Assembly: GCA_021234155.1 (NCBI GenBank)
Contig: JAJEKV010000057.1
Span: 3,379,821 to 3,443,820, forward strand
Length of the DNA: 64,000 bases
DNA from: Isoetes taiwanensis
Taxonomy: Eukaryota; Streptophyta; Lycopodiopsida; Isoetales; Isoetaceae
Reading direction: 5' to 3'
Positions 1-64,000 of the stretch are shown piece after piece. The notes under the pieces are model-generated. The model was not told where the DNA came from and did not search any database. It saw only the letters and a list, made by a program, of their open reading frames with translations. The translations under genes and the position numbers were made by a program. Within the stretch, counting starts at the first letter, position 1; each line of letters opens with the position of its first letter.

Positions 1-156
1 GTATTTAGATAATTATCCTTTATAATTAATTTAACATAGCTAATTAAATCCCTTGTGGCCAACCCCCTAGGTTATCATACCCCGTGTATGATCTATACCG
101 AAAGGACGGTCAATATATTTATAATGCATAATCGTGATAATTACTTGGAACGTACA
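1..156 (-). repeat. 3' LTR of the chromovirus, partial
   Basis: On the minus strand the LTR begins TGTACGTTCC directly after the polypurine tract and leaves the window at base 1. It aligns with 23184-23336, the start of the 5' LTR. The innermost 83 bases are identical and the outer 70 are clearly diverged. The remaining LTR, about 1.4 kb judged from the 5' copy, is outside the window. Confidence 0.85.
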
Positions 157-170
157 TTCTCCCCTCCTTA
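157..170 (-). other. polypurine tract (plus-strand primer site)
   Basis: The minus strand reads TAAGGAGGGGAGAA immediately before the TG of the LTR, the usual place and composition of a Ty3 polypurine tract. Confidence 0.8.
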
Positions 171-758
171 GAATTAATGCTGTCCTCAGCATTGGGGTTA
201 GTTACGAATGTAGAAAGAAATACATTATGAAGGAAGGTAATTCCTTATGTTTGCAAAAGTAATAGATATATTCAAAACTTTGAAGTTTGCAAAACAATTC
301 AAGCACCGTGGTGCATTTGACATGATTATCATAATCAAAAAGTTCAAGAACAGAAGTCCAATACAACATCAGTGGACACACAAACAAAACATGTAGACAA
401 AATAAAACTGAAGAGTTCGGGTCATCAGTAACCCTCTAGCATGGGCAGGTCACGCACTGCTTACTGGCCTGCACATGTCAGTATATCAGTATGTATGATG
501 AAATTGTGGTTGAAGGGACCACCCCCTTTATAGCAATTAAAAGGAAATCCTATTTATCAGGGAACCTGTTATGTCTATGGTTTGCAGTTCATTGCAGCAT
601 ATGGAATGGGCAAGTTCCCATTGTAGCCGAAAAGAACGCGGCCTACCAACTGTATGCTCTACAATAAGTAGTGGTCAGGTCAACATTGACAGTACACCAC
701 GTCCTAGAGAACACAAGGTGATCTCATCATCGGTGATTTATTATTATTTACGATGCAT
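171..758. other. non-coding 3' region of the chromovirus
   Basis: This stretch lies between the end of the chromodomain frame and the polypurine tract. Its short ORFs have no recognisable motif and nothing further is seen. Confidence 0.5.
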
Positions 759-1536
759 CTACCCCTCTAGGGTGCTACTCCGTGCAATCGAGCTTCTAAG
801 CTTACCGCCGGCTGCGGGGTTGATAGCATCGTTGATGGTGCGGCCTTGAGATTCGCGCATGAAATCCGGATAATGCCTGTCAAGGTCTATCTTCATCACC
901 CACGTAGCATCCTCAACTGGTAAGTGTTTCCACTTAACCAAGTATTGCAACATTTGAGTCCTTCTGGTTTGTTTGTAAGCTCGATCAAGAAGAGCTTCAG
1001 GCACTATTTCGAGTTGCTCTTCTGTCATTTCTAGGAGGGTTGGGGTATCCAAAACCTCCTCTCGATCGGGGTGTGTTGCTTCGTAAGACTCACGGAAAGA
1101 CCCTCGTGGATCTTCAAGCGGGCGGCAATTCTAAGCGATATGCCCGCTTCCAACGCCAAGAATCTTGAACGGTCCAGCCCATCCGGGGGCCAACTTTTTG
1201 TTGCCAATCTTAAGCTTGGCTTGCTTCACTTTAATCTTAAGCCAAACCGATTCGCCCACCGAAAGACGCGTGGGGTTCAGGTTTATCGGCTACACTCTTT
1301 CCTCGATGACGTGCGATAACAAGTAACCACGAACTTCTTCGACTAGAGCTTGCATCTCCAGCAGGAGTTGTTGAGAAACCTCCACTTTGGAGACGGGGTT
1401 ATGCCATGTATCTGGAGTAAGACATTGGTAACCATAGTTTATCATGAAGGGAGACATTCTGGAAGATTCCTGCTTCATGCTGTTGTAGGCAAACTCGACC
1501 AGATAAATATAGCCTGCCCATTGCGATTGCTTACTC
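759..1536 (-). pseudogene. Ty3 integrase C-terminal part and chromodomain
   Basis: Two minus-strand frames hold the 3' end of pol. The upstream one (from about 1536 down to 1290) carries the integrase C-terminal stretch with VEFAYNS and a following proline-rich loop. The downstream one (1052-759) carries a chromodomain core, with the aromatic pattern around YLVKWKHLPVEDATWV. Chromodomains at this place define Ty3 chromoviruses and guide integration by reading chromatin marks. The gene is broken: the frames do not join cleanly, and the upstream end is cut by the DNA transposon at 1541. The missing N-terminal integrase portion is at 13270-13640, and the reading frame is continuous across the insertion when one copy of the target duplication is counted. 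Confidence 0.8.
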
Positions 1537-1540
1537 CACA

Positions 1541-1566
1541 GGGTTAAAGCACAATGTAGTGTCTCA
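1541..1566 (+). repeat. left terminal inverted repeat
   Basis: Begins GGGTTAAAGCACAATGTAGT. It pairs with the reverse complement of 13244-13269 at 22 of 26 positions, with mismatches at positions 5, 6, 16 and 23. Confidence 0.85.
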
Positions 1567-1569
1567 TTT

Positions 1570-3350
1570 AGGTTGTCCCCCCTGTCCCCCCAAAAATAGT
1601 TTGAAAAGTAGGTCGTCCCTATTACTAAATTCGTTTGGCTCTTATCGCAACCACCGCCACGTAGGGAATTTTCAAAAAATACTTCCAAGAAACTCGATTG
1701 CCTCCAAGAACCCGATGCCAGGAGAGGAGACGATCTCATGTTTGTATCAGGGAAGGGAAGGATCACATAAAGCAAGGCATGCAAAATCGATACCATCATC
1801 GCAACCCGGCAAGGCAAAAAACTACTTTATTTCAGATTTTATTTTACAAAAACTCAATTACGAAAGTACATCCAATCTTGTCTTTGGTTTCAGACCAAGA
1901 ACATGAGAAAGTATGAAGAGGAATTAGGAAAATTCGAGCTTTTTGTTACCGTGATTTAGACCACAGAGAAATACCTTCTTGTGATCAGATTTCTTTTGAT
2001 GAACATAGCTATGGAAGACGAAATGTGAACAATTCAAAGGGAAAAAAAGAAGGACATCGTGAGCAAGAGACTTTAAAAAGAGAAGGCAACGAAAAGCTTA
2101 AGAAAAGAGGAAAACAAGCTACTCTACAAGAGAGTTCTTGTTGTGTCACCAAAGGAACATTCGCAGAGTAAAATTGTGGAGAATATAGTGTTTTCATTTG
2201 TTAGAAATACATCTAAAATGGACACCTAAGAGAAAAGAGAAGTTTTGAGTGATTTCATGAAAGATAAAGAAGTGAGAGAGTTTCTTGGTGAAGAATTCAG
2301 AATATGGAGGTGAAAAATCAGTTGGTTGGTAACATTAGAGGAAACATTCAAATCCAGAAAATCTTCTACAAGCATAGACTCCATGGCAAATAAAAAAAAA
2401 GCATTTTGCAATGGCTATTGAGATGGTGGTTGCACAAGTAAGACTATTAGTAAGAGAAACTTGGGTAAAGTTTTGGGAGTCCATCCGAGAAATATTGCAA
2501 TGGCAATAGATAAGCACAAACAAGTGCATGTTGATAAAGCCGGGTGGGTCTTTTACGTAAGATCCAAGAGGTTCTGGTTCGACATGTGATGATGTCATTG
2601 AGCTGGTTCATGAATTTTGGGATGCAAATACAAGGGTTTCAATCAATGCAAAGGATGTGAGATACAAAAGGTCGGGCAAAGAGTATTAAACAAGAACATG
2701 CCACACATTATTTGGAGGATACACGTGTTCATTCCTTCCTTCCTTTTTCTATATATTGAAAAAAAATGTATAAATTCCGATTAATGCAAGTTGCTTGGTT
2801 AGATTTTTATATGTTTGTAATGACATTTGTTTTTTTTCTTTAATTTGTTATTTGTGAAAGATGATAGTAGTAGTTGCGCACTACATTATGAGTAGTTAGA
2901 GTTCCAAGTTCTTGTATGGTAGAGATCATGTTATAGTTCAAGTTTTAGTTCCAATCCTGAATTGTAGCTCCTACTTTGAAGTTATAGTTGAGTAGACTAG
3001 TAGGTTACGTGTTCAGTCACAAAATTATACTCCCAATAGCGCTTACAAATGATTAATGGTTACAGCTTAGAAACTAGCTACGCTTAGTTGCAAATGTACA
3101 ATAGTTGCAAAATCAAAATAGCTACGGTTAGTTATAGTCATGTTTCAATCACCATGTGTGCAGGTCATATTTACAAATAGTTACAAATGCAGTGATAATG
3201 ACAAATTGATTAATAGTGGTAGTTGTTGTTTCAGGGCCCAGCTTGCAAATGCAAATGTATGATAGTTGTAGCTGGTGTTGTAGTTCTAGTTGTAAATGCA
3301 AAGGCAACTAGAGTTGCATGAGCTTTGTTGTGTACTAGTTATAGCTTTAG
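1570..3350. other. left non-coding part of the DNA transposon
   Basis: No convincing gene is seen. Short ORFs overlap on both strands without family motifs. Around 2860-3340 the sequence is rich in variations on tagttgcaaatg and tagttatag, a degenerate local repeat. Confidence 0.4.
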
Positions 3351-5503
3351 TTGTTATTTGTGAGCTCTTTCTTATATGTAGGCCATGAATATGAACTCAC
3401 TACGACTTTGTTATGCAAATCCAAACTATTTCTTAAATTCAAAGAGCAATATCCAGAGGTGAAGATCCATCAAAGGGCATTTGAGAAATTAAAGCCATGG
3501 TATGTAATGAAATTGAAGCAATTTAACTCTTTGTCACGCCGATACATCATGTGAGGTTGCAAATGTTGTTAGATGGTTTTAATAAGTTGAGGGACCAAAG
3601 ATGTGAATTCTTGTAGTTGTGCATGTGGAGTATGTCGTTGTATGGAACAAGACATTTGTATTGCTAGGACGAAGAAATATAAAACAACTACGAGCTATGG
3701 CGCCTATCCTTTGCCCAAGGGAAGAAAAATCAAGAATTTCACAAAAAAGATTGCATATATGGGCTTTGTAGCAATTGTGGTATATCACAAATTCCGATAT
3801 GTCCATTAGAGTTATCGCACCAAGGATCTATTAGTTGGGAGTATTGGGATTACGAGGAAGGTGGTAAGGATAAGTGGGGAAAACCAAGAAAGTACTTAAG
3901 CCGCTTTGGGAAAGAGACCAACCACCTAACGCTTACGATAAATTGATTGACAGTTGGCTAAGTTTCCTTTGCATAGTTTCAGGCATAAGTGGCAAGCAAA
4001 GCAATTCAAGGAACCGCTTGAAAACCTTCCTCCCGCATTCTTGTGTCGCTGGTCGATTTTGTCGAGAATTTTTCTATTCAAATTTACGTAACCAAGTTCA
4101 CCGATATTGGGCTACTAAACAAAGTTACTATCTTAGTGCATATTACATACTATGTAGACTCGTGTCGTCGTGATATGATAAAAGACACTCATTATTATAT
4201 ATCTGATGATACAAAGCACGATACATTGTTTGTTCAACACGCTTTTATGATGCATTATGACTTTATGAAACAACAGGGCATGGATCCAAATAAACATTGG
4301 GTCTTTTTCGTGATGGAGCAAAGATCACAATTCAAAGCAAAGAAGACCATTCTATTTTGTCTGGACGATACTCACATGACACACAAATTGAGATGATGTG
4401 GAATTTTTTTGGCTCGAACCATGGTAAAGGCGAGCATGATGGTAAAGGTGCAGAATTAAAACGGTGGTTGAGGGAATTGATGAAGAGACAATCATCTTTA
4501 AAAATTGAAGGTGCAACTGATATAGTCAAAGTAGCCAAGGAGGGCTTTGCTTTTACTGCTCCATCTTCTAGTTTGAAAAGGAAATCAGTCAGAAGATGGT
4601 TTTGGGAAGTGGAGGGGGTAAATAGAAAGAACCTTTGGGCAGCAGAGACTATAGAAGACACAAGGAACATTCATTCTGTTCATGGATTCAATCTAGAATG
4701 CCCTACCCAATTGAATGTAAGACGTTTATCTTGCTTTTGTGTAAATTGCTTAGATGCGGAATGGGAGAAATGCATGAACAAGGATTATGTAGATAATTGG
4801 GAGCTTGTTACAGTTGTACCAAGCAAGGCATTGGCTGATGAATTTGAGCAACGCAAATCTGAAAGAGCCAGGTTTTCCATACAATCAACTATTTTGACAA
4901 ATGATATAAGAGTGGGCTTACAATTTTGCAATTGCCGCACCAAAGGATAATGAAGAGGGGGCATTATTTTGGGTGATGAAATGCACAAAGACTAAGTATG
5001 TTGTTAAGGAAGCCTTTGAGGTCAATGGCCAAACGCTTTATCCAGAGAGGAGCTCCTTGAAGGTATTTACTTTCAAAAGGCAAAGAAGATCACAAACCAG
5101 CTATGTTTTATGCTCTGATCAGCCAAATGCAATAGTGTACGCCACTCAAGTTTGTGGAATTAAGTTGGCCATGCCACAAGCGAAACATCGGCTGAAGGGA
5201 AACAAAGTTGTATACACGCTCAATGAAGCTGATAGTGAGAAAATTTTAGACAATCTTCCTGATGTGTTAAGTGATGATGAAGACTAACAAGAAAATGTGG
5301 AAGGTCGCTTCTTGAAGACAAAGGTACTTGTACATAATACAGATTTAATTCTTCTTCCATGCATTGCATTGAGACTTTACTGTACCATTATTTGTTGCAG
5401 GTTTAAGAAGACTCTACCTTCTGTGAGTTCATTGAGCATATTATTTGCTGCTACATGGGAGACATACAATTATTACAGTTACAGAAGTTACACGCAGTGG
5501 TGA
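3351..5503 (+). pseudogene. decayed DDE-type transposase candidate
   Basis: Fragments in shifting plus-strand frames line up as one protein. They are: a block with FEKLKPWYVMKLKQFNSLSR (3.4-3.55 kb); a cysteine-rich segment CSCACGVCRC (3.6 kb); SDDTKHDTLFVQ (about 4.2 kb); FRDGAK followed by MMWNFFGSNHGKGEHDGKGA (4.3-4.45 kb); and a C-terminal region ending in acidic DDED (5.28 kb). The spacing of D-rich blocks and the HGKG..DG motif resemble a transposase family I recall from repeat-rich plant and invertebrate genomes, but I cannot name the superfamily. At least three frame changes and stops show decay. After 5287 a possible intron (GTACTTG to TTGTTGCAG, ending about 5400) leads to a last exon. 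Its position inside the TIRs makes it the likely source of mobility. Confidence 0.6.
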
Positions 5504-5988
5504 AGAATCTACATTGTGAAGTTGAAGCATTCACCTGGAAATAGGCCTTATTGTAAACCTTATTGTTGCTTGATGTTGCATCATCAGCAAACGATTATTT
5601 GAATATTTGAATGTCCAACTTGGACTTATACTGTACTGTCAATTGCAGCTTGAATACAAAGAAATATCCCTGCTCTGTTTTGGGAAGCAAAATTGTATTA
5701 TCACTGTTTTAGTTTGAAGTTTTTCATTTGCATTGCTTTGTCTATTAGCTCTTGTTGGCTGCAGCAGGGAGAGATTGTCCATTATCTCGTGTTGACTGCA
5801 GCAGGGAGAGAAGGAGCAGCTTGCCACAAAGTTTGCTGTTTGTTTTGTAGTGGTTGTTCTTTCCTAATATGTGAAGATTTGGTTCATGTTGTGTATTAAA
5901 TTGAACCAATGTTAGTGTGAAGATTATGACAGTCTCTGGACTGAAGTTGCTCCTGATTTATGGTTTCTGATATGGGGAAGTTGCATGC
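5504..5988. other. region downstream of the transposase fragment
   Basis: No gene is supported. The phrase ctgcagcagggagaga occurs twice near 5760 and 5795, a short local duplication. Confidence 0.35.
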
Positions 5989-6066
5989 GCATTAATCGCA
6001 TATATAGATCACGATAAATAATTCTGATATGCCCCGCATTAATCGCATATATAGATCACGATAAAT
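5989..6066 (+). repeat. two-copy tandem repeat, period 47
   Basis: The 31 bp unit beginning gcattaatcgcatatatag occurs at 5989 and again at 6036 without mismatch. Both are preceded by tctgatatg, so the duplicated segment is slightly longer. Confidence 0.8.
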
Positions 6067-6398
6067 CATTAAAGACATGGTGAATTAGATCAATTCCAAA
6101 GAAAACAAACCCTTTTGTGTGGATCAAAGTTCGAGTTTGAGTCGCTGGTTTTCGAAGTCAATGACCAAATGAACAAGAATATTCAATTAAATCAATTCCC
6201 TCGGTTTATATATCCCACAAGCATGAATGAAAAAAAAAAAAAACCATTGTTATATAAGCATTTGCATTTTTCATTTAGGTTGGATTGGGTCTTCATGGGA
6301 AAGGAGAAGAAGAAGATCCTTTCCCATGAAGATCCATTCCTTGATCCATTCCTTTTAAAGATTTTCTTAATTAATCAATATTCGACTTAACCTTTTTA

Positions 6399-7346
6399 GG
6401 ATCTCAACATGAAATGTCTAGCATCTAGATTATTTTCCTTCTTGTGCAATGCTTCTAAATATCAAACAATCAATACAATTTAACTATAGAACCATTGAAC
6501 CATTGAATTCAAAAGTTCAATAGAAAAAATTCATGTTCATCCTCAAGAGCCCGGGCATTCATTATTATTAAAATGAATCCAATGATACACCGCCGCTTCT
6601 ACCGATTCGCCCATTCTAAATTTGAATTAATGAACCCGCCTTCGATATTTCGACGAGCATTTCCTTTGGTTCTCAACCAATGGCACTAAAGGTTCACAAT
6701 AATGATAATAATTAGGTTCGCCACGAACCATTGAACCTTATATTATAAGGTTAACTTTTATCTTTGGCATAGGTTCACTAATGACCTTTATACTGTCTTT
6801 GCTCCCTTGCATTTCACAGGTCTTCTTACCCTGTTTGAGTTGAACCTTTTTAGGATCCTAACATGAATCAATAGAAAAAATTCATGTTCATCCTCAAGAG
6901 CCCGGGCATTCATTATTATTAAAATGAATCCAATGATACACTGCTCGTTCTACCGATTCGCTCCATTCTAAATTTGAATTAATGAACATGTTCATCCTCA
7001 AGAGATATTCGATCGAAAGCATTTCCTTTGGTTCTCAACCAATGGCACTAAAGGTTCACAATAATGATAATAATTAGGTTCGCCACGAACCATTGAACCT
7101 TATATTATAAGGTTAACTTTTATCTTTGGCATAGGTTCACTAATGACCTTTATAATCGCCTTTGCTCCCTTGCATTTCACGTGTCTTCTTACCCCTGCTT
7201 GAGTTGAACCTTTTAGGATCCTAACATGAAATGTCTAGCATCTAGATTATTTTCCTTCTTGTGCAATGCTTCTAAATATCAAACAATCAATACAATTTAA
7301 CTATAGAACCATTGAACCATTGAATTCAAAAGTTCAATAGAAAAAA
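6399..7346 (+). repeat. nested direct duplications inside the DNA transposon
   Basis: Three segments recur nearly identically: 6399-6536 with about 7210-7346; 6520-6600 with about 6868-6950; and 6660-6842 with about 7017-7210. The phrase ttgaaccttttaggatc marks the joints at about 6390, 6840 and 7203. High similarity implies recent amplification. No coding function is seen. Confidence 0.8.
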
Positions 7347-8823
7347 AACCATGTCTAGATCCATTGAATTCATTGAATTCAAAAAATCTTTTAACCGCCT
7401 AGATCTAATATCCCAATATTGGGTAACACCCAATATCCTTATATAGAACATTAGGCCTAGGCCTAGAACATATTTTATGAAAACACCCATATAGAACATT
7501 CGATATGGGGTGCTTTCATAAAATACCCCAACACCCCATACCTAATGTTGGACTCGACTTTTGAGGCGTGCTTTTAAGTTTGCATGCAAAGCAGCTGTAA
7601 TCGCTCACTCTTCATTTTCACTCTTCGCTGTAACAGAACGCCATTCTATGGCTAAGATGAAAGTTTACCGCCGTGGTGCCAATGGAGGAGTCCGCTGCTT
7701 CCAGCCACCGCCGTGAGGGCACTAAACCAAGATTGTGGCCAAATTCTCTTGTCCGAGGTGAATCGGCCGCAAAGAAAAAGGAGCCGCAGCCTCATCTAAG
7801 GTCCAAAGAAGGATAGACCGTGGTGCATGCAACTCGATGAACGCCTTCGAGATGCACATTGAAGCTTCCGGGCGATGACCTTCATGTTCACCGATGATGC
7901 CTTCGCTCATGAACTTCTATCTTCTCGGCTCTATGGATTTCTACACCGATATATGGCTTTCTCGGCTACCTAGACAAATTTTTGTGTAAATGATGTTTTT
8001 TGTGTAAAGAAGTTTTGGATTTAAGCTTTTTCTAAGTGAACTTTTTCCTGTAAGCTCTTGAATGAGTAACTTATGATTCCAAATGTAAACACTTGATACA
8101 TATTATGATAATATATTACCGCTTTTTCCCTTTGTAATCGTTTCTCGTTTTTTATACCGCATGCAATATTTCTCCTCAACCCTAAACCCCGAAGTTGATC
8201 CTCCGTGTTTAACTTTGATTTTAACACAATAATAGTTCACCGGTGCCGTGGCAGGCAAAAGGTGGCTATAAAATAGGTTGTTACGTGCAGTTGTTGGCTG
8301 GGTTTGTGTGAGTTAAGTGGCTATAAAATAGGTTAAGTGCAGAGACTGATACAAATTAAGCATGATGAGAAACCAAAAGACTTTGATGTTAGAGTCTCTG
8401 AACTTGCAAGCAAAATAAGTCCTAAACCTGAACAAATTGCATAAACAAATGCAATGAACAAATTGCATAAACAAAGTGCAGAAAGTGCAGAAACAATTGC
8501 ACACACAAATGCATCCAAGGCATTTTGAAATCTGTGGTTTGAGAATAACATACAATGTTAGTTATCAATTACATATTCAATTGCACAATCTATTCTATCT
8601 ATTTCAATCTAATGAACAAAGTGCAGAATGCAATGAATGATTTTGAAATCTCTGGTTTGAGAATAACATACAATGTTTACAAGAAATGCATCAATATCAA
8701 TACAATGATTCCAAATCAATAACAAATCACGTAACATTGTAATCTGATAAAAGCAAAATCAGAAAGAATGTAAAGTGAGAAAAAGTTATATTGAATAAAC
8801 CAAGCAATTACAACAGATAAATG
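7347..8823. other. spacer between repeats and the minus-strand gene
   Basis: No gene is supported. A phrase around tttgagaataacatacaatg is duplicated near 8540 and 8660, and 8400-8500 holds repeats of acaaattgcataaacaaa. The 7430-7550 part contains inverted runs (cctaggccta, accccat) that could fold. Confidence 0.4.
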
Positions 8824-9470
8824 TCAAGAATACTTGTATTTCTTCAGAGTATCAACGGCTTTCTTGGAAGCCTTATCCGTAAAGTTAGTTAATGGATTGG
8901 CCCGAACATACACTTCCACATTCTCGCCTTCTAACAAATCCCTTCCAGCCATGGTTTTAGATGTTCAAATTAAGAAGTCACCATCTCTTCTAGATGGTTG
9001 ATAAGTGTTAGGGCATACCATCGTATGTGGATCGTTCTTAAAACCACGGTACAACATATCATCGATTAGCAATGTGTTATGATGCATCCATGCTCCCTTC
9101 ATTTCAGAATAAACCTTGCTCAACTCCTTCAACAAAATAGGCTTCCTATCAACTTTGAATGCCGTATTTGTGCACTTACCCAAGACCATGTAAACCGTAA
9201 GCTTTCTAACAAATTTTTCAAACATTTGATTCGTAATAAGATTAGTTGCAAAGTACGCTCATTGTTGTCCAAATGGCAATCTTGAAGTTATCCTTGCACC
9301 ACTCTAGAAGCTCCTTAGCCTTCTAACGGGCGCAATACAGCTATCTTTGTGTGATTAAGGTGCTTTAGTTCTGCACCATCCATGACACAACTTGGCAATG
9401 GCTCAGTATTCTCAAACAAATTTCAAAGAAAACTCCATCTAGCTCAAAAATCAAAAGCTTTTATGCTTAC
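8824..9470 (-). pseudogene. FCP1/HAD-phosphatase-like domain, C-terminal exons
   Basis: Minus-strand fragments match the order of a plant FCP1-homology (CTD-phosphatase-like, HAD superfamily) domain. They are KLLIFELDG at about 9.46 kb, where the nucleophile position is E instead of the family's D; ELLEWCKDNFKIAIWTT at about 9.3 kb; then KPILLKELSKV and NTLLIDDMLY at about 9.05-9.15 kb (the second aspartate pair is kept); and ENVEVYVRANPLTNF ending in a TGA at 8824-8826. Stops and frame changes separate the pieces. In active members this domain removes phosphate from phosphoproteins. Here the altered first motif and the breaks argue for a dead or regulatory copy. It lies within the DNA transposon and is probably the 3' end of the gene at 9.5-12.5 kb. 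Confidence 0.6.
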
Positions 9471-9962
9471 TTCATCCTTTTGGTACATGGAGACTTGAAG
9501 GGTCTGCTAAATACTTCGCTACGTTTAATTTTCTTCCTTGCAGCCATTAGAGCCCTTGCATTTCCTGGAAGGAAATGCTTTAAATAAACAAATACGAGAC
9601 ACTTCATACAAAAATAACAAAGAATTACCAGGTGAAACAGATTCTTGTGATTGTGTTCGATGAGATGTCTCCTTCTTTGTCTTCACAACCGACTACATGA
9701 TGAAATGGGAAGACTACCATGGGTTTCAATGGCCTTATTATCGCCTCACTGCACCAACAAACTTTGATTGACACAAAGTAGCCTCCCTATTGACAACAAG
9801 CGGACTGCCCACATTCAGTTTATTTCCACAAGGTGATGAAGCAGTGTCGCTCACATCTTTCGCATGTCGCGGTCTCTTTAAGTCTACAAGCATTACAGAA
9901 AGCTAAATTGACAACATGTAATAACAAACACATAAGTTTTGCAGAAACCTAGTTTGTCCAAA

Positions 9963-10245
9963 CATGCATTACCTGGTGATATCATTGTCGTCTTTGGCTC
10001 ATTCTCTTCGTGAAATATCAACTCTTTGTTTTTACCTTCAGCTTCCACAGCAGTACCTATCTTTGATGAGTGGCCTTGAATATCTAGATGTACATAAATA
10101 AAAAATCATTGCTATGCAACAACATTTGAAAAGCTAGTCCATTTGAACATATAATTACCTGGATGACTCAAGATTGCAGTGTTTGGCTCAAAAGACATCA
10201 GAGTTGTACAGCTATCGTGCAATTCCAAACCAGTTGCTGATTGTC
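9963..10245 (-). pseudogene. two similar small exons of the captured gene
   Basis: On the minus strand, two exon-like blocks each begin D(I/S)QG.S and end in S.PG or SPG followed directly by a GTAAT donor: about 10245-10158 and about 10090-9972. The second contains EAEGKNKELIFHEENEPKTT. Their likeness suggests exon duplication. No domain is recognised. Confidence 0.4.
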
Positions 10246-10572
10246 CTTGACTATCTGTGTTTTGCAAATGTGAAGAACATATACATGGTCATGCTTTTTA
10301 GAAGCTGCAATAAATCCTGCAAAGTAGAAAACATTTTTAGATTTGTTACCATCATTGTCCTTCTGCTCTTTGTAAGAAATAATGTCCATAGAACCCTTCC
10401 CAGTTGTTAATGCAAAGGCTCAAACGCCTCTCGATAAGTTTATGTTCCTTGGGATATGATATGGAGGCCGGGGTGGAGCTAACACCTTTCATTCTCGATT
10501 TCTCTGTTTCCATATGCAAGTAACATTCATTAAGTTATCTTGTGTGAGCTGAAAATAATGAATACAACCAAC

Positions 10573-11345
10573 CGTGCGAATCTAGGGTTATGCTAATGTT
10601 GGACTCCTGGCACCCCTTTAATCCAAGAAAAGACAGCCATGATTTTGACATGTTATATCCACAATCGGTATAACAACATATTGTAGAGCAACTGCAAAAA
10701 AAAAAACACTGTTAGAAAAATTCATTCAGAAAATAATGGCATGGGAAGATGCTACCTGAAATGCACTACGCAACATGCCACATGATATGCATGTCTACAC
10801 TCCACAATAATGATTGGCAAGAGCATATCATCCAATGTCAGTGACCTGTTACAAAATGGGCATGCTTCATTCAAATTAATGCTCAAATCTTCCTTCATAC
10901 TATGAACAACGACCGGTGTTTGGGTAGGCAAACAAGGATCGAACTCAAAAGGTTTGCACATGCTGGATCGAGATGCCAACAGCCTCATAAGGCAGGGCCT
11001 CAATTTGTTTAGCTGCTCCAACTCGACATCTCTAGAAATCTCTGAATTCAGTAAGTCATCGAGAGCTTGCTTCAAAGCTACACCCAATTCTTCAAGATCT
11101 CTTTCTTGCAAGTCAATTACTGCCTCAACACCCTCCTTCGCTGCACTTGAGAGCTTTGTGCACAAATCTTGGTACTTCTTAATCTCATTGGCCACACTAA
11201 CCTGCCTAGCTTCCAAACCTTTAATATTTTCTTTGATGACACCGCACTTTTCGCCACTTAGTTGCGCCGATAGTCGCCTTTGTTCACATCATGTTCTGCA
11301 ATAGAAATCCATTCCTCCAATATCCTCGACATCTCTAAAACACAA
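10573..11345 (-). pseudogene. coiled-coil and zinc-binding exons of the captured gene
   Basis: An exon follows a TTGTGTTTTAG acceptor near 11330. After one frame change it runs in the 11216-10752 frame. It starts with charged heptads (IKKYQDLCTKLSSAAKEGVE, DLEELGVALKQALDDLL), a coiled coil, and ends in CPFCNRSLTLDDM...CRHAYHVAC, a cysteine/histidine pattern like a RING or PHD finger. A further exon (about 10688-10570, acceptor TTTTTTTTGCAG) supplies CSTICCYTDCGYN, plausibly the rest of the finger. The finger is best called a zinc-binding domain of unassigned type. Whether the exons were captured from a host gene or belong to the transposon's own accessory gene cannot be decided here. Confidence 0.5.
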
Positions 11346-11967
11346 AGAGACACTAAATTAGAATATTGAATAAATTAGATAAACAATTGACTGCCATTAA
11401 CTTGCAGCTATAAGACACAAGTTGCAAGCTGTAACTTTGACCTATGGGACGTAAGCTTCAAGCCGCAAGTCGTATGATTGACCTATGACACACGCCAAGC
11501 CGAAGTCGCAATCGTGACCTATGCGCTACAAGCTTCAAGCCGCAAGTCGCGACTTTTGACCTATGGGACACAAGCTTCAAGCCGAGGTCGCAAATCGCAT
11601 GACACACTCTCTCACTATGACTGTGGCTGAATCTGCAACTACTAAGGCGTGGTGCACCATGGCTGAGACTGAGACTGTAAATAGTAAGGCATGACACATC
11701 TGCAACAAACAACTGTAAGCTTCCACCTGCAATTGCAACTGTGACTGGAAAGATTAAGATGGTAGTAAACATTAACTAGAACATGTGCTTAAGCTTGTAG
11801 CTGCAACTCACAAATGCATGCTTTTACCTATGAGTTAACTGCAAGTTCAGGTTTGACTTACAACATATACAAGCACATGCTTCTAACTATGAATACAACA
11901 ACGATTTTAGATTTAGCTAAGAATGTACTACAGAAAAATAAAAAAATAAAAACAGCAATCAAATAGT
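11346..11967. other. intron of the captured gene with internal repeats
   Basis: It lies between the donor at about 11968 and the acceptor near 11330. It contains several copies of a phrase like caagcttcaagccgcaagtcgc (11450-11600), a degenerate minisatellite. Confidence 0.45.
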
Positions 11968-12495
11968 ACCTGGTATTTTTTTTGCGTAATTGGCATCATT
12001 CACCTGGGTCTTACATGGCACATTAGAGCTAACATAGATTTGTGAAGTGGGCTTATCAACAAGCACTGGCGCAATTGGAGACATTGTCAACTGAGGAACA
12101 ACATTTGTTGTAACTTTTTCCAGCCCATCCTCATAATCATTGTTTGAAAGTGCTCTACTCTTTGCAGCTGACTTTGCATGCTTGTAGAAGCTCATCCAGT
12201 TTATTTCACGGCCATTGCAATGTAAGAGAAATGCTACTGCCAATGCTTGAGGCACCTGCCCTCCTAAAACCTTCTTACGATCATGTATTTTTGTATACAA
12301 TGATAGAAACTCTTCCTTCTTGTTTTCCTTCAATAATCTGAACCTATAACAAGACTTACCATTTACCTTTGGACCCCACATCTTTCGCATGTCATTCTCA
12401 TCAACATTCTTGTCCTCTGATTTATATAACTCCTTAAAGGTCAAACCTTTGCTGCTCAAATTTGGAATTGCATCGTTTGGTACTGCTTCCATGAG
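11968..12495 (-). pseudogene. first recognised long exon of the captured gene
   Basis: The exon begins after an AATATGTTTACAG acceptor at about 12496 and ends at CCAG before GTACTATTTG at about 11970, so both edges look like real splice sites. The open frame reads through LMEAVPNDAIPNLSSKGLTF, then MRKMWGPKVNGKSCYRF, then a basic segment. The mix of a charged helix and a conserved-looking MWGPKVNG block is not a domain I know. Upstream exons toward 13.1 kb are not resolved. Confidence 0.45.
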
Positions 12496-12507
12496 ATCTG
12501 TAAACAT

Positions 12508-13243
12508 ATTAAGACAGAGTTTAAAGATTGGCTAGAATTAAAGAAATGCTTGAATCAAATGTAAATATTTTGTAACAATTGGCTAGAGACGATTTTGGTC
12601 CATAAGAGCTATTACAGTCCTATATTTTCCCTGCCTAGAAAGATGAACTCAGCAGCATGTAAAATATTAAGACCCAAAGATTATTCAACAAGTCAGCCTA
12701 CATTATTCACTTACACAAAGCATGTTCAAATAATTACATGAGGTATGCTAAAAATACTTAATAATTATGGTAAGAATTTAGAGAAGATCACGCAAAGTCA
12801 CTCAATTTATCTGAGCACTCAATATAAAGAATATGAATTAGGTCGAGTCCTCTTCTCTGCAAATTTAACTAGAGAATTAACAGCTTCAAATTTTATGCCT
12901 TATGGTGATTAAAACAAAGAGCATTAGTGTGAAGACTGAGAAGACGGCTAATGCAATAGAATAAGATTTAGAACAAGAAAAAGAACAAGAACGCATGATG
13001 CCTAAGAACAACCTCGATGGAAAAGATGGAGGAGAAAACTTGATGCCGCTTTTAGCCGTGGTGGCGTAGGTGGGACGTTGAATGATCGAGCTGTAAGAGT
13101 CGGCAAAGAAAAGAATTCCCTCCCTCCCATTCTTGCTATTTCCCGATCCCTCCCTCTCTCCGTTAGTTTCGGAAAATTCAAAATACCACCTGACATTCCC
13201 ACTATTTTTCTAACTACTATAGTAGTTCGAATTAAGACTTTTT
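12508..13243. other. right non-coding part of the DNA transposon
   Basis: No coding sequence is supported except possibly a 5' exon near 13000-13080 on the minus strand. It is the likely promoter side of the minus-strand gene, but no clear TATA box could be chosen. Confidence 0.35.
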
Positions 13244-13269
13244 TGATACACTATATTGTGCTTCTACCC
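13244..13269 (-). repeat. right terminal inverted repeat
   Basis: Its reverse complement begins GGGTAGAAGCACAATATAGT, matching the left end. Just inside is a palindrome, ctaactactatagtagtt near 13210-13228, a possible subterminal binding site. Confidence 0.85.
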
Positions 13270-13640
13270 CACACATAACTTCGCAGCATATCCTCAATAA
13301 TGCGATTGGTACGTTCTGTCTGACCATCTGTTTGAGGATGATATGCCGTACTCATAGCAAGCTTGGTCTGAATAGTGGCAAAGAAATCTTTCCAGAATGC
13401 ACTTACAAATTTGGGGTCCCTATCCGACACAATTACTCGTGGCATTCCGTGTAATCTGAAGATTTCTTTGGCAAAAAGCAGAGCGGTATCAAAGGCTGTA
13501 TCCGTGGTACGACATGGCAAGAAACGAGCCATTTTCGACAATTTGTCGACCACAACCATTAAGGCATCATACCCCCGGAGAGTTCTTGGAAGGCCCACAA
13601 TGAAATCCATGGTTATCACTTCCCATTTGGCGTTGGGCAC
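13270..13640 (-). pseudogene. Ty3 integrase catalytic core, N-terminal half
   Basis: The frame shows the integrase triad in order: ITMDFIVGLP (first Asp), VIVSDRDPKF (second Asp) and YHPQTDGQTERTNRIIEDML (Glu). It catalyses strand transfer of the cDNA into chromatin. It is cut within the core's end by the DNA transposon, and the rest is at 759-1536. A frame change near 13642 separates it from the upstream zinc-binding part. Confidence 0.88.
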
Positions 13641-13642
13641 GT

Positions 13643-14953
13643 CTAGAGGTTGTAGCTCACCCGATCCTTTAACGCTTCAGCCTTAGTTTGTCGGGCATAC
13701 CCCATTAATCGCTTAATGTATCTGGCAATGTCCTTTTTCATAGAAGGCCAAAAATAACTGGAACGAATCTTAAAGTAGGTTTTCATAAGCCTCGCATGTC
13801 CAGCTATAGGGCTGTTGTGGGTGTCGTGGAGGATTAGCTTACGCACTCCCGAGGACTCAGGTACACACAACTTATCCTTGTGATATAATAAGTTGCCCTC
13901 TTTCTTATACGCACGAAAGGCTTCGCGCTCCCTATCCGTGCGAGCTTCCTTAGCCAAACTATCCCAAATGTCACGGAACTCCTGGTCTGTGGCCAAGGTC
14001 TGCTCTATCTGTTTCCCAAACTCACTGGCGAGTGTAGAAATGGCATTACAATGGGTTCGGGTCACCAAGGGATGGCGTGACAATGCGTCCGCAACCACAT
14101 TGTGCTTGCCAGGCTTATACATAATTTCAAAATCATATTCTTCCAAGAATTCCATCCATCTTCTCTGGCGGAGATTGAGATTTGGCTGGGTGGATAAATA
14201 ACGGAGGCTTTGATGATCCGTATCCAACTGTAATCTCCTACCAAGAAGGTAGTGTCTCCATATCCGCAGGGCACGGACAGCGGCTAACAATTCCTGATCA
14301 TGGGTAGGGTATCGCTGCTCTGTCTCGTTCATTTTCTTTGAATCATAGGCAATAACCCACCCCTCCTGCATTAGGACTCCACGGGTGGCAATCTTACTGG
14401 CATCTATTGCCACTAGTTTATCCTTCTCAGGATCGGGCAATGTGAGAACTGGTGCTGATGTTAAAGCATCCTTAAGTTGCTGGAAACTGCCCTGAACTTT
14501 TGTCTTCCAGTGTTCCATCCAATCCCTCACTTTCTCATGCTTTGTGAGATTTGTAAGAGGGGCTGCGATCTTTGCAAAATCCTTTACAAATTTTCGATAA
14601 TATCCTGCTAATCCCAAGGAACTCCGGACTTCGGAAACATTCCCTGGAATAGGCCATTCTTTTACGGCCTCTATCTTTGCTGGGTCTGTAGCAATTCCCT
14701 CTGCCAAAATAACATGGCCCAAATAATCGACCTTCGGAGTGGCAAACTTGCACTTAGAGAACTTGGCATAGAGCTGATGACGCCTTAGCTTTTGTAGGGC
14801 TAGCCTAAGATGTTTCTCATGCTCCTCCAGGGTCTTACTATAGATGAGAATGTCGTCAAAGAAAATAACAACAAAGTCATCCAAGTATTGTCGAAAGACA
14901 TCATTCATTAGTCGCATGAAAGTTGCTGGGGCATTAGTTAATCCAAAAGGCAT
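13643..14953 (-). pseudogene. Ty3 RT C-terminal part, RNase H, integrase zinc region
   Basis: The 436-codon frame begins at [12 protein letters not shown] and has the RT active site [13 protein letters not shown]. Next come the connection domain and RNase H ([17 protein letters not shown], then the DHQSLRYL and NVVADALS blocks). The integrase N-terminal zinc region starts with [19 protein letters not shown]. The usual second cysteine pair is missing: [11 protein letters not shown] stands where C..C is expected, so the HHCC finger looks damaged. The upstream RT half is in another frame (14938-15705), so at least one indel near 15000 breaks the polymerase. Confidence 0.9.
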
Positions 14954-15705
14954 AACTGTAAACTCATAATGCCCATATCTAGTGCGAAAAGCAGATTTAT
15001 GGATGTCTCCTCTTTAATCCTTATCTGATGGTATCCGGAGCGTAGATCAATCTTTGAGAAATACTTAGCCCCTTGCAACTGATCCATTAGGTCATCTGCT
15101 CTAGGCAAAGCATAGCGATTCTTGATGGTATGCCTGTTCAGTTGCCGATAATCAATACACATCCTCAGCGAGCCGTCCTTTTTCTTAACGAAGAGAATAG
15201 GAGCGCCAAAAGGCAAAACACTAGGTCGGATGAAACCTAGGTTTAGTAACTCCTGAAGTTGCTTCTTAAGTTCTGCCAATTCTGGAGGACTCATACGGTA
15301 CGGGGCCTTGCTGGTAGGCTTGGTACCCGGCTCTAAAGCTATTTCACATTCCACCCCTCTAAAAGGAGGGAGCTTCTGAATCTCATCCGGGAAAAGGTCA
15401 CCAAATTCCCGGAGAAGATGAGCAATCCCCTCTGGCAAGGTGTCGATTACTTGCTTTTGTTTAGCATCTGACTCTATGGAAGCAAGGCTAATGATGCAAA
15501 GGAGCTTTTCCCTGCGTATAGCTTTATCTAACTGCCTGATGGAGATAGACTGCATGATAGGGTTGAATGGTTCACCTCTGATAGTCACGCGGGTTCCATT
15601 AGCTGCGTTGAAGGTAACTTCTCTCTTCTCGCAGTCTATGTTGGCTTTTGCAGATGCCAAGAATTCCATACCAACAATGAGGTCATATTTGCCAATATCC
15701 ATCAA
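14938..15705 (-). pseudogene. Ty3 protease end and RT N-terminal part
   Basis: It starts with [19 protein letters not shown], the protease C-terminal strand, and continues with the RT fingers and palm: [50 protein letters not shown] frame change follows within the next motif, and the continuation is in the 14953-13643 frame. A second frame change near 15710 separates it from the gag-protease frame. Confidence 0.9.
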
Positions 15706-16961
15706 TTCGCACCCAAAGCAACCGGTGCACCTGGCAACTGCATCTTAAGATTGATGCGGCGGCCATGGGTATGCCTGACCTTACCACTGGCTAGAGTAAC
15801 AGGTCTTGGTCGGGACCTTAATGTTTCAAGCTGTAAGACCTGGGCCATCCTAGGAGAAGCAAAGTTATGTGTACTTCCCGTATCCATAAGAATTACGAAA
15901 GGCTTACTGTCTACTTGACCTATGGTGGAAATGACAGCAGGCTGACTTTCCGCATTGCCGGTTTCTATAGCTGCAAGGATATGAGACGCACCGTGAATGT
16001 ACTCAGGAGCCTCCTCTTCGCCAGGTAAGGTCGACTCTAGATCGTCCCAATCGAGATCGGCCATGGCCAGCTGGGCAGTCTGCGTAACATAAGGACAATT
16101 GTGCATAAAGTGGCCGGGCCGCATACACCTGTAGCATGCCTTATCCCGGCGGAGCTGCTCCCGGGCCTCCTTAGGAATAGACTGTAAGAGGTTCCGTACT
16201 TCCTTACCGACATTGCTCTGTTTATCCGGCGTGGTGAAAGTAACTTTCTTTTCCTGGCGGCCATAGGAATTCTGCTGAGAGGGGCCCGGACTTGGCGACT
16301 GGGGTTTGTACGGTGTGGATGGCCGGGGCTGCGAGTAAGGAGCAGGACGCGGATACTGGTTTCTTGGTGTGTCCTCCTCGAGGCTCAATGCCTTAGCCTC
16401 AGCCTCCACAACTGATTTTGGGTCTATGGCTTTAACCATCCGTTTAATTGATGGGGCCAACCCTTCAATATAACCCTCTACGGCTCTCTTTTCATTCATA
16501 CCTGGTACATATAGCCTCAAGCGCATAAACTCATCAGTGTAAGCCTGAACCGTCATACCCTTCTGCTCCAACCTATAAAAGGTCTGAATCTGCTGGCATT
16601 TGTGCGCACGAGGCACATAATGCGACTTGAAGGCCTTGGCAAACTTCCTGAAGTTGCATCTGCTCCTGTCCAGATGCTTGGCCCTGGCATAGCCCTTCCA
16701 CCAAATACGGGCAGCTCCTGTAAGGTTGGTGGTGGCAACCTTTCCTGTATCCTTCTCCGTCATGCCATAAGACTTCCCAAACTCCTTCATCTCGTCCAAC
16801 CAGGATTCTGCATTTAGTCCGCCTCTGGATTTCCCATCAAACTGGGCCAATTTCCTATTCTTCCATATACTAGTTATAGTCAGATCAACCGCCTTTCTGC
16901 GGTATTCCTTATCCCGGCGCTTTGCATGGTCACCAGCTGATACCGATGATCCAGAAGACAC
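15702..16961 (-). pseudogene. Ty3 gag and aspartic protease
   Basis: The frame carries the capsid region (AESWLDEMKEFGKSYGM, then ARIWWKGYARAKHLD, then FYRLEQKGMTVQAYTDEFMR), a proline-rich linker, a zinc knuckle CYRCMRPGHFMHNC for RNA packaging, and the protease active site ILMDTGSTHNFASPRM. Gag forms the particle and the protease cuts the polyprotein. The true start is upstream (17017-17280, other frame). The serine-rich stretch just before residue 1 also continues this frame to about 17045. Confidence 0.9.
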
Positions 16962-17016
16962 CGAAGTGGTTGAGCATGAGGAAGTGGCACTATCCTTAGA
17001 AGAACTTCGGCGACGC

Positions 17017-17280
17017 TTAGCATGAGGCCTCCTTGGTGCAGTACGTGATCGCCTCCGGGGAGATGGTCATTGTCAGTGCAGTGGACTTTGCGGTGGTAGC
17101 GGAGGTAACTCCGGTCCATCTTCCCTCGGGTTTGTCATGCGGTGGGTTGGCATGCAACACATAGGCTTGTAACTCGCCTAACTGCCTTTTCATTAACATC
17201 AGTTCCTGTTCGGGTGTGAGTCTACTAGCATTTGAAGGTGTTTGCCAGGCGGCGTTACGTGCACCGTCTAAATCGAGCAT
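17017..17280 (-). pseudogene. Ty3 gag N-terminus
   Basis: The ATG at 17280 opens MLDLDGARNAAWQTP and LTPEQELMLMKRQLGELQAY, a typical gag N-terminal amphipathic helix. It runs out of frame at about 17050, where the 15702-16961 frame takes over. An AG acceptor-like ATTTAG overlaps the start, so splicing from an upstream leader is possible. Confidence 0.6.
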
Positions 17281-17500
17281 GAAAAAGGTATAAGCATATT
17301 TATAACATATAAATTTTTACAAATTTTATCATGTCGGACAAAGGGTAGAGAGAGAACATGAGGGAAATTTATTATTATAAGAGGAAAAACTTTGTTATTA
17401 CAGTTTCACACCAAAAGTTGTTACAGGAGTATTACACAAAAACAACATTGAGCTCACAAACAGCATGAAAAAAAAAGAAACGAAACTGGAAAGACCCGGC

Positions 17501-17957
17501 CTAGGGGTTCGCAAAGGAGTACAGGATCGAGTAACGAACACTCTCACGCACAGCCCTAACGAGCTTGTAGCGTGCCCAGGCCTGGACAATTACTGGTTGG
17601 TATTCCCACGTTGGGCTAACAATGAGAAGATTGAAAAGCCTTCTCAAAGCATAGAAGAGTTGCCACAGGTGGTCGTTAGCGTCCTCGAAGGCTTCGTGCC
17701 TGGTCATGCTCCAGTAGTCCCATGTGCGGCACAGAGTTTTCTTCAGGTCCTCAAAAGCTCTGTCCCTGAGGATATTAACTATCTCCATCCCTTTGGCTGG
17801 ATCATAGGGTTCTCCTGGTGGCGGGGGTTCCATCTCGTAACCTTCATCCCATTCTGGATATTCTCCATATCTCTGGCCATAGTCCTGCTCGGGCGGCCCT
17901 GGATCCTCCCTCCTGATCAGATCTGTAATCCTTTCTTCATATTCCAGAAGTGTCTCT
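17501..17957 (-). CDS. uncharacterised ORF upstream of gag, with splice acceptor
   Basis: On the minus strand a CCATTGTCTTGCAG acceptor ends at about 17958 and opens a frame that runs without interruption to the stop at 17501 (about 152 codons). It begins ETLLEYEERITDLIRREDPG, has an acidic, tyrosine-rich stretch, then PPPPGEPYDP. It ends in a helical region with tryptophans (TWDYWSM, HLWQLFYALRRLFNLLIV, VQAWARYKLV). No family is recognised. The frame is intact while gag-pol is broken. It could be a second-exon product spliced from the ORFs at 18-21 kb, or an accessory gene of the element. Confidence 0.5.
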
Positions 17958-18182
17958 TCTGCAAGACAATGGCAATGAATATAGAGTGTTGTATAATTTT
18001 TTTTATTTTACTCTAACTTCAATAATTAGAAGAACTTATCATGGAAAAGAACAATTGTATTCCTCGATACCGTAATCACAGTCGATCAGAAAAAGGGTAT
18101 ATCATATTATAGAATGGCTAAAGAATTTACCAAACCAAAATTTTACAATCATACGCAATACAAAAATGCGTAGTGCAATTAT

Positions 18183-19583
18183 TTAAGAACTAGAGTCTCC
18201 CTCTTCATTCGTAGGCCTAGGAGGTGGTGGAGGCGGTCGGTGTCGCAGCAGAGTCACCCCGGGGTCTACTGTGGCAGCCGCAATAGATGCAACCTCTGGT
18301 GGATAGGCAACAGCCAATGGGGCTGCCGTAAGGAGCTTCATGCTCATCCAGGGTGCAATGTCTTGGCCCAAGGCCATCAGGGCGAGATCCCGTCGCACGA
18401 GTACATAAGTAAACGTACGATAGGGAAGCTTCTTATGCCCGGCCAATGTGGAGAGAGCACGGAGGGTCCACCATGAAGCTTCAGCCTCCGGTCCTAGATC
18501 TCGGGCTATAAAAAGAACTTGGCCCTGCCGAAAAGCTGATAAGAAGAAGCGAGTAAGGTGGTTTCCCAATACCTTTCCTTGTGGGGTCTCCGACGTGGCC
18601 ACTTCCTTATCCAAATCCATAGGGACTTCTTCTTCCTTAAGTTCCTGTTGCTCCTCCTTCACATGAGTAGGATTATGATATAAATCCTCTCCCTCGTCAT
18701 CTGACCCGGAGGGAACCTCAACCATATTGATATTTGGGACGTGAGGTCCCATAGCCGTGAAGGCATCTGGTGAAGGCTGAGAGGCCGGCTCCTGCATCAC
18801 CAAGTCCCGAAGCCGTAGCAATGTCTCGGCGGGTTCTATAGTCTCCTGGCAGAACTGGAGCAGCTGCTGAACCTCCGGAGGAAGCTCAATAGAAGTGAAG
18901 TCGATGAAATCGTCCATACAATACTCCGCAAGCTCATAGAGCACATGGTCTTTACGCTTGCGTCTAAATCCGGCCACCATGTGATAAGTCCAGATAATAT
19001 CATCCAAGAGAAGATATTCTTGCCCTTGGTGATAAATAACTGGAAGGGCATCCAGCCCTGACAAGCCTACAGCTTGCTCACGGCGCGGTGGCAGCTCTTC
19101 CGCCAGCTGCTTCCAACGGGCAAAGTCGCCCATGCCTATGTGTTCGTCTTCCCCCTCCTCAGAAGACTCAGGCAGTTTGCCTTTCTCTACAGGCAAGGTT
19201 TCATCCTCGACGTATTGGTCCATGAGGATGGCTAGGGCGAAGGCAACCTCAAGATACTGCCGCCCCTGGTGCTGCACAAAGGGCAGGTGTTTGCCCCATC
19301 GGAGCTTCCCCTTCAGCACATCATATGCATGGGTGTCTCCCGCTAGCATCTCCCGGACTACCTCCCGCTCCAGATACAGTTGGGGAGGATCCCCAAGAGG
19401 AATACACAGAGGGAGCATCTCCTCCATGTAGAAGTCTAGAAAGCCGGCATAATCCGAGTGCCGCTGCATGTTGGTAATGAGGTCTAGGCGCTGGCATAGC
19501 AAGGGCCGCAACAGGTCGAAAGGGACTTGCAGATCCCAATGTTCTCCGTCTTGATACCATGCGAGAAGATCAGCGGCGGCCAT
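18183..19583 (-). CDS. uncharacterised 466-codon accessory ORF of the chromovirus
   Basis: The ATG at 19583 (GCCATGGCC, a strong plant start context) was chosen over the in-frame start at 19637, whose extension looks like 5' UTR. The frame is intact. It holds an N-terminal helical region (AWYQDGEHWDLQVPFDLLR), two copies of a motif like LP..(Q/Y)HQG(R/Q).YL about 86 residues apart, an acidic serine/glutamate tract (EVPSGSDDEGEDLYHNPTH), a helical domain and a proline run before the stop. No known family was recognised. The upstream 130 bp is AT-rich with tttaaaaagg, which may be its own promoter. GC-rich like its neighbours at 17.5-21 kb and unlike the flanking AT-rich DNA. Confidence 0.6.
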   Translation of the reverse strand: MAAADLLAWYQDGEHWDLQVPFDLLRPLLCQRLDLITNMQRHSDYAGFLDFYMEEMLPLCIPLGDPPQLYLEREVVREMLAGDTHAYDVLKGKLRWGKHLPFVQHQGRQYLEVAFALAILMDQYVEDETLPVEKGKLPESSEEGEDEHIGMGDFARWKQLAEELPPRREQAVGLSGLDALPVIYHQGQEYLLLDDIIWTYHMVAGFRRKRKDHVLYELAEYCMDDFIDFTSIELPPEVQQLLQFCQETIEPAETLLRLRDLVMQEPASQPSPDAFTAMGPHVPNINMVEVPSGSDDEGEDLYHNPTHVKEEQQELKEEEVPMDLDKEVATSETPQGKVLGNHLTRFFLSAFRQGQVLFIARDLGPEAEASWWTLRALSTLAGHKKLPYRTFTYVLVRRDLALMALGQDIAPWMSMKLLTAAPLAVAYPPEVASIAAATVDPGVTLLRHRPPPPPPRPTNEEGDSSS

Positions 19584-19803
19584 GGCGCTAGAAGGGAGGA
19601 GGAAGCAAGAAAAACAGAGAGAACAATTGGAATGCACGCTAAAAACCCTTTTTAAACCCTTTTTATTACTATGCTGATGTCAGCAATTTCATATTTAAAA
19701 TAAAATAAAAGGTTCTTAATATGACTTCTACTAAAGCAGAAAAAGAGTTTTTTTTATTAATTATCAGAAAAATATTTACAATGGAAACCCCGGTAACACA
19801 ACG

Positions 19804-20223
19804 CTAAGGACGCTCCCCCCGAATCCTACGGGCGAGGGCTAAATCCTTTGGCATAATCGTAACTCTCTTTGCGTGAATCGCGCAAAGGTTAGCGTCACCA
19901 AAAAGTGCCACCAGATAGGCTTCAGCAGCCTCTTGGAGCGCCAAAATAGCAAAGGTCTGGAAACGGAGGTCGGTCTTGAACTCCTGCGCGATCTCCCGTA
20001 CCAGCCTCTGGAAGGGAAGCTTCCGTATCAGAAGCTGGGTGGACTTCTGAAACTTGCGGATTTCCCGCAAGGCCACGGTACCGGGTCGGTACCGATGGGG
20101 CTTCCTTTGTGGGGCAGCTCCAGGCACGGTCTTGGCCCCAACGGCTGGCCGGGATGCATCCACTCGCTCCTGCCTCCGATCCGAGCTCGCCTTCTTACCA
20201 AAGGCTCCGACTTCTTCCTGTGC
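19804..20223 (-). CDS. histone H3 globular domain captured in the chromovirus
   Basis: The minus-strand frame opens after a TAA at 20224-20226 and ends at 19804. From the [16 protein letters not shown] block to ARRIRGERP it is 100 residues, ungapped against canonical H3 residues 36-135 recalled from memory, with about 14 differences by eye (for example E59Q, S87F, G102A, E105G, I124L, Q125A). The alpha-N, alpha-1, alpha-2 and alpha-3 segments are complete. There is no loop-1 insertion, so it is H3-like, not CENH3-like. K56, K79, C110, H113, K115 and K122 are kept. The modifiable tail is absent and replaced by about 40 residues without K4/K9/K27 context. No ATG opens the frame. The preceding ORF (20978-20028) overlaps it in another frame, so a fusion by a frame change or frameshifting near 20.17-20.22 kb is likely. 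Confidence 0.85.
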
Positions 20224-20978
20224 TTAATAGTGGTGTGCTCGGTCGGTATTGGTCCCGGGCCACTCCCTGATGCCCCTCCATCCTGCGGGTTTAGCTGGTC
20301 CTGCCGAGCCCTCTCCTCGCATTCGAGCCTCTCCTGTTCCTCCCGGAACTCCCGGGCGCTCCTAAGGTTTTCTTCAGCCTGAGCTACGTTACGGCGAAGA
20401 AGTTCAACATGGTACCGATGGGGCCGTTGGCTCATATCAATCTGGATCGTCGTTAGATAATCCAGACTGATATCAGGGATCGGGGCTCCCCACATGAAGC
20501 TCTGGGAAGCTTCATGCCATTGGTACGGGGGAACCTCAATTGCCCTGCCATCTATGACGGCAAGTCCGTCCCCTAAGTACCGGTACTCCCTTCCCCGAGC
20601 CGCCGTATCCGCTCGCTCAATCTCCCGATGGTCATCTTCTTTAGCCAAACCTCTGATGCGATCGGCCTCTGTCCTGATGTCCTCCTCCTCAGTATGCCCC
20701 TCTTGTTCGGGAGGATAGAACTTAATCAGCATCATGACCATGTCATGTTGCTCCACGATGGTGTAAGAGAGCTGGCGAAGGTTCAGCCGGATCAGGAATG
20801 GCTCCGAGAAATGGTAGATAGAATAGGGAATCCTATCATTATTCTCAAACCGGTTCACCAACTCGTCCAAAAGGATGTCGATGAAAGCCGGGTCGGTAGC
20901 CATGTACTGGGCGATCATGGCATAAATCTCCACTATGCTTAGGGTAGAAGGGTCCGGGACGCTCTTGGTATTGGCCAT
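20028..20978 (-). CDS. uncharacterised ORF overlapping the H3 domain
   Basis: The ATG at 20978 (GCCATGGCC context) is preferred to the in-frame start at 21011. The protein starts [20 protein letters not shown], is helical, then has a charged coiled-coil stretch ([20 protein letters not shown]), a GASGSGPGP linker and a basic patch [11 protein letters not shown] just where the H3 frame opens in the next register. The last 65 codons overlap the H3 frame and look like out-of-frame reading. The simplest reading is an N-terminal partner domain fused to H3, split by one indel. No family is recognised for the N-terminal part. A TATA-like run (tataattattttataat) lies about 230 bp upstream. Confidence 0.6.
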
Positions 20979-21010
20979 GGCTGTGACACTAAGGTGTAAG
21001 GAAACAGACA

Positions 21011-21267
21011 ATGAGGCGCTTGCGGAAAAGGAGACGGCAATGAGGGCGCTAAGGTTGGCGGAGCACTAAGGCGAAAAAGCGAAGTCAGATCGGGCGGCAA
21101 TGGCGGGCGTCGGCTCCGGCGGTCGAAGGCGCTGAAGGCAAGGCGAAATAAAACAACAAAAAGAAATTTGAACGGCCAGTTAACTTTTGAAATTTCAAAA
21201 TTTTTCTTATTAACTTTTTAATTTTTTGTTATTATAAAATAATTATACGGCAGAAATACGCGGGGCA
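21011..21267 (-). promoter_or_regulatory. possible internal promoter and 5' UTR of the H3-bearing gene
   Basis: On the minus strand a TATA-like run at about 21224-21244 is followed by AT-rich then GC-rich sequence without upstream ATG noise, ending at GCCATGGCC. This is inference from composition only. Confidence 0.35.
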
Positions 21268-21455
21268 TACGGTCGGGCGCCGGCTGTATTATACGTGCTC
21301 CCGCCTCGACTGGGGGTCGTCGAAAAGCAAGCGGCGCCCGGGTTGACCTTGCGGGGCTGCGTTGACTCCCATCTGTACGGTCGGGCGCCGACTGTATTTT
21401 CGGCTCTTCCACCGTGACTGCAAGACGATAAAAAGCAAGCGGCGCCCGAGTTGGT
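21268..21455 (-). repeat. imperfect tandem repeat in the chromovirus leader
   Basis: A segment starting tacggtcgggcgcc and ending aagcaagcggcgcccg occurs at 21268-21345 and 21376-21455, period 108. Each copy can fold through its gggcgcc and ggcgccc ends. Confidence 0.75.
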
Positions 21456-21757
21456 TTTTGGGCCTGCCCTTGACCATTTTTCGCCTGGAGACGACTGTTC
21501 TAGGGTAATTCGAGTACGCCCGACCCAATGGAACTACTTCCTCCGTCATTTGAGCTACCCACTAACATTTACAACTCTTCCAATCTTGGGCCCTCCGGTC
21601 GCCCTATCTTCTTTAAAGCTACAATTTCTTAACTTAACCTAACACCAAAACAAACATCAAAGAGGACTAACAATACATTAACTTAGCCTCCTCCTAACTA
21701 CCGTACTACGAGTTAGTGTTTGGCGCTGCTATGATTTCGAAAAGCAATCAAATCACG
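21456..21757. other. leader between PBS and the tandem repeat
   Basis: Untranslated leader of the element. No ORF with support was found. Confidence 0.4.
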
Positions 21758-21769
21758 CCATCGATACCA
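21758..21769 (-). other. primer-binding site candidate
   Basis: On the minus strand TGGTATC follows the LTR's terminal CA by one base. This matches the start of the initiator-Met tRNA complement (TGGTATCAGAGC), with the following bases diverged (GATGGC). Confidence 0.65.
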
Positions 21770-21770
21770 T

Positions 21771-23336
21771 TGTGGACGCTCCTCGATATATATCACTCCT
21801 CGTTAGATACATACGAGGACTTTCCCTCCCATGGCGACCATCTCGCCATTTGCGGCCCCCTCCATCTAACCCGGCCGCCTACATAGAGACGCCGGTGAAG
21901 GGACACGGAGGGGTCATTCGGCCCACGCCTTCGATGGGCTCCTACGTCGCGGAAGCATGAATACAAGGGTTAGCACACAACATAAATCATATACATTTAG
22001 CCACCACGAAGGGTGGCGCATCCATCCAAACATTAACAACAAAAAATATGCATCTAAACTAAGAAAACGCCCAAAACCCAGGTTCTACCCCGGCTCAAAC
22101 TCTAGTGGGGAGCGGCGGCCCGGTACTGGTCTCGGGGAGATCAGCCGGACCGAATCTTGGCATGGCGTTGGGCGGCATAGAACATCGGCTAGGGTTGTCC
22201 ACTCCATCCGCCTCCTCGTACACACTTTGCGGATGGGTCGATTCACGCCATGGCCGCTATAGCCTTCCTGAGACTTGAGACTCAAGGTATCACCCTTTGA
22301 GCCTACTCCGTGTTCATGACACACAGTCCGATTCCCCTTCCAGATCACGGTGGTTCCATGGGTGAGCTAGAGAATACGTGCCGCGATCAGCCCCCCCCCC
22401 AAGATCCGCACCCAGACTTACTCACCCTAATTCTACTCAAAGTGCATGGTGCCCCATACGGTCACACCACTACACCCAGGGGAGTGTCGGACCCATACCC
22501 GGCCCTCTACGGACCACGCCATCGTGCCTAGCCCACCAGGAGTCCCAGGAGCCTTTTATGCTCGTGCAAGACCCCATCCCCTACTTCACCATCAGGTCCC
22601 TTGTCCTGGTGCTAAGCCGGACCATAGCGCCTATGACCCGTGGGCTCTTGTGCACAAAGGAAACTAGTAGGGTGTTAAAGGAGTACTAGGAGCATTCTAT
22701 ACTCAAGCTCAGAGGCCTCTACCTCCCCCTTTTAATCCCTGTTTACTGGAACTACTAAACTAACTCATAGAGACATTCGACCATCCCATAACAGAGCATC
22801 ATTCATAATTGAAAAGTATTCCTAATTACCAAAGAAGGGTTAATCTCAACCCAAAACTAGCCAAAAAGAATACTAGAGTATTATTCTACAATTTGCAAGT
22901 TAAACTACCACTAACCGAGTTTCGGGCCGGACCCGTTGTCAAGGGTGCTTCCATAGTCTTTATCTTGATCGGGTAGCAACATGTGTAGAGGGTGTCTTGG
23001 CGATTGGGGAATGTTCAGCAACTGTGCTTTGAGCGCTTAGCTGCTCCTTGGTGCTGGCGGGGTCGAAATTGGGGGCAGGATGGGGGTGGCGCTGCCTTGG
23101 GTGGCTCAGTTTAGAAACCCCCATGCTGGCCGCTCAGGTCATGCCAAATTTTCCTTCCCACCATTAGGTGACTTAATAGCAAGTATTTAGATAATTATCC
23201 TTTATAATTAATTTAACATAGCTAATTAAATCCCTTGTGGCCAACCCCCTAGGTTATCATACCCCAGGTGGCGTATCTATACCGAGTGACGTGTCAATAT
23301 ATTTATACGTACACCGTATAATTACTTGGAACGTCA
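21771..23336 (-). repeat. 5' LTR of the chromovirus
   Basis: It begins TGACGTTCCAAGTAATTA at 23336 and ends in CA at 21772-21771, giving 1566 bp. Its first 153 bases match the 3' LTR fragment at 1-156. The LTR has GC-rich blocks with no supported ORF. The outer flank is CAAAA at 23337-23341; the partner duplication is outside the window. Confidence 0.8.
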
Positions 23337-24010
23337 CAAAAAGCAAATTGGTCATCCAATCACTGGTATCCCTATTGTTTTTAAAAAGCATGTATGATAT
23401 AGCATCAGACAAGCAACGTAACAAGCTTTGAGGATAAGGATTTGATCATAATGTACTAGCCCTATTTAAAAATTTAATACTTGTTTCTATACCGTAGTAC
23501 CATAAACTGCATAATCCGTATGACAGAGTGTCTCATGCACGAGCTCACATAGATACAAGTTACACAATATAAGATAAATCCATAGGTAACATCAATGCTA
23601 AGTATGCTATTAAGAACTAAGACAAATCAGAAACTAAAAACATATGTCGCCTCACATTGTGCATTCTGGGACAATTACGGTTCATGAGTTCAAATTTATT
23701 GCCAAGACTAACTCCGCTAAACGACATTGAACGATTGAGTTCGAATTTGTACTCAATAACGATTGAAGTTATTTGTGAAGAATATTTTAATCTAGAACAA
23801 CAAATATTAGATGTTAACGTTAGCTCATGATGACTATGGCTTGCCATAACATTATATGTTTAATAGTAATAATATAAAATTTTTGCCGGGAAATAGTTGG
23901 AAATAGCTCACCTGACAGAAAACAAAAGTGTTGTTCAGAAGGCAACTGGTGGTCGAGAAGAACCGCATCACAGGTCTGGAGACCCGCACGCAGCACGTAG
24001 AAGATGGCCT
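23337..24010. other. intergenic, nothing recognised
   Basis: AT-rich sequence without a supported ORF or repeat. Confidence 0.4.
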
Positions 24011-24262
24011 TGGCCTGGCACACTTGAAGAGAGAAGAGAGAAGAAAGGGAGGAGAGAGAAGAGAGAGGAGAGAGAAGAGAAAGTGGGAGAAGAGATGCAG
24101 AAGGGAGAGAGGAGAGAGAGGAGAGACAAGAAAGGGAGGAGAGAGAAGAGAGAGGAGCGAGAGCAAAGAGAATAGAGAGAAGAGAGAGGAGAGAGAATAG
24201 AGAGTACAGAGAGAAGGGGAGAGAGAGCAGAGAGAGGAGAGACAGGAGAGAGAGATGCTAGA
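24011..24262 (+). repeat. polypurine (GA-rich) tract
   Basis: Nearly 250 bases of degenerate gagaga, agaagag and gggagag, almost without pyrimidines on the plus strand. ORFs here are repeat artefacts. Confidence 0.85.
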
Positions 24263-24302
24263 AAAGGGAAGGGGCTCAGTCAAAAGTGTTAATGGGGTCC
24301 AA

Positions 24303-24418
24303 ATCGAGGCGAGGCCGGCCGGAGGCCGGCCGAGCCGAGGAATACTACAAAAAAGAAGGGCATGGGTTGGTCCAGATCGAGGCGAGGCCGGCCGGAGGCC
24401 GGCCGAGCCGAGGAATGA
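24303..24418 (+). repeat. two-copy GC-rich repeat, period 73
   Basis: A 40 bp block, atcgaggcgaggccggccgg and following, is present at 24303 and 24376. The block contains nested GGCCGGCC palindromes. Confidence 0.8.
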
Positions 24419-24589
24419 TGCAAAAGAAAAGGGCCCGGCGTTGTAACGAATGTAACTCCACCCCCATCGACGGCCTGCGTGGAGCCACTTGGCGCGATCC
24501 GGACGGTCTTAACGCACCGTCTCACGCGCCACGTGGCGCGATCCTAGGCCCTCCCCCTTTTTCTAACCACTGTCTAAAATTTTATGTTG

Positions 24590-24660
24590 CATGGTGGATT
24601 CGAACCCAAGTCTAGCCCCCCATACCCCCCAACTCTAGCCACTAAGCCAAGCATTTCTTC
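24590..24660 (-). mobile_element. tRNA-derived SINE head with Pol III A and B boxes
   Basis: On the minus strand TGGCTTAGTGG (24649-24639) matches the A box and GGTTCGAATCC (24606-24596) the B box, about 33 bp apart as in tRNAs. The sequence between and around does not fold as a good tRNA (long G runs in the anticodon region), so a SINE or tRNA relic is the better reading. The body would extend leftward to about 24430. Confidence 0.6.
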
Positions 24661-24778
24661 TTCAACAAAATAGGAAGTCCATACTTAGTTAAGGCTGGGG
24701 CAATAGAAATTCATTTGGTTAATTAAAAGCCTTGATCCTAGAACCTTCTAGAATGCTCTAGAATAAAGCTAGAGAGAG

Positions 24779-24780
24779 AA

Positions 24781-24875
<95 letters not shown>
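24779..24875 (+). repeat. (GA)n microsatellite
   Basis: About 45 uninterrupted GA units; the flanking 24876-24960 stays purine-rich. Confidence 0.95.
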
Positions 24876-24877
<2 letters not shown>

Positions 24878-24966
24878 GAGAGGGGGGGAATGAGAGAGGA
24901 AAGAAAGAGGGGAGAGAGAGAGGAGAGAGAAAAGAGAGGAAGGAGAAGAAGGAGAGGGAGCGGGCA

Positions 24967-27900
24967 ATGCATGAGACGATGATCACGGTGTCTCGGCTTC
25001 AGTCAGAGGTTGAGGAAGCCACCACCATGGCACGGGAGCACAGCCGCCTTTGCGCATGCCGCATACGCCTTCGGTTCTTCGTGAGTACGATCGAGCAAAG
25101 AAGCCCGCCTCGACGCCAGGCCGGGCTCGAGCACGCCCTCGCTACTCAGAGCCTGGAGCTCCAGGGGTTGTGGGCAGCCATCCATAGACATGGCCAGGGT
25201 CTCCCTACCGAGGTTCATAGTCACCGCAGAGTGGCAAAAGTGTGAGATGGCCAGCAAAGCAGGCCCCGCAAGAGCCGTGGGTTCCCGACTTCCACAGGCC
25301 GAGGACGCGGCTGGCATCGGGCTACCCATTAGCACGCCTCCATGCCGGGTAGCCGGGACCACTTTGCCCGACTCAAGCCACCCCACGCCATCCCGGCCGC
25401 CACCACCACCACCACCCGGCCGGGGCCAGGCCCCGCCCCTTTTTGACCCGCCACAGCTTGAAACTCCAAGCCTTGACGGAGAGGCCACAACTGGGTAGTC
25501 CGAGGCATGCCGTAAGAGGGGAGAGTCTCGCCCACAACATCCAGAACACACATTCTCGATCGGATGACATTCGAGGCAGTTCACATTTCCCTCGAAAGCA
25601 GCCCGCCATGGGGCTCGGGCGGTCGGGGACCAGCATTGTCATATTCCTTCAAGGTTCGCGGATGTGCAAAGTGCGGATGCCATATTGCGCCCGGGGCAAG
25701 ATGCCGAAGGGGACATCCCCCAGTCGTGGACCGGGACCTCACACCGCGACAATGGGAGGCACGCAGATGAGGTTGTCGTGGTCGAGGCATTCGCCACCAA
25801 GGGGTGCCGCAGATTGGTTCGGGCGGGATGCACATTTTTTCGCCCGGCCTCTCTTGCCGCAGACCCGCAGCCCCAACCGCGGTGAGCGTGGCCCTGCTTC
25901 CTTCTCCTACCACGGCCCCCCTTCTCCTGCTCCCTCACGTCCCACGCCCTCTCCCACCACATCGCCTCCGCTCCATCTACTTCTCACTCGACCTTTGCTT
26001 CCCCGTCCTCCCCACATCAGTCGCGTGCGCGCGCACGGCTCACGGCTGACAAATAGGAATTGTGCCTCCGGGTGGTCTCATGGAATTGTCGAGGCTTCCC
26101 TTGGCAGAAGGGGGCCAGTCTCAACTCCGTGGCAGCCGATATGGATCTCATCTTTCTCATGGAAACATGGGAGTCTTTGGGCACAAAGCTACGATCCGGC
26201 TGGTTACCAACATTTCTCGGTCTTCAATACACATGCGAGGACGGAGGGGGTCATGGTGGGGTTGCTTGCTACTCTGGGACAACCTTGGCACATTCGGTTA
26301 CCCTCCGTACATTGCATTGCACAATGTCGGTACTTGTGGGTTCGTGTGCATAATACCAAAGGGCATTTTTCTCGTCAACCAGATTTCCCTCACGCAGAGA
26401 GCACCTTCTACTATCGCAGCCACTCCGATGCGGATAGGATGGACCCTTATGTTGATCTATATGATGACATACAACAGCACAAGCAGTTGGGTAGGGTCGT
26501 CCTTCTTGGGGATTTCAATGCACGGACAGGAGTAGAGCAGCCCATGAGACTTGACCCCCTCGCTGACGATGTCCTGCAGCTACGTCCCGCAGAGGCAACC
26601 TAGCCACGTGGATCGGATGACAGCCAGGTCACTCGCTTTGGCAGACAGTTGCTCCTGTTATGTGGTATTTTTGACTTGATAATTTGCAAGTGCAAGTCCT
26701 CACACCGCGGGCCCGCCGCAAGTGCACATGCGCATGTGACAATCGTGGGGGGTCTAGTCAAGTGGTGGACTATGTGCTCGAAGTTGCGCAAGATATGCAT
26801 CTCATCGATCGTTTCGGGGTGGAGGGCACCGCCGGTCCGGGATGAGGAGGTCGACTCGGATCACCTCCCACTTTATTTGGACATGGTTTGGCAAGCGCTA
26901 GAACCCCACTATGCCAGACCCTCGCCATCCTCGATTCGCGACTAGATTATGGCGGCCGGAGGACTTCTGGCCAGATGCTCATGGGCGCCACGCCGGCGGT
27001 TAGCGGACCCCCACACTAGAGCAGGAGCCAGACCAGTTGACTACTCTATTACGGGATCGCAAATGCCAGTGCTTTTGGACCCCCTTCCCGTGGCGCCGCC
27101 GGGGCGGCAACAACATTTCAGCGTAACCCGATGGTTTGATGCGGAGTGTAAAAACATAAGTGCCCAGTTCAGTCACATTACGGATCCAGTACCGCTTGGA
27201 GCCACCACCGTACCACGCCCATCCAGAAGGAGACAAAGTGGCGGTACCTTGCCGGCATCGTGGGGAGATGTTACGCTCGCTAGACACTCATCCTCCCGAA
27301 CCGTTTGGCGCAGGAGTGCTTGAAGGCCAGCCCGACCCTACTGAGGAGACATCACACGAGGCGGTGGGAGCGATGCCTGGGCTCTATGACCCACCGAGGG
27401 GCCAGCGTGGCCCATACCCCCGGGGATGGTCCCCATTGATTCACCAGAGGAGGAGGATGTTGTGGAGGGCACACAACGGCCGGCTAATGGGAAGGCGGTG
27501 ACCTGGATGGTATCGCGAGGCGAGTTACTCAAATGGGCGGGCAGCCGGTTGTGCCGACCTCACTACCCCGTTCAATGAGCATTGCGGGGAGGTTTCCTCC
27601 GACAATGGACCACAAGCGAGGTTGTCCCCATTCACAAGGCGGGCGACCCACAGCGGTCCGCCAATTAACGGACGATCATGGTCATTCGGTATTTGTCAAA
27701 CTGTTGGTCGGCATTCTCGGCGTGATTGACCCGGCGGGGCGATGCGGCAGATGTGCGAGCCCTCACACAAGCGAGCTTTAGACCCCGTCACTCAACGATT
27801 GACCATATCTTTACATCAGCGGCACCGATTGAAGACAAAGGAACCATCGGGCGGACTTGTATTGCCGCTTTGTGGACTTCGAAAACTTTTGATACTGTCC

Positions 27901-29195
27901 CCCTGAAAAGCTATGGGCTAGATCGCATCAATCGGGGCTGCCGCTGCCTATCATGCGAATGCCATATCTGTGGCTATGAGAGTTGTTTTGGCGAGATGCA
28001 CCGACGGGCCAAGCATTCACCCGGTGAGTATCGGGTCCGGCGTGGCTGCCCCCTCTCACCAACACTTTTTGCCTCTACATTGATCGCTTAGAGCCCTGCT
28101 TCGAAAGCATGGGGATGGCATACAACTTTTGCACTAGGTCATCCGCCAGCTCATCTATGCGGGCGATGTTGACCTTTCCGCCCACACCCCGAAGCTATCT
28201 GCGGTCTCATCCGGAAGCCCTAGACACATTCAATGGGGCTACGCATGCGCCGTGAATTTGGCCAAGACCGTGGTGGTTCTCATATCCTCTTCACGCCACC
28301 CCACGCCTCCTGCACTCACATATCGGGGACAGCCTGTGGAGGTCACGGCCACCTACAAGTACCTAGGGGTGGAGTTCCCCTCCTCGCCTCTGGGGAGGCG
28401 CCCATCCGCTTGTGACAACAGTCGAAAGCTTTTATGCCATGCGTAACAACAGTCACCGTGCAGAGCTCTATGATTGGGGACATCGGGCCACATGTATTTC
28501 GCAATCGGTCGAGCCCGCCCTTCTTCAGATGGGGTCGAGGTTTGGGGCCCGGTCGTCTCTTTGGCGACTGAATGACTTGGAGCAGTGTGTAAGGCATTCT
28601 TAGCACGCACTTGGGTGAAACCTTCAGTCCCCTATCAGATTTTGCCGCAGAAATCGGATTCTTGCCGCTTCACGGCAGCCCTTGATGGACACATCGCCTA
28701 TTTTCGAAAAGTGGTTAATATGGGTGATGCTCGGCTCCCGCACTGGCTTACGCCAGGGGCAATGGGCCCAGCCGCTCGGGCCCTGTTGGAGGGGTAAGAG
28801 AGATGAGTGGTTCGCCAGATGGAATGTACAGGAGCATAGGTGCGTCGCAGGTGGACCACGAGAGGCCGATCGTGGCGGCCCCTCTGGGAGTACCTGGATG
28901 CTTGCTTCCTTGGCAAGCTCTGGGACCCCCGCGCTCTAGAGCAGGTCAAAATGGCCCATTACAAGGAGCACATCAACCCCGTGTTAGCCCGGGCCCAGCT
29001 CTCTACCCGTTCCCGGTACCCCCGAAAAAGCAATGACTCATTGCCTCCATTCGCCCGAGTGCCCACCATCTTCGAGATCGAGGCGGGGTGGATTGGGAAG
29101 CCCCGCGGGAGACCGGGGCTCTGTCGGTCTTTGTCAAACGGGTGCCATTGAGGATGAGTCTCACACTTTCCAGAGTTGCCCAGCATTCAGTCAGA
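24967..29195 (+). pseudogene. decayed LINE (endonuclease, RT, C-terminal zinc motif)
   Basis: Plus-strand fragments in changing frames give the LINE order. First are a cysteine motif CAKCGCHIAPGARCRRG (25.66 kb) and the AP-endonuclease start VVSWNCRGFPW (26.07 kb). Next is VVLLGDFNARTG (26.5 kb), then RT blocks SFRPRHSTIDHIF (27.78 kb), GCPLSPTLF (28.05 kb) and LIYAGDVDLS (28.15 kb), where the catalytic YADD is YAGD. A terminal AIEDESHTFQSCPAFSQIR (29.15 kb) is like the zinc motif ending many LINEs. The frame is broken many times. No tail or target duplication is visible because the next element abuts it at about 29.2 kb. The clade is not assigned. Confidence 0.75.
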
Positions 29196-29199
29196 TCCG

Positions 29200-31484
29200 G
29201 GCCTGATATAAAGGCTCTTATTGAGGAGCTTAAGAAGCAAGAGAAGGCAAAATCAGTAGTAAATTGTGGATTTGTTGAGGTGGAGAATGACCCATTTCAG
29301 CAAGAAGAAGAGATTGGAGAAGTGAATGCAGTTACAAGATCACAAAATGTGGTTCAAGAACCAAGAGTAGTGCCGATAGCGGAGAAGACTAAGACCACTT
29401 TTCCAAAGGCTTTGAAGGTGTCAGCACCTAAGAAGGTGCAATTTAATGTGCTGCCCACAGAACAGTTTCAGTCTATAGCAGAAAATCAGCCCATAGTGAT
29501 GCCTCCTATGGTGGATGAGGAAATGCAAAATGAAGACGATGTGATCAGCCAAGTTTTGGCCACTAAAGTGACACTTACTTTGGAGCAATTGATGCATTAT
29601 TCTCCAAATTTGTTGCAAGAGTTAGGAGGAAGAACAAAATCAGAAATTTCAGTCCAACAAATCATCTCAAATGATACCAATAAGAGTAGAATGGAGCCAC
29701 CAGCCCGGCAATCCAAGGATCCAAGGCCATTTCTTTGTGATGTGAGTATTAATGGATATTTAATCAAAGACGCCAACATAGATACTGGCAGCGGAGTGAA
29801 TGTAATGCCTTACCATATAATGCTTCAAGTTGGATTGAAAATGATGGAACCGACAACTGTGATGCTCAAAGCATTCAATCAAATGAAGGTGCAACCTATG
29901 GGAGTCATAAGAAATGTCTTATGCAAGGTCTATGAGATGGAAGCAATCTTGGATTTCATGGTTTTGAAATTTCCAGAGAGTGTGCATGCTGAAACTTATA
30001 CTTTGTTGCTGAGTCGTACGTGGTTAGATGCCGTACAAGCTGAGACTTCATGGAGGAAGCGTGAAATGAACATCTTTCAAGGAGAACACAAGGTTACTAT
30101 AGATCATCCTCTGAAATCAGCAAAAGGTACCTTTCTTTGCAATCCTTCTTTGAGCAGCCCGCAGTTAGAAATCAGCAAAGAGAATGCTATGGTGTCAGGG
30201 CAGCAAGGTCTTAGTTGTTTTCATGTCTTGGAAGTGGGTGACAGGGAAGATAAGACTTTGTACAAGTGGTTAAAAGGTACCCAAATTTCAGAAATATGTC
30301 ATTTACAGCAGCAAGTTACAGATAAGTATATCCAAAGACTTGAAAGTATTAGTGAAGGTGAGTTACAAGAGACTCTTGTAAACATGCAGGAGGAGTCCAT
30401 TCAAAGACCCATTGGGGAGACTTTATTTCAGCAAGGTATTGATCAAGATCAAGTAGAGATGTTGATTTTGACATCAAGCATGGATGGGGTCAGCAGAAAT
30501 CAGCACACTATGGAAGGACAAATGTATTTTGATGGTGCATTCTCTAAACTCAAGAATTATGGAGGTGTAGGAGTATTTCCGATATATGGGCATAAGAAGA
30601 AGATTGTTACATTGAGTATACCATGCAATGCAAGCAGTAATAATGAGGCTAAATATCATGCACTTATTCAAGGGATGACTTTGGCACAGAAGAAGCATGT
30701 TGATTGTTTGACTATTTTTGGAGACTCTTTGTTGGTGTGTCAAAAACTTATGGATCAATTTCAGGTTTTAAGTGCTAATTTGAGAGGCTTACATCAACAA
30801 GCCATGGATTTGAAGTCCTATTTTCAGCAATGCATTGTGGTACATGTTCCAAGGGAGCAAAACAGTGTGGCGGATGCTTTAGCACAATCGGCAATGGTGC
30901 AAGCAGCTTGGTGGCATGTGCAAATTCAGGAGGATGAGGTAAATCACATCAGTCCATGTTCATTACAGTCACCACAGTCACCACATTCACCACATTCATC
31001 ACCAGAACCACATTGTCATTACAGTCACCACATTCACCACAGTCATCACCTGCACCACATTCATTACAGTCGCTACATTTACCACAGTCACCACATTCAC
31101 CACAATCACCACAGTCATCACAGTCACCACATTCCTCACCACACTCACCACATTCATTACAGCCACCACATTCAGTCAAGAACATCAATATTTCTCAAGG
31201 CAATCAAGAAGAATTGGTTACTATTGGAGGCGATCTTACTCAAGGAGGAGCGTGATTTGATATCTTTGTTACGAGAATTCAGAGATGTTTTGGCAAGACA
31301 TTACAAAGAATTGAAAGGCATTCCACCGGAGGTTGTGGTTCATACCATTGATTTGAAACAAGGATCAAAACTAGTCCAACAAGCTCAAAGGAGAATGAGT
31401 CCAGCAATAGAGGAGCAAGTAAAGGTTGAAGTCATGAAGCTTTTGGAGGCAGGATTTATTGTACCAGTGCCAAATTCAGATTAG
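29200..31484 (+). pseudogene. Ty3 protease, RNase H-like domain, His-rich linker and RT start
   Basis: One frame, about 760 codons, holds a charged start (LIEELKKQEKAKS), the protease with IDTGSGVNVMPYH at about 29.78 kb, and a domain at 30.52-30.90 kb. That domain reads MYFDGAFSKLKNYGGVGVF, NNEAKYHALIQGMTLA, IFGDSLLVCQKL and REQNSVADALAQSAM, an RNase H fold of the archaeal-like type seen as an extra domain in Tat-lineage plant elements. Then come about 65 residues very rich in histidine and the RT N-terminus (RRMSPAIEEQVKVEVMKLLE). A TAG at 31482-31484 sits where an RT tryptophan is usual, so the frame is cut by a nonsense change. Placement of this RNase H before RT is unusual. Confidence 0.8.
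30955..31180 (+). repeat. CAC-rich minisatellite coding a histidine-rich stretch
   Basis: Degenerate repeats of caccacattcaccacagtca. In the pol frame they give runs of HH with S, Y and I. All three plus-strand frames stay open through it. The same word is repeated in the 3' LTR at 34395-34470. Confidence 0.9.
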
Positions 31485-33076
31485 ATCAGTTCTATTGTAC
31501 CAGTGAGAAAGCCAAATAACTCAATCCGAGTATGCATTGATTACAGGGATCTCAACAAAGCTACCAAAAGAGATCATTTTCCTACACCATTCATAGACAC
31601 TTTGCTGGATATTGTTGCAGGAAATCAGGCCTATTCTTTCTTGGATGGGTACTCAGGATATAATCAGATCCAAATCTATCCACCATATCAAGCAATGACG
31701 GCTTTTCGAACACCTTTTGGCATCTATGCTTATAAGGTATTACCTTTGGCCTTACAAATGCTCCAGCCACATTTCAGCGAGCTATGACATATGCTTTTCA
31801 TGATATTTTAGACTTTTTGAGAGTCTTTATAGATGACTTAACAGTATTTTCTAATCCAAGAAGGGATCACTTGGATCATCTCAGAAAAGTTCTTGAAAGA
31901 TGCCGTCTGTATGGTATAAGTTTGGATCCTGCTAAGAGTATTTTCTTCACTAGAGGAGGAAAACTATTGGGCAATTATGTTTCAGAAAAGGGATTACAAG
32001 TGGATCATGGTAAGATTGCAGCCTTGGAGAAGGTCAAGCCACCTACAAATGTATCCCAAGTGAGAAGCTTATATGGCCAACTCAGTTTTAGTAGGAGGTA
32101 TTTGCATAATTTTGCTAAAGTAACCCAGCCACTTGTGGATTGTATGAAGCCAGGGCAGCATTTTAGATGGAAGGAAGATGCTCAAGAAGCATTTGAATGG
32201 TGCCTCGCACAATTAAAAGAGAGAACTTTGCTGATTCCTCCAAGAATGAGTGAGCCATTTCATTTATTCTTTACAGTTTGGAAGCAAGCTTTGGCTGTCA
32301 CACTATGTCAGAAAAATCAGCAAAAGCATTATGATGTGAATTACTATGCTAGCAGGGTGTTAACTCCACAAGAGCAGAAATGGACTCATGTGGAGCATCT
32401 TGGGTTAGCATTGAAGTGGGCCTTGAACAAATTTAGACATTATCTTCTTCCTTCACAATGGAATTCAGCAAATGTACAGTATGTTTACATTCATATGGAT
32501 GTGAACCCGTTGCCATGCATTTACAACAAGACTGTCCAAGATCCTAAGTTTACAAGATGGGCTCTTATCATACAAGAATTTGAGTTGAAGTATGTTAAGA
32601 TGGCTCAAGGAGCTCATAATCCAAGTGCCTATTTGACTAGTGGTGCTGAAATAGAGGAGGAAACAGACCAGCAAGTAGCATTTCAGGATAATGGAGTATT
32701 GCAAGGGTTCATTGAGACCGTGGATCTTTGGTATGCCAATATATACAGGTATTTACAAGATCAGACTTATCCTTCATCATTTTCAAAGCAACAAAAGCAT
32801 GCTCTTAGAGTGCAAGCAGCTGATTATGTGGTGCATGAAGCTATTCTTTATAAGAGGACTATAGAAGGTCTCTTATTAAGGTGTGTTGCTGGTCAGCAAA
32901 CTCATGATTTATTGCAGCAAGCACATGATTGTCGGGGGCATTTTACAGCCAGAACCACAGCTAGGAAGATCCTTCATTGGGGATATTATTGGCCAACTCT
33001 TTACAAGGATACTAGAGACTTTGTTAGCAAATGTGAGAAGTGCCAAAGGCATAAACAATTAACAGGCCACAATTAA
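31485..33076 (+). pseudogene. Ty3 RT, RNase H and integrase zinc finger
   Basis: After the stop at 31482 the same frame continues (SIVPVRKPNNSIRVCIDYRD, then FLDGYSGYNQIQI) until a one-base loss near 31745. Then the frame from 31784 carries the RT core RVFIDDLTVFS, the thumb, a gypsy RNase H (with DVNYYASRVLTPQEQKW) and the integrase zinc finger HDCRGHFTARTTARKILHWG ... CEKCQRHKQ with all four ligands. A stop at 33074-33076 and a register change separate it from the catalytic core. Confidence 0.85.
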
Positions 33077-33077
33077 T

Positions 33078-33998
33078 ATGCCATTCCATCCTATTTTGAG
33101 TGTTGGTCCATTTCATATGTGGGGATTAGATTACATTGGGCCTATCAATCCTTCATCTTTCAAGGGTCATAAGTATATCTTGGCAGTCACATGTATGTTT
33201 ACAGAGTGGGTAGAAGCAATTCCAGTAAAGCATGCTACAGAAGATACCACAGTAAGCTTTCTTTATCATAATTTAATTTCTCGGTTTGGTGTTCCAACCA
33301 TTCTTTTGTCTGATCGGGGAACTCATTTCATGGGAAAAGTAGTAGCTCAGTTAACAGAAAAGATTGGTGTTCAACATGTGCAAGCTTCTGCTTATTATCC
33401 ACAGGGCAATGGGCAAGCTGAGTCTACTAACAAAATTCTGAAAGCTATCTTGGCCAAAACAGTGAAGGATAATCAAAGAAATTGGCATGAAGCCTTGATA
33501 GGTGCATTATGGAGTTTCAGGTGTACTTACAAGTTGGCTATAGGATTTACACCATTTGAATTGGTTTATGGAGTGCAAGCTGTGATGCCTATTCATTTGG
33601 ACATTCCTTTGTGTTCATTTGTGGAGTTACCTTATTATGAGAATTTAGGAGAAGTTCCAACTCCAAATCAAGTGCATAATAGGATGGATGATTTACTGCA
33701 ATTGCAAGAGATGAGACAGGAAGCAGCAGACTTCAATATGAGGCATAAACAGAAGGTAAAGCTTATCAAAGACAAGTTACAAGTTGTCAATCCATTTGAG
33801 GAAGGCCAATTGGTGTTATGCAGGACCACTAAGCAGCATCTATCCAAATTTCAAAGCCCATGGGAAGGCCCATTTCTGATCGATAAGGAGGTACCAGGTG
33901 GGGCTTTCTACTTGATGACTCCAGAAGGGGAATTGTTGCCTAATCCCAGAAATGGCAAGGATCTCAGGCCTTACTTTGAAAGAGAAGTGCTGTTCTAA
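33078..33998 (+). pseudogene. Ty3 integrase catalytic core and C-terminus
   Basis: The frame shows the triad in order: MWGLDYIGPI, ILLSDRGTHF, and YYPQGNGQAESTNKILKAIL. A C-terminal domain (GPFLIDKEVPGGAFYL) and the end ...RPYFEREVLF follow. It is the longest undamaged stretch of this element, but it lacks its own N-terminus, which is in the preceding frame. Confidence 0.88.
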
Positions 33999-34285
33999 GG
34001 GATTCAGATTTGGTATAGCTCCAATTACAGAGATGGAGACCTTTTGGGTTACAGCAGGTCATTTTTCTGTAAAAACAGATGGTTACAGTTCTATAATACA
34101 CAATCTATCCTACATCAATGGATGTGTTTCGGCGATACGAATCCAACGAGCTATGGTGCAGGTCAAACGGAGTTCTGGAACTCAAGATATCAGCTTTCAA
34201 AATTTGCCACAGTTACAGAGGCTCTGTTTCGTCACTGTCATTTTGGACCAGTTTGTTTGTATTAGTCATTTGGATTTGAGGAGGG

Positions 34286-34731
34286 TGTAAATGTGTCCTT
34301 TGGGGACATGTCCCAAGGACCATATTAGTATGTTTTGTTGTGGGTTCTCCGCCTCGGAGTGGCACATTTTCCCACTATGGTCGCCACTGTTGGGGTGGTC
34401 ACCACATTCACCACACTCGTCACCACTCACCACATTGGTCACCACTTACCACTCACCACACTCACCATTATTGAGGTGGTATAGGAGACTGTATACCGTA
34501 TATGGAGGGAGATATGCACATGCACGCGTGCAGGATATTTGCACGTATGCATTGTGGGATGATCATTACTGTATATATTTGTGTGTTTTTGCATTTTGTA
34601 TATTGGAACAGTTTGTCAGCAGGCTGATTGCTGCCACGGTTTTTCCCTCGAAAACCCTTCGGGGCGGGGGTTTTTTAATCCGGGTAGTAATCCGCTTGCT
34701 GCGCTTTTGTATTGGGTCCCATAGACCGATT
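34286..34731 (+). repeat. 3' LTR start of the plus-strand Ty3 element
   Basis: A gaggaggg polypurine run (34278-34285) is followed by TGTAAATGTGTCC, the expected LTR start. The LTR includes CAC-rich repeats at 34395-34470. The right end is uncertain because a short retroelement tail begins by 34732, and the 5' LTR is missing, so no alignment is possible. Confidence 0.6.
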
Positions 34732-34794
34732 GGTCTCCGTGGACGATAAAAATACCTTTCCTTCCTTCCTTCCTTCCTTCCTTCCTCATTAGTG
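34732..34794 (+). mobile_element. short non-LTR retroelement tail with (CTTC)n
   Basis: GGTCTCCGTGGACGATAAAA followed by (CTTC)n. The same 3' word, with one difference, occurs at 40480 with a different simple tail, the pattern of a SINE or LINE 3' end. Confidence 0.5.
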
Positions 34795-36540
34795 TTTTGT
34801 GAAGCTATTGTCCATACTTATAAGTGAATCTTGTGGTATTCTCCATCTATATGGCTAAAGCAATCAAATTGTGATGGACCATAATGATTTAAAAAGAAAT
34901 TGACAAATAACATTTGCCTAAACATACTAAATCTATTCTTGTTCTACGATTTTATCAAAGATTGTCAAATTCTGCCAATGAAGACATTATGTCTTACTTC
35001 CAACATTGGTCACTCATGATTTTCCAAAAATTCCAATCGACCTATCTTCAAATTAATATAAAGGTCGTCCAATTCTTATTTTTCAGAGGTGGAAAAAAGA
35101 ATGCATTAGAAGAGGAAGCTTATCTAGAGTGTGTTTACACAGGCTCGAATATATCCTTTTGGGTGATGCTAGAACTACAGGGATTTCTTGAATAAGAATC
35201 AACTTTAGAAAATTATGTCAGACAATAAGCCTAAAAATTCTAATCAAAGAGAAATTTATCATTCCCTCTAAAAACTTCTGTCATTGCAAAAGCAAAATTG
35301 AAGGCGATGGCTAGAACAATACTAGTTCTCAACATGCTTGTTATTCAAAGAAACAACTACAAGAGAGGCCGTAGTAGTGGAAATAAAAACAACTAGGAAG
35401 CTAATGTTCTATAAGTAACAAACATTCATGCCAATAACTAGAGTTTTAATTATATGGAATTCCAATCTTTATCTCCCTTAGCATGCAGGAGCAGTCCATA
35501 GAGCAATCCATAGGCATTGACTCCACTAAATGACACTAAACATTTGAATTGCCTCCATATTTTATGCATACATAATCACGAAAACAAAAGCATTCTACAC
35601 TCTCTTTAATCGGAACTACAACAACATCGACTTTATCATTTGCAAGATGATAACAGTCCATAAACACAAATTATCGAATAAGAGTCATTAAACACCGAAT
35701 AACGATTCTTGTTACTTACATGGTAATCACAATAGTGTGTAGTTGTGCATGCGTCAATGGGTCTTCTAACGGGCAACCCATTGATGCGTTAGCATCTTGT
35801 TTGAACAATCACATGGAACATCCATCGAAAATAAGCAATTTTCTAGTATCTTAATCAAATTATATCTATCCAGCTTATTTTTTTCAAGAAAAATATATAT
35901 AGCTTTTACATCATGCAATTTGATCAACAAAAACATTTTATTTTTCCCGTTTCCTTGTCCATAATTTGTAAGGGGTTCACTATTGTTACAAGCCCAATTG
36001 GTTAATTTATAAAAGGGACAATTTGAAGAGAAAAAAACGTTCCATCAAGGCATGCAAATGGAGCACGAGGGATGTGGGACAACTTGAACATTAAGATTGG
36101 AAACAAAGAGAGGGGTGTATGACAACTTGGATATTCATTTACGGAGGACAACTAGAAGTGATCACTTTAAGGATCTACTAGGGCCCATTACTATTACAGA
36201 GGATAGGCATATTTTAAGTACATAATCCCAAATTTTTAATACAAACACACTTCAATATTCATAGCCAAATTTTATAATTATCCTATGCAAATTCTAATTG
36301 GGGACAAGATTAGATGGCTTGACAATCTTGAACGCTCCGAGGTTGAACAAGTGCATAATGCGCAAAACGACACTTATTATACTTTTTCTATTCAAAGTGG
36401 ACGTTCATTAAATATGTGATAAGCAAAAAGTTAGAATGGAAGGTGCAGACCCAAGCACGATTCCATCACGATTCTAGATGATAAAGACACATCAACTTAA
36501 AGGTAGACATGTCTTAAATGGCAAGTGGCTAGATTGTCAG
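34795..36540. other. intergenic, nothing recognised
   Basis: AT-rich sequence with only short ORFs lacking motifs. No repeats or RNA genes seen. Confidence 0.4.
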
Positions 36541-36549
36541 TTTAAAAAG
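36540..36549 (+). promoter_or_regulatory. TATA-like element of the lipid-transfer gene
   Basis: gtttaaaaag lies about 40 bp before the chosen ATG. The position is plausible but close, implying a very short 5' UTR. Confidence 0.4.
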
Positions 36550-36587
36550 GATTGCTCTATGCATGGGATACATCATACGATTGCAGA

Positions 36588-37094
36588 ATGGCAGCAAGAA
36601 TTGAAATGGCTAAAGGAATAGTCGTTTTGGCAATGTTGAGCATGATGGTAATGTTGGCATCTGCTCAGCAATGCAACAATTATTTATCCCTTGCTGTCTG
36701 TCTCACTGCTGTTCAGACTAGCACTGGATATCCTGGTGCTTCTTGTTGCAATAAAATTGCGACGTTTCAGAATAATCCTGACTGTCTCTGCCAGCTTGTG
36801 CTCGCTGGCCAAAGAAGTGGCATCAGATTTAGCATTGCTAATGCTATGACTGTGCCCAAGCGTTGCGGCTTCTCCAAATACATCCCAGCTGGCTATAAGT
36901 GTGGTGGTATGTATATACAATGTTTTTATTTTTCGTGCCTCTTATGGATTCATTTCATGTTAAAATAGCTTATGTTTCTTTGTCTATCATGTTGCTCATT
37001 ACTCTCTTATAGGCTCATTGCATGTAATACCTTCTCTTTTTGTATCTAACATCATGTTTTTTGTTAATTAGGTTACACTGTTCCTACTGTCTAG
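36588..37094 (+). CDS. non-specific lipid transfer protein-like, two exons
   Basis: Exon 1 is 36588-36906 (donor GTATGT) and exon 2 is 37072-37094 (acceptor TTAATTAG), which adds only seven codons (GYTVPTV) before TAG. The protein is about 113 residues. It has an N-terminal signal peptide (hydrophobic VVLAMLSMMVMLASA, cut after SAQ) and a mature part with the eight-cysteine pattern C..C..CC..CLC..C..C of the LTP/AAI family. The first cysteine is in QQCNNY, the pair in GASCCNK and the last in GYKCGG. Such secreted proteins bind lipids or waxes in the cell wall. The start at 36588 was chosen because it is the first true ATG in frame; 36606 is a second. The frame is intact, making this the clearest host gene here. 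Confidence 0.88.
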
Positions 37095-37190
37095 ATCTTC
37101 AACTTTGTTGCGGCGAGAAACTAGACCAGCCTTAGATCAATAACCTATGTTATTGCTAATGCACATATAACATAGTAATATTATGAGCTT

Positions 37191-37196
37191 AATAAA
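37191..37196 (+). terminator. poly(A) signal of the lipid-transfer gene
   Basis: AATAAA about 100 bp after the stop codon. Confidence 0.55.
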
Positions 37197-39718
37197 GTAT
37201 AATGTTCTTCAAATATTTATGCAAGAGTTAACTTTAATATACAAATTTGTGTGTTATTCCCCTTCTACGGAAAGGAAAGTGGCTTTTGTTCATTTTTGTT
37301 CTACATTGTTGGGTATACTTGACTTATTGGACTTTGATTGATGTATGGTATGACATGAAAAGCATAAATAGCTATTGTTAGATGGAATCAAGCAAAACCA
37401 TTTTTTTTTTTTTTTGGGGGGGGGTGGGTGGGTTGGGTGGGTTGTTCATCAATTTACCTTTGATGGAGATGATCAAGAATGGGATGTGCTACAGAAGTCG
37501 GAAAATAGTGGGAGGAAATAAAGTAATGGCTAATAGTAATGATTACTCTTGGTTCCCAGTTGCCCAGCTTGCATCCAGTGGAACTTGGTCCTCTCCCTTT
37601 CGCAGAGTTTTTGACAAGATCAATATATCTTAGATGATAGTTCTATGATTTACACCACTTGCATTTGCGACCATAAGTTTTACCCATTCTAGATGAATGG
37701 AGGACATGACCCCTCCTATCGGCATTTGGCAACTTGGTTCTCCTTGAATGGTAAAAATGTGTCTCTCTCCTTTTCCCTTCTTCCTACTATCATTGTCATT
37801 ATTGATATTTCTAGCACTTGGTCTAGTGGTTTGTCATGATCTAGAAATGATAAAAAATGGAAAGTGATTGATTTTTCTTTTTTATGCAAATGATTCTATG
37901 CTTCTTTTCTGCTTCAATCATGCAAGTCATGATGTTGCAATCTAAAGCTATTTAACAAATTGGAGATAGCAAATCAAGAAGCATAAAACTCAAAGGACCA
38001 ATAAAATATATTTAGCTAGAGTGTTTTACATGAAATATTATTAGTATCTGACATGCTTTCAAATAAAAGCTTACTAAACACAGTGGTGTTCTAGAGCCTC
38101 AATAGATATTACCTTGAGAACCAGGACAATTTACGGGCTCAAATAAAAACATTCAACAATCTTACATGGTACTTTGTCTACACTATCACACTGGTGGAAA
38201 GTGGCAAAGTATATTACAATATGAGCAAATATTTCTTGCGAAAGCGAAAAGCTGTGAAAACCAAAAACATTTATATAATGACACGGGATCTTTATAAGAG
38301 AAACCCTAACTATCACTATCTGTCTGCCTCATCTGGAAGTGGTAGATGACAAAGGGTACACTCATGTTTGATGATTATGAGCAGAAGATGAAAAACTAAG
38401 GACCGTTGGAGGAAATTTGTGATGCATCAACACATTATATGCTATTAATACGCCACCATAATTAATTAATAGATATATTAAATATTTATGTTAGCAAAGT
38501 CAATGAGGATATACTTAATTAGAATTTTTAAATAATAATGTTAGTTACGTAATCAATTAAATAACCTTATTTAATTAATTAGTTACCTAACTGAAGTGCC
38601 ACTTGGCCTAAATCGATTGACTAAGTATTTGTTATAACTGACTAGACTAATCTAGTATCATCCCTAACCGTAAATCAAATTGGGGTCTTTACTTGTTCTA
38701 AGGACACTAGCAGGATGGAGATGCCTCATGAAAAGTGATCGTGCTGGGAAATAGGTATGATACCTAGATAGATTGATTGATAGCTAGGGACTGACCCGTC
38801 TTTGACTAGATGATTGTTAAATATATGATGGATTCTTAGTTTCTTGGCATTGGATGGTCGTGTAGTAGTTGAATTCTCTACCTCTTGTTCCTGGGAAGAC
38901 TGAAGACTTAAAAGCTAGAATCAAAGCAATTGGGTTCTTTGATATTGGCGCTAGGGTTTGCGCTTTAGGGCAGCGACGGCCACCTGAGCTCTGCTAGTTC
39001 ACAAAGATAGATCGTGGCTGGAAGAATAGCAAACGACTAGCAGATTAGGAGATACCTCCCTTCCATTTCCGTAGAGTCTACAACAGGAGCTATTAGGCTG
39101 GGGTGTGGCTGCTATTCCAAGTAATCTTTTTTAAACAATAGGCTGTGATTTGGCAAGGGTTCTATTTCGTGTATCTAGAGATAAGAGCAAAGCTATTGAT
39201 AATTATTTCTCTTCATAATAATGTATTTCACATGGCTTTTCTCAAATTCGAATCTGTGTCTTTTGTGTTCCTCTTGTTTGCTCAAGACTATTGTATTTAG
39301 TCATCTATTTCTTCATTTTTTGTTGAGTATTGTGTTGTGTAGGTGTAATTACATGTTGGTCCTATTGCAGCCACCGAGCCAGATTTGGCAATCGAGAGCT
39401 CAAGTTTTCGTTTAAGATAGGGTTATAATCATATAGGGCTTTTATCTTGAACCAAAATTTCAGTTCAAAATAGAACTAAAATCGTGCTTAGGTTGGCTTT
39501 AGTGCTCAGAGCACCAGACTTATCTCAATATTTATTATTAGCTTTCTTTGATATTTGTTATTAGCATTCCGGGCCTGGAAGAATTTTGTGAGTGCTTGCT
39601 TTTGAAGAATGATTACGTAATTAAATTGTTTTTACGTATGGTTTATCTGTGCGTGATAAACATGCTAACTCATTCTACTATGTTTTCTAGAAGGGATTGT
39701 CAATCTTGCCGTTAACAT
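37197..39718. other. intergenic region
   Basis: No gene is supported. A (T)n run followed by a G-rich run lies at 37399-37445. From 38.4 to 38.6 kb the sequence is very AT-rich. Confidence 0.4.
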
Positions 39719-40443
39719 GTGACTCTATTTCTATTTTTGCAGCTTTAAGGATTTTCAACTGGAAGAAAATAGCACTCTATTCTCTTGTTGGCGGAGTGAG
39801 TGCTTGCATCCAATCCACCGAAAGGTATTTTATTGTTAACTGCTCCTATAAATATTTTAATTCCTTGATTTTGTATAAGATAGACAAGCTGCCCATGTAC
39901 TTATATGTGTAAATCAGTGAAACAAATAATTGATGCGCCGATACTTTGATCGCAGTGTTTAAAGTAACCACTGATCCTCCCCTCGGATAATATTATCCGA
40001 TTATATAAGCCATTAACATGCAAGATCTAACTCAAAGCTTTTTTCTAAACTTGCAGAACAGGATGGGGTTGCTTGTGTGGAACCTCTTGCTGCATACTGT
40101 TCTTGGTATAATGTATACCCATGTGTACTTTGTGAGCATCCAGCTCAAGTAAGCAGAGAATTGTTCCTGCACGGTCATTCAGGCATTTATCTAGTCGGAT
40201 TGTCCTCCATCCGACTGATGATGAATAGGCTGTGTATGTGAGAATTTTTTTCAATATATCTATATGTATAAATTTTGGAACTTTGAGCTTGATGTTGAAA
40301 ACCTATTCATTCTTTTTTTCCCCCTGTTTGCTGCTTTTGTTTTCCTTATTTTTTACATCCATTTCTTGTAGTTCAGGACAATCACCAATTTCAATGTAAT
40401 ATCATTGTTATGGACACATCTTAGTGGTGGATTTAATCATCAG
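39719..40443 (+). other. possible exons of an unidentified gene
   Basis: Three blocks have good plant splice signals. Block 1 is about 39741-39823, after TATTTTTGCAG and before GTATTTTATT, reading LRIFNWKKIALYSLVGGVSA. Block 2 is about 40057-40147, after AACTTGCAG. Block 3 is about 40371-40443, after TTTCTTGTAG and before GTAAGG, reading FRTITNFNVISLLWTHLSGG. The joined phase is uncertain and one register meets a stop in block 2, so this may be a decayed gene or a non-coding transcript. The protein is not recognised. Confidence 0.3.
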
Positions 40444-40479
40444 GTAAGGTTTAAGGTTCCTTAGGTTTTTTAAGTTTTT

Positions 40480-40516
40480 GGTCTCCGTGCACGATAAAAA
40501 TCTATTCTATTCTATC
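40480..40516 (+). mobile_element. short retroelement tail with (TATTC)n
   Basis: GGTCTCCGTGCACGATAAAA followed by tctattctattctatctt; the partner of the tail at 34732. Confidence 0.45.
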
Positions 40517-40679
40517 TTATACGGGTCCTCATGCTTTTATTGATTTCATTTTTCCAGATTAAACATCATTATTTCTAGCTATATGCCATCTTCACTATTC
40601 AAACATTCAACCAATCGTTGAAGCAACATCTAAGGAGTCTGGTATCCCACATAGATGTTATCCAACTATAAGTGTTTAA

Positions 40680-42075
40680 GTGAATGCATGTACCAGACTT
40701 CTGGGCATTCCTTTTGGGGATGATATCTCTATGGGCGGTGTCGGGGATGAGATTTTGCAGGGACTACAGAAGCACCTGAATTGGTGGAAGGGTAGTAAGT
40801 TGTCGATGGCAGGCATGATTATTGTAGCTAAGTCAGTGCTTTGTAGCACCTATGTATCACAACGTCTGTTATATTAGCTCCAGAATGCAAGGTTCAGGAA
40901 TTGGATAGAATTGTCTGAAACTTTGTTTGGGGAGGGGCTGCAGAAGGAGCAGTGGTTAAAGTAGCCTGGTGGAAGTGCCTTCACCCTCGAGAGGATGGGG
41001 GTTTGGCAATCCTAGATTTGGCTTTGCATTCTAAGGTGTTAGTCTCCAAGTTTGTTTGGAGTATTCTGCATGAAGAGGTGTTCTCTCCAGGTGCAGCATT
41101 GCTTTTACAGTCCCTCGAGAATTGTGTGGCTTTTCACAAGCCATCTGTCCGCGTGAAGTTGCCTTGGGGCCTTGCTTTACGGTTTGAGGCCCTTCCCATA
41201 TGCGTCACCTTTTCTCAAGGGTGTATTGCGAGCCTGGGAGCATGTGCGAGTGCTTTTCCAGGTAGACTATGCATCAGTATTTCACCACACTTCTTTTCTG
41301 TGGGTTCCTCTGCCTCCGGCATACTTGCCTTTGGCTGCCAGCTTGCACGCTCGGACGCAGGCCCGTTGGACTCGGGCTGCAGTCTCCACCTTAGAGGATT
41401 GGTTTTGGCATGGCCAACGGGTTGGGAGTTTTTTCAGGCCCGCTCTCGGCTTAAGAGCAGTGATCGAGCTATCTGGCAGTAAGTGGCCTCCTGTATTCCA
41501 CTGCATATTCCTGTTCTCCTGCAGGGAAGGGTGGTCTTTCAGATTTGGAAGGTTCATTCGGGGTCGATGAGTCATGTTTTATTCGTTCTTGTTATCGGAC
41601 ATTGGTTATTCATGATACTTTACCTCCTTCTGACAAGTGGGCACTGAAGCTTCAGGATTCCTGTTGGCGCTCCGTCTGGACATGGACTTGGAACTTTCTC
41701 CCCCCACCAAAGGTTAGGGTTCTCTTGTGGCAAGTGGTGCACTGCTGCATTAGGGTAAATGTTCTTGTGCATAGATTTAAGCCAGCTGTGAGTTTTCTTT
41801 GCCCTTGCTGTGGCTCTCATCGAGAGTCCATTAAACATTGTCTAGTCTTGTGCCCACATTTGCAAGCTGCATGGGATTGGGTCAAAGCATTGTTCCAGAT
41901 CAGGATGTGTAGCCAGAAGATACTTCTTCATGTGTTTCCAGCTTCATGGACATGGTCCTCTCCTAAGAAGCAGGCGGGTGCAAAAGTTTTGCGTGTAGTT
42001 TCAACATATGCAAAGTGTTTTTTTTTCCCCCTTCTGTTAAATTATATAAACAAAATAAAAGAGATTTCAGAGTAG
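40680..42075 (+). pseudogene. 5'-truncated L1-like LINE, RT C-terminus and zf-RVT
   Basis: Plus-strand fragments give the C-terminal third of a plant L1 ORF2. They include RLLGIPFGDDIS and WKGSKLSMAGMIIVAKSVL (40.7-40.85 kb), then AWWKCLHPREDGGLAILDL (40.97 kb). The end is the zinc-binding zf-RVT region with LPPPKVRVLLWQVVHC and FLCPCCGSHRESIKHCLVLC (41.7-41.85 kb). Frame changes occur near 40880 and 41500. The 3' end, about 42030-42075, is A-rich (aacaaaataaaag) without a clean tail. Confidence 0.7.
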
Positions 42076-44108
42076 AATTGCCTGTAGGATAATGAGAACA
42101 TATTTTCATTAAAATTTAAAATGAAGGTCACAACTAGAAATTAATGATTCTCCTTATTGTAGGAATGATTAAATAAGAATCATCAATTCGCAGTCAATAA
42201 TCAATCAGGCAAGATTCGCAGTAAAACATCCTCGAACAATATTGGTTGTATCAAGGCAATGTCTGCCATAGGGTCCACGCCAAGCTCTTTATGCATGATG
42301 TAGAACAAGTGTTTGCAAGGAATGTCACTGTTCATGAAGTCTTCACAAGTACAACTAGGCTCTTTTTTTATAGAGACTTTATAGCTATTGTTGTCCTTTC
42401 GAATAACAAAGTCCACATGGTTTTTATTTAGCACAACCTGCCGAGTTACAACGTAGCCTTGCATCTGGTAGCTTGAATTTAAACGGATCTCACTATCTCT
42501 GTTTAGTTTATTCCTCATATGCACCACTCTTCCACCTCTTTTTAGCTGAGATTTAGCACTATCTCTAGCCCTTTGGCTGCCAGCCAATGTTGGTGGAACA
42601 GCCTCTTCAACATGTCTACCCAAGCCCTCAATGCTGAAACCTACATCCTGTAACTTGCTGATTTCAGATTGTGTTAAGTTCACCCCTTTCGCTACTGTGC
42701 TCTTCTCTGTGTTGTTGGTATATATATTTCTTTGTGTGCCTTTGCATGCACTGTTCAAAGTGAAAGACACAAGAACGTTCCTTCTCAGGTAAATGTTTCC
42801 CGTTGAAGAAGACTTCCCTTATGGCATTCCAATTTGCTTGGCCCTCATCGGCCATAAATCCATGAAAGTTGGCAGGAGGGTAATTCTTGGAAATCATGAC
42901 CTCATTTAGCAATTCCCAAAAGAGTCTTTGAGAATCTAGGTCTTCTGTCTTCATATCACATATAGCTGTTGTGAGTAAGGCTTGTAGGCTAGAAATAATA
43001 GATAGACCATAGAATGACAATAATTAGGTAGTCTAGATAGATACAATTGAAAACAGCACATACCTTGGGTCGTACGTACACGTGGCAGGCAATGGTTGTC
43101 CAATCACTAATCCTTTTAACATGATCGAAGTGGACCCAAGATTTATCAAGATCACCTCCAGGTCACATTCTATTCACCAAATCAACACCTGATCCTGGTT
43201 CTACAGTTGACATCTTAAACACAAAGCACTTATTCTTCTCTGTATGGTTTTGATAAGGGAATCTCGAACCATGAAAATACTCATATTTCAAACGTCTCTT
43301 CAAATGTAAAATACTAGATTGGTCATCAATACATTGCTTATTCCTTTTCCGACAATCATCCAACCATTTTCTCAATCTATGTGCACAAACAACCTCGTTA
43401 AACAATGAATGAAGAACATTTACAAAGATGCTTCATTACCTTCTTTGATTGCATAATGGCTCAAGTCTCTTGAGAAGCTCATCCAATTGTTCAGTATTAA
43501 GCATTTGAACATTATCAACAGTATTACTATCCAACAAATTGTTGCAAATAGCATCCATGGCAAGCAGATGTTGAGATTCTCTTGTGCCATTAGACGTTGA
43601 TCCTTTCCTAGCTGACACACTTATCAACTGCTTATACTTAGCTATTTCTTCTCTGCTTTCAGCCATTCTTATCGGATGTTTGTGCACACCATGATGAACA
43701 GCTAACCTTGTGTCATGAATATTGTCTGGAAGTACATAATATAAAATAGCTTCACAACTGGATATACATTTTGGTTGTTTCTTGCAGTAATCACACATCA
43801 AAGAACCAATATCATCACTTATTTCTCCAAGCCTAGGTCTTTCATGGAGTGTTCCACGCCACTGCAACTCATTAGGAACCCTCTTGGCTAATAAATGATC
43901 ACACACCATATTTTGACATTGCAAATGACCAGCGCAATGCACTAAACGGACTGTTCCAGAGAAATGGGTGTATGTGCTATTGTTGGGATGGGTCCAAACA
44001 TGGGGATCCATGTTTTGCTGCATTCATTCCATACTACTACCAGCCTCTGCTTGAGATGGCAACTCAAATACGAAATCATTGTAAAATGGGGGAAGACATT
44101 TTACCTTT

Positions 44109-44466
44109 CTGTTTGGATTCTTGGCATGCACCCTGCAGCAGCAGTCCATGAATGCGGGATGCTACAAGGCTGCCATGCTCATGATCACAAAACAAGAACA
44201 AGGGGAACAAATATGTACAAAGAATGGAGTGAATGAACGTGAGCTAATGAGGCTCTCCAAATTTGAGATGAAACCTGAGTACAAATGAAGAGGCTCCGGT
44301 CTAATATAGTGTAGACCGCAAATCTAAGCCGTACATCTAACTAAATCTAATCCCTACACTTATGTTAACCTAATCATGCCAAGTGTCAGTCTGCCACCAC
44401 TGACACCTAACATGTGCATGCACCTAATATGTGCATGCACAATGTTAACCACTAGGTGGTTAACAC
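44109..44466 (-). other. intron-like insert absent from the second gene copy
   Basis: On the minus strand it starts GTGTTAACC and ends CCAAACAG, i.e. GT...AG, 358 nt, and the flanking frame joins across it. The copy at 53.8 kb lacks it and also three adjacent bases (AAA). It contains two gtgcatgcacat words and short inverted repeats near its 5' end. Confidence 0.55.
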
Positions 44467-44515
44467 TTTCGAGCCTCTCCAACATATTGCAGTATCTTCT
44501 GGATCTTGTTCTTGT

Positions 44516-45070
44516 CATTAGAGGTAATTTGAGATATCCTTTTGTCCCCATAAGAATCCTCCAATAGAATGAGTACTCTACATCAAACTGCAATTAATGC
44601 AGCATTAACAACTTCATTGCTGTCGTTTTTTCCCTATAACTTTTGATCTACTCATGAAAATGCTGCGGCGTTTGTTGCAGTAGATGCAGAATGAAAAGAT
44701 CTTTCAAGTGATATATGGTTATGATGTATTTCAATACAAGCCATATGTGTTAACCTTAAAAAATATGGTTTTTTGCTCTTTTCTTATATATTTACATCCC
44801 AAAAGATATAACAATGGGTTGTCATTAGAAAGATCTTGAGGAGACGAATCCATTGCCACAAATAGTGTTCGAATCGGAGTTTTTGATCAAAAGTTATAGT
44901 AGAAAAATGACACTGCAAAAGTTAGTTAGAACTGCATTAATTACTGCTGCCACATAATACTGGAATAAAATACACTGGAGCTCTTCTCTTATTGGACAGT
45001 TTAAAAAGCTGATGTGGCTTTTTAAGCATCCCTTAATGGGACAAAATGAGATCTCAAATTACCTCTAATG
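44516..45070. mobile_element. 555 bp MITE-like TIR element
   Basis: The ends are perfect 20 bp inverted repeats, CATTAGAGGTAATTTGAGAT, with weaker pairing for about 20 more bases (including TTTTGTCCC). The copy at 53.9 kb has the empty site. Comparing the two shows no duplicated target bases, which is unusual. Carries no ORF of its own. Confidence 0.8.
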
Positions 45071-46665
45071 TGGGATTTTTTAGAATGTTGTAGAACGTGG
45101 AATTGTTACTCCTCCTTACGAAAGTTGGGGATGTGGAGGACTCAACAGATATTGGAAATCGAGGGGAACTTCCTAACAATGTTGTGCCATACACTGTTAT
45201 TGAATGCCCATTTTTTTCTTCCACTTGAAACGTTGGCTCTCCAACCTCATCAACGTTGGGCAACAAATTTTGTGTCCTCTGCACATCTTCATCCTCTCCA
45301 TCCCTCTGAACAACAAAGATGGAACTATTAGTAAATCCAAAGATTTGGCAAAGATAGCTCTGTTTTACAAGTGCAATGCAATTTCGGAAAGGAATATTAA
45401 TGTACTGCTCCTTCAGAAATCCTCTAATACTCAAGAAAGTCGCCATTAGCAAGGTGAGAATTCACAAAACGATACATTGATGTCTTCTTAAGTTAAGTAG
45501 AGGTGCTAAGTACTATAATTACGAACAACGTTTTGGTGGGTGAACGTTTAAATAATCATTGAAATTAGTGCTTTAATTTTGTATTATACCCTACCAACCT
45601 ATAACGTTTTCTTTAATGAAGGAAAAATTAAAAAATTGATTAAACGGTAATCTCTCCACATTCTAAAACAATTCTAAAAATGGTAATCTCTTCCAACATT
45701 CTCGTATTTAAAAAAAAAAAAACCTTTAAATCCGCATCAGCAGAATTTTGTCCAGTTAAAACCTTTGAAAGGTAAGAACTAGGACCAATTAGCAGCCCTG
45801 ATCATAATCAGGTACTTATTATAACCAGGCCATGATCAGATAGGTAAAGAATTACTTAAAATAATTTATGCCATAAATTTATTGCCCAAAACTTATGCCA
45901 TTCTTTTAAGAATATAACAATGATAGTTCTAAATACAATTAGGCAATGCATAGCCATTGGCCTATTGTACATTTCTTACTTTCTAAATTTATGAAGAAAT
46001 CAGAAAGGATTCTCACCTTTTCAAACTGATAACATAAGGTACATGAATAAATTAAACATATTTTCAGTTTAAAACTTCAGATCTGGGTCATATGTGTTCC
46101 CAGCATGCTAATAACATACTTTTTGTTGTAGAATCCACTAACAAAGAGTAAGAAAGCCCACCCGCACCCACAAACCGTAACAAGCATTAGAATGGTTGAA
46201 CAAGAATGGGATAGCAAAAGGCCATGGGCTTTCTTAAGGTCATCCCTTTCACCTTGCCAAAGATTCAATTGAAAAAAAAAAAGCATAGCAATTAGAAGAC
46301 AACTAGATCGTAGCCTACATAATCTATAGCATTTCTTAAGCTACATCATTTAATGAAAATCTAGGAGTCTTATTAATAACAGAATTAATTCTGCATGCTG
46401 ATTTCCATAATCTTTGCAGCAGTAGTTTGCATACATTGTTATTTTATCAAAATAAGCCATATGCATGGATCATAGTTAAGTTTCATGCATGAAACAGTAT
46501 TTAGACCATGTTACTAGATTAGAAACATACTATCTCTTAAAAAATCCAAAGAATTATAAATCGTAATACTCCATATGGTTAGGGCCCTATATTTAACCAA
46601 ATTAGATCTATTTTTAGTTTAAGCATCTTATCCATATGGCCAGATCTTTATAAAATTTACATCTA

Positions 46666-47031
46666 TCAAACATTAATTGCGCGCATCCTGATACCATGTT
46701 TCTCCTTAGTTGCTCCAATATGGCTTTGATCTTGTAATTGCTCATGACTCTCAGCAACTCCAGGCACATTACTAGTGGAGCAATTAATCACTGCATCTTT
46801 AGCACCTGGATCCTTATCAGCTTGCTCAAGATTTTTACTCATACCCCCAATCTCCTTTTCATTGCTAGGTCCTCCACCAAGGCTCCCTTCTGTATTGCAA
46901 GCCTTGACACTCCTATTAATAACAGAGGTCCGAAATTGAAAGATCTTCTTTACATTACATCCTTCCTTACTTTTTTCTTCTGCCAATCTCTTGCGTGTGG
47001 CAAGGTTGAGATCTCCCTTCTTCCTTACCAT
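46666..47031 (-). CDS. 121-codon ORF in the left repeat
   Basis: Starts MVRKKGDLNLATRKRLAEEK and contains KIFQFRTSVINRSVKACN. It is basic at the start and acidic/serine-rich later, with no recognised domain. It is identical to 52865-53230 except the next-to-last residue (N here, K there), which points to recent duplication. In the left copy it would lie at the 3' end of the element. Confidence 0.45.
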   Translation of the reverse strand: MVRKKGDLNLATRKRLAEEKSKEGCNVKKIFQFRTSVINRSVKACNTEGSLGGGPSNEKEIGGMSKNLEQADKDPGAKDAVINCSTSNVPGVAESHEQLQDQSHIGATKEKHGIRMRAINV

Positions 47032-47097
47032 TTTTGGAGCAGGGTTTCAGCCCCTGCTCTTAAGAATTCTTCCTCATCCAGTTTGATCTACTCCTGT

Positions 47098-47105
47098 TAT
47101 TTATA
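47098..47105 (-). promoter_or_regulatory. TATA box in the left repeat
   Basis: Identical context to 53297-53304. In this copy it would drive transcription outward into the MULE-like gene at 45.4 kb, which lies downstream in the same orientation. Confidence 0.5.
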
Positions 47106-47191
47106 GTCCGTCAAGGCCAGGGAAGTGTCCTTAGTACCGTGTGTTCTTCCTAACTGCCAACTTACTTTTTCTTTTTCCATAGTATCTTCAT

Positions 47192-47548
47192 CAGTGTTGG
47201 ATCCGTACGGGTACGGTACCTTTCAAGTACTTAGCATACCGTACCGGAGGTACGGTACGTACGGAATGAAAAATGAAATGTTTTTGCTTCAAATTTTTGG
47301 AGTTTTCAACACAAGTACGGTAAGTATTTTAAAGGTACGGTACGTATTTTATAGGTATTTTATAGGTATTGTAAGTATTTTACAAGTATTTTATAGGTAC
47401 GGTACGTATTTTATAGGTACGGTAACAACACTTTTTAACGTACTGGTTTTTTTTTTCGGTACGTTAAAAACTCAGAGGTACGTTACGAGGTATGATACAT
47501 AAAATACTTACAATACCGTACAGGTACGGTAAGTACGTAACAACACTG
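47192..47548. mobile_element. 357 bp hAT-type MITE
   Basis: Ends are CAGTGTTG and CAACACTG. The target duplication ATCTTCAT is at 47184-47191 and 47549-47556, and the right repeat (about 53390) has the single, empty site. An 8 bp duplication with CAG...CTG ends is the hAT signature. The interior is made of tacggtacg and tattttatag words. Confidence 0.92.
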
Positions 47549-48008
47549 ATCTTCATTAGCCAATGCCTTTTTTCTTTCTCCAGCATCCTCCCGACATCCG
47601 GCTGTATTCTTCACCTGTTTCTAACCCTAAAAAAGTTTTTACGTCCATAAGAAAGGGTTTTTAGTTTAATACAAATGTCTACAGGTTTTAAAATCAATTC
47701 CTTGCACAATCTTTATTCCCCAAAGTGCCCCCATGATGGGAAATATTCTTCTAAGCCCAATATTCTATGTCTTTGCATATGTCTCATCATTTATGTTACA
47801 ATTTCCCTGCTTCCTGTAACATTCATAACCATTTATTAGTATCACTAATTCACAGTGTGCATATAATAAAAAACCCTGCCTCCTACCGTAGGTCAGGGGG
47901 GCCATTTATTTTTAATTTCCCTCATTTTGGGAGTTAATATGGTGACAACAAGGAGAGTAGGGCCTTGTTCTCACCAAGGCCCTACCCTACCTATATTTTA
48001 TTACTCAC

Positions 48009-50084
48009 TTACTCCATAATACTTTTTAGTATCACAACCATATCTGTTATTGAGTAAAGAATACCAGGGAACTCTTCTTTTTCTAGAATATTCAGAACCA
48101 TTCCTGATATCTTTGCTTTATGAAAGCCATTTTTATTGAAAGCTTCAATGAGCCCATATATGTCTTTGGCCGCATCCCATGCTTCAGAGTGAGCATACAC
48201 GTACGACATAATTTGGGATATAATAACCCTGGATGCCTGTCCAAATGGCCTGCAGCTGTCTGCTCTGATAAACCTGTTAATTTCAAATGGTAGTTTTGTC
48301 CTTTTGTCATATCTCGTGACTTTAAAAATGCCTTTGTTGCAATCCTTGACCTGTACAGTAATATTGAGGAAGTTACACTTCATGCCAATTGCATCTTCCC
48401 TATTGCTTCCATAAGCATATTCAGTTTCATCCTTTATTCCTAAATACTTCATGTTGTAAATTGTATGCTCAGCATCTTCAGTTAGGAATTCCATGATTCC
48501 TCCACCATTAATGATGTTTAGGTCGTCAATATAACTTGCAGCGTGCTGGAATCTGTACACATCAGACATTTTCCCATAATGGGCTAATTTTAAAATAAAT
48601 CTGAGCTCAAACCATGCAAGATATAAGTTGCACCAGGCTGGGCTGCAAGCAAAGCCCATGGGAATCCCTTTAACCTGTTTCCAAATGTCATTTCCTGTTT
48701 GCAAATAACAGTTGCACAGTAACCAAGTATTCATGTGCTTGAATTTTTCTTTTGTGATCAATCTCCAGCTAACATATTCTTTACTTCTCCAAGACTTGGC
48801 CCACTTGACAACTATATTGTCATTTTTGCACTTAATTAACATATCAAAGTATGTTTTTTCTTCTCTCATATACTGCCAGATCATGTCAGAAATATCATTG
48901 CATATCTCTATGATTCCCTCATCTCCAAATAAGGGGATGTTCTCGTAACATTTCGTTATATCTGCTGAAAAGACGTTATGTACTTTATTTGGGAGGTTCA
49001 GTACTACATAATAAGATGAGGTCACCATCCAACATGCATTAATTCTTTTGGTACTCCATATTCTGTACTTTGTTGTCATCTTAAAGCAGATGTTAGGCCA
49101 TATTTCAATAAAATTATTCAGAATGCCAGTAACAATGGCAGCCATGTCAGTGTACAATGTGTCATGTGCATTAGTTAGCCATCTATATTCCCCTTTATGT
49201 GCTTTAAATGTAGCCATAAGATATGGTAAATTTCTGTTTTGGCCCTGTAAATCATCAATAAACTTCCTAATATCTTCCCTGCATTTGTCTTTTATATCAT
49301 CAGGCTTTAGTAGACATTTTTCGAAATCCTCACTTTTGAGTCTGCATTTAGCCATTTCAGCAATGTGATTGGGGCATATAAATACTGCATTATTGGCTGC
49401 TTTATCAAGTCCTGCAACATACAAATTGTTGTTCAGCCAGATTATATTTTTCTTGACCTCTTGGTCTAACCACAGAAATCTCTTGGTCTGCATTGAATTT
49501 TTTAATTCTACTATTTCAGAATGGACCAATTGCTGGAGCATTCTGCTAATATTCTGAATATCCACATCAGTAAGGTCCAGATGTTCAAACTTGTGCATAT
49601 TAAAAAACTGCTGACATAATGCACCAAATTCTTCCATAAACTCTTGTATGCTACGGCTATGATCCGGGATATGATTCAGTCCATGAGAAAAAGCCTTTCT
49701 CAGTTTACTATTATGAATAATCTCCAGATTGGTAGTCCTAATGTGCCCTATAGATTTGTCAATGAACTTTTCTGAATTTGGATCGCTACACGGGCACTTG
49801 TTAGCAGATCCATCAGCAAAAACCATAAAAGGTTTATACACTACATCTCTGATTTGATTGATGTATTTCCATGCAAAAATTGTTTTATCAACTAATTCTG
49901 TACCTCTTTCCTGCAACACCTCATAAAGGACTGTGTGAAACATCCTTTTAATACTTATTGCATCCAATACCTTTGACAAAAATGTCATATGAATTATCTT
50001 CTTGTCTTTGTCTGTGTCAGTAGTGCTGAGATGCTTAAATCTGTTGACATCTTTAACTATTGTTCTGAGCTTTAAGTTTTCAGC
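48009..50084 (-). CDS. Penelope-like reverse transcriptase
   Basis: The open frame from 49988 extends upstream in frame to a TTTTTGTAG acceptor at about 50085, giving about 691 codons from the splice site to the stop at 48009. Motifs in order: LYVAGLDKAANNAVFICPNH (the DK block seen in Penelope-like RTs); LMATFKAHKGEYRW (template contact); VFSADITKCYENIP (motif A Asp); KGIPMGFACSPAWCNLYLAW (motif B); AASYIDDLNIING (motif C catalytic YIDD); CNFLNITVQV; and TRYDKRTKLPFEINRFI with QASRVIISQIMSY after the palm. The catalytic aspartates are intact and the frame is unbroken, unlike all other RTs in the window. No endonuclease follows the RT. It copies RNA into DNA; its priming mode is unknown. Single-copy RVT-type genes are an alternative relative. 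Confidence 0.8.
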   Translation of the reverse strand, partial: AENLKLRTIVKDVNRFKHLSTTDTDKDKKIIHMTFLSKVLDAISIKRMFHTVLYEVLQERGTELVDKTIFAWKYINQIRDVVYKPFMVFADGSANKCPCSDPNSEKFIDKSIGHIRTTNLEIIHNSKLRKAFSHGLNHIPDHSRSIQEFMEEFGALCQQFFNMHKFEHLDLTDVDIQNISRMLQQLVHSEIVELKNSMQTKRFLWLDQEVKKNIIWLNNNLYVAGLDKAANNAVFICPNHIAEMAKCRLKSEDFEKCLLKPDDIKDKCREDIRKFIDDLQGQNRNLPYLMATFKAHKGEYRWLTNAHDTLYTDMAAIVTGILNNFIEIWPNICFKMTTKYRIWSTKRINACWMVTSSYYVVLNLPNKVHNVFSADITKCYENIPLFGDEGIIEICNDISDMIWQYMREEKTYFDMLIKCKNDNIVVKWAKSWRSKEYVSWRLITKEKFKHMNTWLLCNCYLQTGNDIWKQVKGIPMGFACSPAWCNLYLAWFELRFILKLAHYGKMSDVYRFQHAASYIDDLNIINGGGIMEFLTEDAEHTIYNMKYLGIKDETEYAYGSNREDAIGMKCNFLNITVQVKDCNKGIFKVTRYDKRTKLPFEINRFIRADSCRPFGQASRVIISQIMSYVYAHSEAWDAAKDIYGLIEAFNKNGFHKAKISGMVLNILEKEEFPGILYSITDMVVILKSIME

Positions 50085-50284
50085 CTACAAAAACATTTTA
50101 AATCAGGATTTATAGTATACCACATAAACAACACAATTATAAAAAGTAAATTGTTTGATTGAAGGCCAAATGGCATCAGACAGAATGTATATCAGTTTTT
50201 TGGAAAAAGTAGATTCCATAGCTCATAGGGTAAACTTGATAAAACATCCCTTGGCTAAGTATAGCAGAAATCAGAAAAATTTCT

Positions 50285-51800
50285 CTACTGAGAATCTGGA
50301 ACACATTCCAGTTTTGAGAGAGTGTCATCTTCTAGCGAAATGATTTCATTTCCTCCTTTAGTGATTGAATATTCTTCACTGTCTTTTGCATTGTTATCCC
50401 TTGTAGCAGTCAGCCCTTTCATTTTTGGATCTATGGTAATCCTGGGCGGCATCCTAGGTGTTATCATTTTTCTTTGTTCATTTGAGCTGTTGGGATTTTT
50501 AGAGTACTTCTTTTCCCAAAACACAGTTCAATTTGCAGAATTTTTTCCTTTTAGAAAGCTGACAGGTCTGATCATCTTTTCAGCTATATCTGCCATCTTG
50601 TTGTTGCCAAAGAGAACCTTCAGATTTTTCTCGGGATAGTTGGCAAAAGATATAGTCATGCTGATCAAGTTCCTTCTGACTTCAAGGTACGATATATATG
50701 CTAAAACAGCATCTCTCATTTCCTTGTTCAGTAATTTTGAGATAATAACCATTTTTGACATGGGGGACATTTCCATGTGATTGATCAGAAACCATATGCC
50801 TTGGTCGAACCATATAATCCCACATTTGCATTCTTCATCCTTATTCTTCTTGTATGAAAACTTGGTCTTCTCACATAAACATTTAAAGTAAGGACAATGC
50901 GACCTCCACATTCTCTTAAGGAAAAAATCATCTCTGGTGATATTTGGGAAAGCCATATGGCCTTTCTGACTTATTTCAATTGGGGCATCCACCATGCATT
51001 TTTGCTCAAAGAAATCCATTTTAAATGGCAGATTCACCTCAAGAGTCTCGAAAGTTTTTTCCAATTTCAGTGCAGCATATTTGGCAGTCATTATCTCTTC
51101 TTGTGATACCCCTGCAAGAGCAATCCATGTGTCAACATCTATGGGTCATGGTCATATAGGACAGCATAACATTCCACTGTTTGTTCAATTATTACTGGAA
51201 AACATGTGGAATTAGAAAGAGTCAGCTCTGGTACTTTATTCTCCTCCTTATAATTTTCAGATAAATCGTCTTGAGGGATCAGATCCTTGTTACTATACCC
51301 AATACTCTGCATGTCTTCATCAGTAAGATCCATTTCGGAAAATAAACAATCAGTCATGTCTTTTTTAACTTTGCTCGGTTTCTGTTTGCTGGAAGTATCT
51401 TCTTTACCAAATGTAACGGGCTTGATGCTATTAGCTTTCTCCAATGCCATGATGCCAATCATAAATTTGTTTGCTGCTTCGTCCTCAAAACATGTCCTCT
51501 GATACAAAATACTGCTCATATTGCTATAGGTATCAGTCAAAATAATTCGAAGTTCACTTTCTTCATCAGCTGGAATCTTGCAAACCATCCGCTGAATCCC
51601 AAGTATGATACTGGTGACAAGTTTTTGTCAAGAAGGTTCGATTCTTTGAAGGTAATATAAGCATGCACATCCTTATTTCTGATACATCCTATAATGGTTT
51701 GTACCGCCACATTTGGACTGCTGATATTGCATTTGTTGTACTCGAGCATAACGAGCTCCTTAATGCAATAATTGTAAACATCTTGATCTTCTGATTGCAT
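50285..51800 (-). pseudogene. upstream ORFs of the RT element
   Basis: Three minus-strand frames lie in series. The first is 51800-51537 (MQSEDQDVYNYCIKELVMLE). The second is 51588-51139 (CKIPADEESELRIILTDTYS, lysine/acid-rich). The third is 51091-50531, continuing through one in-frame TGA at 50528-50530 to 50285. The third holds a cysteine cluster (CPYFKCLCEKTKFSYKKNKD, EECKCGIIWFDQG), possibly metal-binding, and FPNITRDDFFLKRMW. An acceptor-like CTCTTGCAG sits at about 51112. Frame breaks may be introns or damage. The position corresponds to a gag-like or ORF1 product. No family is recognised. Confidence 0.45.
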
Positions 51801-52864
51801 ATTATCCTAAATCACCACAAAATAAATTCTTAGTATGAAATCAAATCTGCAGTACCTGAGAAATCTGCCTATCTTGATCATAGTTGTTAGTATAACTAAC
51901 AAACTGGAGTGCGATAAAAAAACCTTTAAATCCGCATCAGCAGACTTTTGTCCAGTTAAAACCTTTGAAAGGTAAGAACTAGGACCAATTAGCAGCCCTG
52001 ATCATAATCAGGTACTTATTATAACCAGGCCATGATCAGATAGGTAAAGAATTACTTAAAATAACTTTATGCCATAAATTTATTGCCCAAAACTTATGCC
52101 ATTCTTTTAAGAATATAACAATGATAGTTCTAAATACAATTAGGCAATGCATAGCCATTGGCCTATTGTACATTTCTTACTTTCTAAATTTATGAAGAAA
52201 TCAGAAAGGATTCTCACCTTTTCAAACTGATAACATAAGGTACATGAACAAATTAAACATATTTTCAGTTTAAAACTTCAGATCTGGGTCATATGTGTTC
52301 CCAGCATGTAATAACATACTTTTTGTTGTAGAATCCACTAACAAAGAGTAAGAAAGCCTGTTACCTGCACCCACAAACCAGAACAAGCATTAGAATGGTT
52401 GAACAAGAATGGGATAGCAGGCGTCATGGGCTTTCTTAAGGTCATCCCCTTTCACCTTGCCAGCATTCAATTGAAAAAGAAAGCATAGCAATTAGAAGAC
52501 AACTAGATCAGGTAGCCTACATAATCTATAGCATTTCTTAAGCTACATCATCTAATGAAAATCTAGGAGTCTTATTAATAACAGAATTAATTCTGCATGC
52601 TGATTTCCATAATCTTTGCAGCAGTAGTTTGCATACATTGTTATTTTATCAAAATAAGCCATATGCATGGATCATAGTTAACTTTCATGCATGAAACAGT
52701 ATTTAGACCATGTTACTAGATTAGAAACATACTATCTCTTAAAAAATCCAGCAATTATAAATCAGAATACTCCATATGGTTAGGCCCTATATTTAACCAA
52801 CTAGATCTATTTTTAGTTTAAGCATCTTATCCATATGGCCAGATCTTTATAAAATTTACATCTA

Positions 52865-53230
52865 TCAAACCTTAATTGCGCGCATCCTGATACCATGTTT
52901 CTCCTTAGTTGCTCCAATATGGCTTTGATCTTGTAATTGCTCATGACTCTCAGCAACTCCAGGCACATTACTAGTGGAGCAATTAATCACTGCATCTTTA
53001 GCACCTGGATCCTTATCAGCTTGCTCAAGATTTTTACTCATACCCCCAATCTCCTTTTCATTGCTAGGTCCTCCACCAAGGCTCCCTTCTGTATTGCAAG
53101 CCTTGACACTCCTATTAATAACAGAGGTCCGAAATTGAAAGATCTTCTTTACATTACATCCTTCCTTACTTTTTTCTTCTGCCAATCTCTTGCGTGTGGC
53201 AAGGTTGAGATCTCCCTTCTTCCTTACCAT
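52865..53230 (-). CDS. 121-codon ORF in the right repeat, first ORF of the element
   Basis: The same protein as at 46666-47031 with one residue changed. Here it sits 67 bp after a TATA box and upstream of the core ORFs, so it would be the first exon or first product of the element's transcript. The family is unknown. Its basic N-terminus (KKGDLNLATRKR) could bind nucleic acid or act as a nuclear signal; that is inference. Confidence 0.5.
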   Translation of the reverse strand: MVRKKGDLNLATRKRLAEEKSKEGCNVKKIFQFRTSVINRSVKACNTEGSLGGGPSNEKEIGGMSKNLEQADKDPGAKDAVINCSTSNVPGVAESHEQLQDQSHIGATKEKHGIRMRAIKV

Positions 53231-53296
53231 TTTTGGAGCAGGGTTTCAGCCCCTGCTCTTAAGAATTCTTCCTCATCCAGTTTGATCTACTCCTGT

Positions 53297-53304
53297 TATT
53301 TATA
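53297..53304 (-). promoter_or_regulatory. TATA box of the RT element (right repeat)
   Basis: The minus strand reads CTATAAATAAC, 67 bp before the ATG of the 121-codon ORF, leaving room for a transcript start about 30 bp downstream. Confidence 0.6.
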
Positions 53305-53712
53305 GTCCGTCAAGGCCAGGGAAGTGTCCTTAGTACCGTGTGTTCTTCCTAACTGCCAACTTACTTTTTCTTTTTCCATAGTATCTTCATTAGCCAATGC
53401 CTTTTTTCTTTCTCCAGCATCCTCCCGACATCCGGCTGTATTCTTCACCTGTTTCTAACCCTAAAAAAGTTTTTACGTCCATACGAAAGGGTTTTTAGTT
53501 TAATACAAATGTCTACAGGTTTTAAAATCAATTCCTTGCACAATCTTTATTCCCCAAAGTGCCCCCATGATGGGAAATATTCTTCTAAGCCCAATATTCT
53601 ATGTCTTTGCATATGTCTCATCATTTATGTTACAATTTCCCTGCTTCCTGTAACATTCATAACCATTTATTAGTATCACTAATTCACAGTGTGCATATAA
53701 TAAAAAAAAAAA

Positions 53713-54554
53713 CCAGAGGTGTATGTGCTATTGTTGGGATGGGTCCAAACATGGGGATCCATGTTTTGCTGCATTCCTTCCATACTACTACCAGCCTCTG
53801 CTTGAGATGGCAACTCAAATACGATAGTATCATTGTAAAATGGGTGAAGACATTTTACCTTTCGAGCCTCTCCAACATATTGCAGTATCTTCTGGATCTT
53901 GTTCTTGTTGGGATTTTTTAGAATGTTGTAGAACGTGGAATTGTTACTCCTCCTTACGAAAGTTGGGGATGTGGAGGACTCAACAGATATTGGAAATTGA
54001 GGGGAACTTCCTAACAATGTTGTCACTGTTATTGAATGCCCATTTTTTTCTTCCATTTGAAATGTTGGCTCTCCAACCTCATCAACGTTGGGCAACAAAT
54101 TTTGTGTCCTCTGCACATCTTCATCCTCTCCATCCCTCTGAACAACAAAGATGGAACTATTAGTAAATCCAAAGATTTGGCAAAGATAGCTCTGTTTTAC
54201 AAGTGCAATACAATTTCGGAAAGGAATATTAATGTACTGCTCCTTCAGAAATCCTCTAATACTCAAGAAAGTCGTCATTAGCAAGGTGAGAATTCACAAA
54301 ACGATACATTGATGTCTTCTTAAGTTAAGCAGAGGTGCTAAGTACTATAATTACGAACAACGTTTTGGTGGGTGAACGTTTAAATAATCATTGAAATTAG
54401 TGCTTTAATTTTGTATTATACCCTACCAACCTATAACGTTTTCTTTAATGAAGGAAAAATTAAAAAATTGATTAAACGATAATCTCTCCACATTCTAAAA
54501 CAATTCTAAAAATGGTAATCTCTTCCAACATTCTCGTATTTAAAAAAAAAAAAA
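53713..54554 (-). pseudogene. second, intron-less copy of the MULE-like gene 5' part
   Basis: It matches 43956-45722 but lacks the intron-like insert (44109-44466) and the MITE (44516-45070), so the frame is continuous for about 190 codons (from 54284). Both copies end in the same 13 A run after ctcgtattt. It stops at ccagag next to the right repeat of the RT element. The copy lacks the transposase core and SWIM finger. Confidence 0.75.
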
Positions 54555-54624
54555 CTTAGAAAATGTTTTAACAATATCCAAAATCGAACCAAGATCAAAC
54601 GGCAGACTCGTGAGCTGCAAATTT

Positions 54625-54636
54625 TCCATCAAAGAA
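54625..54636 (+). repeat. target-site duplication of the L1-like element (left)
   Basis: tccatcaaagaa here and tccatcaaaaaa at 61304-61315, directly after the poly(A) tail; one mismatch in 12. Confidence 0.75.
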
Positions 54637-54693
54637 ATTTTCTATATCGGGGGATCGGGGCGGGAATGGACGCTGGCGCTCGAACCCTAAACC

Positions 54694-55197
54694 ATGGCTG
54701 TGAGGCACTTCGCCATCCTTTCTGAAGGATCGAAGATTGCTTGTGGCTGGTTGGTGGGAGAAGATGCAACCCTATGGAGAAACTTGGTGCTTCACCAGTT
54801 TTTCCCGGATGATCTCTTTCACCCGATTTTTTCCTTCATTTCAATAGAAGATGACCTTGAAGTGCAGATTACCGAATCTTGGCTGGGTGAGTTTGTAGGG
54901 GACAAGAACAGGTCAGCAGCAGGAGTCTTCAACCCGTTCTGTTCTTGGTTAGAACATAAGATTACTGTTAAAGTTTATAGTTAGTCGAAGTCTTGAGCAA
55001 ATCTTAGGGTGGTGGAGGTAGAATAAGGAAGACAAAGGAAAAAATAAAAATAGTTGTAGTTCAGCGGGTAGTGGGGCCGTGTGAAAAAAAGGGGAATGTC
55101 AGGAATTTCATTGGAAACCGTGCAGCAGGCAGAAGGTCAGGCCTTGGATACTGGGATAAAGGACATAACATTTGAGACAGCAATGTAAAAGGATGGA
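54694..55197 (+). other. 5' region of the L1-like LINE
   Basis: Holds a 96-codon ORF, MAVRHFAILSEGSKIACGWL (54694-54984), without a known domain. It may be a damaged start of ORF1 or leader sequence. Confidence 0.35.
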
Positions 55198-56987
55198 TTG
55201 GGACAGGGACTGGAAAAGAGACTATTGATACAGTTACATAAGCTTAGCAACAGAGGTCGAGAGCAACTGTGGGCGATTGTGGAAGAGCTGATCAAACTCG
55301 AGCGCGGACAAGCATCCGACTGTGTTGCTTTCGGAGATTTCCTAACCCGCCTCCCAAACATGGTGAACACTCGAACTGGAGCAGGGGTAGGCCCGGTGAA
55401 TAGACAGCAGAGGGTGGTTCAGCCGATTCTTGACTATGCCAATGAGATTCAAAATGTGGTGAAGCGTGAACTAAAGGACCAAAGACGCTCCTACTGTGTT
55501 GGTAAGCTCAAAAACCCAGCTGTAGAAAATAAACTTAAATATCTCTCTAGCCTGGGCCTCATTGGTTGTGTCCGACCCGAAGGGGTCCGCTTACAGTACC
55601 TTAAAGTTGAACTGGAAAAAGACAAAGATATCTTAATCAAAAATATGTATTGGACTGAGTTCCCATTTTTCATAGCAGAATGTGAGAACTCCCGCTCGCC
55701 ATCGTGTTCCTAAAAAAAGGAACAATCAGCCGAGCCAATACCCAAATTTTTTCTTTCGTAAATGGTATCCGGATTTGACCCCGTAATTTATCTCAACTTT
55801 TCCATCCGCCCGTCGCGTCTCGGGGGGTTAAACCCCATGTACCGAATGAACAATCTTTGTATTCTTTGTTCAAGAATACAGGTAATTATATTGCTATGGA
55901 GATCACAGCTGATCGAGCCCCCAGAGTTTGGGCTCAGATAGACCTCCTGAAACCAGTGCCTGAAAGCATACATTACATTGATTACTTTGGAAATCCCAAA
56001 GTATTAAAGCTAGCCTGGAATGGTCTGCCTGAGCCATGTTCTATCTGTGGACTTCGATTACATGGCGGAGGCATCTGCAAAGGGTCAAAAACAGAGATCC
56101 CAAAGCGAAAAATGGCAATAGAAAGGGAGGAGGAATGGATCACTCCTAACAAGGGGAAAGCTCAGAGGTATCAAAATACCCCTGCCCAGAAACCGAAAAA
56201 GAATGTGAATGGCAGTGCAAAGAGGAAAGCAAGGAAACAAAAACAAAGGGAAATCCGGGAGCAGCAGAATCAGGAGGAGCAAAAAATTAAAGAACAAAAG
56301 AGGCAATGGAGGAAGAAGGTCAGATTCCAAGCAGAAAACATGGAGATAAAGATCTTGAACAAGGCAAAGGGGAAAGAAGTGGTAGATCCAGATGCTCTGA
56401 CTGTTACCCCAGCCCATGAGGGCAGAGCTAGGGTGCTGACCATTGAGGAACCAAGTAGGCCCCCTATTAATGAATACTCGGAGTCAGATGACTCGGGTGG
56501 AAAATTTTTAGAACAGGGAGAACCCTCTAAAACCCTTTCCTCTCCCCCTGTTATCCAACTGTTTAAGGATGCTCCCTCAATCGAAGAGGAGTATGTGACC
56601 ATTCAGGGTGATGAGAATCACAAGGGTAGTTTTGAGGAGGATTTCCTGAACCCCCTCACAAGAGATAGCACTGCAGATGGAGATCAGGGAACTCAAGAAT
56701 CAGAAATGGTTCTACCCACTGATCTAATTATAAATAACTCTCCCATGTTGGAACAAGTGGCACAGGTGGCTCCTGAACAGGAAGATGACATCCAAGGGGT
56801 CTCATGCTCACTGGAATTGGAAATAGGGGACACCCCACATGGAAAATTCTGGAATGATGAAGAAAGCAGTGATGAAGACACTCAGGAAGAGTCCTTTTTC
56901 ACCCCCCAAACAACCAAAAAAACAAGGCAGAGAAAGGTCTATACTCCTAATCCTTATGGGCCAATCACCAGATCCAAGAAGGCATGA
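55198..56987 (+). pseudogene. LINE ORF1, nucleic-acid-binding protein
   Basis: Two frames (55198-55713 and 55857-56987) joined by a damaged stretch. The second starts with SLFKNTGNYIAMEITADRAP, a DUF4283-like RNA-binding segment, and a CCHC-type knuckle CSICGLRLHGGGIC. Then follow a long lysine/glutamine-rich helix (KAQRYQNTPAQKPKKNVNGS, KRKARKQKQREI) and an acidic tail. It would coat the LINE RNA. The stop codon overlaps the ORF2 start (ATGA at 56984-56987). Confidence 0.75.
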
Positions 56988-59900
56988 AGATTGTCACATG
57001 GAATGTGAGGGGGATTAAAGGGCCCCTGAAACGAAGAAGAGTTATCATTGCTTTGAAAGAAATGAGGGCTGACATTGTCCTTATTCAAGAACATAGGCTT
57101 CCAAGTTTTGAAGCCTCAAATCTGGGGAACTGGGTTATGCCTAATGGAGGATCCATATGGTCACCAGCTGATGGTACCAAAGGGGGGATTTGCACAATAT
57201 GGAACTCTTATTCTCCTCTAGGGTCATATCACCATCCCTCTGGCAGATGGCATGTCATTTTCCTTAGGGTGGGGGAAGACAAAGTTGGGATAATTAATGT
57301 ATATGCATCCACAGATCCTGAGGAGAGGGAAAGACAATGGAAGGACATGGCTGACTGGATTCCTACCATGCAAGCAGACAGCTGGGTGCTGAGTGGAGAC
57401 TTCAACAATACCCCTTTGTGGAACCAGAAGTTAGGCAAAAAGTTGAACATGACAAAAAATGAAAGATTCCAAAGGGGACAAACTTATGGATATCTTTGTG
57501 TATCAAGCCCCCTCCTCAACTAATGTGTACTCTCGAGTAACAAAAAAAGGGTAGGGAATGATAGGGTGTTTTGTCTCCTAGACAGTTTTTACACTAAAGA
57601 TGTCGTTAGATGTGGCCACAAATAATTATAAATGGGGACCACAAAGAACTCAATATCAGACCACTTCCCACGATCATGGAAGTAGGCAACTTTCGGGCTT
57701 AAAGGGGAGCTAACACCCCCTTTAAAGTGAACACCAGCCTTCTCAACAATGAAGTCTTCTGTCGAGAATTCCAGGACTTCTACAAATCCCTACCCCCATT
57801 GCAGCAGAGTGGATCAATGAAGGGGTTTGTAAACAAAATGAGGAAGATAAAGGACTGGCTGAAACTTTGGGGTAAAAGGTGGAATGGAAATATGAAAAAG
57901 GAAAAAACTGACATCTATCTTCAGGTCAAAGAAATTAGGCAAAGGATTTTTTATGACCCATACAATGTGGATTTGCATAAGGAGGAGGAACACCTGGAAA
58001 GAAAGGTCAAAAACATTGAGGAGACAGAAGCTAAGGGTCTTATCATCAAGAGTAAATGCATCAATGTTAATTGCATGGACCGATGTAGCTCTAAGCTCTT
58101 CTTCAGGACAGCAAAAGGGCGAATCATGAACAATGGCATCATCTCGGTTACAGAAGAAGGCCAAAAGATCTCAGGGCAGGAAAATCTATTGGACTTCTTC
58201 CATGCTAAATACAAGGACCTGTTTGCTGACTCACAGGTGAATGAGGCCAATCTTAAGCACTTCTTTCATAAGCTTGGTCCAAATTTACCAAGCAATTGAT
58301 GATGGCGCCTACACAAAGAACCTTCTACAGAGGAAATTGGGAAAACTCTTACAGGTATGGCTCATGGGAAGAGCCCTGGCCCTGATGGAATCCCCCCGGA
58401 ATTCTATGTGGCTTTCTGGGACATCATGAAGCAGGACCTAACCACATTCATCCAGGGAGCTTGGGCTGCCCCAAAGGTACACCCAGCCATAAATGCTGGC
58501 CTGATTGCCCTAATTCCCAAAGTTGATGCTCCTGTTGCCTTCTCCGATTGGAGGCCAATATCACTCACAAACTCTTCATATAAAATCTTGGCCAAGATTC
58601 TGGCTAATAGAATCAAGGGGGTTCTCCAAAAGGTAATAAATCCAGTGCAATCAGCCTTCCTGCCAGAAAGGAGCATCTTGGATAACTTCATAGGGGCTCA
58701 TGAGGGTTTACACTGGAACCTTCACTCCAAGCAGAACTGCATGCTAGTTAAGCTGGATTTCAGACGGACCTATGATACAATTAATTGGAAGTTCCTCTAT
58801 ATGGCAATGGCACAGCTTGGCTTCTTTGATGGAGTGATAGGGAAAGTGCATAGTCTTAATGATGCCGGGTTGCTCTGCTGCAGCCATGGTCAATGGATCC
58901 CCTACCAAGTTCTTTGAATGCAAAAAGGGGTAAGACAGGGGATGCCCTCCGCTCCCTATCCGTTCTTAATTGTTGCGTAAATGGTAATCGGGCCACACTC
59001 AATATGGTAGCTACAAAAGAGATCCGTGGCCTCCAACTTCCACAAGGTATGGGAGACTTTGTCATCATGCAATATGTCGATGACACATTTGCATTTCTGC
59101 AGAATGATGGATCAAGTCTTCCTAATTTCCTAAATATGCTACAACTCTTTGGGAGTGCTTCGTGTCCTTCCTCAATAAGAATAAGAGCACCATTGTCATG
59201 CAAACCGATCGATGAGCTGCATGGCATCAAAGTTACCGGACACAAATCTACCACAAAACTTCTAGGGTTGCCTCCGGGGTCATCAATATGAATTTACCCC
59301 GACTATGGGACTCAATTGTAAACAGGGATGAAGAGGAAGATACGGATGTACTCTAAATCTCTCTCTTTAGCGGTATGCGTGGGGTATAATTAACAGGATG
59401 ATTGCCAAGACACACACATCTACTTTTCCTCGGTAATAATAGCTGATAAGGCATCATATAGGAAACCGAAACCGCTATGAGGGAATACATCCGGCGGGAG
59501 CAAGAATGGTCTCCCCGGATAATTTGACCTTGCCAAAGAAGGAAGGAGGATTAGGATGTAAAGACCTATTTTCCCAAGCTCAAAGCTCTCGGTCGCTAAA
59601 ATAGTCCGAGATCCCCGACTTCAAAAGTCCATCACCGCTCTCAAACTTGTGAAATATCGGTTAGGGACCACAACCATAGTAGGTGCCCCTTCTCTTCCTC
59701 ATCAACTCCCCTGACTCGGCATTTTACCAGATTAAACCCTCCTCAAGATCCAAAATTCTCGAGACGTATTCTCTCAGCCTGAAATTTGGTCTCTCCATGC
59801 TTCCGAGCAAGGGAGTTGGACTCGGTCAATGACAGTCATGGTTTCTTCGCATCGATTTGGTAAGTGAGGATGAAGGTTGTTTGGCCCTCAAGCACCCCCT

Positions 59901-60754
59901 CAAATACAAGGAGTGGTGCCCCGGCCGGGCTACACACCATAGGCTCCCTCAGAATAATGAGACTTGGAGAGAATGGGGAGCTAACTACTTAAGTTCCGAT
60001 ACAGAGACCAACAGAAAAATCTATTCCTTAGTCACCAGGCACCCCAGGGGTAATGATAACTGTCTTCATAATTGGATCTCTGATGGTAAGGGATATAAGG
60101 TCTCTGTGATTTATAGTTTGTTACTTGACAAGAGTCAACTCAAAGTTTGCAGAACATGGAATTGTCAACATGATACAGATACCGCATGCATTATCGGGGC
60201 GTGGGGAAGCTTCAAGTGCAAATAAGGTCATCTTCTTTAGATGGCTGCTACTTAATCAAAGCCTCAAAACCAATAGCTATAGGGCCCAATTTGACACTAA
60301 CATATCTGGCATGTGCCCCTTAGGGTCGTGGGTCGTTGAAACGAGCCCCCACGCCTTCACCGCCTTTTGGTTAGCTCCATTCTGGCAATGGATTAGACCC
60401 CTGTTACAACAAGTTCCCACTGATGATGCCTCCTTGCTGCAGTTTCTCAACAATACATCATCCTTCAAGGGCACTCTCAAAACTCTAGCCTGTTGGGCTA
60501 TTTGGAAACATAGGAACACAGTGGCCATTGAAGGACTGGCCCCGAGCCTATCTGAACTTAAAGCCTCTTTTCAGATCCTCCTAGCTGAGGCAGCCATGGC
60601 ACATAGGGCAAACAAGGGTCTAAAATATGATCGCAAATGGGATTCCCTGGGAACCTTCAATGGTTTCTTTCAATTTTTTGCAATTCTATTTAATGATTTG
60701 GATATTGTTCTTGACAGAATTTCTGCTGAAAGGACACTATGCGGGGGGACATGA
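56984..60754 (+). pseudogene. LINE ORF2, endonuclease and reverse transcriptase
   Basis: The endonuclease begins at the ATG (MKIVTWNVRGIKGPLKRRRV), with IVLIQEHRLPSF and VLSGDFNNTPLW. It breaks after 57523. The linker is at 57727-58299, and the RT in 58357-58917 (GKSPGPDGIPPEFY, LIALIPKVDAPVAFSDWRPI, LVKLDFRRTYDTINWKFLY, where the usual KAYD is RTYD). The catalytic VIMQYVDDTFAFL is at about 59080. The C-terminal part at 60125-60754 includes FRWLLLNQSLKTNSYRAQ and a tryptophan-rich end. At least five frame changes occur. In an intact element the product nicks DNA and copies the RNA at the nick. Confidence 0.85.
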
Positions 60755-61290
60755 GCGCCTAGTGGATCCTGCCACAGCTCCACTTTACAACCAAGAAGTC
60801 ATTGATGCTCTGTTTTGGGTCAAGACTGAAGTTATCAGCTGTATAACCTTTGAGAGGCTGCTTTGCGCACGAAGACATCCGGAGGTTTAATCGAAATCAA
60901 ACCATACTTTCAGGCCAAAAAGAAAATCCATGAAGAGGCCCGTGACTCCTGGATTATGCACCTGCTGGATTCCACAGGTTATGGCCCAAATGAGCTAGAT
61001 GACATGATGTTCATCTACACAGATGAGGCCTTTGCAATCATATCACTGGAGGGAGTGCCGGATATACTGTAAACAGTCGATGGAACAGTAGTCTCTGTTT
61101 TGAGTAGATATGCTTCTGAACTTTAAGTTTAAAGTGCTTTCTATTTTGAACTCTGTTTAGTGCCATCCATGAAGGGTCTATGATAGCGAATAGCTATCCA
61201 CTTTTTCCCAGGAGTAGTACTTCCTACTCAGGGTTTTTTGTATGATCATGTAATTTTCCTATACAGTAATACAATCTCTGCCGTTTCCTC
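60755..61290 (+). other. 3' part of the L1-like LINE
   Basis: Contains ORFs GHERLVDPATAPLYNQEVID (to 60890) and MRTKTSGGLIEIKPYFQAKK (60863-61072), probably one frame-shifted downstream product, then a 3' UTR ending in the A tail. No family is recognised. Confidence 0.4.
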
Positions 61291-61503
61291 AAAAAAAAAA
61301 AAATCCATCAAAAAACCCTGAACCCTAAGCCCTCTGTTCTACCATTTGCTTATCTGGTATGTCCATTTTTCTTTGTAGATTTGTAGATTTTGGGCTCTCT
61401 ATGTTTGAACGGCGCCGTTTACAGATTTCATATGTTCTTGTTCTCTTCTTGTATGTCCCTTTCAATTTCATAAAAACATTGGTTATTTGGGCTCCTCATT
61501 TTT

Positions 61504-63272
61504 TTTTTTTTTTTTTTTTGAAGGCACGTTTTTTTATATTATATAAGTAAAAAGGTACATGGCTTAAAGCCTTATTGAAGGCTCCACAATGGGCCAGATA
61601 GGAATTATTAAATCACAACGGATCCCTCAATGGATCAAATTGGAAGCAAAAGGCGCCAGAACCCAAAAGTGTGGAACAGGAAAAAACTATAAACTCCAAC
61701 GACCACCAATCAAGTCGAAATCCCATGATCATCTAAAGATAGAACCACCTAAGGCACCTCCCCCTAACATACAAGAAGATGAAGGCAGATATTAAGGAAG
61801 CATCCTCCCACGCTGCGTTAACTAGGACCTCTAGTCCAAAGATTTATGGAGGTACTATGGGAGAGGCACTAGCACCATTCCACGGATGTACTAAGCACAT
61901 GCACCCTCACCGCCTTCCCGAGAACACATTTGCCTCTCAAGGCCCTCCCCCCCCAAGGGGTGGTCCACATCCTCTTCACCGCTTTAATCTCCCCTCGCTT
62001 GAGATCCATCTTCATTTTACTCCTATAAAGCACTTCGCCCCTCCCGTACCAAGTGCCTCCTAGATCTCGTACCTTTTCCTGACCTTCTTTGTCTATACCT
62101 TTTCCTGGACAACACACCTCCTCCCAGCTGGGATAGGAGAGGGCAGCATAAATTAAACAAGACTCTAGTAAAATCCACATATCACACACAAGAATCCCCC
62201 TTAAACAAATAGAGCAACAACAATGCAACTCCAACCTTCGAAATGTATCACTTTCCCATTGTCGTACTCCAAACAAAGGCCTCCTTGCCTTGAGCAATTA
62301 CCAAATACACCTTGAAAAGCACCTCCGCAATATTACATATAAGGTGGACTGCTCAAGTGTGAAGAGGCCACTATATTCTTTGTCCTCCTAATCAATTAAA
62401 TACAAAGAACAATGGATCATCCCAAATGCCTCAATAAATCTAGGGTGCTCCTCTATCACTAGTATCTACAACCAAAACAACAAAGCGTATATTTCAGGGC
62501 CCAACAAGAGTAGTGCACACTTCCAACAATCAAACCTGCCTTGTTCTGTCATGCTCTTCCACATTAGATCCTAGCACGCCTATTTGAGAATTACCAATAT
62601 TATTTCATTCATGCACGTATAACGATTCATGGATCGAAAAGAAAGCAAGCAACACAAAGCCATAAATCCTAGTGCTTCATTTTCAACACTCGCACATACA
62701 TATCTTGACCAGCCTTGACCATTCTCATCGCAGGGAGTGCAGTCTTAATCATTATTGCAAGGTGCAATCACAACCGCATCGCGTCGGCGGTCTTCGTGTT
62801 GGAAGGAGTGCAACACATTAAGATTCATTGCTAGTGAGAACTGCCCAAGACCAAAACATGCTTAACTATCATTCATGAACACCTAGCAATAGCCGAAGAA
62901 TAATGCGGTTCTAAGCAAGAGCCGAACCTGTTAAAGCACAAAAGTCAGTATGCTAGTCGCTATCCGTTCTCGTAACGCAAGGACAAAGCGAAAACTTATT
63001 TCTTACCCGATCACAACCCGAGACAAAAAGATAAGAGCCAGAGGTAGCGGCCATACACCCAGCTAAAACCCCTGTTTGCAGCAGATCCTAAGTGAGCGAG
63101 GAGGAAACAACATTTGCGACTTCACCCGCGGTGCGAGAAAGACAAAGAAGAAACCTTTTTTGGTCTGCTCCTCCAAACCGATCCTTCAAATAGATCCTTC
63201 AAGGGGATGGGCGGCGCCGCCAATCGCCTAAACCCGCTACCCTAAACATTTTTCCTTTCCTTTCAAAAATCC
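61504..63272 (-). mobile_element. minus-strand poly(A) retro-insertion, 1.77 kb
   Basis: GCTCCTCATTTTT at 61491-61503 is repeated at 63273-63285 (13 bp). A T tract at the left end (to 61519) is a poly(A) tail on the minus strand. This is the signature of LINE-machinery insertion. The only sizeable ORF (62297-61869, minus, with FGVRQWESDTFRRLELHCCC) has no known domain, so it may be a LINE 3' fragment, a SINE-like non-autonomous element or a processed transcript. Confidence 0.75.
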
Positions 63273-63286
63273 GCTCCTCATTTTTC

Positions 63287-63612
63287 TGAACGGCGCCGTT
63301 TAGAAAATTCGCATGCTTTCATTTACAGAATTGCTAGGGCATAAAATCTATTTGCTGCATTTGGGCTTCTTCATTGGTTGTAGTTTTTCTTGATAGGCAA
63401 CAAGAATATAATATGAGCACATATTTGTTTTGGTGATCAAGTGCAGTTTTCCTGTTTGACGCCGTTTAATCAAATGAGCATCTGATTTGTATGAAGCAGT
63501 AGGGCATGGTGGTGACTTTTTTTCAAGGTATTTTATAGTATTTTTGTGATGCAAGTCTCTTGTTTGGTGCCATTTGATGAAATTGTGTGTTTATATGCTT
63601 GCACAGAAGGGC
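63287..63612 (+). repeat. degenerate repeats upstream of the partial gene
   Basis: Three units follow one pattern: aacggcgccgtttag...gctagggcat (63290), gacgccgtttaatcaaatg...agtagggcatggtggt (63457) and ggtgccatttgatgaaatt...agaagggcatggttgt (63568). A fourth aacggcgccgtttac occurs at about 61409, on the other side of the retro-insertion. The last unit contains the gene's start codon. Confidence 0.5.
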
Positions 63613-64000
63613 ATGGTTGTAACTCGCCAACATAAAGAGGAGTTTGTATACACTCTTCTTCGGACCCCACCTAGAAGATCAAGGAAGTCTAAGCCTTTTC
63701 GTACAGAGTTGCAAATAGATATGGCACAAGAAGACATAGAACAAGTTATTGAATATGTTGAGCCAGATGTGTCTGTAGAAGGAGAAGATATTCAATCAGA
63801 TCAGAAAGAGGTTTTGGGAGGTAGTCCTTCAAAGAATGCAATTCTTGCAAAAGAAAGCGAGGATACTGAGACAGATGAAGGTAGTCCTTCAAAGAATGCA
63901 ATTCTTGCAAAAGAAAGAGAGGATACTGAGACAGATGAATTTTCTGGAAAGTTCACAGTTCAGCAAATTTCTGAAATTTTGCAAGAGATCAGAGTAGTCA
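63613..64000 (+). CDS. unidentified gene, 5' part, running off the window
   Basis: The ATG at 63613 (GGGCATGGTT), just after a GCTTGCACAG acceptor, opens a frame that stays open to base 64000. The protein starts MVVTRQHKEEFVYTLLRTPP, then RRSRKSKPF, a basic patch that could be a nuclear signal, then an acidic region with a 20-residue tandem repeat GSPSKNAILAKE.EDTETDE (two copies, one difference), and FTVQQISEILQEI. No family is recognised. A long intact frame and a good acceptor support a host gene. Confidence 0.55.
   Translation, partial: MVVTRQHKEEFVYTLLRTPPRRSRKSKPFRTELQIDMAQEDIEQVIEYVEPDVSVEGEDIQSDQKEVLGGSPSKNAILAKESEDTETDEGSPSKNAILAKEREDTETDEFSGKFTVQQISEILQEIRVV
63820..63939 (+). repeat. 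60 bp in-frame tandem repeat in the partial gene
   Basis: Two adjacent 60 bp copies beginning ggtagtccttcaaagaatgc, differing at one base (agc versus aga). Confidence 0.95.

Follow-up and report, generated by a model that had tools for sequence, protein, structure and literature searches.

Does a retrotransposon that carries a histone make use of it? The question arises from a stretch of 64,000 nucleotides of the quillwort Isoetes taiwanensis (the window), in which the original prediction had placed a complete histone H3 globular domain inside a Ty3 chromovirus. The placement holds: the minus-strand open frame 19804-20223 matches the Pfam Histone profile (E 8e-43), aligns with host H3 without gaps over the core, and sits between the primer-binding site and gag in the same orientation as the element. 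As set out below, the H3 core of the first element protein, ORF1, changes far more slowly than silent sites and the rest of ORF1. We see about even chances that this core pairs with host H4 and forms nucleosomes in which the element's N domain replaces the modifiable tail.

Structure of the element in the window

One copy of a Ty3/gypsy chromovirus family lies in the window, interrupted by an insertion of 11.7 kb whose short inverted ends are like those of a DNA transposon (Table 1). Counted from the 5' LTR, ORF1 comes first among the ORFs, and gag has its own ATG. The family form of the primer-binding site is one that we take to be of the initiator Met tRNA type. As had been described, the upstream part of ORF1 and H3 lie in different registers in this copy, and the pol frame, which also holds the insertion, is broken beside an intact H3 frame. 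The frame break within ORF1 is a lesion of the window copy. Elsewhere in the window, positions 31428-33923 (+) contain a second, distant Ty3-type pol with 22-37% identity to that of the H3 element, and ORF pieces at about 26057-28091 (+), judged by eye, resemble a LINE endonuclease and RT.

Table 1. Features of the H3-bearing element in the window
Feature	Position	Strand	Remarks
5' LTR	21771..23338	-	TGTGACGTTCC...CACA; blastn with LTRs of seven other copies; ends read from sequence
Primer-binding site	21758..21769	-	degenerate in window copy; family form TGGTATCAGAGC; sequence adjoining LTR end, window and copies
ORF1 region	19804..20978	-	N domain, coiled coil, basic linker, H3; ATG 20978
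Histone H3 globular domain	19807..20103	-	K37 to frame end; Pfam Histone; gapless against host H3
ORF2	18183..19583	-	466 codons; acidic, pI about 4.7
ORF3	17501..17958 (or to 18007)	-	about 165 codons; probable downstream exon; 3' splice-site-like TCTTGCAG at 5' edge
gag (Ty3_capsid, Retrotrans_gag) and protease	15702..17280	-	own ATG about 17280; two frames in window copy
Protease end, RT, RNase H, first part of integrase	13265..15744	-	several broken frames in window copy
11.7 kb insertion	1541..13264		splits integrase gene; short inverted ends CACAATGTAGTG / CACAATATAGTG
Integrase C-terminal part including chromodomain region	780..1540	-	tblastn with pol of copy L012
Polypurine tract AAGGAGGGGAGAA	157..169	-	
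3' LTR beginning	1..156	-	truncated at window edge

The histone H3 domain

The residues K56, K79, C110, H113 and K122, which had been reported as kept, are all retained in the window, as is K115. The modifiable tail is lost, again as reported: the canonical N-terminal tail with K4, K9, K27 and K36 is absent, and the N part and linker of ORF1 stand in its place. The match exceeds chance: a degenerate H3 motif of 24 bases is found a single time in the window and never in 100 shuffles. The element H3 is gapless in all 31 copies inspected, with a stop in L033 alone, and falls into three groups (A, B and C) described below. CenH3s are marked by a longer loop 1 and a diverged core. An identity as CenH3 was considered and appears wrong, since there is no insertion relative to host H3 and the commonest residue is identical in the host and all three groups at 75 of the 97 H3 sites.

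By residue lists that we assume to mark H3-H3, DNA and ASF1 contacts, the contact residues for DNA, the H3-H3 bundle and ASF1 are retained in all groups with few exceptions, namely Q125A in group A and the conservative changes R42K in B and K64R in C; P121T in group B adjoins checked contact residues. Residues 87-90 read FAIL in groups A and C and HAIL in group B, against SAVL or TAVL in the host, and the top PDB match for ORF1 of copy L021 is 7ux9_E, labelled Histone H3.3. The host's intronless H3 genes (L001-L008) carry SAVL or TAVL at these positions together with Y41; we take their residues to combine signatures of plant H3.1 with those of plant H3.3.

The N domain of ORF1 gave nothing of weight in a PDB profile search and a Pfam scan, and protein searches with two N-part queries found no relatives in 5.8 billion sequences, one of these searches scoring the best 7999 candidates by number of words in common. 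Its structure model is poor (pLDDT 43) and predicts a long helix at the end of the N part. The linker of L009 and L023 contains RKS, which could have been a mimic of the histone tail; this reading was rejected, as the motif is not conserved among copies.

Other copies of the element

Searching the genome with the Pfam Histone profile yielded 8705 first-look candidates; 150 of them were scored, all over the cut-off. Fifteen of the 150 resemble ordinary host H3 genes, with a match from profile position 2; the remaining 135, window copy included, start at profile positions 4 to 25, and their tail is thus partly or wholly missing. Ten copies with long open frames were fetched from the 135. In every one, ORF1 is a single frame of 442-464 amino acids from the first ATG, running from an element-specific N domain through a coiled coil and a basic linker (net charge +13 to +16 over the 60 residues preceding H3) to a gapless H3 core at the C end. 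The suspected fusion of a coiled-coil protein with H3 is thereby confirmed, and it recurs in 3 of 20 loci sampled without regard to H3 (see below).

Gag is present in all ten copies, ORF2 and ORF3 in nine (L025 is the exception), and integrase within the fetched span in eight (all but L009 and L027). The Pfam gene order, gag, PR, RT, RNase H, integrase, is that of Ty3/gypsy elements, and a chromodomain (PF00385, E 3e-9) was found in L012, the sole pol frame scanned. Seven copies have an LTR pair, with 89.6-96.5% identity; the LTR ends, TGTGACG...CACA, are followed by the family primer-binding site, and the polypurine tract or a near form of it precedes the 3' LTR. Target duplications of 5 bp, read by eye in the six copies that could be delimited (L021, the seventh LTR pair, was not delimitable), are perfect in L013, L015, L017, L019 and L025 and agree at 4 of 5 bases in L011. 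LTRs and target duplications thus surround the element as a whole, and H3 shares one frame with the N part; H3 lies within the element, and is probably not a block with insertion borders of its own.

Among the ten, gag-pol is interrupted by stops in every group B copy (six) and in all but one of the four from group C. Since the ten were chosen for open frames, they are uninformative on how often H3 is intact, and an intact ORF1 beside a broken gag-pol is to be expected among them. Two observations on individual copies may be added. The copy L025-L026, with LTRs 93% identical, has H3, gag and pol and is without ORF2 and ORF3. L013, L015 and L019 are 95-99% alike in and just upstream of H3, and some pairs of them are only 56-90% alike in stretches before and within gag, a patchwork.

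H3 in copies sampled without regard to it

A sample blind to H3 was obtained by searching the genome with ORF3 and scoring 150 of 3026 candidates; 20 hits were taken at roughly even ranks, and 1.7 kb was fetched where H3 was expected. H3 is present in 18 of the 20 loci, one of which (L051) holds only a 33-residue fragment, and was not found within the 1.7 kb fetched at L049 and L062. The N part and H3 share one open frame of 431-471 codons in three loci, and part of the N part shares a frame of about 300 with H3 in L052 and L066; the remaining loci are broken to differing degrees.

Exact matches to a degenerate H3 motif of 20 bases number 787 across the genome, a count that includes host genes and omits group C (which reads RLPFQR), versus 25 for the reversed motif. 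Its places were compared, by coordinates only, with gag and ORF3 hits over the first 100 places in contig order (up to 28.8 Mb of C907). Of the 14 gag hits in this part, 9 have an exact motif match on the same strand at a distance of 3.17-3.31 kb upstream and 5 have none; among the 13 ORF3 hits, the motif lies about 2 kb upstream of 5 and is missing for 8. For any one hit, the probability that a motif falls within 6 kb by chance is about 0.0014. With H3 in 18 of 20 loci found through ORF3 and upstream of 9 of 14 gag hits in the part compared, the concern that other copies might lack the H3 block is answered.

Selection on the H3 domain

The copies first used for dN/dS had been picked by H3 score and partly by long open frames, and the blind sample was drawn for that reason. 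Of its loci, 17 had 60 or more H3 codons and were analyzed together with the window (L051, L049 and L062 dropped). A clean set comprised 10 loci and the window, with no stops, at least 94 codons and more than 90% amino-acid identity to the window. In this set (70.8 synonymous and 219.6 other sites), changes common to at least two copies number 56 synonymous and 2 amino-acid, and private changes 48 and 28. The corresponding dN/dS is about 0.01 when changes are shared and 0.19 when they are private, although the identity filter favours low values. Across all 18 rows, several of which contain stretches resembling frameshifts, there are 84 synonymous and 24 amino-acid shared changes (dN/dS about 0.09), and 121 and 281 private ones (about 0.75). 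Both shared values lie well below the ratio near 1 that had been named as telling against a used H3.

These figures bear on whether the H3 is a passive passenger, a host message captured once and carried unused. LTR elements are known to pick up host genes, Bs1 being an example (PMC7264820), and single copies of the H3 element do decay. The absence of selection that marks a captured piece of the Bs1 type is, however, contradicted by the shared dN/dS of about 0.01 in clean copies, against 0.14 for the rest of ORF1, and three groups with saturated synonymous sites have retained H3; we regard a passenger as highly improbable. The value for the ORF1 N part (0.14 shared, 0.29 private) comes from eight better-preserved blind loci picked by hand, with L053 excluded for one stop.

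The same constraint on the N part bears on a second alternative, in which a tail-less H3 poisons host chromatin or soaks up H3 chaperones and so raises transposition indirectly. The tail is indeed gone and the chaperone surfaces are retained, but an element-specific N domain would have no need to be conserved in a general poison, and this domain is under selection. Such dominant interference seems quite unlikely.

Among copies picked by H3, the pooled pN/pS of H3 is 0.00 in group A (3 pairs), 0.018 in group B (21 pairs) and 0.062 in group C (210 pairs), with a host yardstick of 0.023 (six H3 genes, 15 pairs). In long group B copies, pN/pS is 0.016 for H3, 0.22 for the ORF1 N part, 0.53 for ORF2, 0.25 for ORF3, 0.50 for gag, 0.31 for RT and 0.54 for integrase. 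In those of group C it is 0.061 for H3 (6 pairs), 0.045 for RT (3 pairs), 0.15 for the ORF1 N part, 0.11 for gag and 0.10 for integrase; RT is there constrained like H3, and H3 is therefore not always the most conserved part.

Histones compact nucleic acid in some viruses, and element cDNA or RNA might likewise be compacted in the particle, either by the basic linker on its own or by the H3 domain together with host H4. The basic linker suits this reading, and so does the leading place of ORF1 behind the LTR, a place fit for an abundant structural protein. Selection close to that on host H3, on nearly every nucleosome surface checked, nevertheless exceeds what a packaging peptide needs, and we hold packaging to be unlikely.

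The H3 pattern fits a protein that is required for multiplication and free to decay after insertion. The original prediction had allowed that age alone could explain an intact H3 beside a broken gag-pol. The data answer this in part: individual copies decay, H3 included, and H3 is conserved along the lineages that moved.

Divergence among element groups

In a tree of 31 element H3s and eight host H3s, the two sets lie on opposite sides of a branch with support 99/98, and the element H3s form three groups within one clan apart from the sampled host H3. By commonest residue, all three groups have V89I, T107A and I124L in common and differ from the host at 86, 87, 102 and 105. The tree and the common changes are consistent with a single capture, which would hold relative to an outgroup of eight host genes from one genome.

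Divergence was measured in eleven chosen pairs, nine of which span two groups. Between groups, the ORF1 N part, H3 and ORF2 have reached or almost reached saturation at synonymous sites (pS 0.72-0.93), and dS ranges from 0.42 to 1.77 for gag and from 0.47 to 1.02 for RT. The pair L021 and L025 has a gag dS of 0.42 and an RT dS of 0.47, with an H3 pS of 0.85. Between-group dN in the chosen pairs is 0.08-0.12 for H3, 0.64-0.72 for the ORF1 N part and 0.45-0.55 for ORF2; ORF3, at 0.10-0.16, is below the latter two. In comparisons of the window element with L021, L017 and L025, gag-pol is less diverged than ORF1 and ORF2. The saturated 5' module and the less diverged gag-pol thus seem to have different histories, which recombination between element lineages would most simply explain.

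This apparent exchange matters for a further reading, in which the H3 core would anchor ORF1 in nucleosomes while the N domain or coiled coil would recruit Gag, integrase or cDNA, so that the element would supply landing pads for itself. As a chromovirus, it has a chromodomain of its own, which makes a targeting role as natural as an anti-silencing one, and the predicted long helix (from a poor model) and the basic linker would suit a tether. Yet gag-pol looks exchangeable between groups, as the low gag dS of L021 and L025 beside a saturated H3 illustrates, and the ORF1 N part and ORF2 diverge together, which makes a tight fit between ORF1 and integrase less expected. We consider a chromatin tether possible but doubtful.

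ORF2 and ORF3

ORF2 has a pI of 4.5-4.7 in all four sequences compared (three copies and P0002). Pfam and PDB profile searches with it gave nothing of weight, its structure model is poor (pLDDT 32), and viral contigs scanned with it held no relatives. The only database relative found, P0002 (472 amino acids, from an ENA contig of 3374 bases), is 43% identical and may point to a second host. As L025 is without it, ORF2 may be unneeded in cis or may have been lost from that copy after insertion. ORF3 has no Pfam match and no early ATG, and opens directly after TCTTGCAG or TTTTGCAG, both in the window copy and in five of six aligned copies (L019 differs); to judge from its letters, this motif looks like a 3' splice site.

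Comparison with known systems

The element shares with plant Ty3/gypsy chromoviruses the TG..CA LTRs, the iMet-type primer site, the gag-PR-RT-RH-INT order and the chromodomain at the integrase end, and differs in having extra ORFs before gag, the first ending in histone H3. DNA viruses that carry histones are known. Single H3s occur in a xenomavirus, Dishui Lake phycodnavirus and a sylvanvirus and, according to a review (PMC9145170), resemble ours in being lone H3s that take H4 from the host and read xAIL, two of the three also having a lengthened N terminus, a likeness to ORF1. They belong to DNA viruses, whereas the H3 family is a retrotransposon in which a separate protein domain has replaced the tail. 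Nudivirus Orf1 is likewise a long protein that ends in a histone fold and has an N part of no known type; the fold is an H4-H3-like doublet with 30-40% identity, unlike the single, near-host H3 of the element (PMC9145170).

Among mobile elements, an orchid Ty3/gypsy lineage with an AlkB ORF also retains a host-type gene acting on epigenetic or RNA marks, there an RNA demethylase and here a histone (PMC12786077). A Helentron with H4 and H15 gene fragments also has histone sequence inside a mobile element; these are broken fragments in eight copies, in contrast to the conserved domain in the quillwort (PMC4067079). Searches of open-licence PMC papers found no retrotransposon family encoding a histone under selection. 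The word retrotransposon occurs 0 times in the main text of the viral-histone review, and the word histone is absent from the main text of the genome papers of I. taiwanensis (PMC8566536) and I. sinensis (PMC10541799).

A possible role in chromatin

From the measured conservation we infer a chain leading from the H3 domain through the nucleosome to relief from silencing. The H3 domain of ORF1 would pair with host H4, and the ORF1-H4 unit would enter nucleosomes and display the element's N-terminal domain where the modifiable H3 tail would otherwise be. Deposition would follow a replication-independent, H3.3-type route, as suggested by FAIL or HAIL at residues 87-90 and by a best solved match labelled H3.3. 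In the viral-histone review, several single viral H3s read SAIL or TAIL at the chaperone site, animal H3.3 reads AAIG at residues 87-90, and it is considered likely that the viral H3s assemble with host histones into nucleosomes, probably by a replication-independent route (PMC9145170). ORF2 may be a dedicated partner, chaperone or loader of ORF1, since it is strongly acidic and diverges with the ORF1 N part and not with gag-pol.

Chromatin on or around element DNA would then be without H3 K4, K9, K27 and K36 and would resist tail-based silencing. In animal cells, retroviral DNA that has not integrated acquires histones as it enters the nucleus and receives the H3K9me3 mark (PMC8621569), and incoming element DNA could by the same logic gain from a tail-less H3 of its own. 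Tentatively, then, the retrotransposon may make its own chromatin, with ORF1 as H3 variant and ORF2 as dedicated acidic loader, in nucleosomes that bear an element domain instead of the silencing tail; this fuller scheme, which would serve escape from host silencing or self-marking within it, is possible rather than probable.

Transposon silencing works in good part through H3 tails, and a tail-less element H3 therefore permits a direct test of whether a parasite can prevail through substitution of the histone itself instead of inhibition of the silencing enzymes. As a natural variant with many diverged copies, the element H3 would also allow the surfaces of H3 that tolerate no change to be mapped.
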